Assembly (NCBI RefSeq): GCF_024006985.1
Contig: NZ_JAMXIB010000009.1
Coordinates: 1 to 64,000 of the forward strand
DNA: 64,000 bases
From: Robiginitalea marina
Lineage (GTDB): Bacteria; Bacteroidota; Bacteroidia; Flavobacteriales; Flavobacteriaceae
Direction: 5' to 3'
The translations under genes were made by a program, and so were the position numbers. Below, in pieces: positions 1-64,000 of this stretch (its first letter is position 1; each line of letters opens with the position of its first letter). Under the pieces are notes generated by a model. The model made no database searches. It saw only the letters and a program-made list of their open reading frames with translations, and was not told the DNA's origin.

Positions 1-199
1 TAAGGGATAGAACGGATTGTCGCGCGCAAGCGCGAAAATCCGGAAAGCTTGCTCTGGCAAGCGGACAGGAATAAAAAAGGGAAAACGCGAAGCGTCGCCA
101 CCGCTCCGCCTGGCTCTTCGCTTTGCAGGTTCCCATAGGTATGCGTGCCGAAGTTTTTCTATCTTCCGTGCAACACGACGTGGAAATAATACTGTCTTT
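1..199. other. Intergenic start of window with dyads; no gene seen
   Basis: No convincing coding sequence lies upstream of the ATG at 200. The stretch holds short GC-rich dyads, for example CGCGC-GCAA-GCGCG near 26-39. A 25-base segment at 98-122 matches the minus strand of 5356-5380 at 21 of 25 positions by eye, so it may belong to a dispersed repeat family. An open frame runs into the first gene from base 17, but its residues are of low-complexity, basic composition and precede a clear signal peptide, so I treat them as untranslated. Confidence 0.4.
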
Positions 200-640
200 A
201 TGAAACCCATCTGCCTCCAATTGCTTTTTCTTGCCGCCCTCCTGGCCGCCCCGCTCCGCGCCCAGGATGACGAATCCCGGATCCGTTCCCTTCGGGCAGC
301 TTCAAACCAGGCCCTCAGGGAATACGACCACGAGAAAGTGCTTTCCTTCCTTACCGACGATATCCTCACCACTACCGGGGCCGGGACCCTGCTTTCCGGA
401 AAAAAAGCCCTTGAAGCCTATATCGCCGGTGACCCCGACAGCAAAATGTACTGGGTCCGCACCCCGTCTGCCATCTCCGCCAATAAAGCCCTGGGGCTGG
501 CCTGGGAAACCGGCGCCTGGAAGGGCTATGACCCCGGGACAGGTGAAAATGACGTGGTCGGGGGGAACTATTCGGCCATGTGGACCCGGGAATCCGGGGA
601 ATGGAAAATAAAATCCCAGTTGTTTGTAACGCTGGAATGA
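200..640 (+). CDS. Secreted SnoaL-like/DUF4440 family protein
   Basis: This is a 146-residue protein with an N-terminal signal peptide (MKPICLQLLFLAALLAAPLRAQ), which fixes the start at 200 and not at the in-frame codon at 17. The remainder reads as an NTF2-like/SnoaL-type (DUF4440) fold. It has an early helix with RAASNQALREYDHEKVLSF, a GTLLSGKKALEAYI segment, and a C-terminal strand ending SGEWKIKSQLFVTLE, which is typical of this superfamily. Members bind small ligands or act as isomerase-like enzymes, and the substrate cannot be inferred here. The gene appears to stand alone, followed by about 220 bases before the lactate dehydrogenase gene. Confidence 0.7.
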   Translation: MKPICLQLLFLAALLAAPLRAQDDESRIRSLRAASNQALREYDHEKVLSFLTDDILTTTGAGTLLSGKKALEAYIAGDPDSKMYWVRTPSAISANKALGLAWETGAWKGYDPGTGENDVVGGNYSAMWTRESGEWKIKSQLFVTLE

Positions 641-788
641 CCATCCACGGGTAAAGCCATCATCCGCGGACACCTTGGGTAGGCCCGGGTGAAATCCCGC
701 CGGGGGGCATCCCTGTGCGCATGGGCCTGAGGGTCCCAATTGCTGCAATTGCAGAAAACAAAACCGCGGTTCCGGAAATTTTCTGCCG

Positions 789-796
789 TATTTTTG
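789..796 (+). promoter_or_regulatory. Bacteroidetes -7 box for ldhA
   Basis: TATTTTTG matches the Bacteroidetes sigma-A -7 consensus TAnnTTTG exactly, 63 bases upstream of the ldhA ATG. No well-spaced -33 TTG is visible. Two CAATTG words separated by CTG lie further upstream near 737-751. Confidence 0.45.
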
Positions 797-859
797 CAGT
801 TCACAGGGGCAAGGGGATTCCTTTTCAATCCTTTTGGGCCACCCCAACATACCGTAGCC

Positions 860-1861
860 ATGAAAATCGCCTTTTTCTCGTATAAATCTTATGACAAGGA
901 ATGGTTCGACCCCTACCTGGAAGACTCCGGATTGGAGATCGATTACTTCCGGGTGCGCCTGGTCGCCGAAACGGTTCATTACGCCAAGGGAAGCGACGTG
1001 ATCTGCGCCTTTGTCAATGACGACCTCGGTAAAGAAGTCATCGGGAAACTCGCCGCCATAGGAGTCAAAATGATCGCCCTGCGCTGCGCCGGGTTCAACA
1101 ATGTGGACCTGGAAGCCGCCGAAACCCATGGGATCCCGGTGTACCGGGTGCCGGAATACTCCCCCCATGCCGTCGCCGAACACGCCGTGGCGCTGATCCT
1201 GACCCTGAACCGGAAAATCCACAAGGCCTACAACCGGGTGCGGGACGGGAATTTTTCCCTCTCCCGCCTGGTGGGTTTCAATCTTTATGGAAAAACTGTT
1301 GGGGTCCTTGGGACTGGAAAGATCGGCCGGGTATTTGCCGAACTCATGAAGGGCTTTGGATGCCGGGTCCTGCTCTACGATAAATTCCCGAATGCCGAGA
1401 TGCAGGAAAAAGGATATCCCTATGTGGACCTGAGCACGCTGCTCCGGGAATCGGACATCCTGTCCCTCCATGTGCCCCTGCTTCCGGAAACGGCCCATAT
1501 CATCAACCGGGAAACCCTGAATATGATGAAAGACAATGCGATGCTGATCAATACCAGCCGGGGCGGGTTGATCAATGCGGAACATGCCATACAGGCCCTT
1601 CGTACAAAAAAACTGGGCTACCTTGGTATCGATGTATATGAACAGGAGGAAGGGGTATTTTTCCAGAACCTGCAGGAGCAAATCATCGACGATGATACCC
1701 TCGGCCTGCTGATGTCCTTCCCCAACGTGCTGGTAACCGCCCACCAGGCGTTCTTTACGCGGGAGGCCCTGGATGAAATCACCCGCACCACCCTACAAAA
1801 CATCCGCGACTTTGCCGAGGGCCGCAGCACCGGGAACCGGGTCAGGCCCCCGGGGCGGTAG
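860..1861 (+). CDS. ldhA: D-lactate dehydrogenase (D-2-hydroxyacid dehydrogenase)
   Basis: This 333-residue cytoplasmic NAD-dependent enzyme interconverts pyruvate and D-lactate. The nucleotide-binding fingerprint GVLGTGKIG is clear. The family's catalytic triad is present in order: Arg in NTSRGGLIN, Glu in DVYEQEEG, and His in VTAHQAFFTREA. The N-terminal substrate domain with LRCAGFNNVDL is typical of the D-LDH branch and not of phosphoglycerate dehydrogenase. The start at 860 begins the conserved MKIAFFSYKSYD; an open frame runs back to 740, but it is not family-like. It appears monocistronic, with a TATTTTTG box upstream. It suggests a fermentative or redox-balancing lactate step. Confidence 0.93.
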   Translation: MKIAFFSYKSYDKEWFDPYLEDSGLEIDYFRVRLVAETVHYAKGSDVICAFVNDDLGKEVIGKLAAIGVKMIALRCAGFNNVDLEAAETHGIPVYRVPEYSPHAVAEHAVALILTLNRKIHKAYNRVRDGNFSLSRLVGFNLYGKTVGVLGTGKIGRVFAELMKGFGCRVLLYDKFPNAEMQEKGYPYVDLSTLLRESDILSLHVPLLPETAHIINRETLNMMKDNAMLINTSRGGLINAEHAIQALRTKKLGYLGIDVYEQEEGVFFQNLQEQIIDDDTLGLLMSFPNVLVTAHQAFFTREALDEITRTTLQNIRDFAEGRSTGNRVRPPGR

Positions 1862-2071
1862 CATATCGATCCCACCGATCCCTGTACGCCTTCGGGAAGC
1901 CCCTTCAGACCTCTCCTCTTTATGGGGTTAAACCCCTGAAAACGTTAAGGAATCCATAATTTCAAGTGGCCACAGCACGGCCCATAAAACTTGACCTTCC
2001 CCTTCAGACGCCTCACCTTCGAATTCGGACGGTTCACTTAAAATTCGCCCCGGTAAGGCGTGCCTCCTGCC

Positions 2072-2079
2072 TAAATTTG
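2072..2079 (+). promoter_or_regulatory. -7 box for the small secreted repeat protein
   Basis: TAAATTTG matches TAnnTTTG exactly and lies 43 bases before the ATG at 2123, in an AT-rich leader that ends in A-tracts. No clear -33 TTG is visible at the expected spacing. Confidence 0.45.
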
Positions 2080-2122
2080 CACTATAAAATCAATCAAAAA
2101 AACGCATTTAAATCAAATTATT

Positions 2123-2530
2123 ATGAAAGTTGCACTACTGGCCCTCTTTTTAGGCCTCTATACCTGGTCCCCCATTTACGCCTGTAAGGCTCCCTGTACC
2201 GACGGGAAGAATAATGACACCACTGCCCTGCTCCGGGAGATGACCCGCGAGTTTGAAGCCGCCCTCAGGGCACAGGACCAGACACTGGTCCTGAACCCCT
2301 CGAGCCTGGCCGTCTACGAGCCCGAGGAAATGATCGACCTGGGGTTTGACGCCTCGGCCTACCTGCCCGCAGGGTTTGATGCGCTGGCTGGTAAAATCGC
2401 CTCCTACGACCTGCCCGAACTGATCGAGGTGGAAGACGCAGAAGCAGTGGACTTCGACCTGGGGTTCGACCCGGCCCTGTACCTCCCTCACGGATTTGAT
2501 CCGTTCAGGGGCATGGAACTGTCGAGGTAA
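2123..2530 (+). CDS. Small secreted protein with two LGFD/YLP/GFD repeats
   Basis: This 135-residue protein starts with a signal peptide (MKVALLALFLGLYTWSPIYA) followed by CKAPC. I do not recognise the function. Two near-identical 19-residue units follow the pattern D-L-G-F-D-x3-Y-L-P-x-G-F-D-x3-G, at residues 72-90 and 112-130, exactly 40 residues apart. The linker is strongly acidic. Between the signal peptide and the repeats is a helical segment of about 30 residues. The repeat could be a metal- or ligand-binding unit or an interaction tag, but nothing in the sequence decides it. A TAAATTTG box precedes the gene and a strong hairpin terminator follows, so it is its own transcription unit. 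Confidence 0.7.
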   Translation: MKVALLALFLGLYTWSPIYACKAPCTDGKNNDTTALLREMTREFEAALRAQDQTLVLNPSSLAVYEPEEMIDLGFDASAYLPAGFDALAGKIASYDLPELIEVEDAEAVDFDLGFDPALYLPHGFDPFRGMELSR

Positions 2531-2593
2531 CCCCGCAGCCCTGCACCACATTGAATTAGTGTTTAAATAGCGGGGGATACCCCCGCACTGCCC

Positions 2594-2625
2594 AAAGGCT
2601 TTCAACTGGTTTGAAAGCCTTTTTT
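2594..2625 (+). terminator. Rho-independent terminator after the repeat protein
   Basis: A perfect 12-base-pair stem (AAAGGCTTTCAA at 2594-2605 with TTGAAAGCCTTT at 2611-2622) encloses a 5-base loop and runs into a T-tract. Because it sits just before the histidine kinase, it argues against the TTG codon at 2624 as that gene's start. Confidence 0.85.
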
Positions 2626-2650
2626 GCACCGGCCCACAACTGAACCCGCA

Positions 2651-3733
2651 ATGGAATTATCGTACCTTTACCGGCGAGCCAATGCCCTGAAGCCCATGCG
2701 CGCCAAACCCGTAAAACAAGAGACCCTAGTCAGGATCTCCCTGCTGCTGGCCCTTTTGGTTTCCCTGCCGCGGAACCTGTATCTATACAACACCATCAGT
2801 GCCGGCAACCTCGATTTCTCAGGGATCTGGCTGGCCGATTTTATCTTCCGGGTGGCTTTCCTTTTCGGGTTTTCCTGGACCGTCCTTTACCTGAATGCGA
2901 ACCTCGCCTACACCCGGGTAACGCTGCACCCCCTCTGGCGCTATTCCGCCCTGATCGTCCTGAATGTGGCCCTGATGGTCCTTACCCTCTTCCTATGGGA
3001 ATGGCTGCATTCCTTCCTCATGGAAAACGAACTTACCCATGAAGACATCGGCTTTCTGCGGTTCCGCTATGCGATCCTCCTGCTGGTGCTGTTCTTCATC
3101 GCCCGTATCCTGCGGTTGCAGCGCGACCAGCAGGCGAGTCTGCTCATCAACGAAAAACTCAAACGGGAAAACCTGAAAAACGAACTGGCCTCCCTGAAAA
3201 CCCAGGTCAACCCGCATTTCCTTTTCAATTCCCTAAATACCCTGGCCTCCCTGGTGCGCGACAACGAGGAGGCGACGAATTTCGTCAACAAACTATCGCG
3301 GATGTACCGGTATATCCTGCAAAGCGGGGAATCGGACCTGGTGACCCTGGAAGAGGAAATCAAATTCCTGCAGAACTACATTTACCTGATCAAAACCCGC
3401 TACCGCGACCGCTTCGAGGTAGACCTGGCAATAGCCCCCGACCTGTATTCCGCCACCATCCCCCCCCTGGCCCTGCAACTGCTGGTGGAGAATGCCGTAA
3501 AACACAACGAAATTTCAGAAACCCATCCCCTGCGGGTGCGCATCTATTCCGAAGGGGACACCCTGTATGTGGAAAACCCGATCCACCAGCGCACTTCCAT
3601 GCCCGAGCAAACCGGGTTCGGGCTGGCGAACCTGCGAAAGCGTTTTGCCATCATCAAAAAGGCCGATATCGCCATCTCGCGGGTAAACGATACCTTCAGG
3701 GTGGCCCTGCCCTTAAAAGCCAGGAGCGTATGA
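2651..3733 (+). CDS. LytS-type sensor histidine kinase
   Basis: This 360-residue membrane sensor kinase has four hydrophobic segments in the first ~150 residues and a coiled-coil linker. The His_kinase domain follows, with phospho-acceptor motif NPHFLFNSLN. The ATPase domain has N-box LQLLVENAVKHN and G-box GFGLANLRKR. This is the LytS/YehU architecture, in which no extracytoplasmic sensor domain is needed. The start is set at ATG 2651 because an upstream in-frame TTG at 2624 lies inside the terminator tail of the previous gene; 2696 is also possible. It overlaps the response regulator by an ATGA junction, so the two are translationally coupled partners. The stimulus is unknown. Confidence 0.9.
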   Translation: MELSYLYRRANALKPMRAKPVKQETLVRISLLLALLVSLPRNLYLYNTISAGNLDFSGIWLADFIFRVAFLFGFSWTVLYLNANLAYTRVTLHPLWRYSALIVLNVALMVLTLFLWEWLHSFLMENELTHEDIGFLRFRYAILLLVLFFIARILRLQRDQQASLLINEKLKRENLKNELASLKTQVNPHFLFNSLNTLASLVRDNEEATNFVNKLSRMYRYILQSGESDLVTLEEEIKFLQNYIYLIKTRYRDRFEVDLAIAPDLYSATIPPLALQLLVENAVKHNEISETHPLRVRIYSEGDTLYVENPIHQRTSMPEQTGFGLANLRKRFAIIKKADIAISRVNDTFRVALPLKARSV

Positions 3734-4491
3734 AAGTGGTTATCGTAGAGGACGAATTGGCGGCGAGCGAAAACCTCGCCTACCTGCTGCGGAAACTGGA
3801 CCCTCAGGTACAGGTGGTCCGCGTGCTGGATTCGGTGCGGGATGCCGTGTTGTATTTTTCGGGCAAGCCCCAGGCCGACCTGGTATTCATGGACATCCAC
3901 CTGGCCGACGGGCTGTCTTTCGAGATCTTTGAAAAGGCCCCGGTAACCGTTCCCGTTATCTTCACGACTGCTTACGACCAGTACGCCCTCAAGGCCTTTA
4001 AGGTCAACAGCATCGATTACCTTTTAAAACCCATTGACGAGGAAGACCTGGCCAGCGCCCTAGAGCAGTACCGGGTGCAGCACCAGCAAAAGGAGGTGGA
4101 CGGCGACCAGGTGGGCGGGCTCCTGGAAATGCTCCGCAAGGAAGTACGCCCGTATAAATCGACCTTTTTGGTAGCCCGGGGCGACGAACTGATCCCCCTG
4201 AAAACAGAACGCATCGCCTATTTCCACATCGACACCGGGGTCGTAAAGGCCGTCACCTCCGACGGGCAATCCTTCCCGATGGACCAAAAGCTCGAAGACC
4301 TCGAAGCCCAGCTCGACCCTTCCATGTTTTACCGGGCCAACCGTCAGTTTATCGTTCGGCGGGATGCCATACACCACATCAAATACTACTTCAACGGCAA
4401 GCTGATCCTTACGGTCGACCCGCCCGCCAGGGAGCGCATCGTGGTCAGCAAGGCCAAGGCTGGTGATTTTAAGGAATGGATGAGTTCGTGA
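3730..4491 (+). CDS. LytTR-family response regulator
   Basis: This 253-residue DNA-binding regulator is the cognate partner of the preceding LytS-like kinase. The receiver domain covers about residues 1-120, with acidic residues VEDE near the N-terminus, phospho-acceptor Asp55 in LVFMDIHLADG, and Lys in YLLKPI. The LytTR DNA-binding domain fills roughly residues 145-245, with FLVARGDELIPLKTERIAYF and FYRANRQFIVRRDAI. Its target genes cannot be told from the sequence. In flavobacteria such pairs are usually encoded apart from their regulons. The start is the ATGA overlap with the kinase. Confidence 0.92.
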   Translation: MKVVIVEDELAASENLAYLLRKLDPQVQVVRVLDSVRDAVLYFSGKPQADLVFMDIHLADGLSFEIFEKAPVTVPVIFTTAYDQYALKAFKVNSIDYLLKPIDEEDLASALEQYRVQHQQKEVDGDQVGGLLEMLRKEVRPYKSTFLVARGDELIPLKTERIAYFHIDTGVVKAVTSDGQSFPMDQKLEDLEAQLDPSMFYRANRQFIVRRDAIHHIKYYFNGKLILTVDPPARERIVVSKAKAGDFKEWMSS

Positions 4492-4610
4492 GGGGGGCGG
4501 TGGGCTTAAGCAAACCCGTCAGCGCGCTGGCGCTGGCTTGTTTTTTCATTTCGTCCAAAATCCCCGGGCAAGCCTGGCGTGTTCCGCAAACTCCCACTGT
4601 AATCTGGAAA

Positions 4611-4648
4611 CTCTGGATTACGCCGCCTTTCGTCGGCGTGATCCAGAG
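4611..4648. repeat. 15-bp inverted repeat
   Basis: CTCTGGATTACGCCG (4611-4625) pairs with CGGCGTGATCCAGAG (4634-4648), with one wobble pair and an 8-base loop. There is no T-tract on either side, so it is not a classic terminator. It could be a REP-like palindrome or an RNA-processing hairpin. Confidence 0.6.
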
Positions 4649-4676
4649 TAGGGGTATGTTGCTCAAGCAAATCCAA

Positions 4677-4705
4677 CACAGCCATTCGGCTGTGCTGTCT
4701 TTTTT
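4677..4705 (+). terminator. Terminator-like hairpin, plus strand
   Basis: The stem CACAGCC (4677-4683)/GGCTGTG (4688-4694) has loop ATTC and is followed five bases later by six Ts. It probably ends the LytS/LytTR transcript. Confidence 0.6.
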
Positions 4706-4750
4706 GTTTGCTCCAAACGCTCAAATGAATTTGGCGTTTTCCGCAAACAA

Positions 4751-4778
4751 AAAATCCAACGCCTTCGCGTTGGATTTT
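4751..4778 (-). terminator. Terminator of the tRNA-Pro transcript
   Basis: A perfect 12-base-pair stem (4751-4762 with 4767-4778, tetraloop) reads AAAATCCAACGC-GAAG-GCGTTGGATTTT on the minus strand and continues into TTGTTTG. It begins three bases past the encoded CCA end of tRNA-Pro. Confidence 0.85.
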
Positions 4779-4780
4779 CT

Positions 4781-4857
4781 TGGTCGGGATGACTGGATTC
4801 GAACCAGCGACCACACGCACCCCATGCGTGTACGCTACCAGACTGCGCCACATCCCG
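4781..4857 (-). tRNA. tRNA-Pro (anticodon TGG)
   Basis: Read on the minus strand, the gene folds as a full cloverleaf. The acceptor stem is CGGGATG/CATCCCG and the D-arm includes GGCGCAGTCTGGTAGC. The anticodon stem is CACGC/GCGTG around loop ATGGGGT (anticodon TGG, proline), and the T-arm contains GGTTCGAATCC. An encoded CCA lies at 4783-4781. The 5' end is at 4857. No promoter box is visible directly upstream, so it may be transcribed from beyond the GIY-YIG gene (box at 5455-5462). A 27-base copy of its 5' part occurs at 5292-5318. Confidence 0.96.
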
Positions 4858-5022
4858 ATTAATTTTCTCAGAAGTAAAGGCAACCTTTATCTCCTACAGA
4901 ATTTCATTTTTTTTAAGAACGTATACGAACCTAATTATATTCAACCTACCATCAAGCCTAAGGCTCGATGCGGTTTAAGGTGTACCCGTGACTCAAGAAA
5001 ACTACAGGGACCACATGCCATT

Positions 5023-5265
5023 TCAGTTTTCTTCAAGATACCTGTTTATACCTCTTGCCTTTATCTGCCTTTCTAAACGTACCGCCTCAGAGCGCGTGCT
5101 ACATTCAAAACATCTGACAAGATTCCAGGGAATCCCCCTTGAGGTATATTTACTTCCACCTGTATTATGCCTTTGGAGGCGATCTTCCAAATTCTGGGTG
5201 TTGCCTACATAATACCGATTGAGTTTCTTACTATAAAGAACGTAAACTAAATAATTCATAAACAT
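5023..5265 (-). CDS. Small GIY-YIG nuclease-domain protein
   Basis: This 80-residue protein has the GIY-YIG signature: YVLYS, then NRYYVG eight residues later, then LEDRLQRHNTGG with the family's conserved Arg and His. RCFECSTRSEAVRLERQIK follows, with the conserved Glu. The length is normal for the single-domain bacterial branch (UvrC/YhbQ-like). It lies on the same strand as tRNA-Pro, between an intact tRNA downstream and a 5' tRNA-Pro fragment upstream. Its ATG begins only a few bases after the GGTCGC that ends the fragment. This context suggests a tRNA-targeting homing or capture event, which is inference. The start could also be the second Met at 5259. Confidence 0.85.
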   Translation of the reverse strand: MFMNYLVYVLYSKKLNRYYVGNTQNLEDRLQRHNTGGSKYTSRGIPWNLVRCFECSTRSEAVRLERQIKARGINRYLEEN

Positions 5266-5271
5266 TTGCGA

Positions 5272-5318
5272 CCATCCCGCCTACGGCGGGATACGCTACC
5301 AGACTGCGCCACATCCCG
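5272..5318 (-). pseudogene. 5' fragment of tRNA-Pro with anticodon arm replaced by a hairpin
   Basis: On the minus strand the 27 bases at 5318-5292 are identical to the first 27 bases of the intact tRNA-Pro (acceptor 5' strand and D-arm). The native anticodon stem-loop is replaced by ATCCCGCC-GTA-GGCGGGAT, an 8-bp hairpin with no anticodon. GGTCGC, shared with the tRNA just after its anticodon arm, follows. The sequence then runs directly into the GIY-YIG start codon, so the T-arm and acceptor 3' strand are missing. It cannot make a working tRNA. Confidence 0.85.
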
Positions 5319-5331
5319 GACCGAGCGAACG

Positions 5332-5354
5332 AAAAAGGTCCGATGGACCTTTTT
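5332..5354. terminator. Bidirectional terminator-like hairpin
   Basis: The perfect 10-bp stem AAAAAGGTCC (5332-5341)/GGACCTTTTT (5345-5354) has loop GAT, with A- and T-tracts built into the stem so it could work on either strand. On the minus strand it sits just upstream of the tRNA-Pro fragment. Confidence 0.55.
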
Positions 5355-5454
5355 CAGCGAGGGGCCAGGCGGTGCGCTGGCGTTCGCTGCTCAGAATGTA
5401 TTTCAAAAGGACACTTAATGGATTACCAGATGCTCAGGTCCTCCTTTCGGCTTG

Positions 5455-5462
5455 CAAATATA
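5455..5462 (-). promoter_or_regulatory. -7 box reading toward the tRNA-Pro/GIY-YIG segment
   Basis: The minus strand reads TATATTTG, an exact TAnnTTTG match, about 135 bases upstream of the tRNA-Pro fragment. It is the best visible promoter for a transcript covering fragment, GIY-YIG gene and intact tRNA. No spaced -33 TTG is apparent. Confidence 0.4.
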
Positions 5463-5815
5463 AAACAATCCTTAGATTTCTTCCTAAGGGTTCCCGGGAA
5501 TTCTCCATAAAAGAAATACGGGGATGATTTGGCCATGTTCACCCCAAAGCAAAAAACGATAAACAGCTAAAAGACCCCGGTGGTTTTGCCATTATTCGGC
5601 TGGCCGGGGGGGGATTTGGTCCATTAATAAGGAATGGAAAGCAAAATTCTAATTTAGACTGTTTATGTATTAAAACTTCCCAACCCGATGGCAGGCTTTG
5701 CGGGGAGGATATGGAAGCGTGCCACCAACCCCGGTACTATCTGGCCCCGTTCCTCCGGGCCCCTGCACCCGGCACTGTTCGCGCCCCGGATCCAACTGAA
5801 AAGACTTTTCAAAAA

Positions 5816-5856
5816 CCTGATAAATATCAGGTGTTATCGCATGTAACCTTTGTTAC
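5816..5856 (+). promoter_or_regulatory. Two FNR/CRP-like dyads upstream of the cytochrome operon
   Basis: The first dyad, CCTGATA-AA-TATCAGG (5816-5831), contains CTGAT-N4-ATCAG, one base per half-site away from the classic FNR box TTGAT-N4-ATCAA. The second is GTAAC-CTTT-GTTAC (5843-5856). Their centres are 26 bp apart and lie about 110-140 bases before the first start codon. Operator function is inferred from symmetry and position only. Confidence 0.45.
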
Positions 5857-5960
5857 TTTAACACAAATTTAGTAGCTTAATACATGAATTTATAAGTGAT
5901 CCTAAAGGCCAAAATGGCTTTTGATTAAACATGCAATACCAATCAATAAACAAATTCCTT

Positions 5961-7058
5961 ATGAAATCGCACCCTTTTTTCAGGCTCCTGATGATCGTCG
6001 TATCAGGTTTTCTGTTTGTCCAATGTACAAGTGACCCGATCCCCGGCCCTCCCGGAGAAGACGGGATAGACGGGGTTGACGGGGTTGATGGCCAGGATGG
6101 CGTTAGCGGAACCGCTTCCTGCGTGGCCTGCCACTCCAATGCCACCCGCGAGCCCATCCTCGCTTCCTTCGAGCTCTCCGCTCACGGATCGGGGACTACG
6201 TTTGCCCGGGGCGCCGGTGCCAACTGCGCCCAGTGCCACGGAAGCGAAGGGTTTATCGATTATGTGACCACCGGGGCAGTCGACACCACTGCAGGGGCCT
6301 ACAGCCCGGCCATGCCGGTCAGCTGCGCTACCTGCCACGACAGCCACCGCACCTTTGACTTCGAAAATGATGGCCCCGACTATGCCCTCCGCAACCCGGA
6401 TGCGCAAAACCTGGTCCTGGACCCGACCTATACCATCGATTTCGAAGGCTCAAGCAACAACTGTATCACCTGCCACCAGCCTCGTAACAGCTATGAAATC
6501 CCGGCGGTGAACACTTCGGGTACCTATATTATTACCAGTTCGCGTTTCGGCCCGCACTACGGCCCACAATCCACCATGCTGGAAGGCATCCTCGGGGCTC
6601 CGATTGCCGGTTCCACGGCATATCCCGGAGTGGGATCTGCCACCCACCGGACGGCGTCCTCCTGCGTGAATTGCCACATGGGCGAATCCAACGTAGCTGA
6701 TTTGGGAGGACACTCCTGGGTACCCACGGATGAATCCTGCATCCAGTGCCACCCCAGCGGCGCCCCGGAAGAAATGAACGGGTTTACCGAGGGCATGGCA
6801 ACCCTGGCCGGCCTACTCGCCAATGTAGTTGGAGAAGAGTACACCGAAGATGCTGACGGAAACCTTGTAGGTACCGGGGTACCGATCGTCGGGATCATCG
6901 TAAACGGTAGTGCCCGACTTGGAATCTGGCCCACAGAAGCTGCCCAGGCTGCGTGGAATTACAAAACCCTGGAGCAGGATCAAAGCCGCGGCATCCACAA
7001 CCCGGGCTATTCCAGGGCCCTGCTGAACAATTCCATCGAGGCGCTGCAGAACAATTAA
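5961..7058 (+). CDS. Hexaheme c-type cytochrome lipoprotein
   Basis: This 365-residue lipoprotein (signal and lipobox ending FLFVQC, Cys22) carries six CxxCH motifs: CVACH (54-58), CAQCH (89-93), CATCH (122-126), CITCH (168-172), CVNCH (235-239) and CIQCH (260-264). Between the lipid anchor and the first heme is a collagen-like Gly-x-y run of about 20 residues (GPPGEDGIDGVDG...), probably a stiff spacer. RFGPHYGPQSTML before the fifth heme is a segment I associate with other multiheme cytochromes. It is first in an operon with FeS, NrfD and beta-barrel genes, so it probably accepts electrons from the quinol side or passes them to an outer-membrane partner. The start at 5961 is preferred over 5931 because it gives a compact signal peptide. 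Confidence 0.88.
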   Translation: MKSHPFFRLLMIVVSGFLFVQCTSDPIPGPPGEDGIDGVDGVDGQDGVSGTASCVACHSNATREPILASFELSAHGSGTTFARGAGANCAQCHGSEGFIDYVTTGAVDTTAGAYSPAMPVSCATCHDSHRTFDFENDGPDYALRNPDAQNLVLDPTYTIDFEGSSNNCITCHQPRNSYEIPAVNTSGTYIITSSRFGPHYGPQSTMLEGILGAPIAGSTAYPGVGSATHRTASSCVNCHMGESNVADLGGHSWVPTDESCIQCHPSGAPEEMNGFTEGMATLAGLLANVVGEEYTEDADGNLVGTGVPIVGIIVNGSARLGIWPTEAAQAAWNYKTLEQDQSRGIHNPGYSRALLNNSIEALQNN

Positions 7059-7172
7059 ACCCTGATCCATGGGGTGCGCGGGCACAGGCCGGGATTTCCG
7101 GCGGGATTCGCGTACCCCATGGGAAAGGATTGGTCCCCACAAATATCCAGGGTACTCCTTAAACCTTTTAAA

Positions 7173-7559
7173 ATGAAGAAAAAAGCACTTCTTATCCTGT
7201 CGGGATGCCTCCTCATGTTTTCTGCTTCCTGTTATTACGACGAACTCGTGGCGGAAGAACTGCCCGACATCCCTGACGGGGAGGAAATCTCCTTTGCACA
7301 GGATATCGAACCCCTTTTCAGCCAGGACGGCAAAGACTGTACGCGCTGCCACGATGGCTCCACCGACCCCGACCTCCGTATCGGAAGGGCCTATAACGCC
7401 CTGGTACCGGATTATGTAGTGGCCGGGGATGCTGCAGCAAGCGAGTTCTTCCAGAAACTGCCGGGCCGCGGACACCCCTTCGATGTGGGCTTTGCATTGA
7501 GCGCCCAGGAAATTGCACTAATAGGGGCCTGGATTGATCGGGGCGCCGAGAATAACTAA
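7173..7559 (+). CDS. Monoheme c-type cytochrome lipoprotein
   Basis: This 128-residue lipoprotein has signal MKKKALLILSGCLLMFSASC. A single CTRCH heme motif lies near residues 59-63, within FAQDIEPLFSQDGKDCTRCH, the arrangement seen in Planctomycete-type cytochrome c domains (I...F...C..CH). The C-terminal helix LSAQEIALIGAWIDRGAENN matches the usual end of that fold. The start at 7173 is chosen because the open frame upstream lacks a signal. It lies about 115 bases after the hexaheme gene and 18 bases before the beta-barrel gene, so it is probably in the same transcript and shuttles electrons in the periplasm. Confidence 0.85.
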   Translation: MKKKALLILSGCLLMFSASCYYDELVAEELPDIPDGEEISFAQDIEPLFSQDGKDCTRCHDGSTDPDLRIGRAYNALVPDYVVAGDAAASEFFQKLPGRGHPFDVGFALSAQEIALIGAWIDRGAENN

Positions 7560-7577
7560 CCCTAAAGAACCGATACG

Positions 7578-8447
7578 ATGAGATTCCCATATTCCCTATT
7601 GCTGATCGTGTTTTTCTGCCCCCTGGGCCTGCTGGCGCAGGACGCGGAACCCGATTCTGTGAAGGTGGTGGACAAACCCGAACGCCCGGCCTTTGAAAGC
7701 AACTTCCTGATCGACAACCCCACCGACAAGCTCTATTTGAAAAACAGCCTGGAAGTGGTCTTCCAACACCGTTTCGGAACCATTTCCGGAGGGGAGAATG
7801 ACCTGCTTGGGATTTACGGCGCGGCCAATATCCGGATCGGGGTCGCCTATACCCTCCATGAACGCGTGCAGATCGGTTTCGGGACTGAAAAAAACCGGAA
7901 ACTCCAGGATTTTAACCTGAAACTGGGCCTGCTGCAACAGACCCGCTCCGGCAGGATCCCCGTGAACGTAAGCTATTACGGCAACGTGGCCATCGATGCC
8001 CGGAAAAAGGAAAACTTTGCCCTGGACCAACACCGGTACTCTTATTTTCATTCCCTGATTATTTCAAGGCGGTTTTCCCCGAATTTCTCCTTTCAGGTGG
8101 TCCCAAGCCTTTCCCACTTTAACGCAGTTCCGGAGGGGGCCCAAAACGACGTTTTCGGGTTGGCCTTCGGGGGGCGTTACAAGGTAACCCCGAATACGGC
8201 GATTACCATGGAATACACCATGCCCATGACGGACTGGGATGAGTCTTTTGAAGGGGTTAACAATCCTACTCCCGGCTTCAGCCTGGGGATGGAATTCGTA
8301 ACTTCCTCCCACGCCTTCCAGGTGTACCTGTCGTCCCTGAATGGAATTACGCCCCAGGCGAACTATTTCTTCAACGATAACCAGTTCTTTGATGGGTTCG
8401 ATAGTATCCTGTTGGGCTTTACCATCACCCGCCTGTATAATTTCTAA
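7578..8447 (+). CDS. DUF5777-type outer-membrane beta-barrel protein
   Basis: This 289-residue protein has a signal peptide (MRFPYSLLLIVFFCPLGLLAQ) followed by alternating amphipathic strands ending in a C-terminal aromatic (TITRLYNF), as in outer-membrane barrels. The segments LYLKNSLEVVFQHRFGTI and FGLAFGGRYKVTPNTAITMEY match what I know of the DUF5777 beta-barrel family, which in Bacteroidetes often sits beside cytochromes. It has no heme motif. With two cytochrome lipoproteins upstream and a quinol module downstream, it could form or support an outer-membrane electron conduit, comparable in logic (not in sequence) to MtrB-type porins. That role is inference. Confidence 0.8.
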   Translation: MRFPYSLLLIVFFCPLGLLAQDAEPDSVKVVDKPERPAFESNFLIDNPTDKLYLKNSLEVVFQHRFGTISGGENDLLGIYGAANIRIGVAYTLHERVQIGFGTEKNRKLQDFNLKLGLLQQTRSGRIPVNVSYYGNVAIDARKKENFALDQHRYSYFHSLIISRRFSPNFSFQVVPSLSHFNAVPEGAQNDVFGLAFGGRYKVTPNTAITMEYTMPMTDWDESFEGVNNPTPGFSLGMEFVTSSHAFQVYLSSLNGITPQANYFFNDNQFFDGFDSILLGFTITRLYNF

Positions 8448-8468
8448 TCACGAAACTGCCTGCATCCC

Positions 8469-8735
8469 ATGAAGAAAGAATCCAAGGATCCCACAGCTAT
8501 AGGAAGGCGGAAATTCCTTCCCATACTGGGGACCGGGCTTTTGCTGCCCTTGTTGCCCGCCCCTGTCCGGGCGGCTGAAACCAGGGAAGAAGAGGAATAT
8601 GTAACCCTCTTAAAACCGGATGGCACTACCGTTCGCGTTAAGGCCAGCAGCCTGAAAAAATCCAAAGTGGTACGGAAAAAAATCAGCAATTCAGAGCTGC
8701 GGGAGTGGCTGGATAAGGGCAAAGAACAGCGATAG
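8469..8735 (+). CDS. Small Tat-like protein related to the ferredoxin N-terminus
   Basis: This 88-residue protein has a twin-arginine-like leader: GRRKFLPILGTGLLLPLLP, then an Ala-x-Ala-like end. The mature part is short and highly charged (YVTLLKPDGTTVRVKASSL, then Lys-rich). The same plan, RRKFL leader, acidic stretch, then (I/V)xLxxxDGxxxxV, occurs at the start of the next gene's product (IELMDADGNIIEVDS). It looks like a stand-alone duplicate of that N-terminal module. It has no Cys and no cofactor motif. It lies 9 bases before the FeS gene. A chaperone, maturation factor or structural subunit of the FeS/NrfD complex are all possible; I cannot choose. Confidence 0.65.
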   Translation: MKKESKDPTAIGRRKFLPILGTGLLLPLLPAPVRAAETREEEEYVTLLKPDGTTVRVKASSLKKSKVVRKKISNSELREWLDKGKEQR

Positions 8736-8743
8736 GAACGATT

Positions 8744-9718
8744 ATGGAAGAAAACAACAAAGATGCCCGGCGCAAATTCCTGAACAACGGGTGGAAGCTC
8801 GGACTCGCCTCCATCCTCGGGGCCGGGGCCCTGGCCCACCTGAAGGACGGGTTTGCTTTCGAAGGTTCAGGGGAGTCCATCGAGCTGATGGATGCCGATG
8901 GGAATATTATAGAGGTAGACAGCACCGAACTGGAAGCCATGGCGCACCATATGGTGCCCCATGATGTGCGCAAGGGTATCCCCGGGCGCAAGTTCGTAAT
9001 GGTGGTGGACCTGGCCAAATGCCAAAATGCCCTGGCCTGCCAGAGGGCCTGCAACAAACACCACTTCGTAACCGGCGATAACGCCTGGTTGAAGGTGTAC
9101 AAAATGCAGGAAACGGAAGACACCTCCCCTTACTGGATGCCCAGCCTGTGCATGCACTGCGACAAGCCTGCCTGCGTCACGGTCTGCCCGGTAGATGCCA
9201 CCTTCAAACGGGAAGATGGCCTTGTGCTGATCGACAATGACCGCTGCGTGGGGTGCCGGTTCTGTATGGCGGCCTGCCCCTACTCCACCCGGGTCTTCAA
9301 CTGGAATGACCCGAAACAGGAATTCGAGCTGAGCATGGATGTCGTGGAACAAATGCACAGCCCCGAACATGCCGGGATGCCCAGTGTTAAGGGAACGGTG
9401 GACAAATGCGATTTCTGCCCGCACCAGGCCGTAAAAGGGGAACTACCCCACTGCGTGACGGCCTGCCCGAACGGGGTCTTCTATTTTGGGGACAAAAATG
9501 AGGACACGGTCACCAACGGCAACGAAACGGTGCGGCTGAGCGAACTGCTGGAGAAAAATGCAGGGTATCGCCTGTTTGAAGAAATGGGAACCGACCCCAG
9601 CGTATACTACCTGCCGCCCAAAGACCGCCTCCCCTTTGAAGAAGGCCTTGACAACTACAATGAATTCGAGTCGGTGGAAAAACCCGACGCAACCGTAGAA
9701 AATCCTGAGGCATCATGA
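8744..9718 (+). CDS. Tat-exported multi-cluster ferredoxin subunit (NrfC/PsrB-like)
   Basis: This 324-residue iron-sulfur protein has a DARRKFLNNGWKLG twin-arginine leader. Cys groups are at about residues 93/99/103, 136/139/144/148, 168/171/174/178 and 222/225/237/241, the layout of four-cluster electron-transfer subunits of the NrfC/PsrB/DmsB type. The first group, KCQNALACQRACNKHH, lacks the usual second Cys (C-x5-C-x3-C), so 15 motif Cys are visible rather than 16. It would pass electrons between the NrfD quinol site and the cytochromes. It overlaps nrfD by ATGA. No molybdopterin catalytic subunit, the usual partner of such proteins, is encoded beside it. Confidence 0.9.
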   Translation: MEENNKDARRKFLNNGWKLGLASILGAGALAHLKDGFAFEGSGESIELMDADGNIIEVDSTELEAMAHHMVPHDVRKGIPGRKFVMVVDLAKCQNALACQRACNKHHFVTGDNAWLKVYKMQETEDTSPYWMPSLCMHCDKPACVTVCPVDATFKREDGLVLIDNDRCVGCRFCMAACPYSTRVFNWNDPKQEFELSMDVVEQMHSPEHAGMPSVKGTVDKCDFCPHQAVKGELPHCVTACPNGVFYFGDKNEDTVTNGNETVRLSELLEKNAGYRLFEEMGTDPSVYYLPPKDRLPFEEGLDNYNEFESVEKPDATVENPEAS

Positions 9719-11049
9719 GCAGATACGAACAACTCATCAAGGACCTGGGACCCCAGAAATTCAATATGAGGGGAAAACTGTGGATGGGCTTCCTGTTGCT
9801 GCTTATCGCAGCCGGGGTAATCGCCTACATCGATCAGCTCATCCAGGGACAGGTGGTCACCAACATGAGGGACTATGTCCTGTGGGGCGTGTATATCTCC
9901 AACTTCGTGTATTTTGTGGCTACCAGTTTTGTAGCGGCCATCGCGGTGGCAGCCCTCAGGCTGACCAACAGCGAATGGCGGCGGCCCTTTGTTCGGGTGG
10001 CCGAGATCGTGGCGGTGGCCTGCATCATCATGGCGGGGATTACCATCATCATCGACATGGCGCGGCCCGACCGCATGCTGAACCTTTTTATCCATGCCCG
10101 CCTGCAGTCGCCCATTACCTGGGACGTAATTATTATCCCCACGTTTATGGTGGTGAGCATTTTGCTGCTGTATTTCCCGCTCCTGCCCGACCTGGCGATC
10201 CTTCGGGACCATTACGCCAAAACCAAGCCCCGCCTGAGCAAGATCTACGGGTTCTTTGCCCTGAAATGGAACTGGGCGGCCCAACAGGTGAAACTCCAGA
10301 AAAGGAGCGTGCACCTGCTGGCGCTCATGATCATCCCCCTCGGGCTGATCCTTGAATCCATCGATGCCTACCTGTTTTCAACTACCTACCGGGTAGGTTG
10401 GGATAGCTCGAATTTCGCCCCCTATTTCATCTCCGGCGCCATGGTGGCCGGCCTTGGGGCCCTCATTACAGTGGCATACATCATCCGGCGCGATAAAAAG
10501 CTTGAATCCTACATCACGGATTATCATTTTGACAAATTCGGCAAACTATTCAACCTTGCCCTGCTTATTTATGTCTATTTCAATATAAACGAATACGTGG
10601 TGCCCCTCTTTACTTCCAAGAAAGCGGAATCGGAACACCTGGAAACCCTCCTGAGCGGGGAATACGCCCTGCCCTTCTGGCTGGTCTCCATAGCAGGCCT
10701 GCTCCTGCCCGCCCTGCTGACGCTTTTTAAGCGGTTCAGGAAGCCGAGGGCCCTGTTCTACATCGCGGTGGTGGCAGTCATCGGGGCCTGGTGGAAACGG
10801 TACCTCATCGTGACCCCTACCCTGTTGCACCCCTTCCTCCCAATCCAGGGCGTCCCGGAATCATGGAGGCATTATTTCCCCAGCTTGCACGAATGGCTGA
10901 TCACCTCGGCAACCCTGGCAATGGCCCTGCTGATCATCACCCTCTTGGTCCGGTACGTGCCCATTATTTCCATTGACCGCCTGGCCGCGGAAGAAGGCCT
11001 TCCGGAATCAAAACATCCGGAATCAAAACATAAAGAGGCTGCCGTATGA
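9715..11049 (+). CDS. NrfD/PsrC-family integral membrane quinol subunit
   Basis: This 444-residue polytopic membrane protein has about nine or ten hydrophobic segments. The segment IIIDMARPDRMLNLFIHARL matches the NrfD/PsrC signature region (D-x-(G/A)-R-P-x-R), which lies near the quinone site. A second set of helices, including ISGAMVAGLGALITVAYIIRR, is typical of the family. It should oxidise menaquinol (or reduce menaquinone) in the inner membrane and exchange electrons with the upstream four-cluster ferredoxin. Start and stop codons overlap those of both neighbours (ATGA at each end), showing translational coupling. It lacks a fused heme domain. Confidence 0.92.
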   Translation: MSRYEQLIKDLGPQKFNMRGKLWMGFLLLLIAAGVIAYIDQLIQGQVVTNMRDYVLWGVYISNFVYFVATSFVAAIAVAALRLTNSEWRRPFVRVAEIVAVACIIMAGITIIIDMARPDRMLNLFIHARLQSPITWDVIIIPTFMVVSILLLYFPLLPDLAILRDHYAKTKPRLSKIYGFFALKWNWAAQQVKLQKRSVHLLALMIIPLGLILESIDAYLFSTTYRVGWDSSNFAPYFISGAMVAGLGALITVAYIIRRDKKLESYITDYHFDKFGKLFNLALLIYVYFNINEYVVPLFTSKKAESEHLETLLSGEYALPFWLVSIAGLLLPALLTLFKRFRKPRALFYIAVVAVIGAWWKRYLIVTPTLLHPFLPIQGVPESWRHYFPSLHEWLITSATLAMALLIITLLVRYVPIISIDRLAAEEGLPESKHPESKHKEAAV

Positions 11050-11924
11050 AAACAATGATAAATACCTGCAGCGCCCTGCCGCGCGTGTTTTGGCTGGCCC
11101 TGGCTTTCCTGCTGGCCCTGCCGACGGCTGCCCAGGATAAAAAAGAACGGCTTCGCGTCGGGGCCGTGTACACCAAAATCATGGAGGGCCCCGTAACCCT
11201 GGACCTCTCCACCTCCGCCCGGATTGACCGGAGCAACGTGAATGTCCCCGACATCGACCTGGAGGTGTATTACGAAGTGGACGGGGAGGAATTCCCCCTG
11301 GGTACCGTTCGCACCGATCAAAATGGGAATGCGCGGCTTACCCTTGAAAACCTTGGAAAGATCCAGCCCGATTCCACCGGCCTCTACATCCTGGGCGCCT
11401 CCTTCGCAGGCAACGAGATGTTCACCCGTGCCAGCAAGAGCGTGGAATTCCGGGATGCGGCCATCCGCGCCACCCTTGTGGAACAGGATAGCCTTCCGTA
11501 CATTGAAGCCACGCTTGCAGACCAGGCCACGGACAGCCTTGTGGCAGATGCCCTGATCAAGGTACAGGTAAAACGGATGTTCAAGCCGCTTCGCATCAGC
11601 GAAGACCTGCTGATGACCGATGAAGCCGGGAGCATCCTGGTGCCCGTTCCCACGGATATCCCGGGAAAAGGCGGCCTCCTTGATATAGAGGTGGTTATAG
11701 AAGACCACGAATCCTACGGGACCGTAAAAGCCCTGGTGGAAGCTCCGGTTGGCACGCCAATTGCAGTAGATTCCACATATGACGAAAGAACCCTTTGGGC
11801 CCGAAGCAGCCGCACCCCTATTTTTATCCTGGTCTTTACGGGATTGCTGGTGTTTGGCTCCTGGGGGCTCATCGTTTACCTGATTTTTAATCTATTCAAA
11901 ATTGCTAAAACCAAATACTCATGA
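11046..11924 (+). CDS. Membrane-anchored periplasmic protein of the electron-transfer operon
   Basis: I do not recognise this 292-residue protein as a named family. It has a signal peptide (hydrophobic core FWLALAFLLALPTAAQ). Two successive beta-rich, Ig-like segments of about 100 residues each follow: LEVYYEVDGEEFPLGTVRTD and ADALIKVQVKRMFKPLRIS. A C-terminal transmembrane helix (IFILVFTGLLVFGSWGLIVYL) is followed by a basic tail, so the bulk faces the periplasm. It has no heme or Cys motif. Its ATGA overlaps with nrfD and with the downstream cytochrome c gene tie it to the complex. A scaffold or docking subunit for the soluble cytochromes is a reasonable guess. Confidence 0.75.
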   Translation: MKTMINTCSALPRVFWLALAFLLALPTAAQDKKERLRVGAVYTKIMEGPVTLDLSTSARIDRSNVNVPDIDLEVYYEVDGEEFPLGTVRTDQNGNARLTLENLGKIQPDSTGLYILGASFAGNEMFTRASKSVEFRDAAIRATLVEQDSLPYIEATLADQATDSLVADALIKVQVKRMFKPLRISEDLLMTDEAGSILVPVPTDIPGKGGLLDIEVVIEDHESYGTVKALVEAPVGTPIAVDSTYDERTLWARSSRTPIFILVFTGLLVFGSWGLIVYLIFNLFKIAKTKYS

Positions 11925-12319
11925 AAACCCTTAGAATTCTAATCCCTATTGCCTTTCTTTCCCTCGTATTGTACGCCTTCACCACGCCCCCCCAGGACGA
12001 ATGGGTGGTGCCTGAAAAATACGTCAATATGAAAAACCCCACCGACCCGAAAGCGGATCTGAATATCGGCAAGGCCCTCTACAAGAAGCATTGCCAGTCA
12101 TGCCACGGGGCCGAAGGATACGGGGACGGCCCGAAAGCCGCCGGCCTGAAAGGGGACCTAGGCGATTTCTCCTCAGCCGAATACCAGGCTCAAACGGACG
12201 GGGCACTCTTCTATAAGACCTCTTTTGGACGGGGCGACATGCCGGAATACACCAAAAAAATGCCGGATGACGAAGACCGCTGGCTGATCGTCAACTACAT
12301 GAGGACCTTAAAGGAATAG
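11921..12319 (+). CDS. Class I cytochrome c
   Basis: This 132-residue exported protein has a hydrophobic N-terminus (signal or anchor), a CQSCH heme motif at 58-62 in GKALYKKHCQSCHGAEGYGDG, and a likely distal Met in GRGDMPEYTKKM. The C-terminal helix DEDRWLIVNYMRTLKE is characteristic of small c-type cytochromes. It would act as the periplasmic electron carrier of the operon. It overlaps the preceding gene by ATGA and is the last member before hemA, 66 bases downstream. Confidence 0.92.
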   Translation: MKTLRILIPIAFLSLVLYAFTTPPQDEWVVPEKYVNMKNPTDPKADLNIGKALYKKHCQSCHGAEGYGDGPKAAGLKGDLGDFSSAEYQAQTDGALFYKTSFGRGDMPEYTKKMPDDEDRWLIVNYMRTLKE

Positions 12320-12385
12320 GCCCTTCGGAAAGGCGCGTACGCAGATACCCTGCCTTACATCATTAACCAAACGACGTTCCACAAA

Positions 12386-13618
12386 ATGTTGAACCGGGAT
12401 TCTCATTTCAAATTCATCAGTATTTCGCACCAAACGGCCCCATTGGGCCGCAGGGAACGGTTCTATATTGCCGACCCCGAAAAAGGGGCCATTGCCGATG
12501 CGCTCTGCAAGGCCTTCCCGGGGATTACTTCCCTGCTCCTGCTGGTGACCTGCAACCGTACCGAGGTATACTTCGAAACAGACGATACCCCTGCAGCCGC
12601 GGTCAGGGATTTCTTCCTGGAGCAGCGGTTGGGGCAGGTACGTCCGGAAGACCGGGCCGATTTCACCCTCAGCGACAAAACCGGGGAAACCGTCAGGCAT
12701 CTCCTGCGGGTTTCGGCCGGGTTGGAGTCTTCGGTGCTGGGCGATGCAGAAATCATCCACCAGGTGAAAAAGGCCTATCACTTCTCCCTGGAACGCAACC
12801 TGCAGGGTTCCGTGCTGGAACGCTGCCTGCAAACGGTGTTCCGCTTCCATAAACGGGTGAGCAACGAGACCGCCTTCCGGGATGGGACCACGTCCACGGC
12901 CTACAAGGCCCTGAAACTGATTGGCGATACTTTTGGCACCGAAGGGGCGGATAAAAAGATCCTCTTTGTCGGGGCCGGGGATATCGTAGGACAACTTTTC
13001 AAGTATAACACCAAATTCGGGTACCGCAACCTGTGGATCACCAACCGGACGCAGGCCAGGGCCGAGCGCCTGGCGCAGGTCCACCGGGCCGCCGCCTGGC
13101 CATGGGAACGCTTGCTGGAAAACGACCTTGCCGGCTTCGATGTCATCATCAGTGCGGTGAGCAACGCCTCGGCGCTCATCCACAAAGGCGTAGGCCGCGA
13201 TAAACAGGTGCTGTTGGTAGACCTGGCCGTTCCCGGGAATATCGCCCCCGCCCTGGGGAAAGCCCAGAACGTGCTGCTGGCCGACCTGGACCATATCGCT
13301 TCCCACATCCAACAAAATAAGGAAGCCCGTATGGCCGCGACCCAAAAGGTAGAGCAGATCATCGAACAGGAATGGGAGGCGTTCATGGAATGGCATGCAA
13401 AGCAGCCCTATAGGGACCTGCTTGCCGGACGCAAAGAGGAAGTCGTTTCCCTGCTCTCCGAGATCGCGCAGCAGGAAGGGGCCGCCTGGAGCGAAGAAGA
13501 ACTGGACGGGCTGGCCAACCGGATGGTGCGCAAACTGCTGAAACACCCTGCCTCCCTGTATGAGGAAGCGCAGCTGCAGGAAGTCGTCTGGAGGAACCTT
13601 TCCCTTCAGGCCGTTTAA
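12386..13618 (+). CDS. hemA: Glutamyl-tRNA reductase
   Basis: This 410-residue enzyme reduces Glu-tRNA to glutamate-1-semialdehyde, the first step of C5 tetrapyrrole synthesis. The N-terminal ISISHQTAPLGRRE and the catalytic Cys56 in LVTCNRTEVYFE are present. The NADPH-binding segment ILFVGAGDIVGQLF and the C-terminal dimerisation helix region complete the usual layout. The canonical VLGE(T/P)QILGQVK is slightly altered to VLGDAEIIHQVK. The length is normal. It lies on the same strand 66 bases after the cytochrome operon. That fits co-location of heme supply with c-type cytochromes, although separate transcription is possible. Confidence 0.95.
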   Translation: MLNRDSHFKFISISHQTAPLGRRERFYIADPEKGAIADALCKAFPGITSLLLLVTCNRTEVYFETDDTPAAAVRDFFLEQRLGQVRPEDRADFTLSDKTGETVRHLLRVSAGLESSVLGDAEIIHQVKKAYHFSLERNLQGSVLERCLQTVFRFHKRVSNETAFRDGTTSTAYKALKLIGDTFGTEGADKKILFVGAGDIVGQLFKYNTKFGYRNLWITNRTQARAERLAQVHRAAAWPWERLLENDLAGFDVIISAVSNASALIHKGVGRDKQVLLVDLAVPGNIAPALGKAQNVLLADLDHIASHIQQNKEARMAATQKVEQIIEQEWEAFMEWHAKQPYRDLLAGRKEEVVSLLSEIAQQEGAAWSEEELDGLANRMVRKLLKHPASLYEEAQLQEVVWRNLSLQAV

Positions 13619-13638
13619 TCCATTAAAATAAAGGAACT

Positions 13639-14412
13639 ATGATCAATCGCGCTGGCGTAATGGGCCGCATTATTTTGGCCTCAGGCCTGGTTTTGGCAGG
13701 GATCTCCTGCAATATGGGCCCAAAAGAACTGGGGACTTTCCCCATCCAGGAAAACGGGGATGCGGTAGCTGCCCACAAAGACATTGTTTTGGACGTACAC
13801 CGGATCGTGGTCCGCGAGGCTGTCCCCACTTCCAAATACCTGTACCTCCGGGTGAGCGAAGGGGACCGGGAATACTGGGTGGCCACTGCCCTTTCGGAGG
13901 TTTCCGAGGGCCAGACCTACTTTTACAACGAGGCCCTGGTCAAAACCGATTTTGAGAGCAAGGAAATGGGGCGGGTCTTCGACACCCTCTACCTGGTAAC
14001 CCGCATGGTTCCCGAAGCCCACGGGGAAGGCCTCAAACCGGTCCGGGAAATCCCGGCCCCGCCCGAACAGGCGGCAAGTGGGGCTCCCAAAACCGGGTTT
14101 CACGGCAGCCCCCTGGCGGGGGAAGCCACCCCGCTCAGCATTGCAGATTTGCTGGCCGATCCTGCCAAATATGAAAACAAGGTGGTGGAACTAAAAGTCA
14201 CCTGTACCAAGGTGAACGAGGCGATCCTGGGGCGGAACTGGCTCCATGTAACCGATGGCAGCGCCGATGGGGCAGACCTTGTGGTTACCAGCGCCTCCAT
14301 GGCCGAGGTAGGCGAAAACATTACCCTGCGGGCCATCGTACACCTGAACCGCGATTTCGGGGCCGGGTACTCCTATGACGTCCTGCTGGAAGAAGGGGTG
14401 ATCCTTCCGTAA
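13639..14412 (+). CDS. Lipoprotein with C-terminal OB-fold-like domain
   Basis: This 257-residue protein has a lipoprotein signal (lipobox LAGISC). The first half repeats a binding-like beta pattern (VLDVHRIVVREAVPTSKYLYLRV, EYWVATALSEV). After a Pro/Ala-rich linker, residues ~150-257 (SIADLLADPAKYENKVVELK, then ILGRNWLHVTDGS) read as an OB-fold of the kind found in small periplasmic proteins of Bacteroidetes and Proteobacteria. No catalytic motif is seen. It follows hemA by 20 bases and may be co-transcribed. A role in heme, cytochrome or metal handling is only suggested by context. The start may instead be the Met at 13660. Confidence 0.7.
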   Translation: MINRAGVMGRIILASGLVLAGISCNMGPKELGTFPIQENGDAVAAHKDIVLDVHRIVVREAVPTSKYLYLRVSEGDREYWVATALSEVSEGQTYFYNEALVKTDFESKEMGRVFDTLYLVTRMVPEAHGEGLKPVREIPAPPEQAASGAPKTGFHGSPLAGEATPLSIADLLADPAKYENKVVELKVTCTKVNEAILGRNWLHVTDGSADGADLVVTSASMAEVGENITLRAIVHLNRDFGAGYSYDVLLEEGVILP

Positions 14413-14446
14413 TCGGCCATAACCGCCTGCCCTGGCTGGTATTGCA

Positions 14447-14483
14447 AAAAGCCGGCAGCCCTTTCCAGGGACTGCCGGCTTTT
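14447..14483. terminator. Bidirectional terminator between convergent genes
   Basis: The 12-bp stem AAAAGCCGGCAG (14447-14458)/CTGCCGGCTTTT (14472-14483) is extended inward by CCCT/AGGG with one bulge. It serves the OB-fold gene on the plus strand and the giant adhesin gene on the minus strand. Confidence 0.85.
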
Positions 14484-14508
14484 ATGCTTTAAGGGGGGGC
14501 GCCCCGCC

Positions 14509-17500
14509 TTAGCGATAGAGGGTAAAATGCCCTACGTACTGCTGCCTTTCATTGTCGTTGGCATTGACTACATACCAATAGTCCCCTGTGGGCAATTCCT
14601 TGCCTTCATAGGTGCCGTCCCAATTTTTTACCTGGTCGAGGATGGCCACCACGCGGCCATACCGGTCGTAGATCTTGACCTCAATACCCGGGAAGAATTC
14701 CCTGTTTAGCGGGGCCCAGAAGTCATTCATGCCGTCCCCGTCAGGGGTAAAGAAGTTCGGGAACTCGACCATGCCGTCAAAATCGAAGGGGAAAGTCACG
14801 CTGGCCTCACAGCCATTGCGGTCCACCACCCTTATGCTCACATTGGCGTCAAAGTTCAGGGTAAATACGTTCTGGCTTCCATAGGAATCGCCCTGGAAGA
14901 AGAATTCATACCCCCCGAAGCCTCCGCTGGCTGTCGCTGTGATTTCGTTTGGCCCGGTTTTCTGTGCGTCCAGCACCAGGGGTTCATACGCCTCCATGGT
15001 AAATTCCACGAAATTCGTACACCCGTTTTCGTGGTAAATGTATACCACGTGGTCCCCGGCCGGAAGGTCTCCCCAGCTGCGAACCGTATCCGCATTTGCA
15101 GTGACCGCATCAGTGGGGTCCACCGGGTCGAGGGCAAAAAGGACCTCATTGAGCACACTGCCGTCCTGCAGGGCCACCGTAACGGTGCTGAACGGGAAAA
15201 TACCGTCGCAACCATACTGAGGGATGACCTCGGCGCTGAGGTCGACCCCAATTTCCACAGGGATAACCACATTGGCCGTACAGCCGTTGGCGTCGCGCAC
15301 AAAGACCACATACGATTCGCCCCCTTGCAGGTTTTCAAAGAGTAGGGCGTCGTTGCGCACAAAATCGGCATCATCTGCAGAATTCAGGCTGGTCTCGTAG
15401 TAGGTGGCCCCGCCGGCATCCGTAAAGGGGGTCCCCCCGGTGATGGTCACCATGGCGCTCCCGTCGGCGAACCCGATACAGGTCTCCGGCAGGGTCGTAA
15501 AGGAGAGGTCCAGGGGATCGGGCTCCACCACCCGTACCGTGGTAAGCTCCGAGCAACCCTGTTCATCCTGGATCAGGACGTCGTATTCCCTGCCCGGGAA
15601 GGGGGCCCCTTCCAGGTCTGTGAACGTATAGACCCCGGGGGTAGCCGGATCACTGAAGAATTCCGTGAAATTGGGCTCTATGGCGAACTGGAGCAACCCC
15701 TGCCCCCCACTGGCCACTTCAATGGTAATGCTTCCGTCAGCTTCCCCGGAACAGGATACGGGGGTACTGGTAGCCGTAAACAGGATGGGGTCCGGACGCG
15801 ATATCACCAGGGGGCCTTCCACGTCCCCGCAGGTACTGCCGCTGGTTACCGCCACGTAGTATTCCGTGCCGTCGGGAAGCCCTTCAAAGGTCCCATCGGG
15901 CTGGGGGCCGCGGACCACCACGGCGCCTGGCGCCGGGTTGAACGGGTCGGGCCCGGGATCGCCGTTGTAGAGGATAAAGCTGTTGTTGCCCACCCCCCCT
16001 GACGCAAAGGATTCGATACGGCCATCCAGTTCGTTTGCACAGGAAATGTCGTCGGGAAGGTTCACCACCAGGTCGAGGTCCTGGGCATCGATCAGGGTCA
16101 GCCCGTTGGAGCGCACCACATCACAGGTATTGGCGGCATTGACCTTGCGCACGTCGAACTGATAGAACCCGGGGCCCCCGGGGATCAGTACGGAGGTTAC
16201 GCCGGCCCCCATGGAAACGAAGGGGTCTGATGGCGATGCCCCTACAGGCCGGTACTCGTAATCGAAGCCAGCTTCGGGGTTGGTGATCAATAGCCGCATT
16301 TCCCCGTTCCCGCCGCAACCCGGGGCCTGTACCTGTACCAGGTTGGGGAGTACGGGCGGGGGCGGATTCACGAAATACGGGGCGGTAACCCCCACGCAGG
16401 CATAGCTCGACGACACCTCAATGGAATACCACCCGGTACTGATATAGCCCACCCCTGCCGTTCCGGCAAAAGTCGGGGAATCCTGCAGCCCGCTGCGGGA
16501 AAGCTCATCGGTAGGGTCGTTGCTGCCGAGGTAAATCAGCTGGTATTTGTACCCGGCACCGGCCACCCCGCCGGAAGCCCCGGCAACTGCGGTCAGGGCA
16601 TCCCCCGTGGCAGGGTCATAAGCTTCCAGGACGGCATTATTGCCCCCGGGGCATACCAGGCCCTGGGGCTCGCGGATGCCCACTGCAATGGGGGGGATGG
16701 CATCCAGGGTAATCGCCGTCTGTTCGGTACATCCCTCGATATCGCGCACCTCCACCCGGTAAGCGCCGCTGCCAAGGTTTTCAAAGCGGTCGGCGGGGCC
16801 GAAAGGGGCCACTTCCACAAAGGTACCGCCGGCATCCTCAACCAGGAGCCTGTATTCATAAGGGAAGGTATCCCAGCCCCCCGATGCGGTAACAGAAATA
16901 ACCCCCGCATTGTCGGCGCAACTCACATTGCCTTCTTCAACAGCGGACACGGCAAGCGGGCCGTTCGGGGCGCGGACCGTAGCCACGTTGCTCTCGGCCG
17001 GGCAGCCCGGGGCATCCACCGAGGTGATTTCCACGATAAAGTTCCCCCCGGGCAGCCCGGAAATCCGTGCGGGGTCCCCGCTGGCATCGGGGAAGTTGTT
17101 GGTGTCGAAGCTCCCGCTGGCCACCGCGGGCAGGACCCGGTTCCCGTTGTTATCGACCCGGAAGGCCTGGTAGGTATAGGCGCCGGTATACTGGGTCACC
17201 TCGATAAACAGGGCCCCGTCGTTCCCCGGGATGGCGCACCTCACCGGGTTGGCTTCGCTGATGACCGCCAGGGGATAGGTGGGTTCCACCACCTCGTGCA
17301 GGGGCAACGGGTAGCTGCATCCGGCCGTATTATCGGCTACTTCCAAAAGGTATCCCCCGGCTGCCGGGAGGTCCAGCAACACAAAGTCATTTCCTGGCAC
17401 ATTGGTAACCGGGGATACGGCCGCCGGCCCGCTGGTCAGGGACACCGTGAAATCGGAGGTCCCGACCACCTGCACGCGCACCTGCTCAGGGGTGGTACAG

Positions 17501-20500
17501 GTCAGGGCCTGTTCGACAGTAAGGGTGGGCACCACATCCGTAGGGGGGTTCAGGGTCGGCAGGGTAAAAGTTGCCTGGCATCCGTTACCGTCTATGGCAT
17601 AGACGGTCAGGGTCTGGGGGGATCCGTTATCCACCACTTCGAAGGTATTGGTGCCCTGGTAATTCCCAAAGCCGGTGAGGCTGAACTGGTATCCGCCAGC
17701 TGCCGTTCCGGGGTCCACCACAGAAACGGTAACCACTGTGGAACTAAAGCGGTTGGCCCCCGGTTCACAGGCAAAGTCCGGGGCACTGGCCGTGATGGAA
17801 AAAGGTGCGGGTTCGCTGATCTGTATGCCGTCAAACCGATCTTCGCAATCCCTTGAGGAAACCACGGTTACGTCGTAAACCCCGGGGGTGAGGCCCGGGA
17901 AGGACCCGGAATTGTTCTGGGCAACCACCACCGCGGTGCCGCCTTCATAGAGGGTATAGACCAGGGGGGCATCCACATCTGTGCCTGCCTGCAACACCAC
18001 GTCTATACTGCCGTCATTTGCGCCGGTGCATGAAATGTCCGATTCCAGGATGGAGCTGATTACCGGGGGAATGGCGGCATCCAGGGTAATCTGGTCCACA
18101 AGGAAAGTACAGTTGCCCGTGGCATCCACCACCAGGTTGTCGGTCACCAGTACCTCGTAGTCGCCGGGGGCATATCCGGTGAACACCCCGGTGGTATTGT
18201 CGGCGATATAGGTGCCGCTGCCATCGCGCAGTTCATAGGTAAAGTTGCCGCTGCCCCCCATGGTGGTAATAATGATTTCCCCGTCGCTGCTGTTGCAGGA
18301 AGGCTGGGTAGTGAAGCCGCCTGAAGCGGCGAGGAATTCGTATACCCTGGCGGTATCCTGGCTGGTGCAGCCATTGGCGTCCACCACGCTAACCAGGTAG
18401 TCGCCCGGGCTTGCCACCGTATAAGTGTATTCGTAAAAACTGCCGTTGAGCACGCCAAATTGCTCGTCCCCATTCAGGTTGAAGCGGGGGGTATCCACGC
18501 TGAAAGGCATACGCACCAGGATGTCAAAACTGGTAGCCGTAACGTCGCACTGGTTCTCGACTACAAAAATCGGGGCAGGCAGGTCCGGGTCGAGGGCGAT
18601 GATGGTGGCAATGGCAAAAGAAGTACAGCCGGTAACGTCCCGCACGTACACATCGTAGGTGCCGGCCGGCCCTACAAAGGTTGTTTGGGAGGTCCAGTCA
18701 GCCGGGGTCGGGGTTGCCCCGCCCGCCATATAGGCAAAGTCATATGGGCCGCCACCCCCGCCGGATCCCTGGACGGTAAACTGCCCAAAGGCGTTGCAGT
18801 TGGCGGGTTCCTCCGCCAGGATGTCGATGGAGGGCAGGTTCTGGTCTATGGTTACCGAAGCAGCATCCGTACAGTCATTGGTAAGGTCCGTAACGATGAC
18901 CTGGTAATTTCCCGGGAGGGTTTCGTAGGTATTGCTGTATACCGGGGACACTCCTGAAGGGTTCTCCAGGGTAATGCGGGTGCCGTCGTCGGTATTGAGC
19001 AATTCGATCAGAAGGTTGGCGCCCGGGGCAAACCCGTCCACGTTGTAGGTGATTTGCCCGTTCCGGTTCAGGTCGCAGAAACCTGGGGTGGAACTGGCGG
19101 TGACTTCCAGGGGGGAAGGCCCGTCAATCGGGGCAATTTCATCCAGGTAAATACACCCGGTACCCAGGTCGGTAACTTCCACCACATAGGCCACGCCAAA
19201 CTGCAGGCCGCTGAAGGTATGCCTCCTGGGGGGGCTGTTCGGGCTCACCGGGGGCGCCGGGTCCGTCGCCAAACGGATCAGGAAAGGTCCAACCCCTCCC
19301 ACGATTTCCACCGTGTTGGAAAAGCCCGCTGCATCGCAAACCGGCAGGGGTACGGGGTCCGGGACCACATCCAGGGTGGTCTGGTCCACAACCACCAGGT
19401 CTTCATCCCGGCAACCGAAGGCGTCCAGGGTCACTACACGGTAAGGGCCGGGGGCGAGTCCCGTAAAAGTTTCCGCCGTACTGGAGGTAGGGCCAATCCG
19501 GTCCAGTTCGTTTCCAAAGGCATCCTGCAGGATGTAGGTAAAATCGGGGGTTCCCCCGACTACCGAGGTCACCTCCACCTGCCCTTCCACAACCCCTGAA
19601 AGGCAGGCCGCCGTTACCGGGGCCACGGTGGCATCCGGGGGCGGGGTGCCGTCCGCAGGGATCAGCACGGAAGCAGGCAGGGTCTCACACCCCCGGGCAT
19701 CGCGCACCACATAGGAATAGGTCTGCCCTGCCAGCAGGCCTGAGAAGACGCTCTGCGGGCCAAAGGGGCCCCCGTCGAAGCTGACTTCGTAAGGGGGTAC
19801 CCCGCTGGTGGCATCGGGGGTGATCGTCAGGATACCATTGTCGGTTTGCCCGCAACTGGCCGGGATGACGGAAATGGCCGCAGGGTCAATATTGACTGGT
19901 GGGTTGAGGGTAACAGGGGTGGAAAGGGCAACACACCCCTGGTTATCCGTCACCCGGAACACGTAATCCCCGGGGACATTGGTACTGTACAGGAACGGGC
20001 TGACGGGTAACGGGCTGGCCGGGCCGAAGGTAACCCCGCTATCGGCGCTCACCTCGTACTGTTTAGGCCCGGCTCCCAGGAGGTACCCTCCGGAAACCTG
20101 CACTTGCAGGGCCCCGTCAGGGCCCCCGCAGGGGATTTCCGTATCGATGGAAGCGGTTACCCGGAGTTGCGGGTTCACGGTTGCCGTAACCGAATCGCTA
20201 CAGCCATTGCCGTCCACAACTTCAATGGTGTAAGTGCCCGGGGCAAGGCCGCTGAATACCGGGCTGGCCTGGAAGCTACCGCCTGCCAGGCGGTACTGGT
20301 GGGTCCCTGCGGGGGCAGTGCCGGCGGTGGAAACCACGGCCAGGGTAGCGCCGGGCCCCGGAACATAACATAGGTCTGTGGCGCCGGCATCAAGGGCCAG
20401 GGTTGGGGCGTCAATGGGGGTCAGGGTAAAGGCAAAGGTCGCCGTGCACCCTTCTGCGTCTTCCACGGTCAGGATATAATCGCCGGGAAGGGCCAGGCTG

Positions 20501-23040
20501 CCGAAAACCCGACCGCTTCTGGGGCCCCTGAAGGTCCCGTTGGGAAGCTCCAGGGTGTAGCGGTAAGCACCCCATCCGCCTGTGGCCGTGGCCACGACCC
20601 GGCCCGTGTTCCCGTTGGAACAGCTCATGGCGGTAACGGCCCCGGTAAGGCTGAGGGGGCTGGCGGGTTCCTCCACCTGCAGGCTGGCCGTGTCGGTGCA
20701 GCCGGTATCGGCATCGGTCACCGTAATCGTGTAGGTTCCTGCCCCGGAGGGGGGCAGGGCAACCTCCGCATCGTTCTGTGGGGCGCTTTCAGGGCCGCCG
20801 TTGATGTTATACGTGTAGCCTGTTGAAAAGCCGTCGATGATAAATGTCCCGGAACCGTCGGAAGCCCCCGGACACACCCGGGTATCCCCCCCTGATCTTA
20901 CCCGCGCCCTGATAGAGCTGATCACGGCAGGGGTAAAGCTTTCCGTGTAAATGCACCCATTGGCATCGGTAATCCGGAACGTATAGGCGGTGTTGATGTT
21001 CAACCCGCTGAACAGGTCGCTTCCCCCATTGTCGAAGTAGGCCGGGCTGAGGATTTCATAGCGGACCACCGGGGCATTGCTGGTTGGTGTGAGCTGGACG
21101 TCGGAAGTCCCGGAGGCGCAACTGATGGTGCTTTGGACAAAAGCCAGGTCGGTGGGCGGATCGGCCTCCAGGATGTCTATGGGGGTGAGTTCCAGGCGGC
21201 ACCCCCCTGAATCCCTGATGATCGGGGTGTAGGAGCCGGGCGACAGGTTGGTATACGTCAGCTGGCTGCTGAAATTCACCCCGTCTATACTAAAGGTATA
21301 TCCGCTCCCGGAGCCTCCGGAAAAGGGGCCCTGGAACTCGATAATACCCCCGTCTACCCCGCCGCTACCATCGCACTGGCGGTCCTGCACCTTAACGGCA
21401 TTTCCGGAAATTGCCCCAATATTGGTTACGGTGATGGCTCCGGGCAGGGTGTAAATACACTCAAAGGCCCCCTGCCGGTATCGGACCTGAATGGCATTAT
21501 AGGTCCCGTCGGGAACGGTAAGCACAGGGTTTGTGGACCAGGGGTCAGCCGGGTCTGCCCGAAAGGAAAGGTTGTACCCGCGGGCATCGACCACATTGAT
21601 GTCTATCCGGGCCCCACTGCTGCAATCCCCATCGGTCCCTGAAGCCGTGACCACGGGGGGGGTCAGTTCTTCCACGCTGGCTGTTGCGGTCACCACACAG
21701 CCGTTGGCATCGGTAATATAGAATTCGTAGGTGCCGGCTGCCGACACATTGTAGGTGGTCTGCGTGGTATAGGTGCCCCCGGAAGTCCCCCCGTCGCTGA
21801 CGGTAAAGGTATAAGGGGGTACACCCCCGGAAGTGCGGACAATAATATCGGCATCGTTGGCCCCGCAGGCAGGGTCGGTACTAAGGCTCTCATTCACTTC
21901 CGTGGAGGCCCCCAGGGCCACCAGGCCATCGCCGATGACAATGGGGTTCCCACTGGTGTCAAAACTTTCCCTGGGCGGCAGGATCCCGTTGCCCGGGTCA
22001 CCCGCACATTGCTGGGTTTCCACCTGCACGCTGTAGGTCCCGAGGCCCACGGCAGCAAAGGTATACGGGTTGTTGGGGATAAAGGTGGTAAACTCCTGCG
22101 GCACGCCATTCTGGTCCAGCAGGGTATACTTATAGGGCCCGGGTACATTATTGACCGAAACGGTAATGCTCCCGGTGTCGCCAAAGCACTGGGCATCGGT
22201 AAAGGTTACATCGATGTCGATATCGAGCTGTTCGATGGTAATGGTTTCATAGGGGTACTCACAGGTATTGGGGGTGTTCTGCAGGCGGGCCTTTACCTGG
22301 TAGGTCCCCGGCGCCAGGCCGTCAAAAATGGGGGACCCCTGCCAGGGGCCATAGCCGCTGCCCGCATCCAGGCTGTATTCATAGGCGCTGGACAGGTTGG
22401 TTACCTGGATCCGCCCGGGTACGCCGCAGATGAAATCGCGCTTGACATAGGTCTGGGTAATAGTGCTCTTCTTGACTTTGAAATAATAATAAGCCCCGCC
22501 GTTCACACGGACCCGGAACTCTGCCCCGACAGAGGCGGGGATGGCCGCTGCGGAAAGCGTAAACGTAGATGAAGTCCCCACGGTCTGCCAGTAGGGGTTG
22601 CATTCGCTCCCGATAATGGGCGGGCAGTCATCGTTGATGTTGAAGGCACAGCTACCCCCGGGCACCAGCTGCTGCCACTGATAGCTGCCATGGGACCCGG
22701 CCACGGCAAGGACCCGGTTGTCGAAGTCGCCACAGAGGTTATACCGGGCAATGGTAAACCCGTTATCGCTACAGGTCACTTCCTCATCGGCCTGCTGCAG
22801 GATGGTGTTAAAAAACATGGGCGGGGTTTCGGCAGTCCCCAACGGGAAGGCCAGGGCATCGGCCCCCAGCGGATCCGGGGGGCGGTTTGCATCCGTTTCA
22901 TGGGACCCGGCCTCCGAGGGGGTGCTTAAACGCTCCAGGATCCGGTAAACGGGGCTGTTCTCAACGGCCGAGGCACTTACTATGGAAATCCCTATTGCCA
23001 GCAGGGCATACCAGAAGTGCCTGGTTTTCTTTGGGAGCAT
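14509..23040 (-). CDS. Giant SprB-repeat cell-surface protein with type B T9SS C-terminal domain
   Basis: This 2843-residue secreted protein begins with a signal peptide (KKTRHFWYALLAIGISIVSA). The body is a chain of SprB-type repeats of about 85-95 residues, each ending near (G)-x-Y-x-V-x-V-x-D-x-x-G-C; I counted 29 such endings by eye. The last ~87 residues, starting FPNFFTPDGDGMND and containing VKIYDRYGRVV and LPTGDYWYVVNAND, match the gliding-motility-associated (type B) C-terminal signal used by the type IX secretion system. The product is probably a surface adhesin or gliding-track protein like SprB, but shorter than the F. johnsoniae protein. No PorP/SprF-like gene lies next to it, although type B clients often have one. 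It appears monocistronic. Confidence 0.92.
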   Translation of the reverse strand: MLPKKTRHFWYALLAIGISIVSASAVENSPVYRILERLSTPSEAGSHETDANRPPDPLGADALAFPLGTAETPPMFFNTILQQADEEVTCSDNGFTIARYNLCGDFDNRVLAVAGSHGSYQWQQLVPGGSCAFNINDDCPPIIGSECNPYWQTVGTSSTFTLSAAAIPASVGAEFRVRVNGGAYYYFKVKKSTITQTYVKRDFICGVPGRIQVTNLSSAYEYSLDAGSGYGPWQGSPIFDGLAPGTYQVKARLQNTPNTCEYPYETITIEQLDIDIDVTFTDAQCFGDTGSITVSVNNVPGPYKYTLLDQNGVPQEFTTFIPNNPYTFAAVGLGTYSVQVETQQCAGDPGNGILPPRESFDTSGNPIVIGDGLVALGASTEVNESLSTDPACGANDADIIVRTSGGVPPYTFTVSDGGTSGGTYTTQTTYNVSAAGTYEFYITDANGCVVTATASVEELTPPVVTASGTDGDCSSGARIDINVVDARGYNLSFRADPADPWSTNPVLTVPDGTYNAIQVRYRQGAFECIYTLPGAITVTNIGAISGNAVKVQDRQCDGSGGVDGGIIEFQGPFSGGSGSGYTFSIDGVNFSSQLTYTNLSPGSYTPIIRDSGGCRLELTPIDILEADPPTDLAFVQSTISCASGTSDVQLTPTSNAPVVRYEILSPAYFDNGGSDLFSGLNINTAYTFRITDANGCIYTESFTPAVISSIRARVRSGGDTRVCPGASDGSGTFIIDGFSTGYTYNINGGPESAPQNDAEVALPPSGAGTYTITVTDADTGCTDTASLQVEEPASPLSLTGAVTAMSCSNGNTGRVVATATGGWGAYRYTLELPNGTFRGPRSGRVFGSLALPGDYILTVEDAEGCTATFAFTLTPIDAPTLALDAGATDLCYVPGPGATLAVVSTAGTAPAGTHQYRLAGGSFQASPVFSGLAPGTYTIEVVDGNGCSDSVTATVNPQLRVTASIDTEIPCGGPDGALQVQVSGGYLLGAGPKQYEVSADSGVTFGPASPLPVSPFLYSTNVPGDYVFRVTDNQGCVALSTPVTLNPPVNIDPAAISVIPASCGQTDNGILTITPDATSGVPPYEVSFDGGPFGPQSVFSGLLAGQTYSYVVRDARGCETLPASVLIPADGTPPPDATVAPVTAACLSGVVEGQVEVTSVVGGTPDFTYILQDAFGNELDRIGPTSSTAETFTGLAPGPYRVVTLDAFGCRDEDLVVVDQTTLDVVPDPVPLPVCDAAGFSNTVEIVGGVGPFLIRLATDPAPPVSPNSPPRRHTFSGLQFGVAYVVEVTDLGTGCIYLDEIAPIDGPSPLEVTASSTPGFCDLNRNGQITYNVDGFAPGANLLIELLNTDDGTRITLENPSGVSPVYSNTYETLPGNYQVIVTDLTNDCTDAASVTIDQNLPSIDILAEEPANCNAFGQFTVQGSGGGGGPYDFAYMAGGATPTPADWTSQTTFVGPAGTYDVYVRDVTGCTSFAIATIIALDPDLPAPIFVVENQCDVTATSFDILVRMPFSVDTPRFNLNGDEQFGVLNGSFYEYTYTVASPGDYLVSVVDANGCTSQDTARVYEFLAASGGFTTQPSCNSSDGEIIITTMGGSGNFTYELRDGSGTYIADNTTGVFTGYAPGDYEVLVTDNLVVDATGNCTFLVDQITLDAAIPPVISSILESDISCTGANDGSIDVVLQAGTDVDAPLVYTLYEGGTAVVVAQNNSGSFPGLTPGVYDVTVVSSRDCEDRFDGIQISEPAPFSITASAPDFACEPGANRFSSTVVTVSVVDPGTAAGGYQFSLTGFGNYQGTNTFEVVDNGSPQTLTVYAIDGNGCQATFTLPTLNPPTDVVPTLTVEQALTCTTPEQVRVQVVGTSDFTVSLTSGPAAVSPVTNVPGNDFVLLDLPAAGGYLLEVADNTAGCSYPLPLHEVVEPTYPLAVISEANPVRCAIPGNDGALFIEVTQYTGAYTYQAFRVDNNGNRVLPAVASGSFDTNNFPDASGDPARISGLPGGNFIVEITSVDAPGCPAESNVATVRAPNGPLAVSAVEEGNVSCADNAGVISVTASGGWDTFPYEYRLLVEDAGGTFVEVAPFGPADRFENLGSGAYRVEVRDIEGCTEQTAITLDAIPPIAVGIREPQGLVCPGGNNAVLEAYDPATGDALTAVAGASGGVAGAGYKYQLIYLGSNDPTDELSRSGLQDSPTFAGTAGVGYISTGWYSIEVSSSYACVGVTAPYFVNPPPPVLPNLVQVQAPGCGGNGEMRLLITNPEAGFDYEYRPVGASPSDPFVSMGAGVTSVLIPGGPGFYQFDVRKVNAANTCDVVRSNGLTLIDAQDLDLVVNLPDDISCANELDGRIESFASGGVGNNSFILYNGDPGPDPFNPAPGAVVVRGPQPDGTFEGLPDGTEYYVAVTSGSTCGDVEGPLVISRPDPILFTATSTPVSCSGEADGSITIEVASGGQGLLQFAIEPNFTEFFSDPATPGVYTFTDLEGAPFPGREYDVLIQDEQGCSELTTVRVVEPDPLDLSFTTLPETCIGFADGSAMVTITGGTPFTDAGGATYYETSLNSADDADFVRNDALLFENLQGGESYVVFVRDANGCTANVVIPVEIGVDLSAEVIPQYGCDGIFPFSTVTVALQDGSVLNEVLFALDPVDPTDAVTANADTVRSWGDLPAGDHVVYIYHENGCTNFVEFTMEAYEPLVLDAQKTGPNEITATASGGFGGYEFFFQGDSYGSQNVFTLNFDANVSIRVVDRNGCEASVTFPFDFDGMVEFPNFFTPDGDGMNDFWAPLNREFFPGIEVKIYDRYGRVVAILDQVKNWDGTYEGKELPTGDYWYVVNANDNERQQYVGHFTLYR

Positions 23041-23128
23041 AGGTTAAGTCGTCTTGTAAAGGGAAAAACCGTGATTTGGGATCCGGCTATTCCCCCGGGT
23101 GTAATACTATTTTCGAATAAAATCGCGT

Positions 23129-23136
23129 TATCTTTG
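23129..23136 (+). promoter_or_regulatory. -7 box for the sugar dehydrogenase gene
   Basis: TATCTTTG matches TAnnTTTG exactly, 60 bases upstream of the ATG at 23197, in the AT-rich gap between two divergent genes. No -33 TTG is seen at good spacing. Confidence 0.4.
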
Positions 23137-23196
23137 AGGCTGTTGCCCCGTTAATTTGTACTTCAACGATAATTAATATTAATTCAACGAATCCCT

Positions 23197-24315
23197 ATGA
23201 GGAATAGTATTGTCCACCTATGCTTTTTCGTTGTAATGACGTTTGCGTCCTGCGCCCAAAACGAATCCAACACCGCAGAAGCCCCTGCCAGCACCAGTTT
23301 CACAGCAGCGCTGGTGGTCCCAGGGCTCGATATCCCCTGGGGGATGGCATTCCTGCCGGACGGCAGCCTGCTGATCACGGAGAAATCAGGTTCCCTGATC
23401 CGTTTCAATGACGGGGAACGCACCGAAATACAAGGGCTCCCTCCTATTTACGTCCGGGGTCAGGGAGGCCTGCTCGACATCGAACTCCATCCCAATTACG
23501 ACCAGAACGGCTGGATTTACCTGAGCTATGCCTCCGAGGAGGGGGAAGAAAAAGGGGGCCATACCGCCATAGCGCGGGCGCGCCTGAGCGGGAACCAACT
23601 CACCGACCTGCAGGTACTCTACAAGGCCGCGCCCAACACCACCGCAGGGCAGCACTTCGGGTCCCGCCTCGAATTCGATGAAGCGGGTTACCTCTATTTC
23701 ACCATTGGGGAACGGGGGGAACGGGACGTGAACCCACAGGACCCGGGCCGCGACGGCGGTAAGGTCTATCGAATACACGACGACGGCAGGATCCCGGCCG
23801 ACAATCCCTTTGTAAATACCGCAGGGGCGCGCCCGGCCATTTACACCTATGGCAACCGGAACCCACAGGGCATGGCAAAGCACCCGGAAACCGGGGAAAT
23901 CTGGATCCATGAACACGGACCCAGGGGGGGCGATGAAATCAATATCGTGAAAAAAGGCGCCAACTACGGGTGGCCTGTGGTTACCTATGGCATCAACTAC
24001 AGCGGCACGTCCATAACCGACGAAACGGAACGGGAAGGGATGGAACAACCCATCCACTATTGGGTCCCCTCCATAGCCCCGAGTGGGATGTGCTTTGTAA
24101 CCTCTGAAAACTATCCGGGCTGGAAAGGAAGCCTGCTGGTGGGTTCCCTTTCTTTCCAGTACCTGGAACGCCTTCAGATGGAAGGCACGAGGGTGGTGAA
24201 GCGGGAACGCCTGATGGACGGCATCGGGCGGGTGCGCAACGTGCGCCAGGGGCCGGACGGCCTGATCTATGTGGCTGTGGAAGGCAAGGGGATTTACCGG
24301 TTGAACCCGGAGTAG
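23197..24315 (+). CDS. PQQ-dependent aldose sugar dehydrogenase-like lipoprotein
   Basis: This 372-residue protein has a lipoprotein signal (MTFASC lipobox) and a six-bladed propeller of the soluble glucose/sorbosone dehydrogenase family. Family marks are GLDIPWGMAFLPDGSLLITE, GQGGLLDIELHP, the calcium/PQQ region GNRNPQGMAKHPETGEIWIHE, and HGPRGGDEIN followed by GANYGWP. It would oxidise an aldose in the periplasm and pass electrons to the respiratory chain. PQQ supply is not visible in this window. It stands alone between the giant adhesin gene (divergent) and murQ (convergent). Confidence 0.9.
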   Translation: MRNSIVHLCFFVVMTFASCAQNESNTAEAPASTSFTAALVVPGLDIPWGMAFLPDGSLLITEKSGSLIRFNDGERTEIQGLPPIYVRGQGGLLDIELHPNYDQNGWIYLSYASEEGEEKGGHTAIARARLSGNQLTDLQVLYKAAPNTTAGQHFGSRLEFDEAGYLYFTIGERGERDVNPQDPGRDGGKVYRIHDDGRIPADNPFVNTAGARPAIYTYGNRNPQGMAKHPETGEIWIHEHGPRGGDEINIVKKGANYGWPVVTYGINYSGTSITDETEREGMEQPIHYWVPSIAPSGMCFVTSENYPGWKGSLLVGSLSFQYLERLQMEGTRVVKRERLMDGIGRVRNVRQGPDGLIYVAVEGKGIYRLNPE

Positions 24316-24344
24316 CAAGCCACCACCAAGCCATTTTTTAACGC

Positions 24345-25160
24345 TTACTGCTGCAGGGCCTCCAGGGCTTTCTGCACTGACCCATAGCGGCGAAGGGCTG
24401 CCCCGGCCTCCGCATAGGACAGGCCCAGGTGTTCCATGAGGTAGCGGGTGCCGCGGTCGATGAGTTTGTCGTTGCTCAACTGCATATGGACCATCTTGTT
24501 GCCCTGTACCCGGCCGATACGAATCATCAGGGCAGTGGAAATCATATTGAGCACCAGCTTCTGTGCCGTACCGCTTTTCATTCGGGTGCTTCCGGTCACA
24601 AATTCCGGGCCCACCGGAACTTCTATAGGAATTTCAGCCGCAACAGCCAGCGGAGACCCCGGGTTGTTCGTAAGCCCGGCCGTCAGGATGCCCGCCTCCC
24701 TGGCCTTTCGGATCCCCCCCAGTACATACGGGGTGGTTCCCGAGGCTGCAATCCCCACCAGGGTATCCAGCGGCCCAATCCCGTGTCCCTGCAGGGTTAC
24801 CCAGGCCTGCGCCGGATCGTCTTCGGCGTGTTCGACAGCCTTGCGGATGGCCTGGTCTCCCCCGGCAATCAGGCCAATCACCCGGTCATGGGGCATCCCA
24901 TACGTTGGGGGGATCTCAGAGGCATCCAGGATGCCCAGGCGGCCACTGGTACCGGCCCCGATATAAAACAACCGCCCCCCGCTCAAAAACCGGGGCTCCA
25001 TGGATTCAACCAGGCGGGTGATCGCCGGGATGGCGGCCCCAACGGCAGCAGCCACTTTCCGGTCTTCCTGGTTTATGGCCTGCAGGATGGAGGAAACCCC
25101 CATTTGTTCCAGGTGGTCGTACAGGGAGGGATGTTCCGTAATTTTTTCGAAATCAGGCAT
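24345..25160 (-). CDS. murQ: N-acetylmuramic acid 6-phosphate etherase
   Basis: This 271-residue SIS-domain enzyme cleaves the D-lactyl ether of MurNAc-6-phosphate to give GlcNAc-6-phosphate. Diagnostic segments are FYIGAGTSGRLGILDASEIP with the catalytic Glu, GIAASGTTPYVLGG, and ITGSTRMKSGTAQKL-like (VTGSTRMKSGTAQKL). It is slightly shorter than the ~300-residue E. coli enzyme, with a compact C-terminus. It lies 4 bases after the DeoR-type regulator gene on the same strand, so the two form an operon divergent from the NagB/AmpG/NagZ/AnmK genes of the same pathway. Confidence 0.96.
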   Translation of the reverse strand: MPDFEKITEHPSLYDHLEQMGVSSILQAINQEDRKVAAAVGAAIPAITRLVESMEPRFLSGGRLFYIGAGTSGRLGILDASEIPPTYGMPHDRVIGLIAGGDQAIRKAVEHAEDDPAQAWVTLQGHGIGPLDTLVGIAASGTTPYVLGGIRKAREAGILTAGLTNNPGSPLAVAAEIPIEVPVGPEFVTGSTRMKSGTAQKLVLNMISTALMIRIGRVQGNKMVHMQLSNDKLIDRGTRYLMEHLGLSYAEAGAALRRYGSVQKALEALQQ

Positions 25161-25164
25161 AGGA

Positions 25165-25914
25165 TCAGAGGATATGGAGTTGATGTTCCCGGAAGGAATT
25201 CAGCCGGTTATGCCCGGGGGGCAATTCGGTGACCATCGTATTGATGGCGTTGATGTCGCAGGTCCTGTAGCGGTGCTGGGAGTTCAGTTTTTCCGAAATA
25301 CAGAGCAGCACCACCTTTCGGGACGCTTCCACAATGGCTTTTTTGACCTGTACCACCTCCCAGTCGAATTCCGTCAGGCCGTGCAGGGCATCTACATAGC
25401 CCGTGCCGATAAACCCAAAATCGACCCGGATGCCGGAAAGGGAACGGATGGCCTGGGAACCCGAGGTGATCTGGGCCTCCCGGGAAACCTCCCCGCCCAG
25501 CAGGATCACTTTTACCCTCGGCTTGTTCAGCAGCTGCAGGGCCACGGGCAGACTGACCGTGAAGCAGGTCAGCTCCAGGCGTTCGGGCAAAAGCCGGGCA
25601 AATTCCAGACAGGTGGTGCCCCCATCGATGAAAATCACCCCCCCATCGCGGAGCAGGCCCTGGGCTTTACGCGCAATCTCAATCTTCTCTTCGAGGGCAT
25701 AGGTATTGGTATTGGCTGCGGCAGGGGAAACAAAACCCAGGGAGATGGCCCCGCCGTGGACCTTCCGCAGTTTCTGCTGGCTATCGAGTTCCTTGACATC
25801 CCGCCGCACCGTATCGATGGAGACTACCAGTTGTTCCGCAAGGTCGGTCAGCAAAACCCGGTTGTGGAGGGCTACCTCGTTCAGGATCATCCGCTGTCGT
25901 TCCTCCTTGAGCAT
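25165..25914 (-). CDS. DeoR-family transcriptional regulator
   Basis: This 249-residue regulator starts at 25914 with MLKEERQRMILNEVAL. It has a DeoR helix-turn-helix (TDLAEQLVVSIDTVRRDVKEL) and the typical KVHGGAI link. The C-terminal sugar-phosphate-sensing domain has VIFIDGGTTCLEFARLL and IGTGYVDALHGLTEFD. An open frame extends upstream to 26031 but crosses the promoter region, so I exclude it. It is first in an operon with murQ and divergent from nagB, so it very likely controls amino-sugar recycling in response to a phosphosugar such as GlcNAc-6-P or GlcN-6-P. A 10-bp tandem repeat at 26014-26033 is a candidate operator. Confidence 0.92.
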   Translation of the reverse strand: MLKEERQRMILNEVALHNRVLLTDLAEQLVVSIDTVRRDVKELDSQQKLRKVHGGAISLGFVSPAAANTNTYALEEKIEIARKAQGLLRDGGVIFIDGGTTCLEFARLLPERLELTCFTVSLPVALQLLNKPRVKVILLGGEVSREAQITSGSQAIRSLSGIRVDFGFIGTGYVDALHGLTEFDWEVVQVKKAIVEASRKVVLLCISEKLNSQHRYRTCDINAINTMVTELPPGHNRLNSFREHQLHIL

Positions 25915-25929
25915 ATTCTCGGCTTTCCG

Positions 25930-25937
25930 CAAAGATA
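25930..25937 (-). promoter_or_regulatory. -7 box for deoR-type gene/murQ
   Basis: The minus strand reads TATCTTTG, an exact TAnnTTTG match, 15 bases before the start codon at 25914. That gives a short leader of about ten bases. Confidence 0.5.
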
Positions 25938-26013
25938 GGAAAAACTGGTTTGTGCCGTTTATTGTCGTTTTATTTCTTTTAAATCTTTTTATACGGCATT
26001 TTATTGCAACTTT

Positions 26014-26033
26014 AACAGCATAAAACAGCATAA
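26014..26033. repeat. Tandem 10-bp repeat, candidate operator
   Basis: AACAGCATAA occurs twice head to tail without a gap, one helical turn apart. It lies 15 bases upstream of the nagB -7 box, in the divergent regulator/nagB intergenic region. Tandem direct repeats are common in DeoR-family operators. Confidence 0.55.
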
Positions 26034-26048
26034 ATTTATATTATTCCC

Positions 26049-26056
26049 TATTTTTG
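26049..26056 (+). promoter_or_regulatory. -7 box for the nagB operon
   Basis: TATTTTTG matches TAnnTTTG exactly and lies 29 bases before the nagB ATG, just downstream of the tandem AACAGCATAA repeats. Confidence 0.55.
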
Positions 26057-26085
26057 CCTGCAAGAACCCTTAAATCGCTGAGCCC

Positions 26086-28044
26086 ATGCCCGAGATTGCC
26101 TTTGCCCTATCGACCCAACCCATCCCCATCGAAGAAGAAGCCCTCAAGTTCGAGAAGATCCCCACGCGTATTTATGAGGATTCCGACGCGGCTTCCCTCT
26201 ACGTGGCCAACGAGATTGCCCAATTGATCCGGCAGCGGCAAAAGCAGGGGAAAAAAGCGGTTATCGGCCTGGCTACGGGTTCCACCCCGACCAAAATGTA
26301 TGAATACCTGGTGCGCTTCCACCGCGAAGAAGACCTCAGCTTTAAAAACGTGGTCACTTTTAACCTGGATGAGTACTACCCCATGCAACCCGACTCGATC
26401 CACAGTTACGTCCGGTTCATGAATGAACACCTTTTCGACCATATCGACATCCCGAAAAAGAATATCCACATCCCTGACGGGACCCTAGAAAAAGAAGATG
26501 TCCGGGATTTCTGCAAGGCCTATGAGGCCAGGATCCGGGAGGTCGGGGGCCTGGACATACAGATCCTGGGTATTGGCCGCACCGGGCACATCGGTTTCAA
26601 CGAGCCAGGGTCTTCCCTGGGCAGTACCACCCGCATGGTACGCCTCGACCGGGTCACGCGCCTCGATGCGGCGAGTGATTTCTTCGGCCTTGAAAACGTC
26701 CCCACCAAAGCCATCACCATGGGGGTGGGGACCATCCTCTCGGCCCGCAGGGTCATTATGATGGCCTGGGGCGAAGGCAAGTCGAGCATCATTAAGCAGG
26801 CCGTGGAAGGCAAAATCCGGGAGTCGGTACCGGCCACCTTCCTGCAACAACACCCGAACTGCCAGGTAATCGCCGACCGGGCAGCCGCTTCCTCCCTTAC
26901 CCGGGTGGCCACCCCCTGGCTGGTGAGCGAATGCCACTGGGACGATGCGCTGATCAAAAAAGCGGCTATCTGGCTTTCCCAGAAGCTCGACACGGCCATC
27001 CTGAAGCTAACCAACGAACACTACAACGAATACGGCATGGGCAACCTGGTAGCCGAGATCGGGTCGGCAGAGCACCTTAACCTCAAGGTCTTCAACGACC
27101 TGCAGCGGACCATAACGGGCTGGCCCGGGGGCAAACCCAATGCCGACGACAGCAGCCGCCCGGAACGGCGGGAACCCTATCCGAAACGGGTTTTGATCTT
27201 CAGCCCGCACCCCGATGACGACGTGATTTCCATGGGCGGCACCCTGCTGCGCTTGGTCGACCAGGGCCACCAGGTGCACGTCGCCTATCAGACCTCCGGC
27301 AATATCGCCGTCTTTGACGATGAGGTAATCCGCTTCCTGGACTTCGCCACTGAGGTGCAGAAAGAAAACAAACTATTGCAGGCGCAATTCCAGGAGGTAC
27401 GGGAATTCCTGAGCCGAAAGAAGCCCGGGGATGTAGACAGCCCGGAGATCCAGGATTTCAAGGCCCTGATCCGCAAAGGGGAGGCCCTGGCGGCCTGCCG
27501 GTATTGCGGGGTCCCGGAGTCAAATGCCCATTTCATGAACCTGCCCTTCTACCAAACGGGGACGGTAAAGAAAAAACCGTATTCCGAAGCCGACCTGGAA
27601 CGCACCTGCGATTTGCTCAGGGAGCTTCGCCCCCACCAGATTTTTGCAGCCGGGGACCTCTCGGATCCCCATGGAACCCACCGGGTGTGCCTGCAGATCA
27701 TCTTCCAGTCGCTCGAACGGCTTAAGGCCGAAGGGGCCGACTGGCTTAAGGACTGCTATGTGTGGCTTTATCGGGGCGCCTGGCAGGAATGGGATATCGC
27801 CGACATGGAGATGGCCGTACCCATCGGCCCAAAAGACCTCGAGCGCAAGCGCAACGCCATCTTCAAGCACCAGTCGCAAAAGGACAGCGCCATGTTCCCC
27901 GGCCACGACGACCGGGAATTCTGGCAGCGGGCCGAGCAGCGCAACAAGGAGACGGCAGAACGGTACAACGCCCTGGGCATGGCCGAATACGAAGCCATTG
28001 AAGGCTTTGTCCGGTACCATTTCCTCCCGGGTATCCCCGCATAG
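26086..28044 (+). CDS. nagB: Glucosamine-6-phosphate deaminase fused to a PIG-L/LmbE-type deacetylase domain
   Basis: This 652-residue fusion has a NagB domain over about residues 25-290: VIGLATGSTP, FNLDEYY, and LGIGRTGHIGFNEPGS with the catalytic His. It converts GlcN-6-P to fructose-6-P and ammonia. From about residue 365 comes a LmbE/PIG-L domain with metal motif SPHPDDDVISMGG and the later DPHGTHR pair, as in N-acetylglucosaminyl deacetylases. All key residues of both domains look intact. NagB proteins of about this length are known in Bacteroidetes. No nagA is present in the locus, so the C-terminal half could deacetylate GlcNAc-6-P to feed the N-terminal half (inference). It is first gene of a recycling operon. 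Confidence 0.92.
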   Translation: MPEIAFALSTQPIPIEEEALKFEKIPTRIYEDSDAASLYVANEIAQLIRQRQKQGKKAVIGLATGSTPTKMYEYLVRFHREEDLSFKNVVTFNLDEYYPMQPDSIHSYVRFMNEHLFDHIDIPKKNIHIPDGTLEKEDVRDFCKAYEARIREVGGLDIQILGIGRTGHIGFNEPGSSLGSTTRMVRLDRVTRLDAASDFFGLENVPTKAITMGVGTILSARRVIMMAWGEGKSSIIKQAVEGKIRESVPATFLQQHPNCQVIADRAAASSLTRVATPWLVSECHWDDALIKKAAIWLSQKLDTAILKLTNEHYNEYGMGNLVAEIGSAEHLNLKVFNDLQRTITGWPGGKPNADDSSRPERREPYPKRVLIFSPHPDDDVISMGGTLLRLVDQGHQVHVAYQTSGNIAVFDDEVIRFLDFATEVQKENKLLQAQFQEVREFLSRKKPGDVDSPEIQDFKALIRKGEALAACRYCGVPESNAHFMNLPFYQTGTVKKKPYSEADLERTCDLLRELRPHQIFAAGDLSDPHGTHRVCLQIIFQSLERLKAEGADWLKDCYVWLYRGAWQEWDIADMEMAVPIGPKDLERKRNAIFKHQSQKDSAMFPGHDDREFWQRAEQRNKETAERYNALGMAEYEAIEGFVRYHFLPGIPA

Positions 28045-28111
28045 GGATCCCCCGGGGTAACAATGGCATGGGAGGCATAAATCGCCCCCATTTTCATACA
28101 TTTAGGGCAAA

Positions 28112-29386
28112 ATGCCGTCAATGACCCCGAAAGACCGCAATGCCTGGTGGTGGGTACCCAGCCTGTATTTCACCCAGGGCCTGCCCTATGTGGTGGTGGT
28201 CTCCGTATCGGTCATCATGTATAAAAACCTGGGGGTATCCAATGCCGACATTGGCCTGTATACCAGCTGGCTTTACCTGCCCTGGGTCCTGAAACCCCTC
28301 TGGAGCCCCTGGGTGGACCTCAAGTGGACCAAACGGCGATGGTTCCTCTGGATGCAACTCCTCATTGCCCTTTCCCTGCTCGGGGTCGGGCTCACCCTAC
28401 CCACCAAAGGCTTTTTTACGACTACCCTGGCCTGTTTCTGGATGGCTGCCTTTGCCTCTTCCACCAACGACATCGCCTCGGACGGGTACTATATGATTGC
28501 CCTTAGCGAGCGGAAGCAATCTTTTTTCGTGGGGCTCAGGAGCACGTTCTACCGCCTGTCGATGATCACCGGACAGGGCCTGATTGTCATCCTGGCGGGC
28601 ATGCTGGAACAGCGGTACGGCGACCCGGCCAGGGCCTGGTCCCTTACCATGGTCTTCACCGCCCTGCTGATGGTGCTGCTTACGGCCGGCAATTTCTTTG
28701 CGACTCCTTCCTATGAGGCCGCTGAACGGGACCCCGGACAGGGCTTTTTTGACATTTTCAGGCGCTTTTTTCAAAAGCCGGGCATTGGCTGGGCGCTGGC
28801 TTTCATCCTCTCCTACCGCCTGGGGGAATCGCAGTTGGTGAAAATGGCAGCCCCGTTCCTGCTCGATGCCCGTTCAGAAGGCGGCCTGGCCTATTCTACG
28901 GAAATGGTGGGGACTATTTACGGTACCCTGGGGGTTATTTTCCTTTCAGCCGGGGGGATCCTTGGGGGCATCCTGATCTCCCGGGACGGCCTGGGCCGAT
29001 GGATGTGGCCCATGATCCTTGCCCTGAACCTGCCCAATGCCCTCTACGCCCTGTTGGCCTGGTCCCAGGCCAGCAGCCTTTGGGCCGTAACCGCGACGGT
29101 GATGGTGGAGCAATTCGGGTATGGCTTTGGGTTCGCCGCCTTCCTGGTTTACCTCATTTACCTGGCCGACGGGCCCTATAAAACCGCGCATTATGCCCTG
29201 GCCACGGGGTTTATGGCCCTGGGGATGATGCTGCCGGGTATGGCCAGCGGGTTTATCCAGCAATGGCTGGGATACCCGGGGTTTTTCCTCTGGGTACTGG
29301 TGGCCGCCCTCCCGGTGTTGTTTTTCCTGAAGCAGATAAAGTACCCGGCCGACTTTGGCCGCAAAGAACGCCCCGGAAATGCCTGA
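28112..29386 (+). CDS. AmpG-like MFS permease
   Basis: This 424-residue protein has about twelve hydrophobic segments. The N-terminal YFTQGLPYVVVVSVSVIMYK and the FASSTNDIASDGYYMIAL segment correspond to AmpG-family motifs (FASATQDIAxDAY). AmpG imports anhydro-muropeptides or GlcNAc-anhMurNAc into the cytoplasm. Position between the NagB fusion and a NagZ-like GH3 gene supports that role. It is shorter than E. coli AmpG (491 residues), lacking its two extra C-terminal segments. The stop overlaps the GH3 start by 8 bases. Confidence 0.88.
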   Translation: MPSMTPKDRNAWWWVPSLYFTQGLPYVVVVSVSVIMYKNLGVSNADIGLYTSWLYLPWVLKPLWSPWVDLKWTKRRWFLWMQLLIALSLLGVGLTLPTKGFFTTTLACFWMAAFASSTNDIASDGYYMIALSERKQSFFVGLRSTFYRLSMITGQGLIVILAGMLEQRYGDPARAWSLTMVFTALLMVLLTAGNFFATPSYEAAERDPGQGFFDIFRRFFQKPGIGWALAFILSYRLGESQLVKMAAPFLLDARSEGGLAYSTEMVGTIYGTLGVIFLSAGGILGGILISRDGLGRWMWPMILALNLPNALYALLAWSQASSLWAVTATVMVEQFGYGFGFAAFLVYLIYLADGPYKTAHYALATGFMALGMMLPGMASGFIQQWLGYPGFFLWVLVAALPVLFFLKQIKYPADFGRKERPGNA

Positions 29387-30974
29387 ATTGCCAACCTATA
29401 CCACGGCATCATCGACCCTGCCCCGGGCCACCCGGGTTGGCCAGCTTTTTATGCCTGCGGCATACATCCACGATTCGGAAGAAGAAATCGAGTCCCTGGA
29501 ATCCCTGGTGAGGAACCGGCAGGTGGGCGGCCTATGCTTTTTCCACAGCAGGGCCAGCGTGGCCACCAATTTCGGGAAGCCTCGAGGCACGGTGTCGCAG
29601 GCTGACAGCCTCAGCCGGCTGAAGGACCTCATCACCCGCTACCAGGAAGCAGCGGAGATCCCACTATTGATCGCTGTTGACGCAGAATGGGGCCTGGGAA
29701 TGCGGGTAGAGGATGCCCCTTCCTATCCGTATGCCCTGTCGCTGGGGGCCCTGCCCGGGCCATTCCCGGAACTGCTCTACCAACTGGGCCTTCGGATGGC
29801 ACAGGACTGCCGCGAAGCGGGGGTCCACTGGAACCTGGCGCCGGTAGTGGATATCAATACCAACCCGGCCAACCCGGTAATCGGGTACCGGGCCTTTGGC
29901 TGCGATGCCCGTGCGGTCATCACCCGGGCCCTGCCCCTGCTCGAGGGCTTCCGGGACGGGGGGGTGCTGAGCTGCCTGAAACATTTCCCGGGCCACGGCG
30001 ATACAGCCGTGGATTCCCACCTCGACCTCCCCGTGCTGGAGAAAGGGATTGCATCCCTCTGGCAGGAAGAGCTCCTGCCCTTCCGGGAAGCGATCCGGGC
30101 AGGGGCCCCGGCGGTGATGACCGGGCACCTTTCCCTGCCTCACCTTGATCCGTCAGGGCTTCCCGCCAGCCTTTCCGCGCCCATCATCGGGCTTTTGCGA
30201 AATGACCTGGGCTTTGACGGGGTCATCATTACCGACGCGATGAACATGAAGGCCCTGGGCCGGGTGGAACAGAATCCGGTGAACCTTAACCTGATGGCTT
30301 TCGAGGCGGGAAACGACCTGCTTTGTTTCGCCAGCCAGGTCCCGGAAAGCATTGAGCGGATCCTGGAACGAGCGGACCCGGAGCAGATAGAAGCCTCTTT
30401 CAAAAGGATATGGGCGCTGAAGGAACGCCTCTTCCTGGAGGCGAGGCCGCCCGAAACCCCTTCATGGACCCCACGGTCGCTCAACCTGGAATTTGGCCTG
30501 AATTGCCTTTGCGAAATAGGCCTCAACCCCGGGGTCCTTAAACGTTTCCGAACAGAAGGGTTTTCCCTGCTCTATGTGGGCGAGCGCCCCACCCCCTTCA
30601 TCGAGGGCCTGAAACGCGCCATGGACTTTGAGCAGCAGCCCTGGGGGGCCGGGAACGAGCCGGAGGGGGATCCTGCGCTCCCGGCCGGTTCCAATATCCT
30701 GCTCACCATACAACCCCCGAGCATGAAACCCTCTGGAAATTTCGGGCTTTCCCCCAACCTTGGGGCGGCCATCGACGCCCTTGCCCAAAAGAAAAACGTA
30801 TTTTTATACCTGTTCGGGAACCCCTATCTGTTGCGCGATTTGCCCCTGGACCGACTGCGCGGGGCCATTTGCACCCATCAGCCGCTGAAGGAATTCATGG
30901 AAATCGCGGCATCGCATTTCCTGGGCCAGACCAGTGTTCAGGGCAGGCTCCCGATTTCGTTAGAACCTCGCTGA
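29379..30974 (+). CDS. nagZ: GH3 beta-N-acetylglucosaminidase, NagZ-like
   Basis: This 531-residue glycoside hydrolase family 3 enzyme has the NagZ loop KHFPGHGDTAVDSHLDLP (201-218), with the Asp-His catalytic dyad (D212, H214), and nucleophile Asp286 in IITDAMNMKAL. It lacks a signal peptide, so it acts in the cytoplasm and should split GlcNAc-anhMurNAc made available by the AmpG-like permease. About 180 C-terminal residues form an extra domain beyond the ~340-residue E. coli NagZ, as in the two-domain Firmicute/Bacteroidetes type. I prefer ATG 29379, overlapping the permease stop, over an upstream TTG at 29355. Confidence 0.9.
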   Translation: MPELPTYTTASSTLPRATRVGQLFMPAAYIHDSEEEIESLESLVRNRQVGGLCFFHSRASVATNFGKPRGTVSQADSLSRLKDLITRYQEAAEIPLLIAVDAEWGLGMRVEDAPSYPYALSLGALPGPFPELLYQLGLRMAQDCREAGVHWNLAPVVDINTNPANPVIGYRAFGCDARAVITRALPLLEGFRDGGVLSCLKHFPGHGDTAVDSHLDLPVLEKGIASLWQEELLPFREAIRAGAPAVMTGHLSLPHLDPSGLPASLSAPIIGLLRNDLGFDGVIITDAMNMKALGRVEQNPVNLNLMAFEAGNDLLCFASQVPESIERILERADPEQIEASFKRIWALKERLFLEARPPETPSWTPRSLNLEFGLNCLCEIGLNPGVLKRFRTEGFSLLYVGERPTPFIEGLKRAMDFEQQPWGAGNEPEGDPALPAGSNILLTIQPPSMKPSGNFGLSPNLGAAIDALAQKKNVFLYLFGNPYLLRDLPLDRLRGAICTHQPLKEFMEIAASHFLGQTSVQGRLPISLEPR

Positions 30975-30975
30975 A

Positions 30976-32049
30976 ATGAAAAAAATGCATTTGCTGGGGC
31001 TGATGTCCGGGACCTCCCTGGACGGCCTCGACATGGCCCTGTGCACCTTCGAAAACCAGGGAGGTCAATGGACCTATGAGGTGCTGCAGACCGGTTTCAG
31101 GGAATACAGTGACCAAACCCGAAAACAACTGCAGGAGGCCATTCGCTACCCTGTGTCAGAATTGCTGTCCCTCCACCGGGAGTACGGGGCCTGGCTAGGG
31201 AAGGAGTCTGCGGAGTTCTTACGCGGGGCCCCGGTGAAACCGGATGCCATAGCCACCCACGGGCACACCATACACCACCGGCCCGACCTGGGTTTTACCT
31301 TCCAGCTGGGGTGCCCGCAGCAGGTTGCCCTGGGCAGCGGCCTGACGGCCATAGGGGATTTCCGGTCCCTGGACGTGGCGTTGGGCGGGCAGGGGGCCCC
31401 CCTGGTGCCTGTTGGGGACCGGTTGTTGTTCGACCAGTATCGCTTTTGCCTGAACCTCGGGGGCATCGCCAACGTCTCTTTTGAAGCGGCAGGCGAACGG
31501 CGGGCCTTTGATATTGGAATCGCCAATATGTTGCTCAACCACCTTTGTGCACCCCTGGGACTGGATTTTGACCGGAACGGCGCCCTGGCCCGAAGTGGAA
31601 AACCCAACCTGCCCCTGCTGCGCGCCCTGGACAGTTTGCCCTACTACCGGAAACCCTACCCCAAATCCACCGGGTATGAATGGTTCCGGGAGGCTATCCT
31701 ACCGTTGCTCGACCGCTACCCTGACACGCCGGAAAACCAGCTCCATACGGCTGTCCACCACATCGCCCGAAAAATCGGGGAGCAACTCAAAGGCCTGGGG
31801 GGTGGATCCCGGGGCGGGGTACTGGTTACCGGCGGGGGGGCCTTCAACACCTACCTCCTTGAAGTCTTGCAGGGGCAACTGGGGGAAGGCCTGGCCCTTG
31901 TGGTTCCCGAAACCACCCTGGTTGCCTTCAAAGAAGCCCTGGTTTTTGCTTTCCTGGGGGCGCTGCGGCTGGCTGGCCAGAACAACGTCCTGGCTTCGGT
32001 CACGGGGGCCCGAAGGGATTCCTGTTCGGGGGTGGTCTACCTGCCCTGA
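30976..32049 (+). CDS. anmK: Anhydro-N-acetylmuramic acid kinase
   Basis: This 357-residue sugar kinase (ASKHA fold) opens with GLMSGTSLDGLDMALC, the AnmK signature. It also has ATHGHTIHHRPDLGFTFQLG, the GQGAPLVPVGD loop with the catalytic Asp, CLNLGGIAN, and the ATP-site segment VLVTGGGAFN. It opens the 1,6-anhydro ring while phosphorylating anhMurNAc to MurNAc-6-P, which is the substrate of MurQ encoded divergently nearby. It starts 2 bases after the GH3 stop codon and ends the recycling operon. Confidence 0.96.
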   Translation: MKKMHLLGLMSGTSLDGLDMALCTFENQGGQWTYEVLQTGFREYSDQTRKQLQEAIRYPVSELLSLHREYGAWLGKESAEFLRGAPVKPDAIATHGHTIHHRPDLGFTFQLGCPQQVALGSGLTAIGDFRSLDVALGGQGAPLVPVGDRLLFDQYRFCLNLGGIANVSFEAAGERRAFDIGIANMLLNHLCAPLGLDFDRNGALARSGKPNLPLLRALDSLPYYRKPYPKSTGYEWFREAILPLLDRYPDTPENQLHTAVHHIARKIGEQLKGLGGGSRGGVLVTGGGAFNTYLLEVLQGQLGEGLALVVPETTLVAFKEALVFAFLGALRLAGQNNVLASVTGARRDSCSGVVYLP

Positions 32050-32300
32050 CCCGCCGGAAGTAGCACCCTGGAAAGGTTGCCGACGGCGGGGCTTGCCAAA
32101 TCTTTGAAATTGAAAGGTTTTTTCAGGGGCTGGAACGAACTTTGGTTTTGGGGGCGGGGGGCCCCCTCCCTATTTTGAATGCACGTCACGGACCCGTGGA
32201 AAAGGACTATCCCTGGTCCGCTCAAATTGTCTTCTGACCAGATCTAAAGGCCATAGCGGCCTATGGCCGTGCTCTTGCCGAAACCAGGAGCGGAAATTCC
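32050..32300. other. Intergenic region between convergent anmK and pccB
   Basis: No gene is seen. On the minus strand, 32099-32051 contains GGCAACC and, ten bases later, GGTGCTACTTCC, enclosed by a 7-bp CCCGCCG/CGGCGGG pairing. This resembles the 3' half of an S-box (SAM) riboswitch. A separate hairpin, GGCCATAG-CGGC-CTATGGCC (32249-32268), has no T-tract and may end either transcript. Confidence 0.4.
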
Positions 32301-33842
32301 CTATAGTGGAATGTTCCCGTGTTTCCTCCGGGGACTGACCACCTCCTTGTGTTCCAGGGAGGCAAACCCTTTGATCAGCTTTCGCCGGGTCTCCCTGGGG
32401 AGGATCACCTCATCGATAAAGCCGCGGCGGGCCGCCCGGTAGGGGTTGGCAAATTTTTCGGCGTACTCGGCCTCTTTTTTGGCGAGTTCCTGCTGCGGAT
32501 CCTCTGCCTCGCTGATTTCCTTGCGGAAGATGATCTCGCTGGCGCCTTTGGACCCCATTACGGCGATTTCCGCCCCGGGCCAGGCAAAATTCAGGTCGGC
32601 CCCGATATGTTTGGAGTTCATCACATCATAGGCGCCGCCGTAAGCTTTCCGGGTAATGACGGTAATACGGGGTACCGTGGCCTCGCTCAGGGCGTACAGG
32701 AGTTTGGCCCCATGCATGATGATCCCCGACCATTCCTGGTCCGTCCCGGGCAAGAATCCCGGGACATCGACCAACACCAAAAGGGGGATGTTGAAACAAT
32801 CGCAAAAACGCGTAAAGCGGGCCGCCTTCCTGGAGCTGTTGCTGTCGAGGACCCCGGCCAGAAACAGCGGCTGGTTAGCCACGATGCCAATGCTCTTCCC
32901 CCCGAGGCGGGCAAAGCCCGTGATGATGTTTTCGGCATAATCCGCGTGGATCTCAAAAAAGGATTCCCGGTCTATTATCCCCTCGATGACCTGGAGCATG
33001 TCGTAAGGCTTGTTCGGGTTGTCGGGGACGATTTCACCGAGTTCCTCCCGCCACTCTTCGCCCGGAATAAAGGGGAGCTCCGGGGCTTTCTCCCGGTTGT
33101 TCTGCGGCAGGTACGAAAGCAGGCGCCTGAGGTCTTCCAGGCAGGCCACGTCATTCGGGGCGGTGCGGTGCGCCACCCCGGATTTGGAGGCATGGGTACC
33201 CGCCCCGCCCAGTTCCTCGGAGGTAACTTCCTCGTTGGTGACCGTGCGGACCACGTTGGGTCCGGTCACGAACATATAACTGGTCTGCTCCACCATCAGG
33301 ATAAAGTCGGTCATGGCCGGGGAATATACGGCCCCGCCTGCGCAAGGTCCCATGATGGCGGACAGCTGGGGGACCACCCCGGAAGCCTGTACATTGCGGA
33401 AAAAAATATCGGCATACCCCCCCAGGGAGCGCACGCCTTCCTGGATCCGTGCCCCGCCCGAATCATTGAGCCCGAGGATCGGGGCCCCTGCCTTTACGGC
33501 CAGGTCCATTACCTTGCAAATCTTTTCGGCGTGGGTTTCCGAAAGGGAGCCGCCGAAAACGGTAAAATCCTGGGCATAGACATACACCAACCGTCCGGCT
33601 ATAGTGCCGTAGCCCGTTACCACCCCGTCTCCGTAAAACTGTTGCGACTCCATCCCAAAATCGGTGGTACGGTGGGTGACCAGTGCCCCGAGTTCCTCGA
33701 AGGAGCCTTCGTCGAGCAGGTAGCGGATACGTTCCCTGGCCGTTAGCTTCTTTTGGGCATGCTGGCGCGCTATCCGCTGGGGACCGCCCCCTTCCAGGGC
33801 GAGGGCCAGACGCTTTTGCAATTCTTCTACTTTCTTGTCCAT
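32301..33842 (-). CDS. pccB: Propionyl-CoA carboxylase carboxyltransferase subunit
   Basis: This 513-residue carboxyltransferase transfers CO2 from carboxybiotin to propionyl-CoA (possibly also acetyl-CoA). It has the two crotonase-like halves of the PccB/AccD5 family: [14 protein letters not shown] and [16 protein letters not shown] form the first oxyanion site, and [13 protein letters not shown] with [17 protein letters not shown] the second. The length is normal. It overlaps the biotin carboxylase gene by 16 bases, and a biotin carrier gene precedes both. Methylmalonyl-CoA mutase genes nearby make propionyl-CoA the likely substrate. Confidence 0.93.
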
Positions 33843-35287
33843 GGGTTCCGGATAGGGATTTGTACTCGGTTAAGGTCTTCCAGGTAGCGCTTCAGGACCA
33901 CGGCTGCAGCTATCCGCGCTTCCTCGCGATGGGCCGATTCCAGCAGGTCGGGCGAATAGTAATCCTGCACGAAATGGGTGTTGAAGTTACCGCTCCTGAA
34001 GGCCGGGTGCCCGCACACAAAGGCCCCGAAGGGCAACGTGGTCTGCACCCCCTCCACCCGGTACATGGCAATGGCTTCCAGCATGCGCTGGATAGCGGCC
34101 TGCCGATCGGGCCCATAAGTAATCAGCTTGGCCAGCATGGGATCGTAATAGATCGGAACCTGCATCCCCTCCTCGAACCCGTTGTCGACACGGATCCCGG
34201 GGCCTTCGGGCAATCGGTAGGTTGAAAGGGTCCCCACTGAGGGAAGGAAGTCATTGAGCGGGTCTTCCGCATAGACCCTGAGTTCCACGGCATGGCCCGT
34301 AATCCGAAGGTCTTCCTGCCTCAGGGGCAGGGCCTCCCCCCGGGCCACCCGAATCTGCAAGGCCACCAGGTCGTGTCCGGTGATCAGTTCGGTAACCGGG
34401 TGTTCGACCTGCAACCGGGTGTTCATCTCCAGGAAGTAAAAATTGTGTTCGCCGTCGAGCAGGAATTCCACCGTGCCGGCCCCGACATACCCGCAAGCCC
34501 GCGCCACGTTGACCGCAGCCTGCCCCATTCGCTCGCGGAGCTCCGGGGTGAGGACCGAAGAAGGGGCCTCCTCCACCACTTTCTGGTGGCGCCGCTGGAT
34601 GCTGCACTCGCGCTCGAAGAAATGCAGGATGTTCCCATGGCTGTCGGCCATTACCTGGATCTCGATATGGCGGGGGGACCGGATGTATTTTTCGATAAAG
34701 ACCGACCCGTCTCCAAAGGCCGATTGCGCCTCGCTCATCGCCCGCTGGATCTGGGATTTCAGTTCCTTTTCTGAATCTACGATGCGCATCCCCTTTCCCC
34801 CTCCCCCGGCAGCGGCCTTGATCAGGATGGGAAAGCCGATGGCGGCAGCGACTTCCTGGGCTTCGGCCAGGTCGGAAATCGCATGGTCGGTTCCCGGGAC
34901 CATGGGGATGTCGTAGGCCCGGACGGCTTCCTTGGCAGCGAGTTTGTCGCCCATGGTGCGGATAGCTTCCGGCCCGGGGCCGATAAAAACAAGGCCGTTT
35001 TGGGTCACCAACCGGGCAAACCCGGCGTTCTCGCTCAAAAAGCCATACCCCGGGTGAATGGCATCTGCCCCCAGGGACAGGGCAACCTCCACGATATGCT
35101 CCCCGCGCAGGTACGATTTGGCCGAAGGGGCTTCCCCTATGCATACCGCCTCATCGGCGGCGCGCACGTGGGGTGCATCCCGGTCTGCCTCCGAATATAC
35201 CGCCACGGTACCTATGCCCATGCTGCGGGCGGTCCTCATGACCCGAATGGCAATCTCCCCCCGGTTGGCTACCAGTATTTTCTTCAT
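33827..35287 (-). CDS. accC: Biotin carboxylase subunit of propionyl-CoA carboxylase
   Basis: This 486-residue ATP-grasp enzyme carboxylates biotin. It begins [18 protein letters not shown], has the glycine-rich loop [11 protein letters not shown], and has the active-site region [16 protein letters not shown]. The start at 35287 fits the family; an open frame upstream to 35401 is unrelated in composition. It lies between the carrier protein gene (16-base gap) and pccB (16-base overlap), giving a three-gene acyl-CoA carboxylase operon. The biotin carrier is separate and not fused, unlike actinobacterial alpha subunits. Confidence 0.95.
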
Positions 35288-35303
35288 TTCCAAAACTTTT
35301 GAG

Positions 35304-35789
35304 CTATTCGAATTCCACCAACAGGTGCTTTTTTTCCACGGCGGCCCCGGGCTGCACGGCCACCTTTTTGATGATCCCGTCCCTGGGGGAAAGGATGACA
35401 TTCTCCATCTTCATGGCTTCCAAAACCAGCAAGGGGTCCCCTTCCTTAACCTCCTGCCCGGGTGAAACCTGTATGTCCAGGATCAGGCCCGGCATGGGGG
35501 CTTCAATCCGCGATATGTTGCGGGTGGTATGCAGTTCAAAGCCCATATGTGTGATCAACTGGTCCAGGTCGTCGGAAATCCGGGCCGAATACCGGTTGCC
35601 ATTGACCTCCACCTCATAGGTTTTCCGGCTGAAATCTGCAGCGGTGATGCGCACTTCGAAGGGTTGGTGCCGATACAGGACGTGATAGGCATCCTTCCCA
35701 AGGCGGACCGCATCGAGGTGGGCGGCTTCTTCAGCCTGCATTTCAAAGGTCCATTGCCCATTGACTTCGATCTGGTAAGGGGTTTCCAT
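35304..35789 (-). CDS. Biotin carboxyl carrier protein
   Basis: This 161-residue protein carries the biotinyl domain in its last ~75 residues: MPGLILDIQVSPGQEVKEG, biotin-accepting Lys in VLEAMKMENVI, and VQPGAAVEKKHLLVEFE. The first ~85 residues form a beta-rich domain (YQIEVNGQWTFEMQAEEAAHL) that probably contacts the biotin carboxylase or the carboxyltransferase, as in the BT domain of human PCC alpha. It is first gene of the carboxylase operon. Confidence 0.93.
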   Translation of the reverse strand: METPYQIEVNGQWTFEMQAEEAAHLDAVRLGKDAYHVLYRHQPFEVRITAADFSRKTYEVEVNGNRYSARISDDLDQLITHMGFELHTTRNISRIEAPMPGLILDIQVSPGQEVKEGDPLLVLEAMKMENVILSPRDGIIKKVAVQPGAAVEKKHLLVEFE

Positions 35790-35951
35790 AAGCTGGCGTG
35801 ATTGAAAGGTGTATAAAAGTAAGGGATGGGGCCGATTTCACCCCGCTCGCCGGCGGGTTTTTTATCCACAATCCCCGGGGCATACCCCCAAAGTCCTGAA
35901 ATGGGTACTCGATTCGGCGATGGGAAGCCCGGGGGAGTGAATCTAAATTCC

Positions 35952-35959
35952 TATTTTTG
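35952..35959 (+). promoter_or_regulatory. -7 box for udk
   Basis: TATTTTTG matches TAnnTTTG exactly and lies 18 bases upstream of the udk ATG, giving a short leader. It would drive the udk-divIC-mutA-mutB run. Confidence 0.5.
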
Positions 35960-35977
35960 GTTTAAATTCCATCGCAC

Positions 35978-36589
35978 ATGTTAACCATAGGAATTGCAGG
36001 GGGGACCGGTTGTGGAAAAACGACCGTGGTGAACCAAATCATCGAAGAACTTCCCGATAACGAAGTGGGCATTATTTCCCAGGATTCCTATTACCGCGAC
36101 CTGTCGCACCTCAGCTATGAGGAGCGGACCCGGATCAACTTTGACCATCCCCGCGCCATTGATTTTGAGCTGCTCGAAGAGCACCTGCGCGACCTGAAGG
36201 CGGGCAAGCCCATCCACCAACCCGTCTATTCCTTTGTAGACCACAACCGAACGCGCCAAAGCGTCCTGACCCACCCGAGGAAAGTGATGATCGTGGAAGG
36301 GATCCTGATCATGACCCAGCCCGAAATCCGCGACCTGTTCGACATCAAGATCTTCGTCCATGCAGATTCCGATGAAAGGCTCATTCGCAGGCTCAAACGC
36401 GATATCGCGGAGCGGGGGCGCGGGCTTTCCGAAGTCCTCGACCGGTACCAGAATACCCTGAAGCCGATGCACGACCAGTTTATAGAACCCACCAAGGAAT
36501 TTGCCGACCTTATCATCCCCAATAACAAATACAATACCGTGGCCATAGAAATCGTGCGCACCATCATCTCTGAAAAACTCCTGGCCTGA
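35978..36589 (+). CDS. udk: Uridine kinase
   Basis: This 203-residue P-loop kinase phosphorylates uridine and cytidine in pyrimidine salvage. The Walker A motif GGTGCGKTT is at residues 8-16, followed by SQDSYYRDLS and NFDHPRAIDFELL typical of Udk. The lid region RRLKRDIAERGRGLSEVLDRY is intact. The length is normal. The stop codon shares its last base with the start of the DivIC-like gene, so they are coupled. Confidence 0.95.
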   Translation: MLTIGIAGGTGCGKTTVVNQIIEELPDNEVGIISQDSYYRDLSHLSYEERTRINFDHPRAIDFELLEEHLRDLKAGKPIHQPVYSFVDHNRTRQSVLTHPRKVMIVEGILIMTQPEIRDLFDIKIFVHADSDERLIRRLKRDIAERGRGLSEVLDRYQNTLKPMHDQFIEPTKEFADLIIPNNKYNTVAIEIVRTIISEKLLA

Positions 36590-36927
36590 TGAACTGGAGG
36601 GAACTGAAGTCGAAAAAATGGTTTGGGCTCCTGGGGAACCTCTATGTCCTGGTGCTTACGGTGTTCACGATATGGATGGTCTTTTTCGACACCAATTCCC
36701 TGCTGATCCACCTGGAACTGCGCAGGGAAATCACCAAACTCAAAAAGCAACAGGAGTTCCTGAAAGAGGAAATCGCCCGCGACAAGGAAGTCATTGAACG
36801 CCTTTCGGACCCGGAGGAGCTCGAAAGATTTGCAAGGGAAACCTATTTGCTCAAGCGCAAGGACGAAGAAATCTTCCTCATTGAATTCGAGGACAGCCTA
36901 AATCTCGATACGGATGAAAAAAAATGA
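36589..36927 (+). CDS. DivIC/FtsB-like septum formation initiator
   Basis: This 112-residue bitopic protein has a short basic cytoplasmic end, a transmembrane helix (LLGNLYVLVLTVFTIWMVFF) and a periplasmic coiled coil (LELRREITKLKKQQEFLKEE). The conserved SDPEELERFARETYLLKRKDE that follows marks the FtsB/DivIC family. It would act in the FtsQLB complex at the septum. Coupling with udk upstream and a 14-base overlap with mutA downstream places a division gene inside a metabolic transcript. Confidence 0.88.
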   Translation: MNWRELKSKKWFGLLGNLYVLVLTVFTIWMVFFDTNSLLIHLELRREITKLKKQQEFLKEEIARDKEVIERLSDPEELERFARETYLLKRKDEEIFLIEFEDSLNLDTDEKK

Positions 36928-38281
36928 ACCCTTCGGCGGTTTCGAGCCGGTTTCCCCCCGGCAGTGGAAGCAACTCATCCAGGCCGACCTGAAAGGGGAA
37001 GACTACAATGACCTGCTCACATGGCAGTCCCCTGAAGGCATCACCGTAAAGCCATTCTATACGGCAGAAGACCTCCCCGCCGGCCTTAACGGGCCTTCCG
37101 GCCTCCACCCCGGGGGATGGGAAATCGGTTACAGCCTGGACCTCGATCAGGAAGGGGCTGCAGGGCGTGCACAACAGGCCCTTGAAGGTGGGGCCGAAAG
37201 GCTCCTGGTACGCCCGGGCGGTGCCGGTCCCGGGGCACTCCAAAACCTTTATGGCCTGCAGGCCCCGCTCTATTTCGACCTGGACCAGATGGGGGCGCAG
37301 TGGCTGGATGGGGCGAAGGCCCTGAAAGGAAGTAATGTACAGTGGCTTTCCGACCCCATCGGGAGCCTGGCGGCAAGGGGAAATTGGACCGTGGGGGAGG
37401 AAGCAGACCTGGCTTTTCCCTCCAGGCTGTGGGAGGCCGCCGGGACCGGGGTGCATATGGCCATCCATGCGGACCTGTATCAGAACGCCGGGGCCGACCG
37501 GGTGCAGGAGCTGGCGTACAGCCTTTCACAGGGGCACGAATACCTCTTGCAGGCCGAAACCGATGCCCGGTTGAAACCCCTTCTGGAAACACCGGTTTTT
37601 GTAGTTGCCGTTGGAAATGAATACTTTTTTGAAATTGCCAAGCTCAGGGCGCTCAGGGCCCTTTGGAAGCTGCTGGCGACGGCATACGGGTATTCCGGGG
37701 ATTGCCTGGTGATCGCCCGTCCGACGCTGAGGAATAAAACGCTGTACGATTACAATACGAACATGCTGCGCACCGCCTCGGAATGCATGGCCGCCGTGAT
37801 CGGCGGGGCTGACCTGATCTGCAACCTGCCCTATGACACCGTCTACCACTGGCCGAATTCTTTTGGTGACCGCATCTCGAGGAACCAGTTGCTCCTGCTA
37901 AGGCATGAGAGTTATTTCTCCGGGGTTTCCAATGCCGCCGACGGGGCCTATTACATAGAATCCCTGACCGACCAGCTCGGAAGCAAAGCCATGGGACTCT
38001 TCAGGACCCTTGAAAAAGGCGGGGGACTGCTGAACCAGCTTAAGGCACACAAAATCCAGAAAAAGATCCGGGAAAGCGCCCGGGCCGAACAACAGGCCTT
38101 TGATGAGGGCAGGCTGGTTTTGGTGGGTTCGAACAAATACCCGAACCCCGACGACCGGATGAAGGGGGAACTGGAGGTTTCCCACGTTCGAAGGGCACGG
38201 CGGGAAAAGACCCTGATGGAACCGATCCTGCCTGCGCGCCTGTCCTTTACGTATGAACAAAAAAGATTATCCAATGAGTAG
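36914..38281 (+). CDS. mutA: Methylmalonyl-CoA mutase small subunit
   Basis: This 455-residue protein forms the non-catalytic partner of the B12-dependent mutase. The TIM-barrel region shows [23 protein letters not shown] and [24 protein letters not shown], the small-subunit versions of mutase motifs. It lacks the C-terminal cobalamin domain (no DxHxxG) found in longer MutA proteins, giving the short form that I associate with flavobacteria. It overlaps divIC by 14 bases and mutB by 29 bases if the latter starts at 38253. Confidence 0.92.
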
Positions 38282-40421
38282 AGCCAGGGCACAGGAACTT
38301 CAATGGAAACCCGTCGGCACCGGGGGAAAGCCCCCGAAAAGCCCCCAAAAAGACGGGCTCAGGACGGCTGAAGGCATTGCGCTGAAACCGGCCTACAGCG
38401 CTGAGGACACCCATGGCCTGCCCCACCTGGGCTATGCGGCCGGCATCCCGCCTTTCCTGAGGGGGCCCTACAGCACCATGTACGTGCTCAGGCCCTGGAC
38501 GATCCGGCAATATGCCGGGTTTTCCACTGCAGAGGAAAGCAATGCGTTTTACAAGCGCAACCTGGCCGCCGGCCAGAAAGGGCTATCTGTGGCCTTTGAC
38601 CTGCCGACACACCGGGGGTATGACAGCGACCACGAACGCGTAAGGGGCGATGTGGGGAAAGCCGGGGTCGCCATCGACACGGTAGAGGACATGAAACAAC
38701 TCTTTGACGGCATCCCCCTCGACCAAATGTCGGTCTCCATGACCATGAATGGGGCCGTGATCCCCATCATGGCGTTCTATATCGTCACCGCCGAGGAACA
38801 GGGGGTTCCCCCGAACAAACTGTCGGGCACCATACAAAACGACATCCTCAAGGAGTTCATGGTCCGGAATACCTACATCTACCCCCCTGCCCCTTCCATG
38901 CAGCTGGTGGCCGATATTTTCGAATATTGCAGTGCGCACATGCCGCGGTTCAACAGCATCAGCATCTCGGGCTACCACATGCACGAAGCCGGGGCCCCCG
39001 CCCATATGGAACTGGCCTATACCCTGGCCGACGGGCTGGAATACCTCCGCACCGGTTTAAAAGCCGGGCTCCCCATCGATACGTTTGCCCCCCGCCTCTC
39101 CTTTTTCTGGGGTATTGGCATGAACCATTTCATGGAAATTGCCAAGCTGCGGGCCGGCCGGATGCTCTGGGCCCGGATGGTAAAGCAGTTTTCCCCGGCA
39201 GACCCTAAATCGATGGCCCTGAGGACCCACTGCCAGACCAGCGGGTGGTCCCTGACGGAGCAGGACCCCTTCAACAATGTCGCCCGGACCCTGGTGGAGG
39301 CGGCGGCGGCCGTTTTCGGGGGCACCCAGAGCCTGCATACCAATGCCCTTGACGAGGCCATTGCCCTGCCCACGGATTTCTCTGCCCGTATTGCCCGCAA
39401 CACCCAGCTCATCCTGCAGGAGGAAACCGGGATAACCCGTACGGTGGACCCCTGGGCGGGAAGTTACTACGTGGAAACGCTCACGGGGGAACTTTGCCGG
39501 AAGGCCTGGGAGCTGATCGAGGAAACCGAAACCCTGGGTGGGATGACCAAAGCCATTGAGGCGGGAATCCCGAAGTTGCGCATTGAAGAAGCTGCGGCGC
39601 GGAAACAGGCCCGTATAGACGGGGACCAGGATATCATCGTGGGCCTGAATCGGTATAAAAGCACGGAGGAAGACCACCTCAGCATCCTGGAGGTGGACAA
39701 CACCCGGGTGCGGGAGCAGCAAATCGCCCGCCTGGAAAAGGTGCGCCGCGAGCGGGACGAAAAAGCGGTCAGCGATGCCCTTAGGGCCCTGGAAGCCGCT
39801 GCCCGGGCCAAAACAGGAGGCGGGGGAGGGGAAAATTTGTTAGCTTTGGCGGTAGCGGCTGCCCGCCAACGGGCGAGCCTTGGCGAAATCAGCCTGGCCA
39901 TGGAGCACGCCTTTGGCAGGCACCAGGCCAGCGTACAATCCATTACCGGGGTGTATTCCAAAGAAATCAAAAAAGATGCTTCCTTCCAGAAGGCCCTGGC
40001 CCTCTCGGATGCCTTTGCCCGGAAGGAAGGCCGCAGGCCCCGGATCCTGATCACCAAAATGGGGCAGGACGGGCACGACCGGGGGGCCAAGGTAGTGGCC
40101 ACAGCCTATGCCGACCTGGGCTTCGACGTAGACATCGGCCCCCTGTTTCAGACCCCTGGGGAAGCGGCCCGGCAGGCTGTGGAAAACGACGTCCACATCC
40201 TGGGCGTATCTTCCCTGGCCGCCGGGCATAAAACCCTGGTGCCTGAACTGATCAGCGCCCTGAAATCGCTTGGACGGGAAGATATCCTGGTCGTGGTGGG
40301 CGGGGTCATCCCCAGGCAGGATTACGACTTCCTCTACGATGCAGGGGTGGTGGGGATTTTCGGTCCGGGATCGCGAATCCCGGATGCCGCCATACAAATC
40401 CTTGAGCTCCTGTTGGAATAA
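38253..40421 (+). CDS. mutB: Methylmalonyl-CoA mutase large (catalytic) subunit
   Basis: This ~722-residue catalytic subunit interconverts methylmalonyl-CoA and succinyl-CoA with adenosylcobalamin. Substrate-barrel motifs include [20 protein letters not shown] and [14 protein letters not shown]. The C-terminal cobalamin domain has the base-off signature [11 protein letters not shown] (DxHxxG) and later GVSSLAAGH and VVVGGVIP. The start may be 38253 (MNKKDYP) or 38274, which overlaps the mutA stop by 8 bases. Together with the carboxylase operon it completes propionyl-CoA to succinyl-CoA, except for the epimerase, which is not in this window. Confidence 0.96.
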
Positions 40422-40598
40422 GCCGACAATGACTCGCAGGGGCAGGGGCCACTGAAGCCCTTAACCGTTGCAGCCACGAACCCCCGGCATTTGGAAAACT
40501 TTAACCCCGGGAGGGGCGGTTATTCACGCCCTGTTAACAAAATACGTTTTCTGCCACGCCAAATAATCGTATTTTTAACCCCTAACTTTACGCTACCT

Positions 40599-41372
40599 AT
40601 GGGCAAAATCATTGCTATTGCCAATCAGAAAGGAGGGGTCGGCAAAACTACCACTACGGTAAACCTCGCGGCCTCCCTCGGGGTCCTGGAGAAAAAGGTG
40701 TTGCTGATCGACGCAGACCCCCAGGCTAACGCCACCTCCGGACTGGGCATCGATGTGGACGGGATTTCCCTGGGTACCTACCAGTTGCTGGAACATACCC
40801 GTACAGCCGAAGAAACCATCATCGGCACGAATTCCCCAAATGTGGACCTCATCCCGGCCCACATTGACCTGGTGGCCATCGAAATCGAACTGGTCGACAA
40901 GGACGACCGGGAATACATGCTTAAAAAGGCCATCCTGGGCCTGAAGGAACGGTACGATTACATCCTGATCGATTGCGCGCCTTCCCTGGGGCTATTGACC
41001 CTGAATGCCCTTACCGCCGCTGATTCGGTTATTATCCCCATCCAGTGCGAGTATTTCGCCCTGGAGGGGCTCGGAAAACTGCTCAACACCATCAAGAGCG
41101 TACAGCGCATCCACAACCCGGACCTCGACATAGAGGGGATGCTCCTGACCATGTACGATGCCCGGCTCAGGCTTTCCAACCAGGTGGTGGATGAAGTCAG
41201 GAAGCACTTCGCCGACATGGTCTTCGAAACGATTATCCAGCGCAATGTGCGCCTGGGCGAGGCCCCTAGTTATGGGGAAAGCATTATCAAATACGACGCA
41301 AGCAGCAAAGGGGCGGCCAATTACCTGAACATGGCCCATGAACTGCTGCAGAAAAACAGGCAGGCGGTATAA
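40599..41372 (+). CDS. parA: ParA chromosome-partitioning ATPase
   Basis: This 257-residue deviant Walker ATPase (Soj/ParA) starts MGKIIAIANQKGGVGKTTTT, with the P-loop at residues 11-18. It continues with DADPQANATSGLG and the Walker B region YDYILIDCAPSLGLLTLNAL. The start at 40599 is family-like; an upstream in-frame Met at 40491 is not. It works with ParB in origin segregation. It touches parB (stop and start share a base). A near-consensus box TATTTTTA is at 40570-40577. The nearest such genes in flavobacteria head the same parAB-DUF5683-dapB-lepB run. Confidence 0.96.
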   Translation: MGKIIAIANQKGGVGKTTTTVNLAASLGVLEKKVLLIDADPQANATSGLGIDVDGISLGTYQLLEHTRTAEETIIGTNSPNVDLIPAHIDLVAIEIELVDKDDREYMLKKAILGLKERYDYILIDCAPSLGLLTLNALTAADSVIIPIQCEYFALEGLGKLLNTIKSVQRIHNPDLDIEGMLLTMYDARLRLSNQVVDEVRKHFADMVFETIIQRNVRLGEAPSYGESIIKYDASSKGAANYLNMAHELLQKNRQAV

Positions 41373-42280
41373 TGGCAAAAGCAACCCGAAAACAGGCCCT
41401 GGGCCGCGGGCTTTCCGCCCTGCTGAAGGATCCTGAAAACGATATCCAGTCCGTTTCGGATAAAAATGCCGAAAAGGTTGTGGGGAGCATTGTGGAACTC
41501 GAGCTGGAGAGCATAGAGGTCAACCCCTTCCAGCCCCGTTCAAACTTTGACGACCAGTCCCTGGAGGAACTGGCCTCTTCGATCCGCGAGTTGGGCCTCA
41601 TACAGCCCATTACCGTCAGGAAGCTCGGCTTCAACCGCTTCCAGCTGGTCTCGGGGGAACGGCGGTACCGGGCCTCCAAAAAAATAGGCCTCGAGCGGAT
41701 CCCCGCCTATATCCGCATCGCCAACGACCAGGAATCCCTGGAAATGGCCCTGGTGGAAAACATCCAGCGACAGGACCTCGACCCTGTGGAAATAGCCCTT
41801 TCCTACCAGCGGCTGATCGAGGAAATCGGGCTGACCCAGGAAAAGCTCAGCGAGCGGGTCGGCAAGAAAAGGTCTACCATCACCAATTACCTCAGGCTGC
41901 TGCGCCTGGACCCCATCATCCAGACCGGGATGCGGGACGGCTTTATCAGCATGGGCCACGGACGCTGCCTGGTAAATGTGGAATCGCGGCAGGACCAGAT
42001 CGCGATTTACGAAAAAGTGGTGGGGAAAAACCTCTCGGTGCGCGATACGGAGGACCTGGTCCGCTCCTATCACGAAAAGGAATCCGACGATGGGGGTCAA
42101 CCCCGCAAAAAATCGGGGACGTCCCCGGCATTTGCCCGGGAAGGCAGCAGGGAGCTCAGGGACTATCTGGAGGCTGAAGTAAAGGTAGTTGCCTCCGGGG
42201 CCGGGGCGGGAAAAATAAACATTTCCTTTAGCGACCGGAAAGAATTCGAGCGTTTGAAAAAACTGATCACCGGTGCGTAG
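41372..42280 (+). CDS. parB: ParB partition protein
   Basis: This 302-residue ParB/Spo0J protein has the N-terminal ALGRGLSALL peptide that contacts ParA. The CTPase/ParB domain has VNPFQPRSNFDD and GERRYRASKKIGL, and the helix-turn-helix has TQEKLSERVGKKRSTITNYLRLL. The C-terminal dimerisation region ends in DRKEFERLKKLITGA. I found no clear TGTTTCACGTGAAACA-type parS site in the window. It overlaps the DUF5683 gene by 8 bases. Confidence 0.96.
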   Translation: MAKATRKQALGRGLSALLKDPENDIQSVSDKNAEKVVGSIVELELESIEVNPFQPRSNFDDQSLEELASSIRELGLIQPITVRKLGFNRFQLVSGERRYRASKKIGLERIPAYIRIANDQESLEMALVENIQRQDLDPVEIALSYQRLIEEIGLTQEKLSERVGKKRSTITNYLRLLRLDPIIQTGMRDGFISMGHGRCLVNVESRQDQIAIYEKVVGKNLSVRDTEDLVRSYHEKESDDGGQPRKKSGTSPAFAREGSRELRDYLEAEVKVVASGAGAGKINISFSDRKEFERLKKLITGA

Positions 42281-42911
42281 ACTTCTGATGATCCTGGGGC
42301 TTTTCGGCGCGGGCCTGTTCTGCGGGGCCCAGGAAAAGCAGCCGGCCCCTTCGGAAACAGACTCGGTGAAACAGGCCGTTGAAAGGCAGGGGGTGGCATT
42401 CGACCGGGTGGAAAAGAGGCCCATCAACCCACTGGCACCCAGCAAAGCGGCATTCTACTCTGCCGTACTGCCGGGCCTGGGGCAGATCTACAACAAGAGT
42501 TACTGGAAAGTGCCCATTGTCTGGGGCGCCATTGGCACGGGCACCTACGTGTACCTCTACAACGACGACCTTTACGACCGGTTCAGGACCGCCTTCAAGC
42601 GGCGCAGGGCGGGGTTTACGGATGATGAGTTCTACGACCTGAACCCCAACGATGATTTCACCCCCACCAGCCCGGACCTTTCCAACGAAGCCCTGCAAAG
42701 CGCCCAGGAACGCTACCAGCGCGACCGCGACCTGGCCCTGCTGATCACCATTGCCCTGTATGCCCTGAACATCATCGACGCCAATGTGGACGCCCACCTG
42801 AAACAATACAACGTAAACGAGGACCTGAGCCTGAAGGTACAACCCTACCTGGAAACCCTTCCGGTGACCATGGGTCCCAATTATGGCCTTTCCATGGCCA
42901 TTCGATTCTGA
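42273..42911 (+). CDS. DUF5683-family membrane-associated protein
   Basis: This 212-residue protein has a GTG start inside the parB stop region, then a signal-like segment (LLMILGLFGAGLFCGAQ). The core LAPSKAAFYSAVLPGLGQIYNKSYWKVPIVW is diagnostic of DUF5683, found in Bacteroidetes next to parAB and dapB. Two further hydrophobic stretches suggest membrane association. The function is unknown; conserved placement hints at a link with the cell envelope or chromosome segregation. Confidence 0.88.
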   Translation: MRRLLMILGLFGAGLFCGAQEKQPAPSETDSVKQAVERQGVAFDRVEKRPINPLAPSKAAFYSAVLPGLGQIYNKSYWKVPIVWGAIGTGTYVYLYNDDLYDRFRTAFKRRRAGFTDDEFYDLNPNDDFTPTSPDLSNEALQSAQERYQRDRDLALLITIALYALNIIDANVDAHLKQYNVNEDLSLKVQPYLETLPVTMGPNYGLSMAIRF

Positions 42912-42917
42912 CCTGGT

Positions 42918-43640
42918 ATGAAAATCGGACTCTTCGGATACGGAACAATGGGCAGGATGATCGACAGCCTGGCCCGGGACAGGGGCCATGAAGTTGTGGC
43001 CCGGGTAGATGGCCCGTCAGACAAAGTGCCCTTTGACCGCATGGAGGTGGCCCTGGATTTCAGCCAGCCCGAAGCCGCCCCTGAAAATATCATCCGCTGC
43101 CTCCGCAACGGGGTCCCGGTAGTTTCGGGGACTACGGGCTGGTTGGAACGGTTTGGGGAGGTTACCGCCCTGTGCGAATCCCTTGGGGGGGCATTTCTCT
43201 ACGCCTCCAATTTCAGCCTGGGGATGAACCTCTTTTTCGAGCTGAACGCCACCCTGGCGCGCCTTATGACAGCAGCGCCGGGCTATCGGGCGAGCATGAC
43301 CGAAATACACCATACCCGGAAGCTCGATGCCCCAAGCGGAACCGCCATCAGCCTGGCCGAGGGCATCATCGCCCAGGGGGGGTACCACGCCTGGCAGTCA
43401 GATCAGGGAGGGGAAGGGGTTATTCCCATCCGCTCAGAGCGCATCGGGGATACCCCGGGCACGCATCGCGTGGCCTATGACTCCCCGGTAGACCGGATCG
43501 AGATCCAGCATACGGCCCATACCCGCGAGGGTTTTGCCCTTGGGGCCCTGCTGGCCGCCGAGTGGCTGGTTGGGAAAAATGGGGTTTTTGGTATGAGGGA
43601 TGTGCTCAACCTCCCCGGGGACCGGGAACCAGACCGATAA
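42918..43640 (+). CDS. dapB: 4-hydroxy-tetrahydrodipicolinate reductase
   Basis: This 240-residue NAD(P)H-dependent reductase of the lysine/diaminopimelate pathway has the nucleotide-binding loop GLFGYGTMG near the N-terminus. GTTGWLERF and the catalytic segment EIHHTRKLDAPSGTAI, with His and Lys, are also present. The length matches the shorter Bacteroidetes form. It supplies precursor for peptidoglycan. The gene lies 6 bases after the DUF5683 gene and 42 before lepB in a single run. Confidence 0.95.
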   Translation: MKIGLFGYGTMGRMIDSLARDRGHEVVARVDGPSDKVPFDRMEVALDFSQPEAAPENIIRCLRNGVPVVSGTTGWLERFGEVTALCESLGGAFLYASNFSLGMNLFFELNATLARLMTAAPGYRASMTEIHHTRKLDAPSGTAISLAEGIIAQGGYHAWQSDQGGEGVIPIRSERIGDTPGTHRVAYDSPVDRIEIQHTAHTREGFALGALLAAEWLVGKNGVFGMRDVLNLPGDREPDR

Positions 43641-43682
43641 AGGGAACAGCATGCCAAACCAACAAGAAAACAAAAGGTTCAG

Positions 43683-45395
43683 ATGAATACTACACAGTGG
43701 ATTCTATTTATACTCCTGGTACAGGTGGTCCATTTCCTGGGGACCTGGAAATTATACGTAAAGGCCGGACGCAAGGCCTGGGAAGCGGCAATCCCCATCT
43801 ATAATGCCGTGGTACTGATGCGCATCATCCGCCGCCCGGCATGGTGGGTGGTCCTGTTGTTTATTCCCATCATCAACCTGATGATGTTTCCCGTGGTATG
43901 GGTGGAAACCCTGCGCAGCTTTGGGAGAAACAAACTTTCGGATACCTGGTTGGTGCTGCTGACCCTGGGTTTTTATCTCTATTATGTAAACTATGCCCTT
44001 GAGGTGGAATACCTGCAGGACCGGGACCTCCACCCCCGGTCTGCCTCGGGGGAATGGGTAAGCTCCCTGGTCTTTGCCGTGGTCGCGGCGACGCTGGTAC
44101 ATACCTACTTCATCCAGCCCTACGTGATCCCGACGGGCTCCCTGGAGCGGACCCTGAGGATCGGCGACCTGCTGTTCGTCAGCAAGTTCCACTACGGGGC
44201 GCGGGTGCCCATGACCACTATTGCCGCCCCCATGGTGCACGATACCCTGCCGGTACTCGGCGTCCGCTCTTACCTGAAAAAACCCCAGCTGCCGTACATG
44301 CGGCTTCCAGGGTTCCAGAAAGTCTCCCGGACCGACCTGGTGGTGTTCAGTTGGCCGGCAGATACCGTACGCCAGTTTTTTAAGGCGGAAGCAGGGGTGG
44401 TAAAGCCCATAGACAAGAAATCCAACTACGTGAAGCGCTGTGTGGGGGTCCCGGGCGACTCCCTGGAGGTGCGCAACGGGCATGTCTACATCAACGGGGA
44501 ACGCCTCCGGCTCCCGGGTCGGGCCAAACCCATGTACGATTATGCCGTTTACAGCCAGAAAGGGGTGTCCTCGCGCCTCCTGGAGCAGGCCGGTTCCGAC
44601 GATTTCACCCGCACCTATGTGACTGCCCCCCTTACCCGGACCCAGTTTGAAATGCTCCGGGGGTCGTACCTGCGGGGGGTGAATACCCGTCCCGACGGAC
44701 AGATCGAACTGCTTACCGATGCCAGGGGCTTTCCCATGGAAACCATCCGGAAAGCAGGTATCGCCTCCATCAAAGAAGTGACCCCCAGGGAACGCATCGC
44801 CACCCTGACCGACGAGATGGTGGCCACCCTGGAAAAAAACCCTGCCATAGATTCCGTGATCCGCCTTCTGGAACCCGTTGGGGAGGCGGGTTACAATATT
44901 TTTCCCCAGGACCCGCGCTACCCCTGGAACTACGACCAGCTGGGCCCGGTCTATATCCCGGGGAAGGGCGACCAGGTGGCCCTAACCCCGGAAACCCTTC
45001 CCCTTTACCAGAAAATCATCAGGGAGTATGAAGGCAACGCGGTACGGGTGGAAGGGAGTCAGGTCCTGATCAACGGGGCCCCCGCGGATACATATACCTT
45101 CAAAAAGGATTATTACTGGATGATGGGGGACAACCGCGACCACTCCGAAGACAGCCGCGCCTGGGGATATGTCCCGGATGACCATATCGTAGGGAAGCCA
45201 GTCTTTATCTGGATGAGCTTCGATAATTTCAACGATGGGATTGCCAACTGGCGCCCCCGCTGGGACCGCATCTTCACCACTGTGGGGGGCGACGGCGAGC
45301 CGCGTTCATATTTCCGGTATTTCCTGCTGGCCCTGGTGGCGTATTTCGTCTTTGATTTCCTGAGAAAGCGCAGGCAGTCCAAAAAGCAGGGGTAA
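43683..45395 (+). CDS. lepB: Signal peptidase I with N-terminal membrane domain
   Basis: This 570-residue protease is much longer than E. coli LepB (324). About 115 N-terminal residues form a separate membrane domain of the DUF5684 kind (IPIYNAVVLMRIIRRP, then further helices). The catalytic part has the Ser in YVIPTGSLERTLRIGD, where S-L replaces the usual S-M. The Lys is in NYVKRCVGVPGDSLEV and the late motif is MGDNRDHSEDSRAWGYVP. Between the Lys and late boxes lies an insertion of about 190 residues. A C-terminal transmembrane helix ends in a basic tail. It cleaves Sec signal peptides, including those feeding T9SS clients. Confidence 0.93.
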   Translation: MNTTQWILFILLVQVVHFLGTWKLYVKAGRKAWEAAIPIYNAVVLMRIIRRPAWWVVLLFIPIINLMMFPVVWVETLRSFGRNKLSDTWLVLLTLGFYLYYVNYALEVEYLQDRDLHPRSASGEWVSSLVFAVVAATLVHTYFIQPYVIPTGSLERTLRIGDLLFVSKFHYGARVPMTTIAAPMVHDTLPVLGVRSYLKKPQLPYMRLPGFQKVSRTDLVVFSWPADTVRQFFKAEAGVVKPIDKKSNYVKRCVGVPGDSLEVRNGHVYINGERLRLPGRAKPMYDYAVYSQKGVSSRLLEQAGSDDFTRTYVTAPLTRTQFEMLRGSYLRGVNTRPDGQIELLTDARGFPMETIRKAGIASIKEVTPRERIATLTDEMVATLEKNPAIDSVIRLLEPVGEAGYNIFPQDPRYPWNYDQLGPVYIPGKGDQVALTPETLPLYQKIIREYEGNAVRVEGSQVLINGAPADTYTFKKDYYWMMGDNRDHSEDSRAWGYVPDDHIVGKPVFIWMSFDNFNDGIANWRPRWDRIFTTVGGDGEPRSYFRYFLLALVAYFVFDFLRKRRQSKKQG

Positions 45396-45396
45396 C

Positions 45397-46026
45397 ATGG
45401 CCCTGTTGCTCCACCCCGCGTATTTCCCAAACTGCCTGAGCATGGCTGCCCTGGTGCAGAACACGGTGGTATGGGAGGTGTGCGACAACTTCCAGAAACA
45501 GACCTTCCGCAACCGGTGTTACATCGCCACTGACCAGGGGCCGCTCCTATTGAACCTCCCCATAAGCCATGTGGGCGGGGCTACCGGGAGGCAGTCCTAC
45601 CGCGACGTACGGATTGCTTCAGCCGGTGCATGGCAGCGGCATCACTGGCGAAGCCTGGAAACCGCCTACCGCACCGCCCCGTTTTTTGAGTTTTATGAAG
45701 AGGACCTGAGGCCGCTTTTTGAACGTCCATTCCGCTTCCTGATGGACCTGAACCTGGAAACCATTACCTGCCTTTGTGCCCTGTTGGGCATTGCCTTTCC
45801 CGATACCAAAAGCGCGACCTACCTTTTGGATCCTTCCCCCCTTACGGATGGCAGGATACTGGTTTCGGCCAAGGCAGCCTTTCCCGTGGAATTCCCGCCC
45901 TACCCCCAGGTATTTATGGAACGATGCGGCTTTTTGCCCAACCTCAGCACCCTGGACCTCCTATTCAATGAGGGGCCGGCTGCCGCGGACTATCTGAAGG
46001 CCCTGAAAATGCCCTGGAATGGGTAG
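45397..46026 (+). CDS. WbqC-like family protein
   Basis: This 209-residue protein of the WbqC family has LLLHPAYFPNCLSMAAL, a CDNFQKQTFRNRCYI segment and a SYRDVRIAS stretch, all typical. Family members are linked to surface polysaccharide loci, but the biochemical role is unsettled. It starts 1 base after the lepB stop and overlaps the DUF6122 gene by 8 bases, so it belongs to the parA-lepB transcript. Confidence 0.9.
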   Translation: MALLLHPAYFPNCLSMAALVQNTVVWEVCDNFQKQTFRNRCYIATDQGPLLLNLPISHVGGATGRQSYRDVRIASAGAWQRHHWRSLETAYRTAPFFEFYEEDLRPLFERPFRFLMDLNLETITCLCALLGIAFPDTKSATYLLDPSPLTDGRILVSAKAAFPVEFPPYPQVFMERCGFLPNLSTLDLLFNEGPAAADYLKALKMPWNG

Positions 46027-46339
46027 GGAACTGCTGCATTACGGCCTGCATTTCCTGCTGCCCATAGGGATTGGGCTGCTGTCGGCACCCGGGAACCGGG
46101 TAAAGGTTACGATGCTGTTGCTGGCCGGCCTGCTGATCGACGCAGACCACCTGCTGTCCGACCCGGTTTTCGATCCAAACCGGTGCAGTATTGGCTTCCA
46201 CCCGCTGCACAGTTACGTGGCCATTGCCCTGTATTTTGGCATGCTGGCCTTTCGAAGGACCCGTTTACTCGGGCTGGGGCTGCTGATCCACATCCTGGCC
46301 GATGCCGTCGATTGCTGGATGCTCGCCAGCGGGCGTTAA
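46019..46339 (+). CDS. DUF6122-family small membrane protein
   Basis: This 106-residue protein has three to four transmembrane segments and the motif LLIDADHLLSDPVFDPNRC, followed by SIGFHPLHSY. These Asp/His residues are conserved in DUF6122, which resembles the YdjM/metal-dependent hydrolase membrane family. The function is unknown. Its last 75 bases overlap the 3' end of the antisense exonuclease/phosphatase gene, an unusually deep tail-to-tail overlap. Confidence 0.85.
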   Translation: MGRELLHYGLHFLLPIGIGLLSAPGNRVKVTMLLLAGLLIDADHLLSDPVFDPNRCSIGFHPLHSYVAIALYFGMLAFRRTRLLGLGLLIHILADAVDCWMLASGR

Positions 46340-47347
46340 CCAGGCCGAAACCGGCAAATGGTCAGAGAGCCTATTGGGGTAGTTGCGGTGTCCCAGCACC
46401 TCAAACCGCTCGTCTGCCAAAATAAAATCGATCCTGAATGGGTACCTGCCGCTCAGGTAAAAAGTAATACCCCATCCGCTTCCCCTTTCCCTGAAACTAT
46501 CGGTCATCCCCTTTTTCAGGATCCGGTAGGTACGCGAATAGGCCGTGGCGTTCAAATCCCCGCAAAGGATAGATGGATAAGGGGAACTGCGAAGGTGCTC
46601 CTTCACCAGGCGCGCCTGCTGGAGATGCATCTTCGCGATGTCATTCAACCGCCTGATGAAATCGAGCCCGTAATTCCTCAGCAAAAACCTCCTGTCTTCT
46701 ATGTTGTAAGACTGCAGGTGGATGTTATACACCCGCACCGTGTCGGGGCCTATCAGGATGTCGGCATACAGGGCATTGTTCCCCGTATCCGGGAAGCGCA
46801 CCTCTCCCCTGCCTGTGATCGGGAATTTGGAAAAAATCGCCTGGGTCGTTTTCCCGCTGGAATAGGGCGTAAGGTATTGATAGGGATACCGGCTGAACTC
46901 CTTTTTCTTGCGCAGGGAAAATTCCTGCAGGCAAACAATCTGCGGATTTTCTGCTTCGATGAATCGGGCTATCCGGTTTTCGGGATCCTCATCGCCCACA
47001 TAGCGCCCGTCGCTGAAGTGCCGGACATTGAAACTCATCAGGTGTAACCCCGACTCCCGCCCAAGGGGTTTGTGGGGCCTGAACTCCCGGATGGTGCCGA
47101 AACTGAGGAATGCCACGGCCAGGGTAACCAGGGATACAAGGGCTGCCCTGCGACTGCGAAGGACAAGGCCCGCAAAGAGGACCACAAGGTTCCCCCCTAC
47201 CAGCCAGGGGACCAGGATGCCAAGGGCGTCGAGGATCGGGAAGGCCCCGGCCAGGAAAAAATATGACAGGCAAGCCAGCCACAGGGGCAGGGCAGCCAGG
47301 AGGCCGAACCAGAAAACCGATGTCCGCAATAAGGGAAAAAGCTTCAC
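46265..47347 (-). CDS. Membrane endonuclease/exonuclease/phosphatase-family protein
   Basis: This 360-residue protein has two or three N-terminal transmembrane helices and an EEP hydrolase domain. The domain has MSFNVRHFS, catalytic Glu in VCLQEFSL, CGDLNATAYSRTYRIL, and the terminal LSDHLPVSAWL with the catalytic Asp-His. Substrates of this branch (nuclease versus phospholipase or phosphatase) cannot be told. About 25 residues after the last motif are encoded antisense to the DUF6122 gene. It lies 4 bases after a rhomboid gene in the mutL run. Confidence 0.88.
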   Translation of the reverse strand: MKLFPLLRTSVFWFGLLAALPLWLACLSYFFLAGAFPILDALGILVPWLVGGNLVVLFAGLVLRSRRAALVSLVTLAVAFLSFGTIREFRPHKPLGRESGLHLMSFNVRHFSDGRYVGDEDPENRIARFIEAENPQIVCLQEFSLRKKKEFSRYPYQYLTPYSSGKTTQAIFSKFPITGRGEVRFPDTGNNALYADILIGPDTVRVYNIHLQSYNIEDRRFLLRNYGLDFIRRLNDIAKMHLQQARLVKEHLRSSPYPSILCGDLNATAYSRTYRILKKGMTDSFRERGSGWGITFYLSGRYPFRIDFILADERFEVLGHRNYPNRLSDHLPVSAWLTPAGEHPAIDGIGQDVDQQPQPE

Positions 47348-47351
47348 AGGC

Positions 47352-48224
47352 CTATTCTTCTTTCCCGGCCTTGAACAGGAAATCCTTTTCCGCCCGGGTG
47401 AGGCTGTCGTAGCCCGATTTGCTGATTTTGTCCAGGATGGTATCGATTTTCCGCTGGCGTGCTTCCTTCTCCAGGTCCGCTGTGCGGGAACCCCCCTCCT
47501 GCCCTTTGCGGTAGACGGTTTTCATAGGGGCCTTTTTCCGTTTTTCAAATAGGGCCGCCACCTGGTCCAGCAAGCGGGAAAACCCGGCGCCCAGGTCTTT
47601 CCCCTCCAGGGACTTGCGGGCGTATAGATAGCCTAGCAGGGCCCCGCCCAGGTGGGCTATCCGGCCGCCGGAATTGGCGTTGGTCGGGATCAGGACCAGG
47701 TCGAGCAGGACGAAAAAAGCCCCGATATACCATAGCTTCAGGTTGAAGAAAATCACCCGCACCTCCTGGTTCGGCATGTAGGTACAAACAAAGATAAGCA
47801 CCGCCATTACCCCCGCCGAAGCCCCTATCAGGGGCGATTGACTGTTGTAAAAGGCGGGGAACAGGTTATAGGAAAGCAGGAAAAACGCCCCCCCCAGCAT
47901 CACGCCCAAAAAGTATACATTTAGCCACCGCCGGGGGCCGAACAAGTTGAGGAAGATCCGCGACATGTAATACAGCAGCAGCATGTTGAAGAAAATATGC
48001 CCGAACCCCCCGTGCAGGAAGGAATAGGTGACCAGCGACCAGGGCTGCAGCAGGAAATCGAAGAAGTCCTTCGGGAGTTCCAGCCACCGCTCCAGCGACC
48101 AGGCCGGCAGCCCGAGCAGGAACGTCAGCAACCGGAATACAAGGAATACCGCCACGTTGATGACGATCAGCTTTTCGGCCACGTTGAGCCTTGCAAAATG
48201 GTATTTAAGGTTTCCGTTGCTCAT
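47352..48224 (-). CDS. Rhomboid-family intramembrane protease (first of two)
   Basis: This 290-residue protein has a six-helix rhomboid core: FLHGGFGHIFFNMLLLYYMSR, the serine motif LIGASAGVMAVL, and the catalytic His in IAHLGGALLGYLY. The motif is G-A-S-A, with Ala in place of the Gly of canonical GxSG. The ~90-residue cytoplasmic tail is basic and helical (RKKAPMKTVYRKG), a feature shared with flavobacterial homologues. It follows a second rhomboid gene with no gap, suggesting the two act together or as a tandem duplication. Confidence 0.9.
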   Translation of the reverse strand: MSNGNLKYHFARLNVAEKLIVINVAVFLVFRLLTFLLGLPAWSLERWLELPKDFFDFLLQPWSLVTYSFLHGGFGHIFFNMLLLYYMSRIFLNLFGPRRWLNVYFLGVMLGGAFFLLSYNLFPAFYNSQSPLIGASAGVMAVLIFVCTYMPNQEVRVIFFNLKLWYIGAFFVLLDLVLIPTNANSGGRIAHLGGALLGYLYARKSLEGKDLGAGFSRLLDQVAALFEKRKKAPMKTVYRKGQEGGSRTADLEKEARQRKIDTILDKISKSGYDSLTRAEKDFLFKAGKEE

Positions 48225-48971
48225 CTAAAGGTCCCAGCGATTGCGATCGAACTGGTTTTTCTTCCAGTACCACATCATGATAAACCCGAACAGGGCCCCG
48301 CCCACGTGGGCGAAATGGGCAATCCCGGAGCCGAACAGGGAATATCCGGTCACCCCGGAGAAAAGGTCCAGCCCGATAAGCACGGGGATAAAATATTTGG
48401 CCTTGATCGGGACGGGCAAAAATATCAAAAATAATTCGCTGTTCGGGTACATCATCCCAAAGGCCACCAGAATCCCGTAAATGGCGCCGGAAGCCCCTAC
48501 CGCAGGGGTGTAAAAAGACTGCAGGAAATTATCGACAACCCCCCGCGGTGCTACCTGCATCCACGATTCATTGTATTTCCCCTGGTCGAGCAGTCCGAAT
48601 ATTTCCGATTCAGTAACCCCGGCCGCCTGCAGGGCATCGATCCCCTGCTGCACGGTGTAATAGTTCACCCCGGTATGGATCAGGGCAGCCCCAAGGCCGG
48701 CGGAAAAATAGAAAAAAAGGAATTTCCGCGTCCCCCACATCCGCTCCAGGGGCGAGCCGAAGGCCCACAGGGCGTACATATTGAAAAACAGGTGCATGAA
48801 CCCCCCGTGCATGAACATATGCGACAGGATCTGCCAAATCGAAAAATTGGGGTTCTGGGGGTACCATAGGGAAAACCACTCATAAAACAGGTCCCCATAC
48901 AGGATGGTCCCCACAAAGAACAGTATATTGATGATCAGCAGGTGCCTGATCCCATCGGTCAATCGTCCCAT
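48225..48971 (-). CDS. Rhomboid-family intramembrane protease (second of two)
   Basis: This 248-residue rhomboid has the Asn/His region FMHGGFMHLFFNMYALWAFG, canonical GxSG in VGASGAIYGILVAFG, and catalytic His in HFAHVGGALFGFIM. A loop of about 50 residues between helices 2 and 4 (GIDALQAAGVTESEIFGLLDQ) is an extra element. It abuts mutL (start base follows the mutL stop) and the other rhomboid gene. Unlike its neighbour it has no long tail. Confidence 0.92.
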   Translation of the reverse strand: MGRLTDGIRHLLIINILFFVGTILYGDLFYEWFSLWYPQNPNFSIWQILSHMFMHGGFMHLFFNMYALWAFGSPLERMWGTRKFLFFYFSAGLGAALIHTGVNYYTVQQGIDALQAAGVTESEIFGLLDQGKYNESWMQVAPRGVVDNFLQSFYTPAVGASGAIYGILVAFGMMYPNSELFLIFLPVPIKAKYFIPVLIGLDLFSGVTGYSLFGSGIAHFAHVGGALFGFIMMWYWKKNQFDRNRWDL

Positions 48972-50822
48972 CTAGTGCAATTTTTTTTCAAGTTCCTCCA
49001 CGGTAAGGGAGGTGTGGATTATTTTGTCAAACGGGCTCCGCCTGGTTTCCGTACAGGCGAAGAGGTCGTGGATCAGGGCCTGCCGGGAAGGGGCATCCAG
49101 CACCTTCCCCGGGGGGATGGCCAGGGCGCGGGAGAGCATTTTTGCCATCCGGTCGGCGGTTGAAAACCCGATTTCCCCTTCCTGCCGCTGCCATCCGGCA
49201 ATCAGGCCGTCCACCACGGATTCAGCCTCTGATTCCGGGATCATGGCGGGCAGGCCCACCACTTCAAGAGATTTTCCTTCCTGCTTTCCAAAGCGGAACC
49301 CCATGGCGGCCATGGGCTCCCGGAGGCCTTCCAGCACCTGCATTTCCCCGGGCCCGAATTCCAACCGGAGCGGGAAAAGGAGGGCCTGGGAAACCGGCTG
49401 TCCGGAAGAGAGGCTTTTAAGGAACTGCTCATAGAGTACCCTTTGGTGGGCACGGTGCTGGTCGATCAGGAGCAGGCCCGATTTTACCGGGGTGAGGATG
49501 TATTTCCGGTCGATCTGGAAGGAGGCGATCCCGCCCAAATCCTGGAGGGCTTCCCCCGGGAAAAGGGTCCCGTCGCGGGCGTCGGATTCCACGGTCCACT
49601 CCAGCCCTTCCCGGGCGGCAGGCCCGCCTTCCTGCAATCCTTCATAAAGGACTTCCCACCCCCTGGCCACCGGTTTGCCCACCGGGCCCGTCCGGCCTGA
49701 AGGGCTACCGGGCTCCGCAAAAGGGTTGAAATCCCGATCCACGGTTACCCCGGGGGTTACTGCATCGCGTTCCCTGAAGGAATACGGAGTCTGCAGGTTC
49801 GGGTCTGAGTCGAAATCGAGTACAGGCCTTATGCTGAATTGTCCCAGGCTATGCTTAATGGCCGAGCGCAGGATGGCGTACACGGTTTTTTCATCCTCGA
49901 ACTTGATTTCCGTTTTGGTGGGGTGGATGTTGATGTCGATGGATTCCGGGGGGACCTCCAGGAAAAGGAAATATCCGGGGACAGTCTCCGGCCGGAGCAG
50001 CCCTTCGAACGCGTTCAGTACCGCATGGTGCAGGTAGGAACTCTTCACAAAGCGGGAGTTCACGAAAAAGAATTGTTCCCCCCGGCTTTTGCGGGCAAAT
50101 TCAGGTTTGCAGACAAAGCCGGAAACCCTGACTACCTGGGTGTCCTCCTCCACAGGTACCAGGCGGTCCTGCATGCGGTTGCCGAACAGGTGGCCAATTC
50201 GCTTGCGCAGGTTCGATGCCGGAAGCTGGTACAACTCGGCCTCATCGTGATGCAGGCTGAAGCCCACCTCCGGATGGGCCAGGGCAATCCGCTGGAATTC
50301 ATCCAGCACATGGCGGAATTCAACCCGTGGGGATTTAAGGAAATTCCTTCGGGCCGGGATGTTGAAAAACAGGTTCTTTACGCTGATGGAAGTCCCTTTA
50401 GGGGCCACTGTCTCTTCCACGGAAAGTTCCTTTCCGCCGGAAACCTTCAGGTGTGTCCCCAGGTCAGCTTCCCCGGGACGGGTCTGGAGTTCCAGCCGGG
50501 CAATGGCGGCGATGGAGGCCAGGGCCTCCCCCCGGAACCCCTTGGTGTGGATCCGAAACAAGTCCTCGGCCTCCCGTATCTTGGAAGTGGCATGGCGCTG
50601 AATGCTTAGCCGTGCATCGGCCGGGCTCATGCCCGCCCCGTTGTCCACAACCTGCACCAGGGCCTTTCCCCCGTCCCTGACCACGAGCTGGATCTGGTCC
50701 GCCCCGGCGTCTATGGCATTTTCCATCAACTCCTTTACCACGGAGGCAGGGCGTTGCACCACCTCTCCGGCCGCGATCTGGTTGGCTACATGTTCCGGTA
50801 AGAGTTGGATGCGATCTGCCAT
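48972..50822 (-). CDS. mutL: DNA mismatch repair protein MutL
   Basis: This 616-residue GHKL ATPase has PEHVANQIAAGEVVQRPASV, catalytic Glu in VKELMENAIDAG, DNGAGM and TKGFRGEALAS. The C-terminal domain carries LLIDQHRAHQRVLYEQF. In MutL endonucleases this motif is DQHA-x2-E-x4-E; here the middle Glu is Gln, which may affect nicking activity, though the variant may be normal for the phylum. It shares base 50822 with the stop of the small membrane-protein gene upstream. Confidence 0.96.
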   Translation of the reverse strand: MADRIQLLPEHVANQIAAGEVVQRPASVVKELMENAIDAGADQIQLVVRDGGKALVQVVDNGAGMSPADARLSIQRHATSKIREAEDLFRIHTKGFRGEALASIAAIARLELQTRPGEADLGTHLKVSGGKELSVEETVAPKGTSISVKNLFFNIPARRNFLKSPRVEFRHVLDEFQRIALAHPEVGFSLHHDEAELYQLPASNLRKRIGHLFGNRMQDRLVPVEEDTQVVRVSGFVCKPEFARKSRGEQFFFVNSRFVKSSYLHHAVLNAFEGLLRPETVPGYFLFLEVPPESIDINIHPTKTEIKFEDEKTVYAILRSAIKHSLGQFSIRPVLDFDSDPNLQTPYSFRERDAVTPGVTVDRDFNPFAEPGSPSGRTGPVGKPVARGWEVLYEGLQEGGPAAREGLEWTVESDARDGTLFPGEALQDLGGIASFQIDRKYILTPVKSGLLLIDQHRAHQRVLYEQFLKSLSSGQPVSQALLFPLRLEFGPGEMQVLEGLREPMAAMGFRFGKQEGKSLEVVGLPAMIPESEAESVVDGLIAGWQRQEGEIGFSTADRMAKMLSRALAIPPGKVLDAPSRQALIHDLFACTETRRSPFDKIIHTSLTVEELEKKLH

Positions 50823-51112
50823 TACCCGGGGAAGAATATAGAAAGGTCAAAATCCAGGATATACAGCACAATCAAAAGGAGGATCACCAAGATAATCCAG
50901 AACCTAAGGGTCACGTGGCGGTCCCCTTCCTGCTTCAGGTCAGACACGGCATTCCTGAAACGGTTTTTCAACCCTCCCGGGGCGTCTGCGGTGGAGCGGT
51001 ACCGGTCCAGTTTATGCTCGATTTTAAAGGGGCTCCCTTCCCCCCCGTCATCGAAAAACCTCGGTTTGTATTCGTATTTTTTATTTTTTCGGAGTTTGGA
51101 GAATCGTCCCAT
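50822..51112 (-). CDS. Small single-pass membrane protein
   Basis: This 96-residue protein has a strongly basic N-terminal half (MGRFSKLRKNKKYEYKPRFF) and one transmembrane helix near the C-terminus (FWIILVILLLIVLYIL), so most of it is cytoplasmic. I know of flavobacterial homologues in this same place labelled riboflavin synthase subunit beta, but nothing in the sequence supports that. The true lumazine synthase is the next gene. A TACTTTTG box lies 12 bases upstream of the start. An in-frame Met at 51154 is less likely as start because it lies before the box. Confidence 0.75.
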   Translation of the reverse strand: MGRFSKLRKNKKYEYKPRFFDDGGEGSPFKIEHKLDRYRSTADAPGGLKNRFRNAVSDLKQEGDRHVTLRFWIILVILLLIVLYILDFDLSIFFPG

Positions 51113-51123
51113 AACACATCTTT

Positions 51124-51131
51124 CAAAAGTA
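51124..51131 (-). promoter_or_regulatory. -7 box for the small membrane protein/mutL/rhomboid run
   Basis: The minus strand reads TACTTTTG, an exact TAnnTTTG match, 12 bases before the ATG at 51112. The leader would be only about five to eight bases. Confidence 0.5.
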
Positions 51132-51223
51132 CTTAAAATCAAAAAGAGTGCCACGGAAGGCTTCCCAAAATTTGTTAACAGCAGGGGAACCGGGCAAAGC
51201 CCGGAGGCGGAGAGGATTCTCCC

Positions 51224-51700
51224 TCAGAGGGCGGCCATTTTAAGGGCGGCCACGGCAGCTTCGGCCCCCTTGTTGCCATGCCGGCCCCCGGAGCGGTCCC
51301 GGGCCTGTTGGAGGGTATTATCGGTAAGGACACAAAAGATTACAGGCACTTCCCCCCGGAGGTTTAGCTCCTGGATCCCCTGGGCGGTCGCCTGGCAGAC
51401 AAAATCAAAATGAGGGGTTTCCCCCCGGATCACACTGCCTATAGCGATCACGGCATCGGGTTGTTCCCTGTGGATCATTTTCTTGCAACCAAAGGGGAGC
51501 TCAAAACTCCCGGGCACGTCCCACCTCAAAAGGTTCCCGTCGGATACCCCACATTCCAGGAGGGTACTTCTGGCCCCCTGATAGAGCGCTTCGGTAATTT
51601 CGGGATTCCATTGGGAAACCACCAGGCCTATTCGCATCTGCCGGGCATCGGGAAGTTCATCCTTGTCGTAGTCAGACAGGTTTTTGCCGGCTGTGGCCAT
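51224..51700 (-). CDS. ribH: 6,7-dimethyl-8-ribityllumazine synthase
   Basis: This 158-residue enzyme condenses the two riboflavin precursors to form lumazine. Typical segments are IGLVVSQWNPEITEALYQGA, DVPGSFELPFGCKKM, and IAIGSVIRGETPHFDFVC with the catalytic His. It also has ILTDNT-like VLTDNTLQQARDR near the C-terminus. The length is normal for a subunit of the icosahedral or pentameric form. It is coupled with the upstream TPR gene through a one-base overlap at 51700. Confidence 0.96.
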   Translation of the reverse strand: MATAGKNLSDYDKDELPDARQMRIGLVVSQWNPEITEALYQGARSTLLECGVSDGNLLRWDVPGSFELPFGCKKMIHREQPDAVIAIGSVIRGETPHFDFVCQATAQGIQELNLRGEVPVIFCVLTDNTLQQARDRSGGRHGNKGAEAAVAALKMAAL

Positions 51701-52467
51701 CAGTTCCCCTTTTGGGCCATGGCGATGTACGCCTCCACCCCTGTGGCCTGGGCCGACTGGGGAAATTCGTCGCCAATGCGCTGGAAGTATTTCAGGGCCT
51801 TGTCCTTTTGCCCCAGTTCCAGGGCGGCGATCCCTGCCTTATGCAGGTACAGGGGGGTGGTAAAATTGTTCTGGTCTTCCTTAAAGGCCTTTTCGTAATA
51901 GCCCAAAGCGTCTTTGGGCTGGCCGAGCTGCATGAACGCATCCCCAATGTTCCCCTGGCCGATCGGCCCGAGCAGGGCGTCATCGGAGTTAAAGCCTTCC
52001 AGAAAGGATATGGCGTCCTGGTACTGGTTAAGTTTCATGTAGGAAACCCCGGCCGCATACCGGGCCAGGTTAGCTGCCCGGGTACCGGAATACTCCTCGA
52101 CGATATCCAGAAGGCCGTATTTACCCTCAGCCCCTTCCAGGGCCAGGGTATAAAGTGAATCGGCCTGGGCAGGGTTCTGCTGGGCCTGGGTGAAATACTG
52201 GAGGGGGTAGAACAGCTCGTTGCTGGCACTGTCTTCCCTTGGGTTCTGGATAAATTGCTGGTACCCCAGATATGCGAGCACCCCAACGGCGATCACCCCG
52301 ATAACCCCGAGGATGTAGGTTTGGTTTCTGGATACCCACTGCTCCGTTTTGGAAGCACTGGAATCAAGGGTATTGAAAACCTCCGCGGTGGTACTTTCCC
52401 TCATGTCGAGCTCCTGCTCTTCTTCCCTGGTTTTCGGTTTATACCCACGCTTTTTGTATGTCGCCAT
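51700..52467 (-). CDS. Membrane-anchored tetratricopeptide-repeat protein
   Basis: This 255-residue protein starts at 52467 (MATYKKRGYKPKTREEEQEL). It has a basic/acidic cytoplasmic head, one transmembrane helix (YILGVIGVIAVGVLAYLGYQQF) and about four TPR units in the periplasmic part (KLNQYQDAISFLEGF, LGQPKDALGYYEKAF, ELGQKDKALKYFQRI). It resembles YfgM-like or BamD-like helper proteins in plan, but identity is not certain. It sits upstream of ribH in the conserved flavobacterial block. Confidence 0.88.
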   Translation of the reverse strand: MATYKKRGYKPKTREEEQELDMRESTTAEVFNTLDSSASKTEQWVSRNQTYILGVIGVIAVGVLAYLGYQQFIQNPREDSASNELFYPLQYFTQAQQNPAQADSLYTLALEGAEGKYGLLDIVEEYSGTRAANLARYAAGVSYMKLNQYQDAISFLEGFNSDDALLGPIGQGNIGDAFMQLGQPKDALGYYEKAFKEDQNNFTTPLYLHKAGIAALELGQKDKALKYFQRIGDEFPQSAQATGVEAYIAMAQKGN

Positions 52468-52487
52468 TTTTCGTAATATTGGTCGCG

Positions 52488-52495
52488 CAAAAATA
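52488..52495 (-). promoter_or_regulatory. -7 box for the TPR/ribH genes
   Basis: The minus strand reads TATTTTTG, an exact TAnnTTTG match, 21 bases before the ATG at 52467. Confidence 0.5.
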
Positions 52496-52581
52496 ACGGT
52501 TTTATCCAAAACCAGAAGGCAAATTATTCGTTATTTTTCAATAATTTGCAGCCTCCTGCCACCGGGTTTTCCACCGATTTC

Positions 52582-53664
52582 ATGATGTACCTGAAGCGTT
52601 TATCCTTACTGAATTACAAGAATTTCGAGGCCAGGGAATTGCAGTTTGATGCCAAGATCAATTGCCTTGTAGGCCCCAACGGGGTTGGAAAAACCAATGT
52701 GCTGGATGCCATTTACCACCTGGCCTTCGGAAAGAGTTATTTCAACCCGGTCACCACACAAAACATTCGCCATGGGGAGGAGTATTTCGTGATAGAAGGG
52801 TCCTTTGAGAAAGAAAACAGGCAGGAGACCATCGTCTGCAGTTTCAAAAAAGGAACCAAAAAGGTGGTCAAGCGAAATGGAAAAATTTATGACCGCATCT
52901 CGGAACACATCGGTCAGGTACCCCTGGTGATTGTTTCCCCTGCGGACCGGGACCTTATCGTAGAAGGAAGCGACACCCGCCGCAAGTTCCTCGATGGGGT
53001 CATTTCCCAGGCCGACAAGGCATACCTGCAGGACGTGCTGGACTATCAACAGCTCATTTCCCAGCGCAACGCCCTGCTCAAGTATTTCGCGGCAAACCAT
53101 ACCTTCGACAGGGCAAGCCTCGAGGTCTATGACCTGCAGCTCGGGCCGCTCGGGCAACGCATCCATGCACGGAGGAAGGCCTTTATGGAAGCTTTTTCCC
53201 CTATCTTCAGCGCGCAGTACCGCGCCATATCCGGGGGGGATGAACCCGTAAGCCTCCGGTATGAAAGCCAGCTCCATGAAGCACCCCTGGAAGACCTCCT
53301 GAAAAGCGGCCTGGACAAAGACCGGATGTTGCAGTACACCACCCAGGGGGTCCACAAAGATGACCTGGGCATGGAAATCGAGGGCCACCCCATTAAAAAA
53401 TTTGGCAGTCAGGGACAGCAGAAGTCGTTCCTGATCGCCTTGAAATTTGCCCAGTTCCAGTTTATGAAAGCACGGCTCGAAGGGACCCCCCTACTTTTGC
53501 TGGACGACGTTTTCGACAAGCTGGACGAACACCGGGTGGCGCACATTGTCAGCCTGGTAAACCAGGAGCTTTTCGGGCAAATCTTTATCAGCGACACCCA
53601 TGCCGAACGCACGGAAAATATTGTCAGGGAAATCCACCAGACCTATGCCTTTATCGCACTCTAA
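52582..53664 (+). CDS. recF: DNA replication and repair protein RecF
   Basis: This 360-residue ABC/SMC-like ATPase binds DNA ends and gaps and loads RecA with RecOR. The Walker A is in [15 protein letters not shown] near residue 35. The signature-like segment is [18 protein letters not shown] and the Walker B is [15 protein letters not shown]. The start is one of two adjacent Met codons (52582 or 52585); the frame upstream to 52546 is not family-like. The next gene starts 20 bases inside its 3' end. Confidence 0.95.
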
Positions 53665-54079
53665 AGCAATTTGGGTACTGGCCTTCCTTTTTATGGGGCT
53701 TTCATGCCAGACCCGCCCGGCTCCGGAAGACCTGCAACGGCTCAACGGCTACTGGGAAATCCGGGAAGTGGTTTTTCCAGACGGCGGCAGCAGGGAATAC
53801 CAGGCCAGCAGCGCGGTGGAATATTTTCAATGGGAGGCCGGGAAAGGATTCCGGAAAAAAGTACAGCCTACCGTCATGGGGACCTACCTGACCTCGGATG
53901 ATGCCCTGCCCATGGCCGTATCCTGGAGGGATGGCCGCCTTTTCCTGGTGTTCTCAGGAGAGGGCCAGCCCTGGGAGGAAGAAGTGCTGGAGCTCGACGG
54001 GGAAACCCTGGTTACCCTGCACCAAAATGGTCTCCGCTATGAATACGTTCGATACAAACCCTTGATTATAACTCCGTAA
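53645..54079 (+). CDS. Lipocalin-like lipoprotein
   Basis: This 144-residue protein has a lipoprotein signal ([13 protein letters not shown]). The rest starts [19 protein letters not shown] and is made of short beta strands, a layout seen in lipocalin-like Bacteroidetes proteins. No ligand or catalytic motif is visible. Its start overlaps recF by 20 bases, and the DUF721 gene follows after 1 base. This recF-lipoprotein-DUF721 order is, to my knowledge, common in flavobacteria. Confidence 0.75.
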
Positions 54080-54080
54080 G

Positions 54081-54374
54081 GTGGCCAAAAAAGAGAACCA
54101 ACAATCCCTGGGCGATGCCCTGAAGTCGTTCCTGAAAGGCAACCGCCTCGAAGAAGGGCTCGACCAGGTGCGTGTGGCCGAGGCCTGGGCCAGGGCCATG
54201 GGGCCCGGGGTGGCGGGGTATACCCGGGACGTGCGGCTACGGGGTACCACCCTCTACGTTGCCCTGAACTCTTCCGTCCTCCGGGAAGAGCTTAGCCTGG
54301 GGACCTCCAGGATCATCGACCTGCTGAATGCCGAGCTTGGGAAGGAGCTGGTAAAAACCCTCCGCCTGCAATAA
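54081..54374 (+). CDS. DUF721 (DciA-like) protein
   Basis: This 97-residue protein has a GTG start. LGDALKSFLKGNRLEEGLDQVRVAEAWARAMGP and the closing LYVALNSSVLREELSL fit DUF721. DciA members interact with and load the replicative helicase DnaB in bacteria lacking DnaC. Location after recF agrees with a replication role. It is the last gene of the short recF transcript before a strong hairpin. Confidence 0.88.
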   Translation: MAKKENQQSLGDALKSFLKGNRLEEGLDQVRVAEAWARAMGPGVAGYTRDVRLRGTTLYVALNSSVLREELSLGTSRIIDLLNAELGKELVKTLRLQ

Positions 54375-54400
54375 AAAAGCCCCGGCCCAAAGGCCGGGGC
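54371..54400 (-). terminator. Terminator between convergent DUF721 and ndk genes
   Basis: The perfect 9-bp stem GCCCCGGCC (54379-54387)/GGCCGGGGC (54392-54400) has loop CAAA. On the minus strand it is followed by TTTTTTAT, so it chiefly ends ndk; the plus side has no T-tract. Confidence 0.85.
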
Positions 54401-54426
54401 ATATGGTATTTAAAGTGCCGGTGCCG

Positions 54427-54849
54427 TTAGGAATAGACTTCCCTGCCGGAGAAATGGAACGCCCCCTCGATCAGGGCATTTTCATCGCTGTCGGATCCAT
54501 GGACGGCATTCTCGCCAATGTCTTTGGCGTAGAGCCTGCGGATGGTCCCCTCGGCCGCTTCCGCCGGGTTGGTAGCCCCAATCAGTGCGCGGAAATCTTC
54601 AACGGCATTCTCTTTTTCCAGGATGGCTGCCACAATCGGGCCCCGCGTCATGAAGTCGACCAGTTCCCCAAAAAACGGACGCTCTTTGTGGATCGCATAA
54701 AATTCCCCCGCATCCCTGCGGCTGAGCTGGGTATACTTCATCGCAACGATCCGGAACCCCGCCGCAGTGATTTTCTCCAAAATGGGTCCGATATGCCCAT
54801 TTTCCACGGCATCAGGCTTGATCATGGTAAAGGTTCTGTTTCCTGCCAT
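54427..54849 (-). CDS. ndk: Nucleoside diphosphate kinase
   Basis: This 140-residue enzyme equilibrates nucleoside di- and triphosphates by a phospho-His intermediate. [16 protein letters not shown] and active-site His117 in [15 protein letters not shown] are intact, and the length is standard. It has its own promoter (TTG-N20-TACTTTTG) and terminator, so it is monocistronic. Confidence 0.97.
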
Positions 54850-54866
54850 TTTTTAAAAATTTTCGG

Positions 54867-54897
54867 CAAAAGTACGCTTTCTGACCCCAACCCGCAA
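54867..54897 (-). promoter_or_regulatory. ndk promoter
   Basis: On the minus strand a TTG (complement of CAA at 54895-54897) is followed after 20 bases by TACTTTTG (54874-54867). This is the best match in the window to the two-part Bacteroidetes promoter (TTG, ~19-20 bases, TAnnTTTG). The ndk ATG is 18 bases further on. Confidence 0.65.
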
Positions 54898-54899
54898 GA

Positions 54900-55934
54900 T
54901 TAATATTGCTGAGCCAGCTCGCCGAGGATTTCCCCCCCGTCCCCCACAATCCGGAAAATGGCCCGGTTCGCGTTGAAATCGAGGACCAGGTAACCGAAAC
55001 TCTCCGTGGAGACGACATCCCCGACGCGGAAGGGGTTCGGCTCGCCCCGGAACCCCGTGTAGGCATGGGTGAGGCCGCTGGAGGTAAAGTCGACCAGGGG
55101 GTAGGCAAGCGGAGGGGTAGCGGTACGGGAAAACTCCGAAATATGCCGGTCCCCGGAAAGGACGAAAACCCCACGGGCCCCGGAATCGGCGATGAGTTGG
55201 AGGAGCCGGCGCGTTTCATGCGGGAAATTTCCCCAGGTCTCAAAGCCATGCTGGCCGGAAAGGACCTGAATACTGCTCACCAGGATGTTGAAATCCGCAC
55301 CGGATTTCCGCAGCTCGCGTTCCAGCCAGGCCCACTGGGCTTCCCCCAGCACGGTCCCCTCCCCTTCCGGGTTGGGTATAAAGCGTTTGTTGCCGCCCGG
55401 GTCGCGGGTAAGGGGGGAGCGGAAATACCGGGTATCCAAAACCATCACCTTAACGCTGCCCCCGGGAAGGGAATAGGTATGGGAGGTGTACACCCCTTCC
55501 TGCCGGCGGCGCGGGCTGTTTTCGGGAACCCCCATAAAGGTCAGGAATTCCTGCTGGCTCCTTGCCTTTGCCTCGAATTCGGACCCTGCGTCATTCAACC
55601 CGTAATCATGGTCATCCCAGGTACCGATTATTGGGGTGCTTTGCTCCAGGGCCAGGTATCCGGGGATTTGTTTCTGAGCCTTGTAGAAGGCCCTGAGGGA
55701 ATCCCGATCGCCCGTATCGGCATAGATATTGTCGCCTCCCCAGATCCAAAGGTCCGGTTTCAGGCTGAGGATGTCGTCCCACAGGAAGTTTTCCCGGTCC
55801 GTATCGTTACAGGAACCAAGGGCAATCCGGAAGGTCCCATCCTGCGCCCCCGATACCCCGGGGGGAAGCGGTTTACTGGTTTTACAGCCGGCCAGCAACA
55901 GGAGGGAGCACCAAAGGTATACCTGTTTTTTCAT
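54900..55934 (-). CDS. PhoD-like alkaline phosphatase/phosphodiesterase lipoprotein
   Basis: This 344-residue lipoprotein (lipobox LLLAGC) has a PhoD-type metallophosphatase domain: LGSCND, LWIWGGDNIYADTGD, the metal motif GTWDDHDYGLNDAG, and VLSGDRHISEFSR. The domain hydrolyses phosphodiesters or phosphomonoesters outside the cytoplasm; the natural substrate is unclear. It is divergent from nrnA with an 80-base intergenic gap. The minus strand of that gap has a near-consensus TACATTTA box (55967-55960). Confidence 0.88.
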   Translation of the reverse strand: MKKQVYLWCSLLLLAGCKTSKPLPPGVSGAQDGTFRIALGSCNDTDRENFLWDDILSLKPDLWIWGGDNIYADTGDRDSLRAFYKAQKQIPGYLALEQSTPIIGTWDDHDYGLNDAGSEFEAKARSQQEFLTFMGVPENSPRRRQEGVYTSHTYSLPGGSVKVMVLDTRYFRSPLTRDPGGNKRFIPNPEGEGTVLGEAQWAWLERELRKSGADFNILVSSIQVLSGQHGFETWGNFPHETRRLLQLIADSGARGVFVLSGDRHISEFSRTATPPLAYPLVDFTSSGLTHAYTGFRGEPNPFRVGDVVSTESFGYLVLDFNANRAIFRIVGDGGEILGELAQQY

Positions 55935-56001
55935 GGGAAAAAGGCTTGTGTTCAGGACCTAAATGTAGGATTTTTGAACCAGGGGTTCGTTAAAAAAAGG
56001 A

Positions 56002-56009
56002 TATCTTTG
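56002..56009 (+). promoter_or_regulatory. -7 box directly before nrnA
   Basis: TATCTTTG matches TAnnTTTG exactly and ends only 5 bases before the nrnA ATG (56015). Transcription would start at or within a base or two of the start codon, giving a leaderless message. A TTG at 55974-55976 is 25 bases upstream, wider than usual. Confidence 0.5.
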
Positions 56010-56014
56010 ACCGC

Positions 56015-57031
56015 ATGAATCCGACAGCTATCCATTCGCTCAAGGAATTGCTCCGCCTTCCCAAAAGGGTGCTCCTGGTCCCCCACAAGAATCCCGACGG
56101 GGATGCCATGGGCGCCTGCCTTGGACTCTGCCACCTGCTCAGGGCCCAGAACCATGCCGTTACCGTGATTTCACCCAACGAGTTCCCGGATTTTTTGAAA
56201 TGGATGCCCGGGGCAGATGCCGTGGTGGTTTATGAAAAGCAGGAAGCAATGGCCAAAGGTCTCATCGGGTCTGCCGAGGTGGTTTTCACCCTCGATTTCA
56301 ATACCCTTGAACGCATTGGGCCCATGGCAGAACCCCTGAGGGCTGCGGCACCTCCTTTCGTGATGATCGACCACCACCAGAGCCCCGATGGGTATGCGCA
56401 GGTCACCCTGTCGGACCCCGATATGAGTTCCACCTGTGAGATGGTCTACCATGTGATCCGGGCGCTGGGGCTGGGGGACTCGATTACCCCTTCTGTAGCC
56501 TCCTGCCTCTATACCGGTATCCTGACCGATACGGGATCGTTCAAGTACGCTGCCGCCACCCCTGTAACGCTGAGGGTCGCCGCGGAACTCATGGAACGGG
56601 GGGCGCCCCATACGGATATCCACCGAAACATCTATGATACAAACCGGCCGGAAAGACTGCAACTGCTGGGCTGTGCGCTGCAAAACCTGGTAATCCTCAA
56701 GGAATTCCGGACGGCCTATATCACCCTCTCGCAGGACGAACTGGACCGGCACCGTTTCCACAAAGGGGACACCGAAGGGTTCGTCAATTACGGCCTTTCC
56801 CTGAAAGATGTGGTGCTGGCGGCCATTTTTATCGAAAACCGCGATGAGGGGATTATCAAAATCTCCTTCCGCTCCCAGGGCGACTTTTCAGTAAACAACA
56901 TGGCCCGGGCCCACTTCGAAGGGGGCGGGCACATCAATGCGGCCGGCGGGAGGAGTTCCGAAAGCCTGGGGGATACCGTGGAGCGCTTTGTGGGCATCCT
57001 TCCGCAATACCAAAAAGCCCTAATGGAATGA
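56015..57031 (+). CDS. nrnA: DHH-family nanoRNase/pAp phosphatase
   Basis: This 338-residue DHH/DHHA1 phosphoesterase degrades short oligoribonucleotides and pAp. It has VPHKNPDGDAMGACLGL (first metal site), VFTLDFNTLERIG, the namesake VMIDHHQSPDGY, LYTGILTDTGSFKY, and the DHHA1 segment FEGGGHINAAGGRSS. The length is normal. It is followed by gldI with an ATGA overlap, so translation is coupled to a gliding-associated gene. Confidence 0.94.
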   Translation: MNPTAIHSLKELLRLPKRVLLVPHKNPDGDAMGACLGLCHLLRAQNHAVTVISPNEFPDFLKWMPGADAVVVYEKQEAMAKGLIGSAEVVFTLDFNTLERIGPMAEPLRAAAPPFVMIDHHQSPDGYAQVTLSDPDMSSTCEMVYHVIRALGLGDSITPSVASCLYTGILTDTGSFKYAAATPVTLRVAAELMERGAPHTDIHRNIYDTNRPERLQLLGCALQNLVILKEFRTAYITLSQDELDRHRFHKGDTEGFVNYGLSLKDVVLAAIFIENRDEGIIKISFRSQGDFSVNNMARAHFEGGGHINAAGGRSSESLGDTVERFVGILPQYQKALME

Positions 57032-57588
57032 AAAAGTTTTTCATACTCGCCTGCCTTTCGCTCCTGGCAGCGTCCTGTACGCAACAGCAACCCCGCCGTC
57101 CGGTGGAGGTGAAGAGCGGTAGTTTCCTGAAGCAGTCTGCAGCGCGCAACAAACAATTGCTCGCCCGCGAGGAAACCCTCATGCAGGAATTGATCGCCAG
57201 GGACAGCCTGCACCGGTACCTCGACAGCTCCAGCGGCTTTCGGTTTTATTACAATTCGCGCCAGGCCGAAGGGGTTTACCTGCCCGGGACGGACGATTGG
57301 GTCACCCTCACCTACGACCTGAGGACGTGGAATGAGGATACCCTGTATACGCGGGAGGAAACCGGGGTTATCCGCTACAAGGTCGATAAAATGGAATTGT
57401 TCCCGGGCCTTCGGGCCAGCGTTAAAATGCTGGGAGAAGGGGAAACCGCAACGTTTTTATACCCCTCTTCCCTGGCTTTCGGGTACCATGGCGACAATGA
57501 CCGGATCGGCCCCAACGTACCCCTGAAATGTACCCTTACTGTCCTTGAAATAGAAAAACAAACCGATGAAAATCACGATGAAAACTAA
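57028..57588 (+). CDS. gldI: GldI-like FKBP-type peptidyl-prolyl isomerase lipoprotein
   Basis: This 186-residue lipoprotein (lipobox LLAASC) has a C-terminal FKBP domain (VTLTYDLRTWNEDTLYT, LFPGLRASVKMLGEGETATFLYPSSLAFGY). This matches GldI, a folding factor required for gliding in some flavobacteria and found as gldI. It probably acts in the periplasm on T9SS or gliding proteins; the giant SprB-repeat protein encoded upstream could be a client (inference). It overlaps nrnA upstream and, if the next gene begins at 57566, that gene as well. Confidence 0.88.
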   Translation: MKKFFILACLSLLAASCTQQQPRRPVEVKSGSFLKQSAARNKQLLAREETLMQELIARDSLHRYLDSSSGFRFYYNSRQAEGVYLPGTDDWVTLTYDLRTWNEDTLYTREETGVIRYKVDKMELFPGLRASVKMLGEGETATFLYPSSLAFGYHGDNDRIGPNVPLKCTLTVLEIEKQTDENHDEN

Positions 57589-58696
57589 TTTTCCCATGAA
57601 AAACATCCCTGTGGCCCTGGGCCTGTTGCTGGCCCTGGCCACCGCCTCCTGCAAGTCGAACCAGTACGCCGAACTCGGGGAAGGGATATACGCAGAAATG
57701 CAGACCTCCAAGGGCGCTATGATCATCCGCCTGGAACAGGAAAAAACCCCGCTCACAGTAGCCAATTTCGTGAGCCTTGCCGAAGGGAACAACCCATTTG
57801 TGAGCGAGGCCTACAGGGGGAAACCCTATTACGACGGGCTCATCTTCCACCGGGTCATCCCTGATTTCATGATCCAGGGCGGGGACCCGACGGGCACCGG
57901 GAGCGGAAACCCCGGATACCGGTTCAAGGATGAAACCGACCCCTCCCTGACCCATTCCAAAAAAGGCATCCTGTCTATGGCCAATTCGGGGCCCGGGACC
58001 AACGGAAGCCAGTTTTTCATCACCCATAAGGAAACCCCCTGGCTCAACGGACGGCATACCGTTTTCGGAGAGGTCGTTTCCGGCCTGGAAGTGATCGATT
58101 CCATCGCTGCCGTGCCCACGGATGCCACAGACCGCCCGGTCGATTCCGTCCTGATGGACAAGGTGAAGATCGTGCGGCAGGGCAAGGCGGCAAAAGGGTT
58201 TGACGCCGTCCAAATCCTCTCGGAATACTTCGCCGAGGAAGAAGCCCTGCAGGCGAAAATCAGGGCTTTCGGGGAACAATTGCAGGCACAGAAGGAGACC
58301 GCTACCGCCCTGCCCTCGGGCCTGAGGTATATCGTCCTGAAAGAGGGGGATGGACCCGCCCCGGTGGAAGGCCAGAGGATCTCGGTAGGCTACGCCGGCT
58401 GGCTCGAAGACGGCACCCTCTTCGATACGAGCAACGATTCCATCGCCCGGGAATTCGGCAGGTACGAGCAGCTTTTTGCCATGCACCGGGGTGACTTCAG
58501 CCCCTTCACCATTCCCTTCAGCCCCAATATGGGCCTGGTGGCCGGGTTTAGGGAAGCGTTGTTGCAGATGAAGGCAGGTGACAAATGGCGGATTTTCATC
58601 CCGTCGCACCTGGGCTATGGCAGCCAGGGCAGCGGGCCCATCCCCCCCAATACCGACCTGGTATTCGACCTGGAAATGGTCAGCCTAGTGGAATAG
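57566..58696 (+). CDS. Dual cyclophilin-FKBP peptidyl-prolyl isomerase lipoprotein
   Basis: This ~376-residue lipoprotein (lipobox LALATASC) contains two unrelated isomerase domains. A cyclophilin covers about residues 40-215: GLIFHRVIPDFMIQGGDPTGTG and MANSGPGTNGSQFFITH, with catalytic Arg and Phe/Gln. A C-terminal FKBP covers about 250-376: ISVGYAGWLEDGTLFD, FREALLQMKAGDKWRIFIPSHLGYG. It would assist folding of exported proteins. Start choices are 57566, 57578 and 57596; the last gives the most compact lipoprotein signal and no overlap with gldI. It ends with a strong terminator. Confidence 0.93.
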   Translation: MKITMKTNFPMKNIPVALGLLLALATASCKSNQYAELGEGIYAEMQTSKGAMIIRLEQEKTPLTVANFVSLAEGNNPFVSEAYRGKPYYDGLIFHRVIPDFMIQGGDPTGTGSGNPGYRFKDETDPSLTHSKKGILSMANSGPGTNGSQFFITHKETPWLNGRHTVFGEVVSGLEVIDSIAAVPTDATDRPVDSVLMDKVKIVRQGKAAKGFDAVQILSEYFAEEEALQAKIRAFGEQLQAQKETATALPSGLRYIVLKEGDGPAPVEGQRISVGYAGWLEDGTLFDTSNDSIAREFGRYEQLFAMHRGDFSPFTIPFSPNMGLVAGFREALLQMKAGDKWRIFIPSHLGYGSQGSGPIPPNTDLVFDLEMVSLVE

Positions 58697-58756
58697 GGTA
58701 TCGCCCCTACAGACAGGCGAAGGAAGCGGTTATTCCCGTTCCCGCTTAAATGGTTT

Positions 58757-58784
58757 AAAGCCCGGCGCTCGCCGGGCTTTTTTT
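58757..58784 (+). terminator. Terminator of the nrnA-gldI-isomerase operon
   Basis: The 11-bp stem AAAGCCCGGCG (58757-58767)/CGCCGGGCTTT (58770-58780) has a 2-base loop and is followed by further Ts to 58784. It lies in the 98-base gap before the convergent pepD gene. Confidence 0.88.
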
Positions 58785-58794
58785 GATCCTCCCG

Positions 58795-60249
58795 TCAGGG
58801 GGTATGCTCCAGTACGTCGAGCAGCAACTTCCAGAATTTCTGCGAAGAACTCACCGAGGCCCGCTCATCGGGGGAATGTGCCCCCAGGATGGTTGGGCCG
58901 AAACTGACCATATCCATTTCAGGGTAATGGTGCTTCAAGATCCCGCATTCCAGCCCGCCGTGGCTGGCCCCCACCACAGGGGGCTGGCCGAAGAGGGCCT
59001 CATACCGCCGGCTGAGCAGCGACAGGATTTCCGAGGAAGGGTCGGGCAGCCAGCCCGGGTATTCCCCGCTGGTTTCAGTCCTGTATTCGGCCAGGGAAAA
59101 CACGGCGCGGAGTTTTCGAACCAGGTTGGCCTTCGAGGATTCCCGGGCAGAGCGGGTCAGGCACCCGATCCGGATTTCCCCGTTCTGGACGGATACCTGG
59201 GCCACATTGTTGGAAGTCTCCACCAGGCCAGGGAACTCCTGGTTCATGGCGTAAACCCCATGGTGGAGGCCACACAGGCAGGAGAGCAAAGTTTTAACGG
59301 CTTCCGGGCCCATGCCCGGCCCCGGGGCCGGGATGTCTTCCAGGAGCAGCTGCAGGCCGGGCTCCCTCGGGCCAAACTCCTCCAGGATCGCAGCCATTTC
59401 CCCCTCCACGGCCTCCCGGAAGTCGGCCTTTCCGGCTTTGGGGACTGCCAGCACCGCCTCGCTTTCCCGCGGGATGGCGTTGCGCAGGTTGCCCCCGTGG
59501 AGCTCTGAAAGGCTGAAGCGGCCCTGCTCCCAGGCTGCCATCAGGATCCGGGCGATCAGTACATTGGCGTTCGCAAGGCCTTTGTGGATATCCATCCCGC
59601 TATGCCCCCCGAGCAGGCCCTTTACCCGGAGCCGGAACCCGGTATGGCCTTCCCCGGTGGGCACCGGGGTGTATTTCCCCGTCCCCGTGACGTCTATGCC
59701 CCCTGCGCAGCCGATTTCCAGGGTGTCGTCCTGTTCTGTGTCGAGGTTCAGCAGGATTTCCCCTTTCAGCAGGTCAGGGCTAAGTCCTTTGGCCCCGGTC
59801 ATCCCGGTTTCCTCATCTATGGTGAACAGGGCTTCCAGGGGAGGGTGCGGAATGGCATTTGAAGCGAGCACCCCCATAATGGCGGCCACTCCCAGTCCGT
59901 TGTCGGCACCCAGGGTAGTACCCTTTGCCCGCACCCAGTCCCCGTCGGTGTACATGCGGATGCCCCCGGCCTCAAAATCGAAGTCCGTATCGTTGTTTTT
60001 CTGGTGGACCATATCGAGGTGCGCCTGCAGGACCAGGGTTTTCCGATCCTCCATCCCGGGGCTGGCCGGTTTGCGGACCAGCACATTCCCAACGGCGTCG
60101 CGGGAGGCTTCGAGTCCGAGGGAAGCCGCGAAGTCCATCATGAAGTCGATGACCTTTCCTTCCTTTTTTGAAGGCCTGGGAATGGCGTTAAGGGCGGCAA
60201 AATGCTTCCAGAGGGACCTGGGTTCCAATCGGGCAATGGCATCGGACAT
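58795..60249 (-). CDS. pepD: Aminoacyl-histidine dipeptidase (PepD, M20)
   Basis: This 484-residue zinc peptidase of the M20C family cleaves Xaa-His and related dipeptides. The metal and catalytic residues lie in VLQAHLDMVHQK, TTLGADNGLGVAAIM and TIDEETGMTGAKGL, with a lid domain in between (GLLGGHSGMDIHKG). The length agrees with E. coli PepD (485). It lacks a signal peptide, so it is cytoplasmic. It is convergent with the isomerase gene and divergent from the DUF3810 gene. Confidence 0.95.
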   Translation of the reverse strand: MSDAIARLEPRSLWKHFAALNAIPRPSKKEGKVIDFMMDFAASLGLEASRDAVGNVLVRKPASPGMEDRKTLVLQAHLDMVHQKNNDTDFDFEAGGIRMYTDGDWVRAKGTTLGADNGLGVAAIMGVLASNAIPHPPLEALFTIDEETGMTGAKGLSPDLLKGEILLNLDTEQDDTLEIGCAGGIDVTGTGKYTPVPTGEGHTGFRLRVKGLLGGHSGMDIHKGLANANVLIARILMAAWEQGRFSLSELHGGNLRNAIPRESEAVLAVPKAGKADFREAVEGEMAAILEEFGPREPGLQLLLEDIPAPGPGMGPEAVKTLLSCLCGLHHGVYAMNQEFPGLVETSNNVAQVSVQNGEIRIGCLTRSARESSKANLVRKLRAVFSLAEYRTETSGEYPGWLPDPSSEILSLLSRRYEALFGQPPVVGASHGGLECGILKHHYPEMDMVSFGPTILGAHSPDERASVSSSQKFWKLLLDVLEHTP

Positions 60250-60323
60250 GGAGGTGTGGTTTTAGAAGTTCAAAAATAACCATTCCCGGGCAGCATGAAG
60301 GGGAATTGGCTATTTTTACCCCC

Positions 60324-61394
60324 ATGGCGCATCCCTTGAAAAATGGCCTTGCCCTTTCCCTCCCCCTGCAGGTAGTGCTGATTGCCTGGGTATCAGGGCA
60401 CCCGCAATGGGTGGAGTCGGCCTACAGCCAGGGGCTTTACCCCCATATCTCCACCTTTTTCCGATACCTGTACGGATGGGTCCCCTTCTCAGTCGGCGAC
60501 CTTTGTTATTTCCTGCTCGGGATCGCCGGGTTGGCATGGGTCATCCGAAAGTGGCACTGGATCAGGAACCACCCGTGGTCCTTTTTCAGGGATGTCGCCG
60601 CCGGGGTTGCCGTACTCTACTTTTCCTTTTACCTGTTGTGGGGGCTGAACTATTTCAGGATGCCGCTCTCCCATGTCCTTGGGCTCAGGGAGTCCTATAC
60701 CACCAGCGAACTGGTAAGCCTCACCGCACGGCTGGGCCGGGAGACCAACCTGCTCCAAAGCCGTCTGTGTGGGGACACCCTGCAGCCTGTAAGGTTGCCC
60801 TACAGCAAGCGGGAAATCCTTGAAAAAACCCTGGAAGCCTACGGGGGCCTGGCTGAAGCCTATCCCCCCTTCCGGTACACCCCCCCCAGCCTGAAACCCT
60901 CGCTATTCAGCACCCTTCTTTCCTATATGGGGTACGGGGGTTACCTGAACCCCTTTACCGGGGAAGCCCAGGTTAACCGCCGCCTGCCCCTCTTCCGGTA
61001 TCCTGTGGTCTGTGGCCATGAAGTGGGACACCAGCTCGGATATTCCGCAGAGAACGAAACCAATTTCATCGGGTACCTGGTCACCCTCCACAGCCCGGAC
61101 CCTTATTTCCGGTATTCCGCCCTGACCTTTGGGCTGAGTCATTGCCTTTCCGAAGTCAACCGCAGAGACCCGGAAGCCTATAAAAAGCTGTTGGGGGAAA
61201 TCCATCCCGGGGTACGGGGGAATTTCAGGGAATTGCAGGAATTCTGGAAAGCCTTTGAAAACCCCATGGAACCGGTTTTCAAAGCCATTTTTAACCAGTA
61301 CCTGGAAGCCAATCGCCAGAAAGACGGGATCCGGAGCTATAACCGGGTGGTTTCCCTGATGGTCGCGTACCACAGGGAAAATCCGGGAATGTGA
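60324..61394 (+). CDS. DUF3810 membrane metallopeptidase-like protein
   Basis: This 356-residue protein has three N-terminal transmembrane helices (to about residue 110). An extracytoplasmic domain follows, with a zinc-binding motif HEVGHQLGY (His232, Glu233, His236) and ENETNFIGYL after it. This fits DUF3810, whose members look like membrane zinc peptidases of unknown target. ATG 60324 is chosen over a TTG at 60306. A near-consensus TATTTTTA box (60311-60318) ends 5 bases before the ATG, so the message may be leaderless. Confidence 0.88.
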   Translation: MAHPLKNGLALSLPLQVVLIAWVSGHPQWVESAYSQGLYPHISTFFRYLYGWVPFSVGDLCYFLLGIAGLAWVIRKWHWIRNHPWSFFRDVAAGVAVLYFSFYLLWGLNYFRMPLSHVLGLRESYTTSELVSLTARLGRETNLLQSRLCGDTLQPVRLPYSKREILEKTLEAYGGLAEAYPPFRYTPPSLKPSLFSTLLSYMGYGGYLNPFTGEAQVNRRLPLFRYPVVCGHEVGHQLGYSAENETNFIGYLVTLHSPDPYFRYSALTFGLSHCLSEVNRRDPEAYKKLLGEIHPGVRGNFRELQEFWKAFENPMEPVFKAIFNQYLEANRQKDGIRSYNRVVSLMVAYHRENPGM

Positions 61395-61518
61395 CCTTCT
61401 GACGGGAGGGAAATCCGTTTTTTTAGATTCTTAATTATATGTTAAAGTAAAAGGGGGGGCCGGGTAAGCCGGGGCATTATCCTACATTTAAATCGACTAA
61501 TTCAAATGCACTTTTCTC

Positions 61519-64000
61519 ATGAAATGGAAAATCGCTCTCCTGGCCTTCCTCGGGCTGGGTTCAGTGGTTTTTGCCCAGGATTATTTTCCTAAAAATGACG
61601 GGGTAAAAGCCAGCAACAACAATTTTACGGCCCTCACCAATGCCCGGATCCACGTGGCCCCGGGGCAGGTGATCGACCAGGGTACCCTGCTGATCCACCA
61701 GGGGAAGGTCGTGGAAGTGGGGACGCGGGTGAAACTGCCGGCCAACACCCTTGTTATGGACCTGGAAGGAAAATCCGTATATCCTTCCTTTATAGACGTC
61801 TTTTCGTCCTATGGGGTGGAACAACCGACCCGGAGCCCGGGTGGCAGGAGGTCGCCCCAATACGACCCCACCCGGGATGGCTACTACTGGAACGACCACA
61901 TTATGCCGGAGGCCGATGCCATCTCTGCCTATAAATACGACGATAAGAAAGCCGGCAACCTGCGGGAAGCCGGGTTTGGGGTGGTCAACAGCCACATCCA
62001 GGACGGCATTGCCCGGGGCTGTGGGGTACTCATCGCCCTCAATGGAAAGGGGAACGACGCACAGCGGATTCTGGAAGATGCCTCAGGGCAGTACTTCTCC
62101 TTTGAGCGCAGCGTACAAAAACAGCAATCGTATCCCACCTCCCTGATGGGGGCCATGGCCCTGCTCAGGCAGCTCTACCACGATGCCGACTGGTACGCAA
62201 AGGGCAACGTGCCCACCACCGACCTTTCCCTGGAAGCCCTGCTGGAGAACAAAAACATGGTGCAATTCTTCGCGGCAGGCGATAACGGGCATGTGCTGAG
62301 GGCCGATGGCATCGGCGATGCCTTCGGGATACAGTACGTGATCCTGGCCGGAGGGAAGGAGTATGAGAACATCGATGAGATAAGGGCTACGGGGGCTTCC
62401 CTGGTTGTCCCCCTCGACTTCCCGGATGCCTTTGACGTTTCCAACCCATACCAGGCCCAGTACGTGAGCCTGGAAGATATGAGGCACTGGAACCAGGCCC
62501 CGTCCAACCCGGCGGTACTGGATGCCAACGGGGTGCCGTTCGCCTTTACCCTGCATGGGCTAAAAGAACCCAAAGATCTGCATAAGAAAATCCGCAAAGC
62601 CATGGATTACGGGCTCTCGGAAGCGAAAGCCCTGGAAGCGCTGACCATGGAGCCCGCGCGCCTGCTCGGAAAAGCCTCCGAGATCGGGAGCCTGCAACCG
62701 GGAAGGCACGCCAACTTCCTGATCACTTCCGGGCCGGTCTTCGACGAGGAAACCACCCTTTACGAAAACTGGGTGATGGGCCAGCGCCATGTCCTGTCCG
62801 ACATGGACCAGAAAGACATCCGCGGCGATTACCGCCTGCAGGCGAACGGGAAGGAATTTACCCTATCGGTCAGCGGCAAGGCCGAAGCCCCAAAACTTGA
62901 AGTCACCCGCGACACGGCCAAACTCAAATCAAAACTGAGCTATGCCGGCGACTGGATCGACCTTTCCTTCACCGACGGGGAGGAGCGGTACCGGATGACC
63001 AGCCTTGTCCGCAAAAACAGCGATGCCCTGTCCGGTAAAATCGTGCTCCCGGACGGCAGGGAATCGACCTTCTCCGCCGGGAAGACGGGGGCGTACGAAC
63101 CCAAAAACGCAAAAGCGGGAGCCAGGGAAAAAGACGCCCCCGAACTGGTCCCGCTAAATTACCCCAACGTGGGGTACGGATATCGCACCCTGCCGCAGCA
63201 GCAAGATGTACTCTTTAAAAACGCTACCGTCTGGACGGGGGAAGCCGCCGGTATCCTCGAAAATACGGATGTGCTGGTGCGCAAGGGGAAAATCGCCCGC
63301 ATCGGGAAAGACCTCCCGGCCGGGGGTGCCCGGGTAGTGGATGCTGCCGGGAAACACCTGACAGCGGGAATCATCGATGAACACACCCATATCGCGGCCC
63401 TGGCCATCAACGAGGCCGGGCAGAATTCCTCTGCCGAAGTGAAAATGACCGATGTGCTCGACCCGAAGGACATCAATATCTACCGCAACCTGGCGGGTGG
63501 GGTGACCAGTGTGCAGCTCCTGCACGGCTCGGCCAACCCGATCGGGGGCCGTTCCGCCATTTTCAAGCTGAAATGGGGAAAGAGCGCCCGGGAGATGCTT
63601 TATGAAAACATGCCTGAATTCATCAAATTCGCCCTGGGCGAAAACGTTAAGCAAAGCAACTGGGAGAGCTACAACCGGTTTCCCCAGAGCCGCATGGGGG
63701 TGGAACAGGTGTTTATGAACTATTTCCAGCGGGCCAAGGAATACCAGGCCCTTAAGGATTCCGGGAAGCCCTACCGGCACGATGAAGAACTGGAAGTGCT
63801 CGCCGAAATCCTGAGGGGGGAACGCTTTATCAGCTGCCACTCTTACGTACAGAGCGAAATCAACATGCTTATGAAAGTCGCCGATAAAATGGGTTTCAAG
63901 GTCAACACCTTCACCCACATCCTGGAAGGGTACAAGGTTGCCGACAAGATGGCCGCCCATGGGGTGGGCGGTTCCACCTTCAGTGACTGGTGGGCCTATA
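61519..64000 (+). CDS. Tandem-domain amidohydrolase, secreted (partial, runs off window)
   Basis: At least 827 residues are encoded before the window ends, with no stop codon. A signal peptide (MKWKIALLAFLGLGSVVFAQ) is followed by an amidohydrolase-like domain (~25-440). This has the usual frame (NARIHVAPGQVIDQGTLLI, then LTMEPARLLGKASEIGSL), but its metal site is lost: SVYPSFIDVFSSYG stands where G-x-I-D-x-H-x-H is expected. A second amidohydrolase domain starts near residue 560 with intact GIIDEHTHI. Such paired proteins occur in Bacteroidetes and are exported; the substrate is unknown (imidazolonepropionase- or dipeptidase-like). The 3' part lies beyond 64000. Confidence 0.9.
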   Translation, partial: MKWKIALLAFLGLGSVVFAQDYFPKNDGVKASNNNFTALTNARIHVAPGQVIDQGTLLIHQGKVVEVGTRVKLPANTLVMDLEGKSVYPSFIDVFSSYGVEQPTRSPGGRRSPQYDPTRDGYYWNDHIMPEADAISAYKYDDKKAGNLREAGFGVVNSHIQDGIARGCGVLIALNGKGNDAQRILEDASGQYFSFERSVQKQQSYPTSLMGAMALLRQLYHDADWYAKGNVPTTDLSLEALLENKNMVQFFAAGDNGHVLRADGIGDAFGIQYVILAGGKEYENIDEIRATGASLVVPLDFPDAFDVSNPYQAQYVSLEDMRHWNQAPSNPAVLDANGVPFAFTLHGLKEPKDLHKKIRKAMDYGLSEAKALEALTMEPARLLGKASEIGSLQPGRHANFLITSGPVFDEETTLYENWVMGQRHVLSDMDQKDIRGDYRLQANGKEFTLSVSGKAEAPKLEVTRDTAKLKSKLSYAGDWIDLSFTDGEERYRMTSLVRKNSDALSGKIVLPDGRESTFSAGKTGAYEPKNAKAGAREKDAPELVPLNYPNVGYGYRTLPQQQDVLFKNATVWTGEAAGILENTDVLVRKGKIARIGKDLPAGGARVVDAAGKHLTAGIIDEHTHIAALAINEAGQNSSAEVKMTDVLDPKDINIYRNLAGGVTSVQLLHGSANPIGGRSAIFKLKWGKSAREMLYENMPEFIKFALGENVKQSNWESYNRFPQSRMGVEQVFMNYFQRAKEYQALKDSGKPYRHDEELEVLAEILRGERFISCHSYVQSEINMLMKVADKMGFKVNTFTHILEGYKVADKMAAHGVGGSTFSDWWAY

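Follow-up and report, generated by a model that had tools for sequence, protein, structure and literature searches.

The operon and its conservation

We analysed a window of 64,000 nucleotides from Robiginitalea marina. Between positions 5961 and 12319, eight open reading frames lie on the forward strand, all in the place and order given by a preliminary description of this DNA. The first encodes a hexaheme lipoprotein with a collagen-like spacer (HEX, 5961–7058, six CxxCH motifs and a lipobox) and the second a monoheme c-type lipoprotein (mono, 7173–7559, CTRCH and a lipobox), the partner gene of the DUF5777 outer-membrane barrel that follows (7578–8447, 12 strands in the AF2 model). A small protein with a Tat (RR) signal (8469–8735) precedes a Tat-exported FeS protein of 324 amino acids (8744–9718) and an NrfD/ActC-like membrane protein with the presumed menaquinol site (9715–11049). 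The last two genes encode the 'Ig' protein (11046–11924), which by hydropathy has a signal peptide, a periplasmic domain and a C-terminal transmembrane segment and whose alignment is conserved, and the membrane-anchored monoheme cytochrome c (cyc, 11921–12319). Pfam confirmed the earlier assignments to DUF5777 (PF19089, 238.1 bits versus a cut-off of 23.1), NrfD (PF03916, 103.8 bits) and cytochrome c (PF00034, 47.7 bits). The label 'Ig-like' was not confirmed: this protein matches no Pfam model and was assigned to no family.

Across 80 flavobacterial loci kept after a genome scan, the operon is mostly intact, a recurrence beyond what chance would give. Among the 50 loci with at least 5 kb of upstream sequence, mono was found in 47, DUF5777 in 48 and the small Tat protein in 46, and mono and DUF5777 are at most 22 bp apart in 70/71 loci. 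Downstream, NrfD was present in all of the 57 loci with at least 4 kb of sequence, 'Ig' and cyc in 55 each. The FeS-NrfD-Ig-cyc quartet duplicates as one unit, with tandem repeats in some loci. The ATGA overlaps described earlier exist at three junctions of the window (9715–9718, 11046–11049 and 11921–11924), but they are no strict trait across loci, where -4 overlaps occur at 36/81 FeS-NrfD, 57/68 NrfD-Ig and 7/66 Ig-cyc junctions.

A BLAST search for molybdo-type proteins gave no match in the 80 kept loci. The co-occurrence that the preliminary description had proposed to look for was found, without an attached molybdopterin subunit. Two PF00384 genes are present in the genome, one resembling formate dehydrogenase by eye and the other encoding a Tat-type enzyme. 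The latter was rejected as molybdo-partner: it occurs in 5 of 249 genomes of the family (its own included), and the other four are absent among the 16 other genomes with an NrfD orthologue.

The exchangeable first slot and the hexaheme lipoprotein

The HEX position is a slot, as other loci carry EB_dh or a diheme lipoprotein there. In two loci (L050 and L107) an EB_dh head sits on a HEX-type collagen-like anchor, and in another (L111) HEX is encoded after the operon, on its downstream side. In a sample of 392 genomes, 14 carry the NrfD type at 1e-55; a HEX-family match was found in five of these (G000, G125, G181, G388 and G594), but within the operon only in G000, G125 and G181. HEX was consequently rejected as a strict NrfD partner, and these low numbers (5/14 and 3/14) speak against reading the operon as a chain to the cell surface.

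The HEX N-terminus comprises the lipobox FVQ|C, followed by GPPGEDGIDGVDGVDGQDGVSG. Its best profile match is octaheme nitrite reductase (ONR, 6.4e-13), followed by OcwA (5.5e-11) and NrfA (3.6e-9), while Foldseek with the predicted model (pLDDT 77.6) placed OcwA first (PDB 6i5b, 1.7e-4) and ONR and NrfA behind it, with E-values of 0.01 or weaker. By profile and predicted fold, HEX belongs with NrfA, ONR and OcwA. HEX also scores above the thresholds that Pfam sets for MtrC/MtrF domain II/IV, cytochrome c7, cytochrome c3 and NrfB-like proteins, so that heme-motif similarity may inflate any single assignment, a further point against a surface chain. Membership in the decaheme DmsE/OmcA group was rejected, with scores far under the cut-off.

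From 48 HEX ORFs, L048 (incomplete), L050 and L107 were removed before alignment. All six hemes are bound by CxxCH in 44/44 sequences. HEX shares the C-terminal helices and an HNP motif with ONR and NrfA; however, the CIQCK of ONR is CAQCH in HEX, and QPR or QSR follows heme 4 where these enzymes have VEY. Lacking both the CxxCK heme and VEY, HEX was rejected as an NrfA-type nitrite reductase. H178 and R154 are both invariant (44/44 and 33/33), and the residue after H178 is histidine in 35/44 and tyrosine in 9/44 sequences. H178 falls in the interval where OcwA carries HH380/381, a His-His pair above an open heme; the position is matched by interval only, and heme 2 of HEX probably has an open site under this histidine. 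According to its published account, OcwA of Thermincola potens is a terminal reductase at the cell surface and reduces nitrite slowly (PMC6703420). The last five hemes of HEX follow the same order as in OcwA, but OcwA has nine hemes and belongs to a Gram-positive wall, whereas HEX is a six-heme protein anchored by lipid and fitted with the collagen-like spacer.

Further signals concern localization. An acidic residue at +4 was found in a fraction of 0.83 of HEX (n=48; the 44 aligned rows were chosen by a motif that itself demands it), 0.92 of EB (n=25) and 0.69 of mono proteins (n=64), although the simple lipobox pattern placed some registers too early. Other lipoprotein-like ORFs, searched with a slightly different pattern, gave 13/52. 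The HEX and mono signals hold one acidic residue, fewer than the tested C-X-K-(D/E)2, which speaks against the surface. Longer HEX relatives mostly have nine hemes and tails for type IX secretion (T9SS), present in 26/33 HEX-family rows, and in three loci (L199, L200 and L203) HEX relatives lie in gene clusters with cytochromes of 8–14 hemes. From these sequence signals we predict a location at the cell surface for HEX. The earlier statement that the operon has no terminal reductase holds for molybdo-subunits but is doubtful beyond them, given that HEX falls in the NrfA/ONR/OcwA superfamily and is probably a terminal reductase.

The barrel and the quinol module

The fused AF2 model of mono and barrel (pLDDT 91) has 12 strands and a pTM of 0.69, which lends no support to docking of mono on the barrel. 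In Foldseek searches the barrel resembles small-solute channels, and MtrB is absent among the 50 matches listed. With the strand number of MtrB as size yardstick, the predicted barrel is too small, and it is improbable that it wraps around a cytochrome in the manner of MtrB. A 12-strand barrel cannot plausibly house a heme chain, and this counts against the surface chain. The locus is like MtrCAB in that a barrel gene lies beside a multiheme lipoprotein and the outer cytochromes are exchangeable, but in MtrCAB a large barrel sheaths a decaheme cytochrome, and this operon encodes no decaheme inner partner. A split Cyc2, with mono plugging the barrel, is not supported either: in Cyc2 the monoheme domain is fused into its own barrel, while here there are two separate genes, 12 strands and a model that does not support docking. 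The small Tat protein, with RR in a fraction of 0.99 of 72 homologues, was compared by profile with FeS proteins as a possible paralogue of their N-terminus, and the similarity is weak (best E 0.00025).

FeS and NrfD proteins without a molybdo-subunit are not unusual, as DsrJOP, Hmc and Tmc illustrate, and these cases weaken the earlier argument that such modules normally serve a catalytic subunit. The FeS protein keeps 15 cysteines in 81/81 sequences. DsrO and DsrP are the top-scoring NCBIfam models for FeS and NrfD, but both scores are below cut-off (177.2 versus 200 bits and 117 versus 350 bits) and DsrM, DsrK and DsrJ are absent. The nearest solved relatives of NrfD are ActC-type chains (6lod_C, 4e-39; 6btm_C, subunit C of alternative complex III, 2.5e-32). 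With NrfD, FeS and an anchored monoheme cytochrome, the quartet resembles alternative complex III; cyc has an N-terminal hydrophobic segment (hydropathy), a CxxCH motif and a methionine, M107, conserved at 0.95 in 65 sequences. In contrast to that complex, the operon has neither a molybdo-like ActB domain nor ActA, ActD or ActF, and the missing FeS cysteine is in motif I here but in motif III there. The small size of the FeS protein, the lack of molybdo-type matches in the 80 loci and a cluster like alternative complex III elsewhere in the genome led us to reject the quartet as an alternative complex III.

A proposed chain to surface cytochromes and competing readings

We give slightly better than even chances to a menaquinol-linked chain that ends in surface cytochromes of exchangeable type, HEX being the probable terminal reductase; localization, electron direction, open heme and acceptor are inferred here rather than shown. 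NrfD in the membrane and the exported FeS protein, held with 'Ig', would oxidise menaquinol and pass electrons to cyc. From there, electrons would reach the outer-membrane lipoproteins, mono and the exchangeable terminal one (HEX, EB_dh or diheme), and HEX itself would probably reduce the last acceptor, be it a metal oxide, a shuttle of the flavin or quinone kind, or some small compound of N or S. We favour this chain because the operon is conserved and its quartet repeats as a unit, because NrfD is nearest to ActC-type proteins and HEX groups with ONR, OcwA and NrfA, and because of the invariant H178 and R154 with H178 in the OcwA HH interval. The acidic +4 signals, T9SS tails, 8–14-heme neighbours and anchor swap point the same way. 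The chain leaves the crossing of the outer membrane by electrons unexplained. The electron-export conduit proposed earlier is supported in part: co-occurrence agrees with it, as does the quinol module with its neighbouring lipoprotein cytochromes and their surface-type signals, but the barrel is modelled with 12 strands and HEX may be a reductase.

Three other readings share parts of this evidence. HEX or EB_dh might instead face the periplasm and end a chain there, with DUF5777 as the channel that lets in their small soluble acceptor (nitrite, NO, hydroxylamine or an S/Se oxyanion). The grouping of HEX with ONR and NrfA, the slow nitrite reduction ascribed to OcwA and the solute-channel likeness of the barrel are consistent with this, but the missing CxxCK and VEY motifs, the surface-type lipoprotein signals and the T9SS tails of the long relatives make it rather unlikely. 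Since the same parts could run both ways and sequence fixes no direction, electrons might also be imported, with Fe(II), a sulfur compound or a partner cell as donor, and travel by way of HEX or EB_dh, cyc and NrfD into the quinone pool; with NrfD nearest to ActC of the quinol-oxidising alternative complex III and HEX nearest to reductases, we consider this quite improbable. Equally doubtful is that two systems are merely neighbours, the quartet being a quinol:cytochrome c oxidoreductase for oxidases, like alternative complex III, and lipoproteins and barrel being unrelated to it. Extra quartet copies, and two loci with the quartet but without outer-membrane genes (L085 and L096), would fit. 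However, contig C2 of the same genome already holds what is, judged by order and size, a complete ActA-F-like cluster with oxidase genes behind it, and mono and DUF5777 stay with NrfD even where gene order differs (L185–L189).

Little probability also goes to a separate outer-membrane exchange of Bacteroidota built on DUF5777, in which a 12-strand channel would be paired with a small redox protein, either monoheme or Rieske, and in many cases a YceI lipocalin. The NrfD quartet would feed it in some lineages, the membrane would be crossed by a small redox shuttle and not by a wire of hemes, and HEX, EB_dh or the type IX-secreted nine-heme forms would finish the transfer. If the surface chain with its OcwA-type reductase is true, the range of extracellular electron transfer would widen to the flavobacteria, a large marine group, and would take in cytochromes that are lipidated or secreted by the type IX system. 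DUF5777, of which we found no mention in the literature searched, would gain a testable redox role; it occurs in 162 of the 392 sampled Bacteroidota genomes.

Operon conservation and the probable membrane module

The preliminary description had placed eight genes at 5961-12319 (+), and all of them were borne out: a hexaheme lipoprotein with a collagen-like spacer (HEX), a monoheme c-type lipoprotein (mono), a DUF5777 barrel, a small Tat-signal protein, an FeS protein, NrfD, a protein with signal peptide, periplasmic domain, C-terminal transmembrane segment and no Pfam match (Ig), and a membrane-anchored monoheme cytochrome c (cyc). The 4-base overlaps number three, all within the last four genes. 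The source genome comprises 3.25 Mb in 49 contigs and is 99.99% complete.

We sought relatives by scanning genome contigs with the FeS protein, a single-protein query that reaches close relatives only; 150 loci were confirmed and the best 80 of these kept, the best named matches being Eudoraea and Robiginitalea records. Gene order was the same across the kept loci, many of which are truncated by contig ends. Where at least 5 kb upstream was available (50 loci), mono was found in 47, DUF5777 in 48, the small Tat gene in 46 and a first-slot cytochrome in 47. Where at least 4 kb downstream was available (57 loci), NrfD was found in 57, Ig in 55 and cyc in 55. Two loci (L085, L096) are without mono, DUF5777 and the slot gene, and one (L087) is without mono, Ig and cyc. 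The mono-DUF5777 gap is at most 22 bp in 70 of 71 loci; gaps of at most 60 bp prevail at Tat-FeS (72/72), FeS-NrfD (79/81), NrfD-Ig (68/68) and Ig-cyc (64/66) and are rarer at DUF5777-Tat (44/61) and HEX-mono (8/38). Within the family the operon is patchy: an NrfD orthologue (at least 56% identity) occurs in 16 of the 248 other genomes drawn and is absent from the genus's only other genome in the sample.

3' of the operon, the window encodes hemA and a protein of 257 aa without an assigned family (12386-14412, +), which recur in 22 (at least 40% identity, same strand) and 17 of the 80 loci, respectively. On the minus strand, 14509-23040 encodes an SprB-repeat protein of 2843 aa that carries a CHU_C type IX secretion domain, and 4781-5265 holds a tRNA-Pro adjoining an 80-aa GIY-YIG domain protein.

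A second or third FeS-NrfD-Ig-cyc unit stands in tandem in some loci (e.g. L057, L062, L071), and the quartet is therefore likely to form the membrane complex. In the FeS protein, 15 cysteines are invariant in all 81 main and 27 secondary copies. Its motif I lacks the second cysteine, whereas in the alternative complex III (ACIII) chain 6btm_B the change sits in the third motif. Since, by NarH numbering, the cluster bound by motif I is the one closest to the catalytic subunit, this alteration would fit another electron partner. Of the four PDB chains that NrfD matched, 6btm_C is ACIII subunit C by name; the other three bear the name NrfD, and we take them to be ACIII as well.

The reported absence of a molybdopterin-type catalytic subunit also held. 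In a BLAST comparison of three such proteins with ORFs from the 80 loci and from the first 24 kb of the window, none was found; the sole weak match (2.7e-5) lay in an ActC-type locus (L026). Such a subunit does accompany FeS-NrfD in three more distantly related NrfD loci, L193-L195 (33-36% identity), along with several multiheme cytochromes; in L193 and L194 its length is 818 aa. The source genome's own Tat-type molybdoenzyme was rejected as partner, as it showed no co-occurrence with the operon. Elsewhere this genome carries what are presumably, by gene order and size, a complete ActA-F-like cluster and then oxidase genes.

The exchangeable slot and its hexaheme occupant

The gene 5' of mono is an exchangeable slot. 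In the 50 loci with at least 5 kb upstream, it holds HEX alone (30), HEX with EB_dh (PF09459; 9), EB_dh alone (7), a diheme protein (1) or none (3); in one of the nine combined loci (L111), HEX lies downstream of the operon. Two loci (L050, L107) fuse the EB_dh head to a HEX-type lipid and collagen-like anchor, a good sign that the same position is served by either head. A different NrfD-FeS-tetraheme set stands beside the operon on the other strand at L103:17599-20008, and likewise in L069 and L095.

HEX is probably more than a mere carrier. Its profile matched an octaheme nitrite reductase (ONR, 6.4e-13), OcwA, the nine-heme cell-surface terminal reductase of Thermincola potens (5.5e-11), and NrfA chains (from 3.6e-9); an MtrC-family protein followed more weakly (1.5e-7). 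HEX also exceeds the Pfam cut-offs for MtrC/MtrF domain II/IV, cytochrome c7, c3 and NrfB-like proteins, so heme motifs alone are not decisive. With an AF2 model of HEX (44 sequences, pLDDT 77.6, pTM 0.79), Foldseek returned two matches below 0.001, both OcwA chains; ONR and NrfA came next, with E values no better than 0.01.

According to PMC6703420, His-His pairs (281/282, 380/381) lie over hemes 2 and 5 of OcwA, both five-coordinate, and the active heme of NrfA superposes with OcwA heme 5. HH380/381 falls between OcwA hemes 7 and 8, in a stretch outside the displayed alignment, provided that SHH at 252-253 of the chain equals HH281/282. The matching HEX interval, between hemes 4 and 5, contains GPH[H/Y]GPQ. 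H178 and R154 are invariant (44/44 close rows, 33/33 wider rows). Five other conserved histidines (54, 108, 208, 230, 325; H208 out of register in the wider alignment) are enough for the remaining hemes, and we infer that HEX heme 2 is open. At the heme aligned to it, ONR has CIQCK, whereas HEX has CAQCH.

The DUF5777 barrel, location signals and the proposed electron path

A model of fused mono-DUF5777 (102 rows, pLDDT 91.1) has 12 strands; its pTM of 0.69 lends no support to docking of mono on the barrel. The best Foldseek matches of the barrel model were the COG4313 channel, FapF, NanC and other porins, and MtrB was not among the best 50 of 974. Judged by this model, a heme wire through the barrel seems unlikely. 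DUF5777 occurs in 162 of 392 Bacteroidota genomes. By simple patterns, 16 of 20 loci picked among the matches listed have a small CxxCH, Cx3-4CH or Rieske-like protein within 2.2 kb upstream, and 15 have a YceI-like protein there; PF04264 and PF00355 were confirmed on examples. From these neighbourhoods, the redox link of DUF5777 looks general. Across the phylum (L146-L165), DUF5777 has YceI and a small redox protein upstream, the latter a monoheme type, with Rieske instead in L149 and L155. DUF5777 adjoins NrfD genes in more distant genomes, accompanied by YceI in L187, by EB_dh in L188 and L189, and by neither in L185 and L186; in L190 it lies on the other strand, and in L191 the contig end is too near to show the arrangement. 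A literature search, with most subscription papers outside it, returned no paper with DUF5777.

The tested surface-export signal of Flavobacteriaceae lipoproteins is C-X-K-(D/E)2-X or similar, according to PMC5080379. The fraction with an acidic residue at +4 was 0.92 of 25 for EB (C-T-H-D-D), 0.83 of 48 for HEX (C-T-S-D) and 0.69 of 64 for mono (C-Y-Y-D), as compared with other lipoprotein-like ORFs, where it was 13 of 52. EB carries a good predicted export signal, HEX and mono a partial one.

HEX-family matches (1e-15) were found in 68 of 392 Bacteroidota genomes, and we read 32 proteins from 29 places among them. Six are short, with lipobox and GXY repeats; 26 are long, 21 of these with nine CxxCH and 25 with a YPNP tail. 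The T9SS domain TIGR04183 was counted in 26 of 33 rows, a set made up of the long proteins, the six short forms and the window protein; the count is a total for the set, with L201, L202 and L204 confirmed individually. Long, mostly nine-heme relatives in other Bacteroidota (L201, L202, L204-L224) have type IX secretion tails and an OcwA-like heme count. Literature searching, again outside most subscription papers, returned none joining type IX secretion, multiheme cytochromes and extracellular electron transfer.

In the simplest reading, electrons would pass from menaquinol through NrfD and the FeS protein to cyc, and from there to the outer-membrane lipoprotein cytochromes and the exchangeable head as chain end. 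Counting against such a surface chain are the 12-strand barrel, the partial export signals and the loose link between HEX and NrfD: of the 14 genomes that have this type of NrfD, 5 contain a HEX-family match, which lies inside the operon in 3. HEX as terminal reductase is better supported than a reductase encoded elsewhere.

HEX also lies within clusters of 8-14-heme cytochromes and a barrel-like protein of 423-442 aa, for which Pfam gave no match (L199, L200, L203). At L196:4223-7114 and L198:3622-6911 it stands beside a Rieske protein, a monoheme cytochrome and a 408-aa protein with N-terminal CTGCH and barrel-like sequence that, by eye, appears Cyc2-like.
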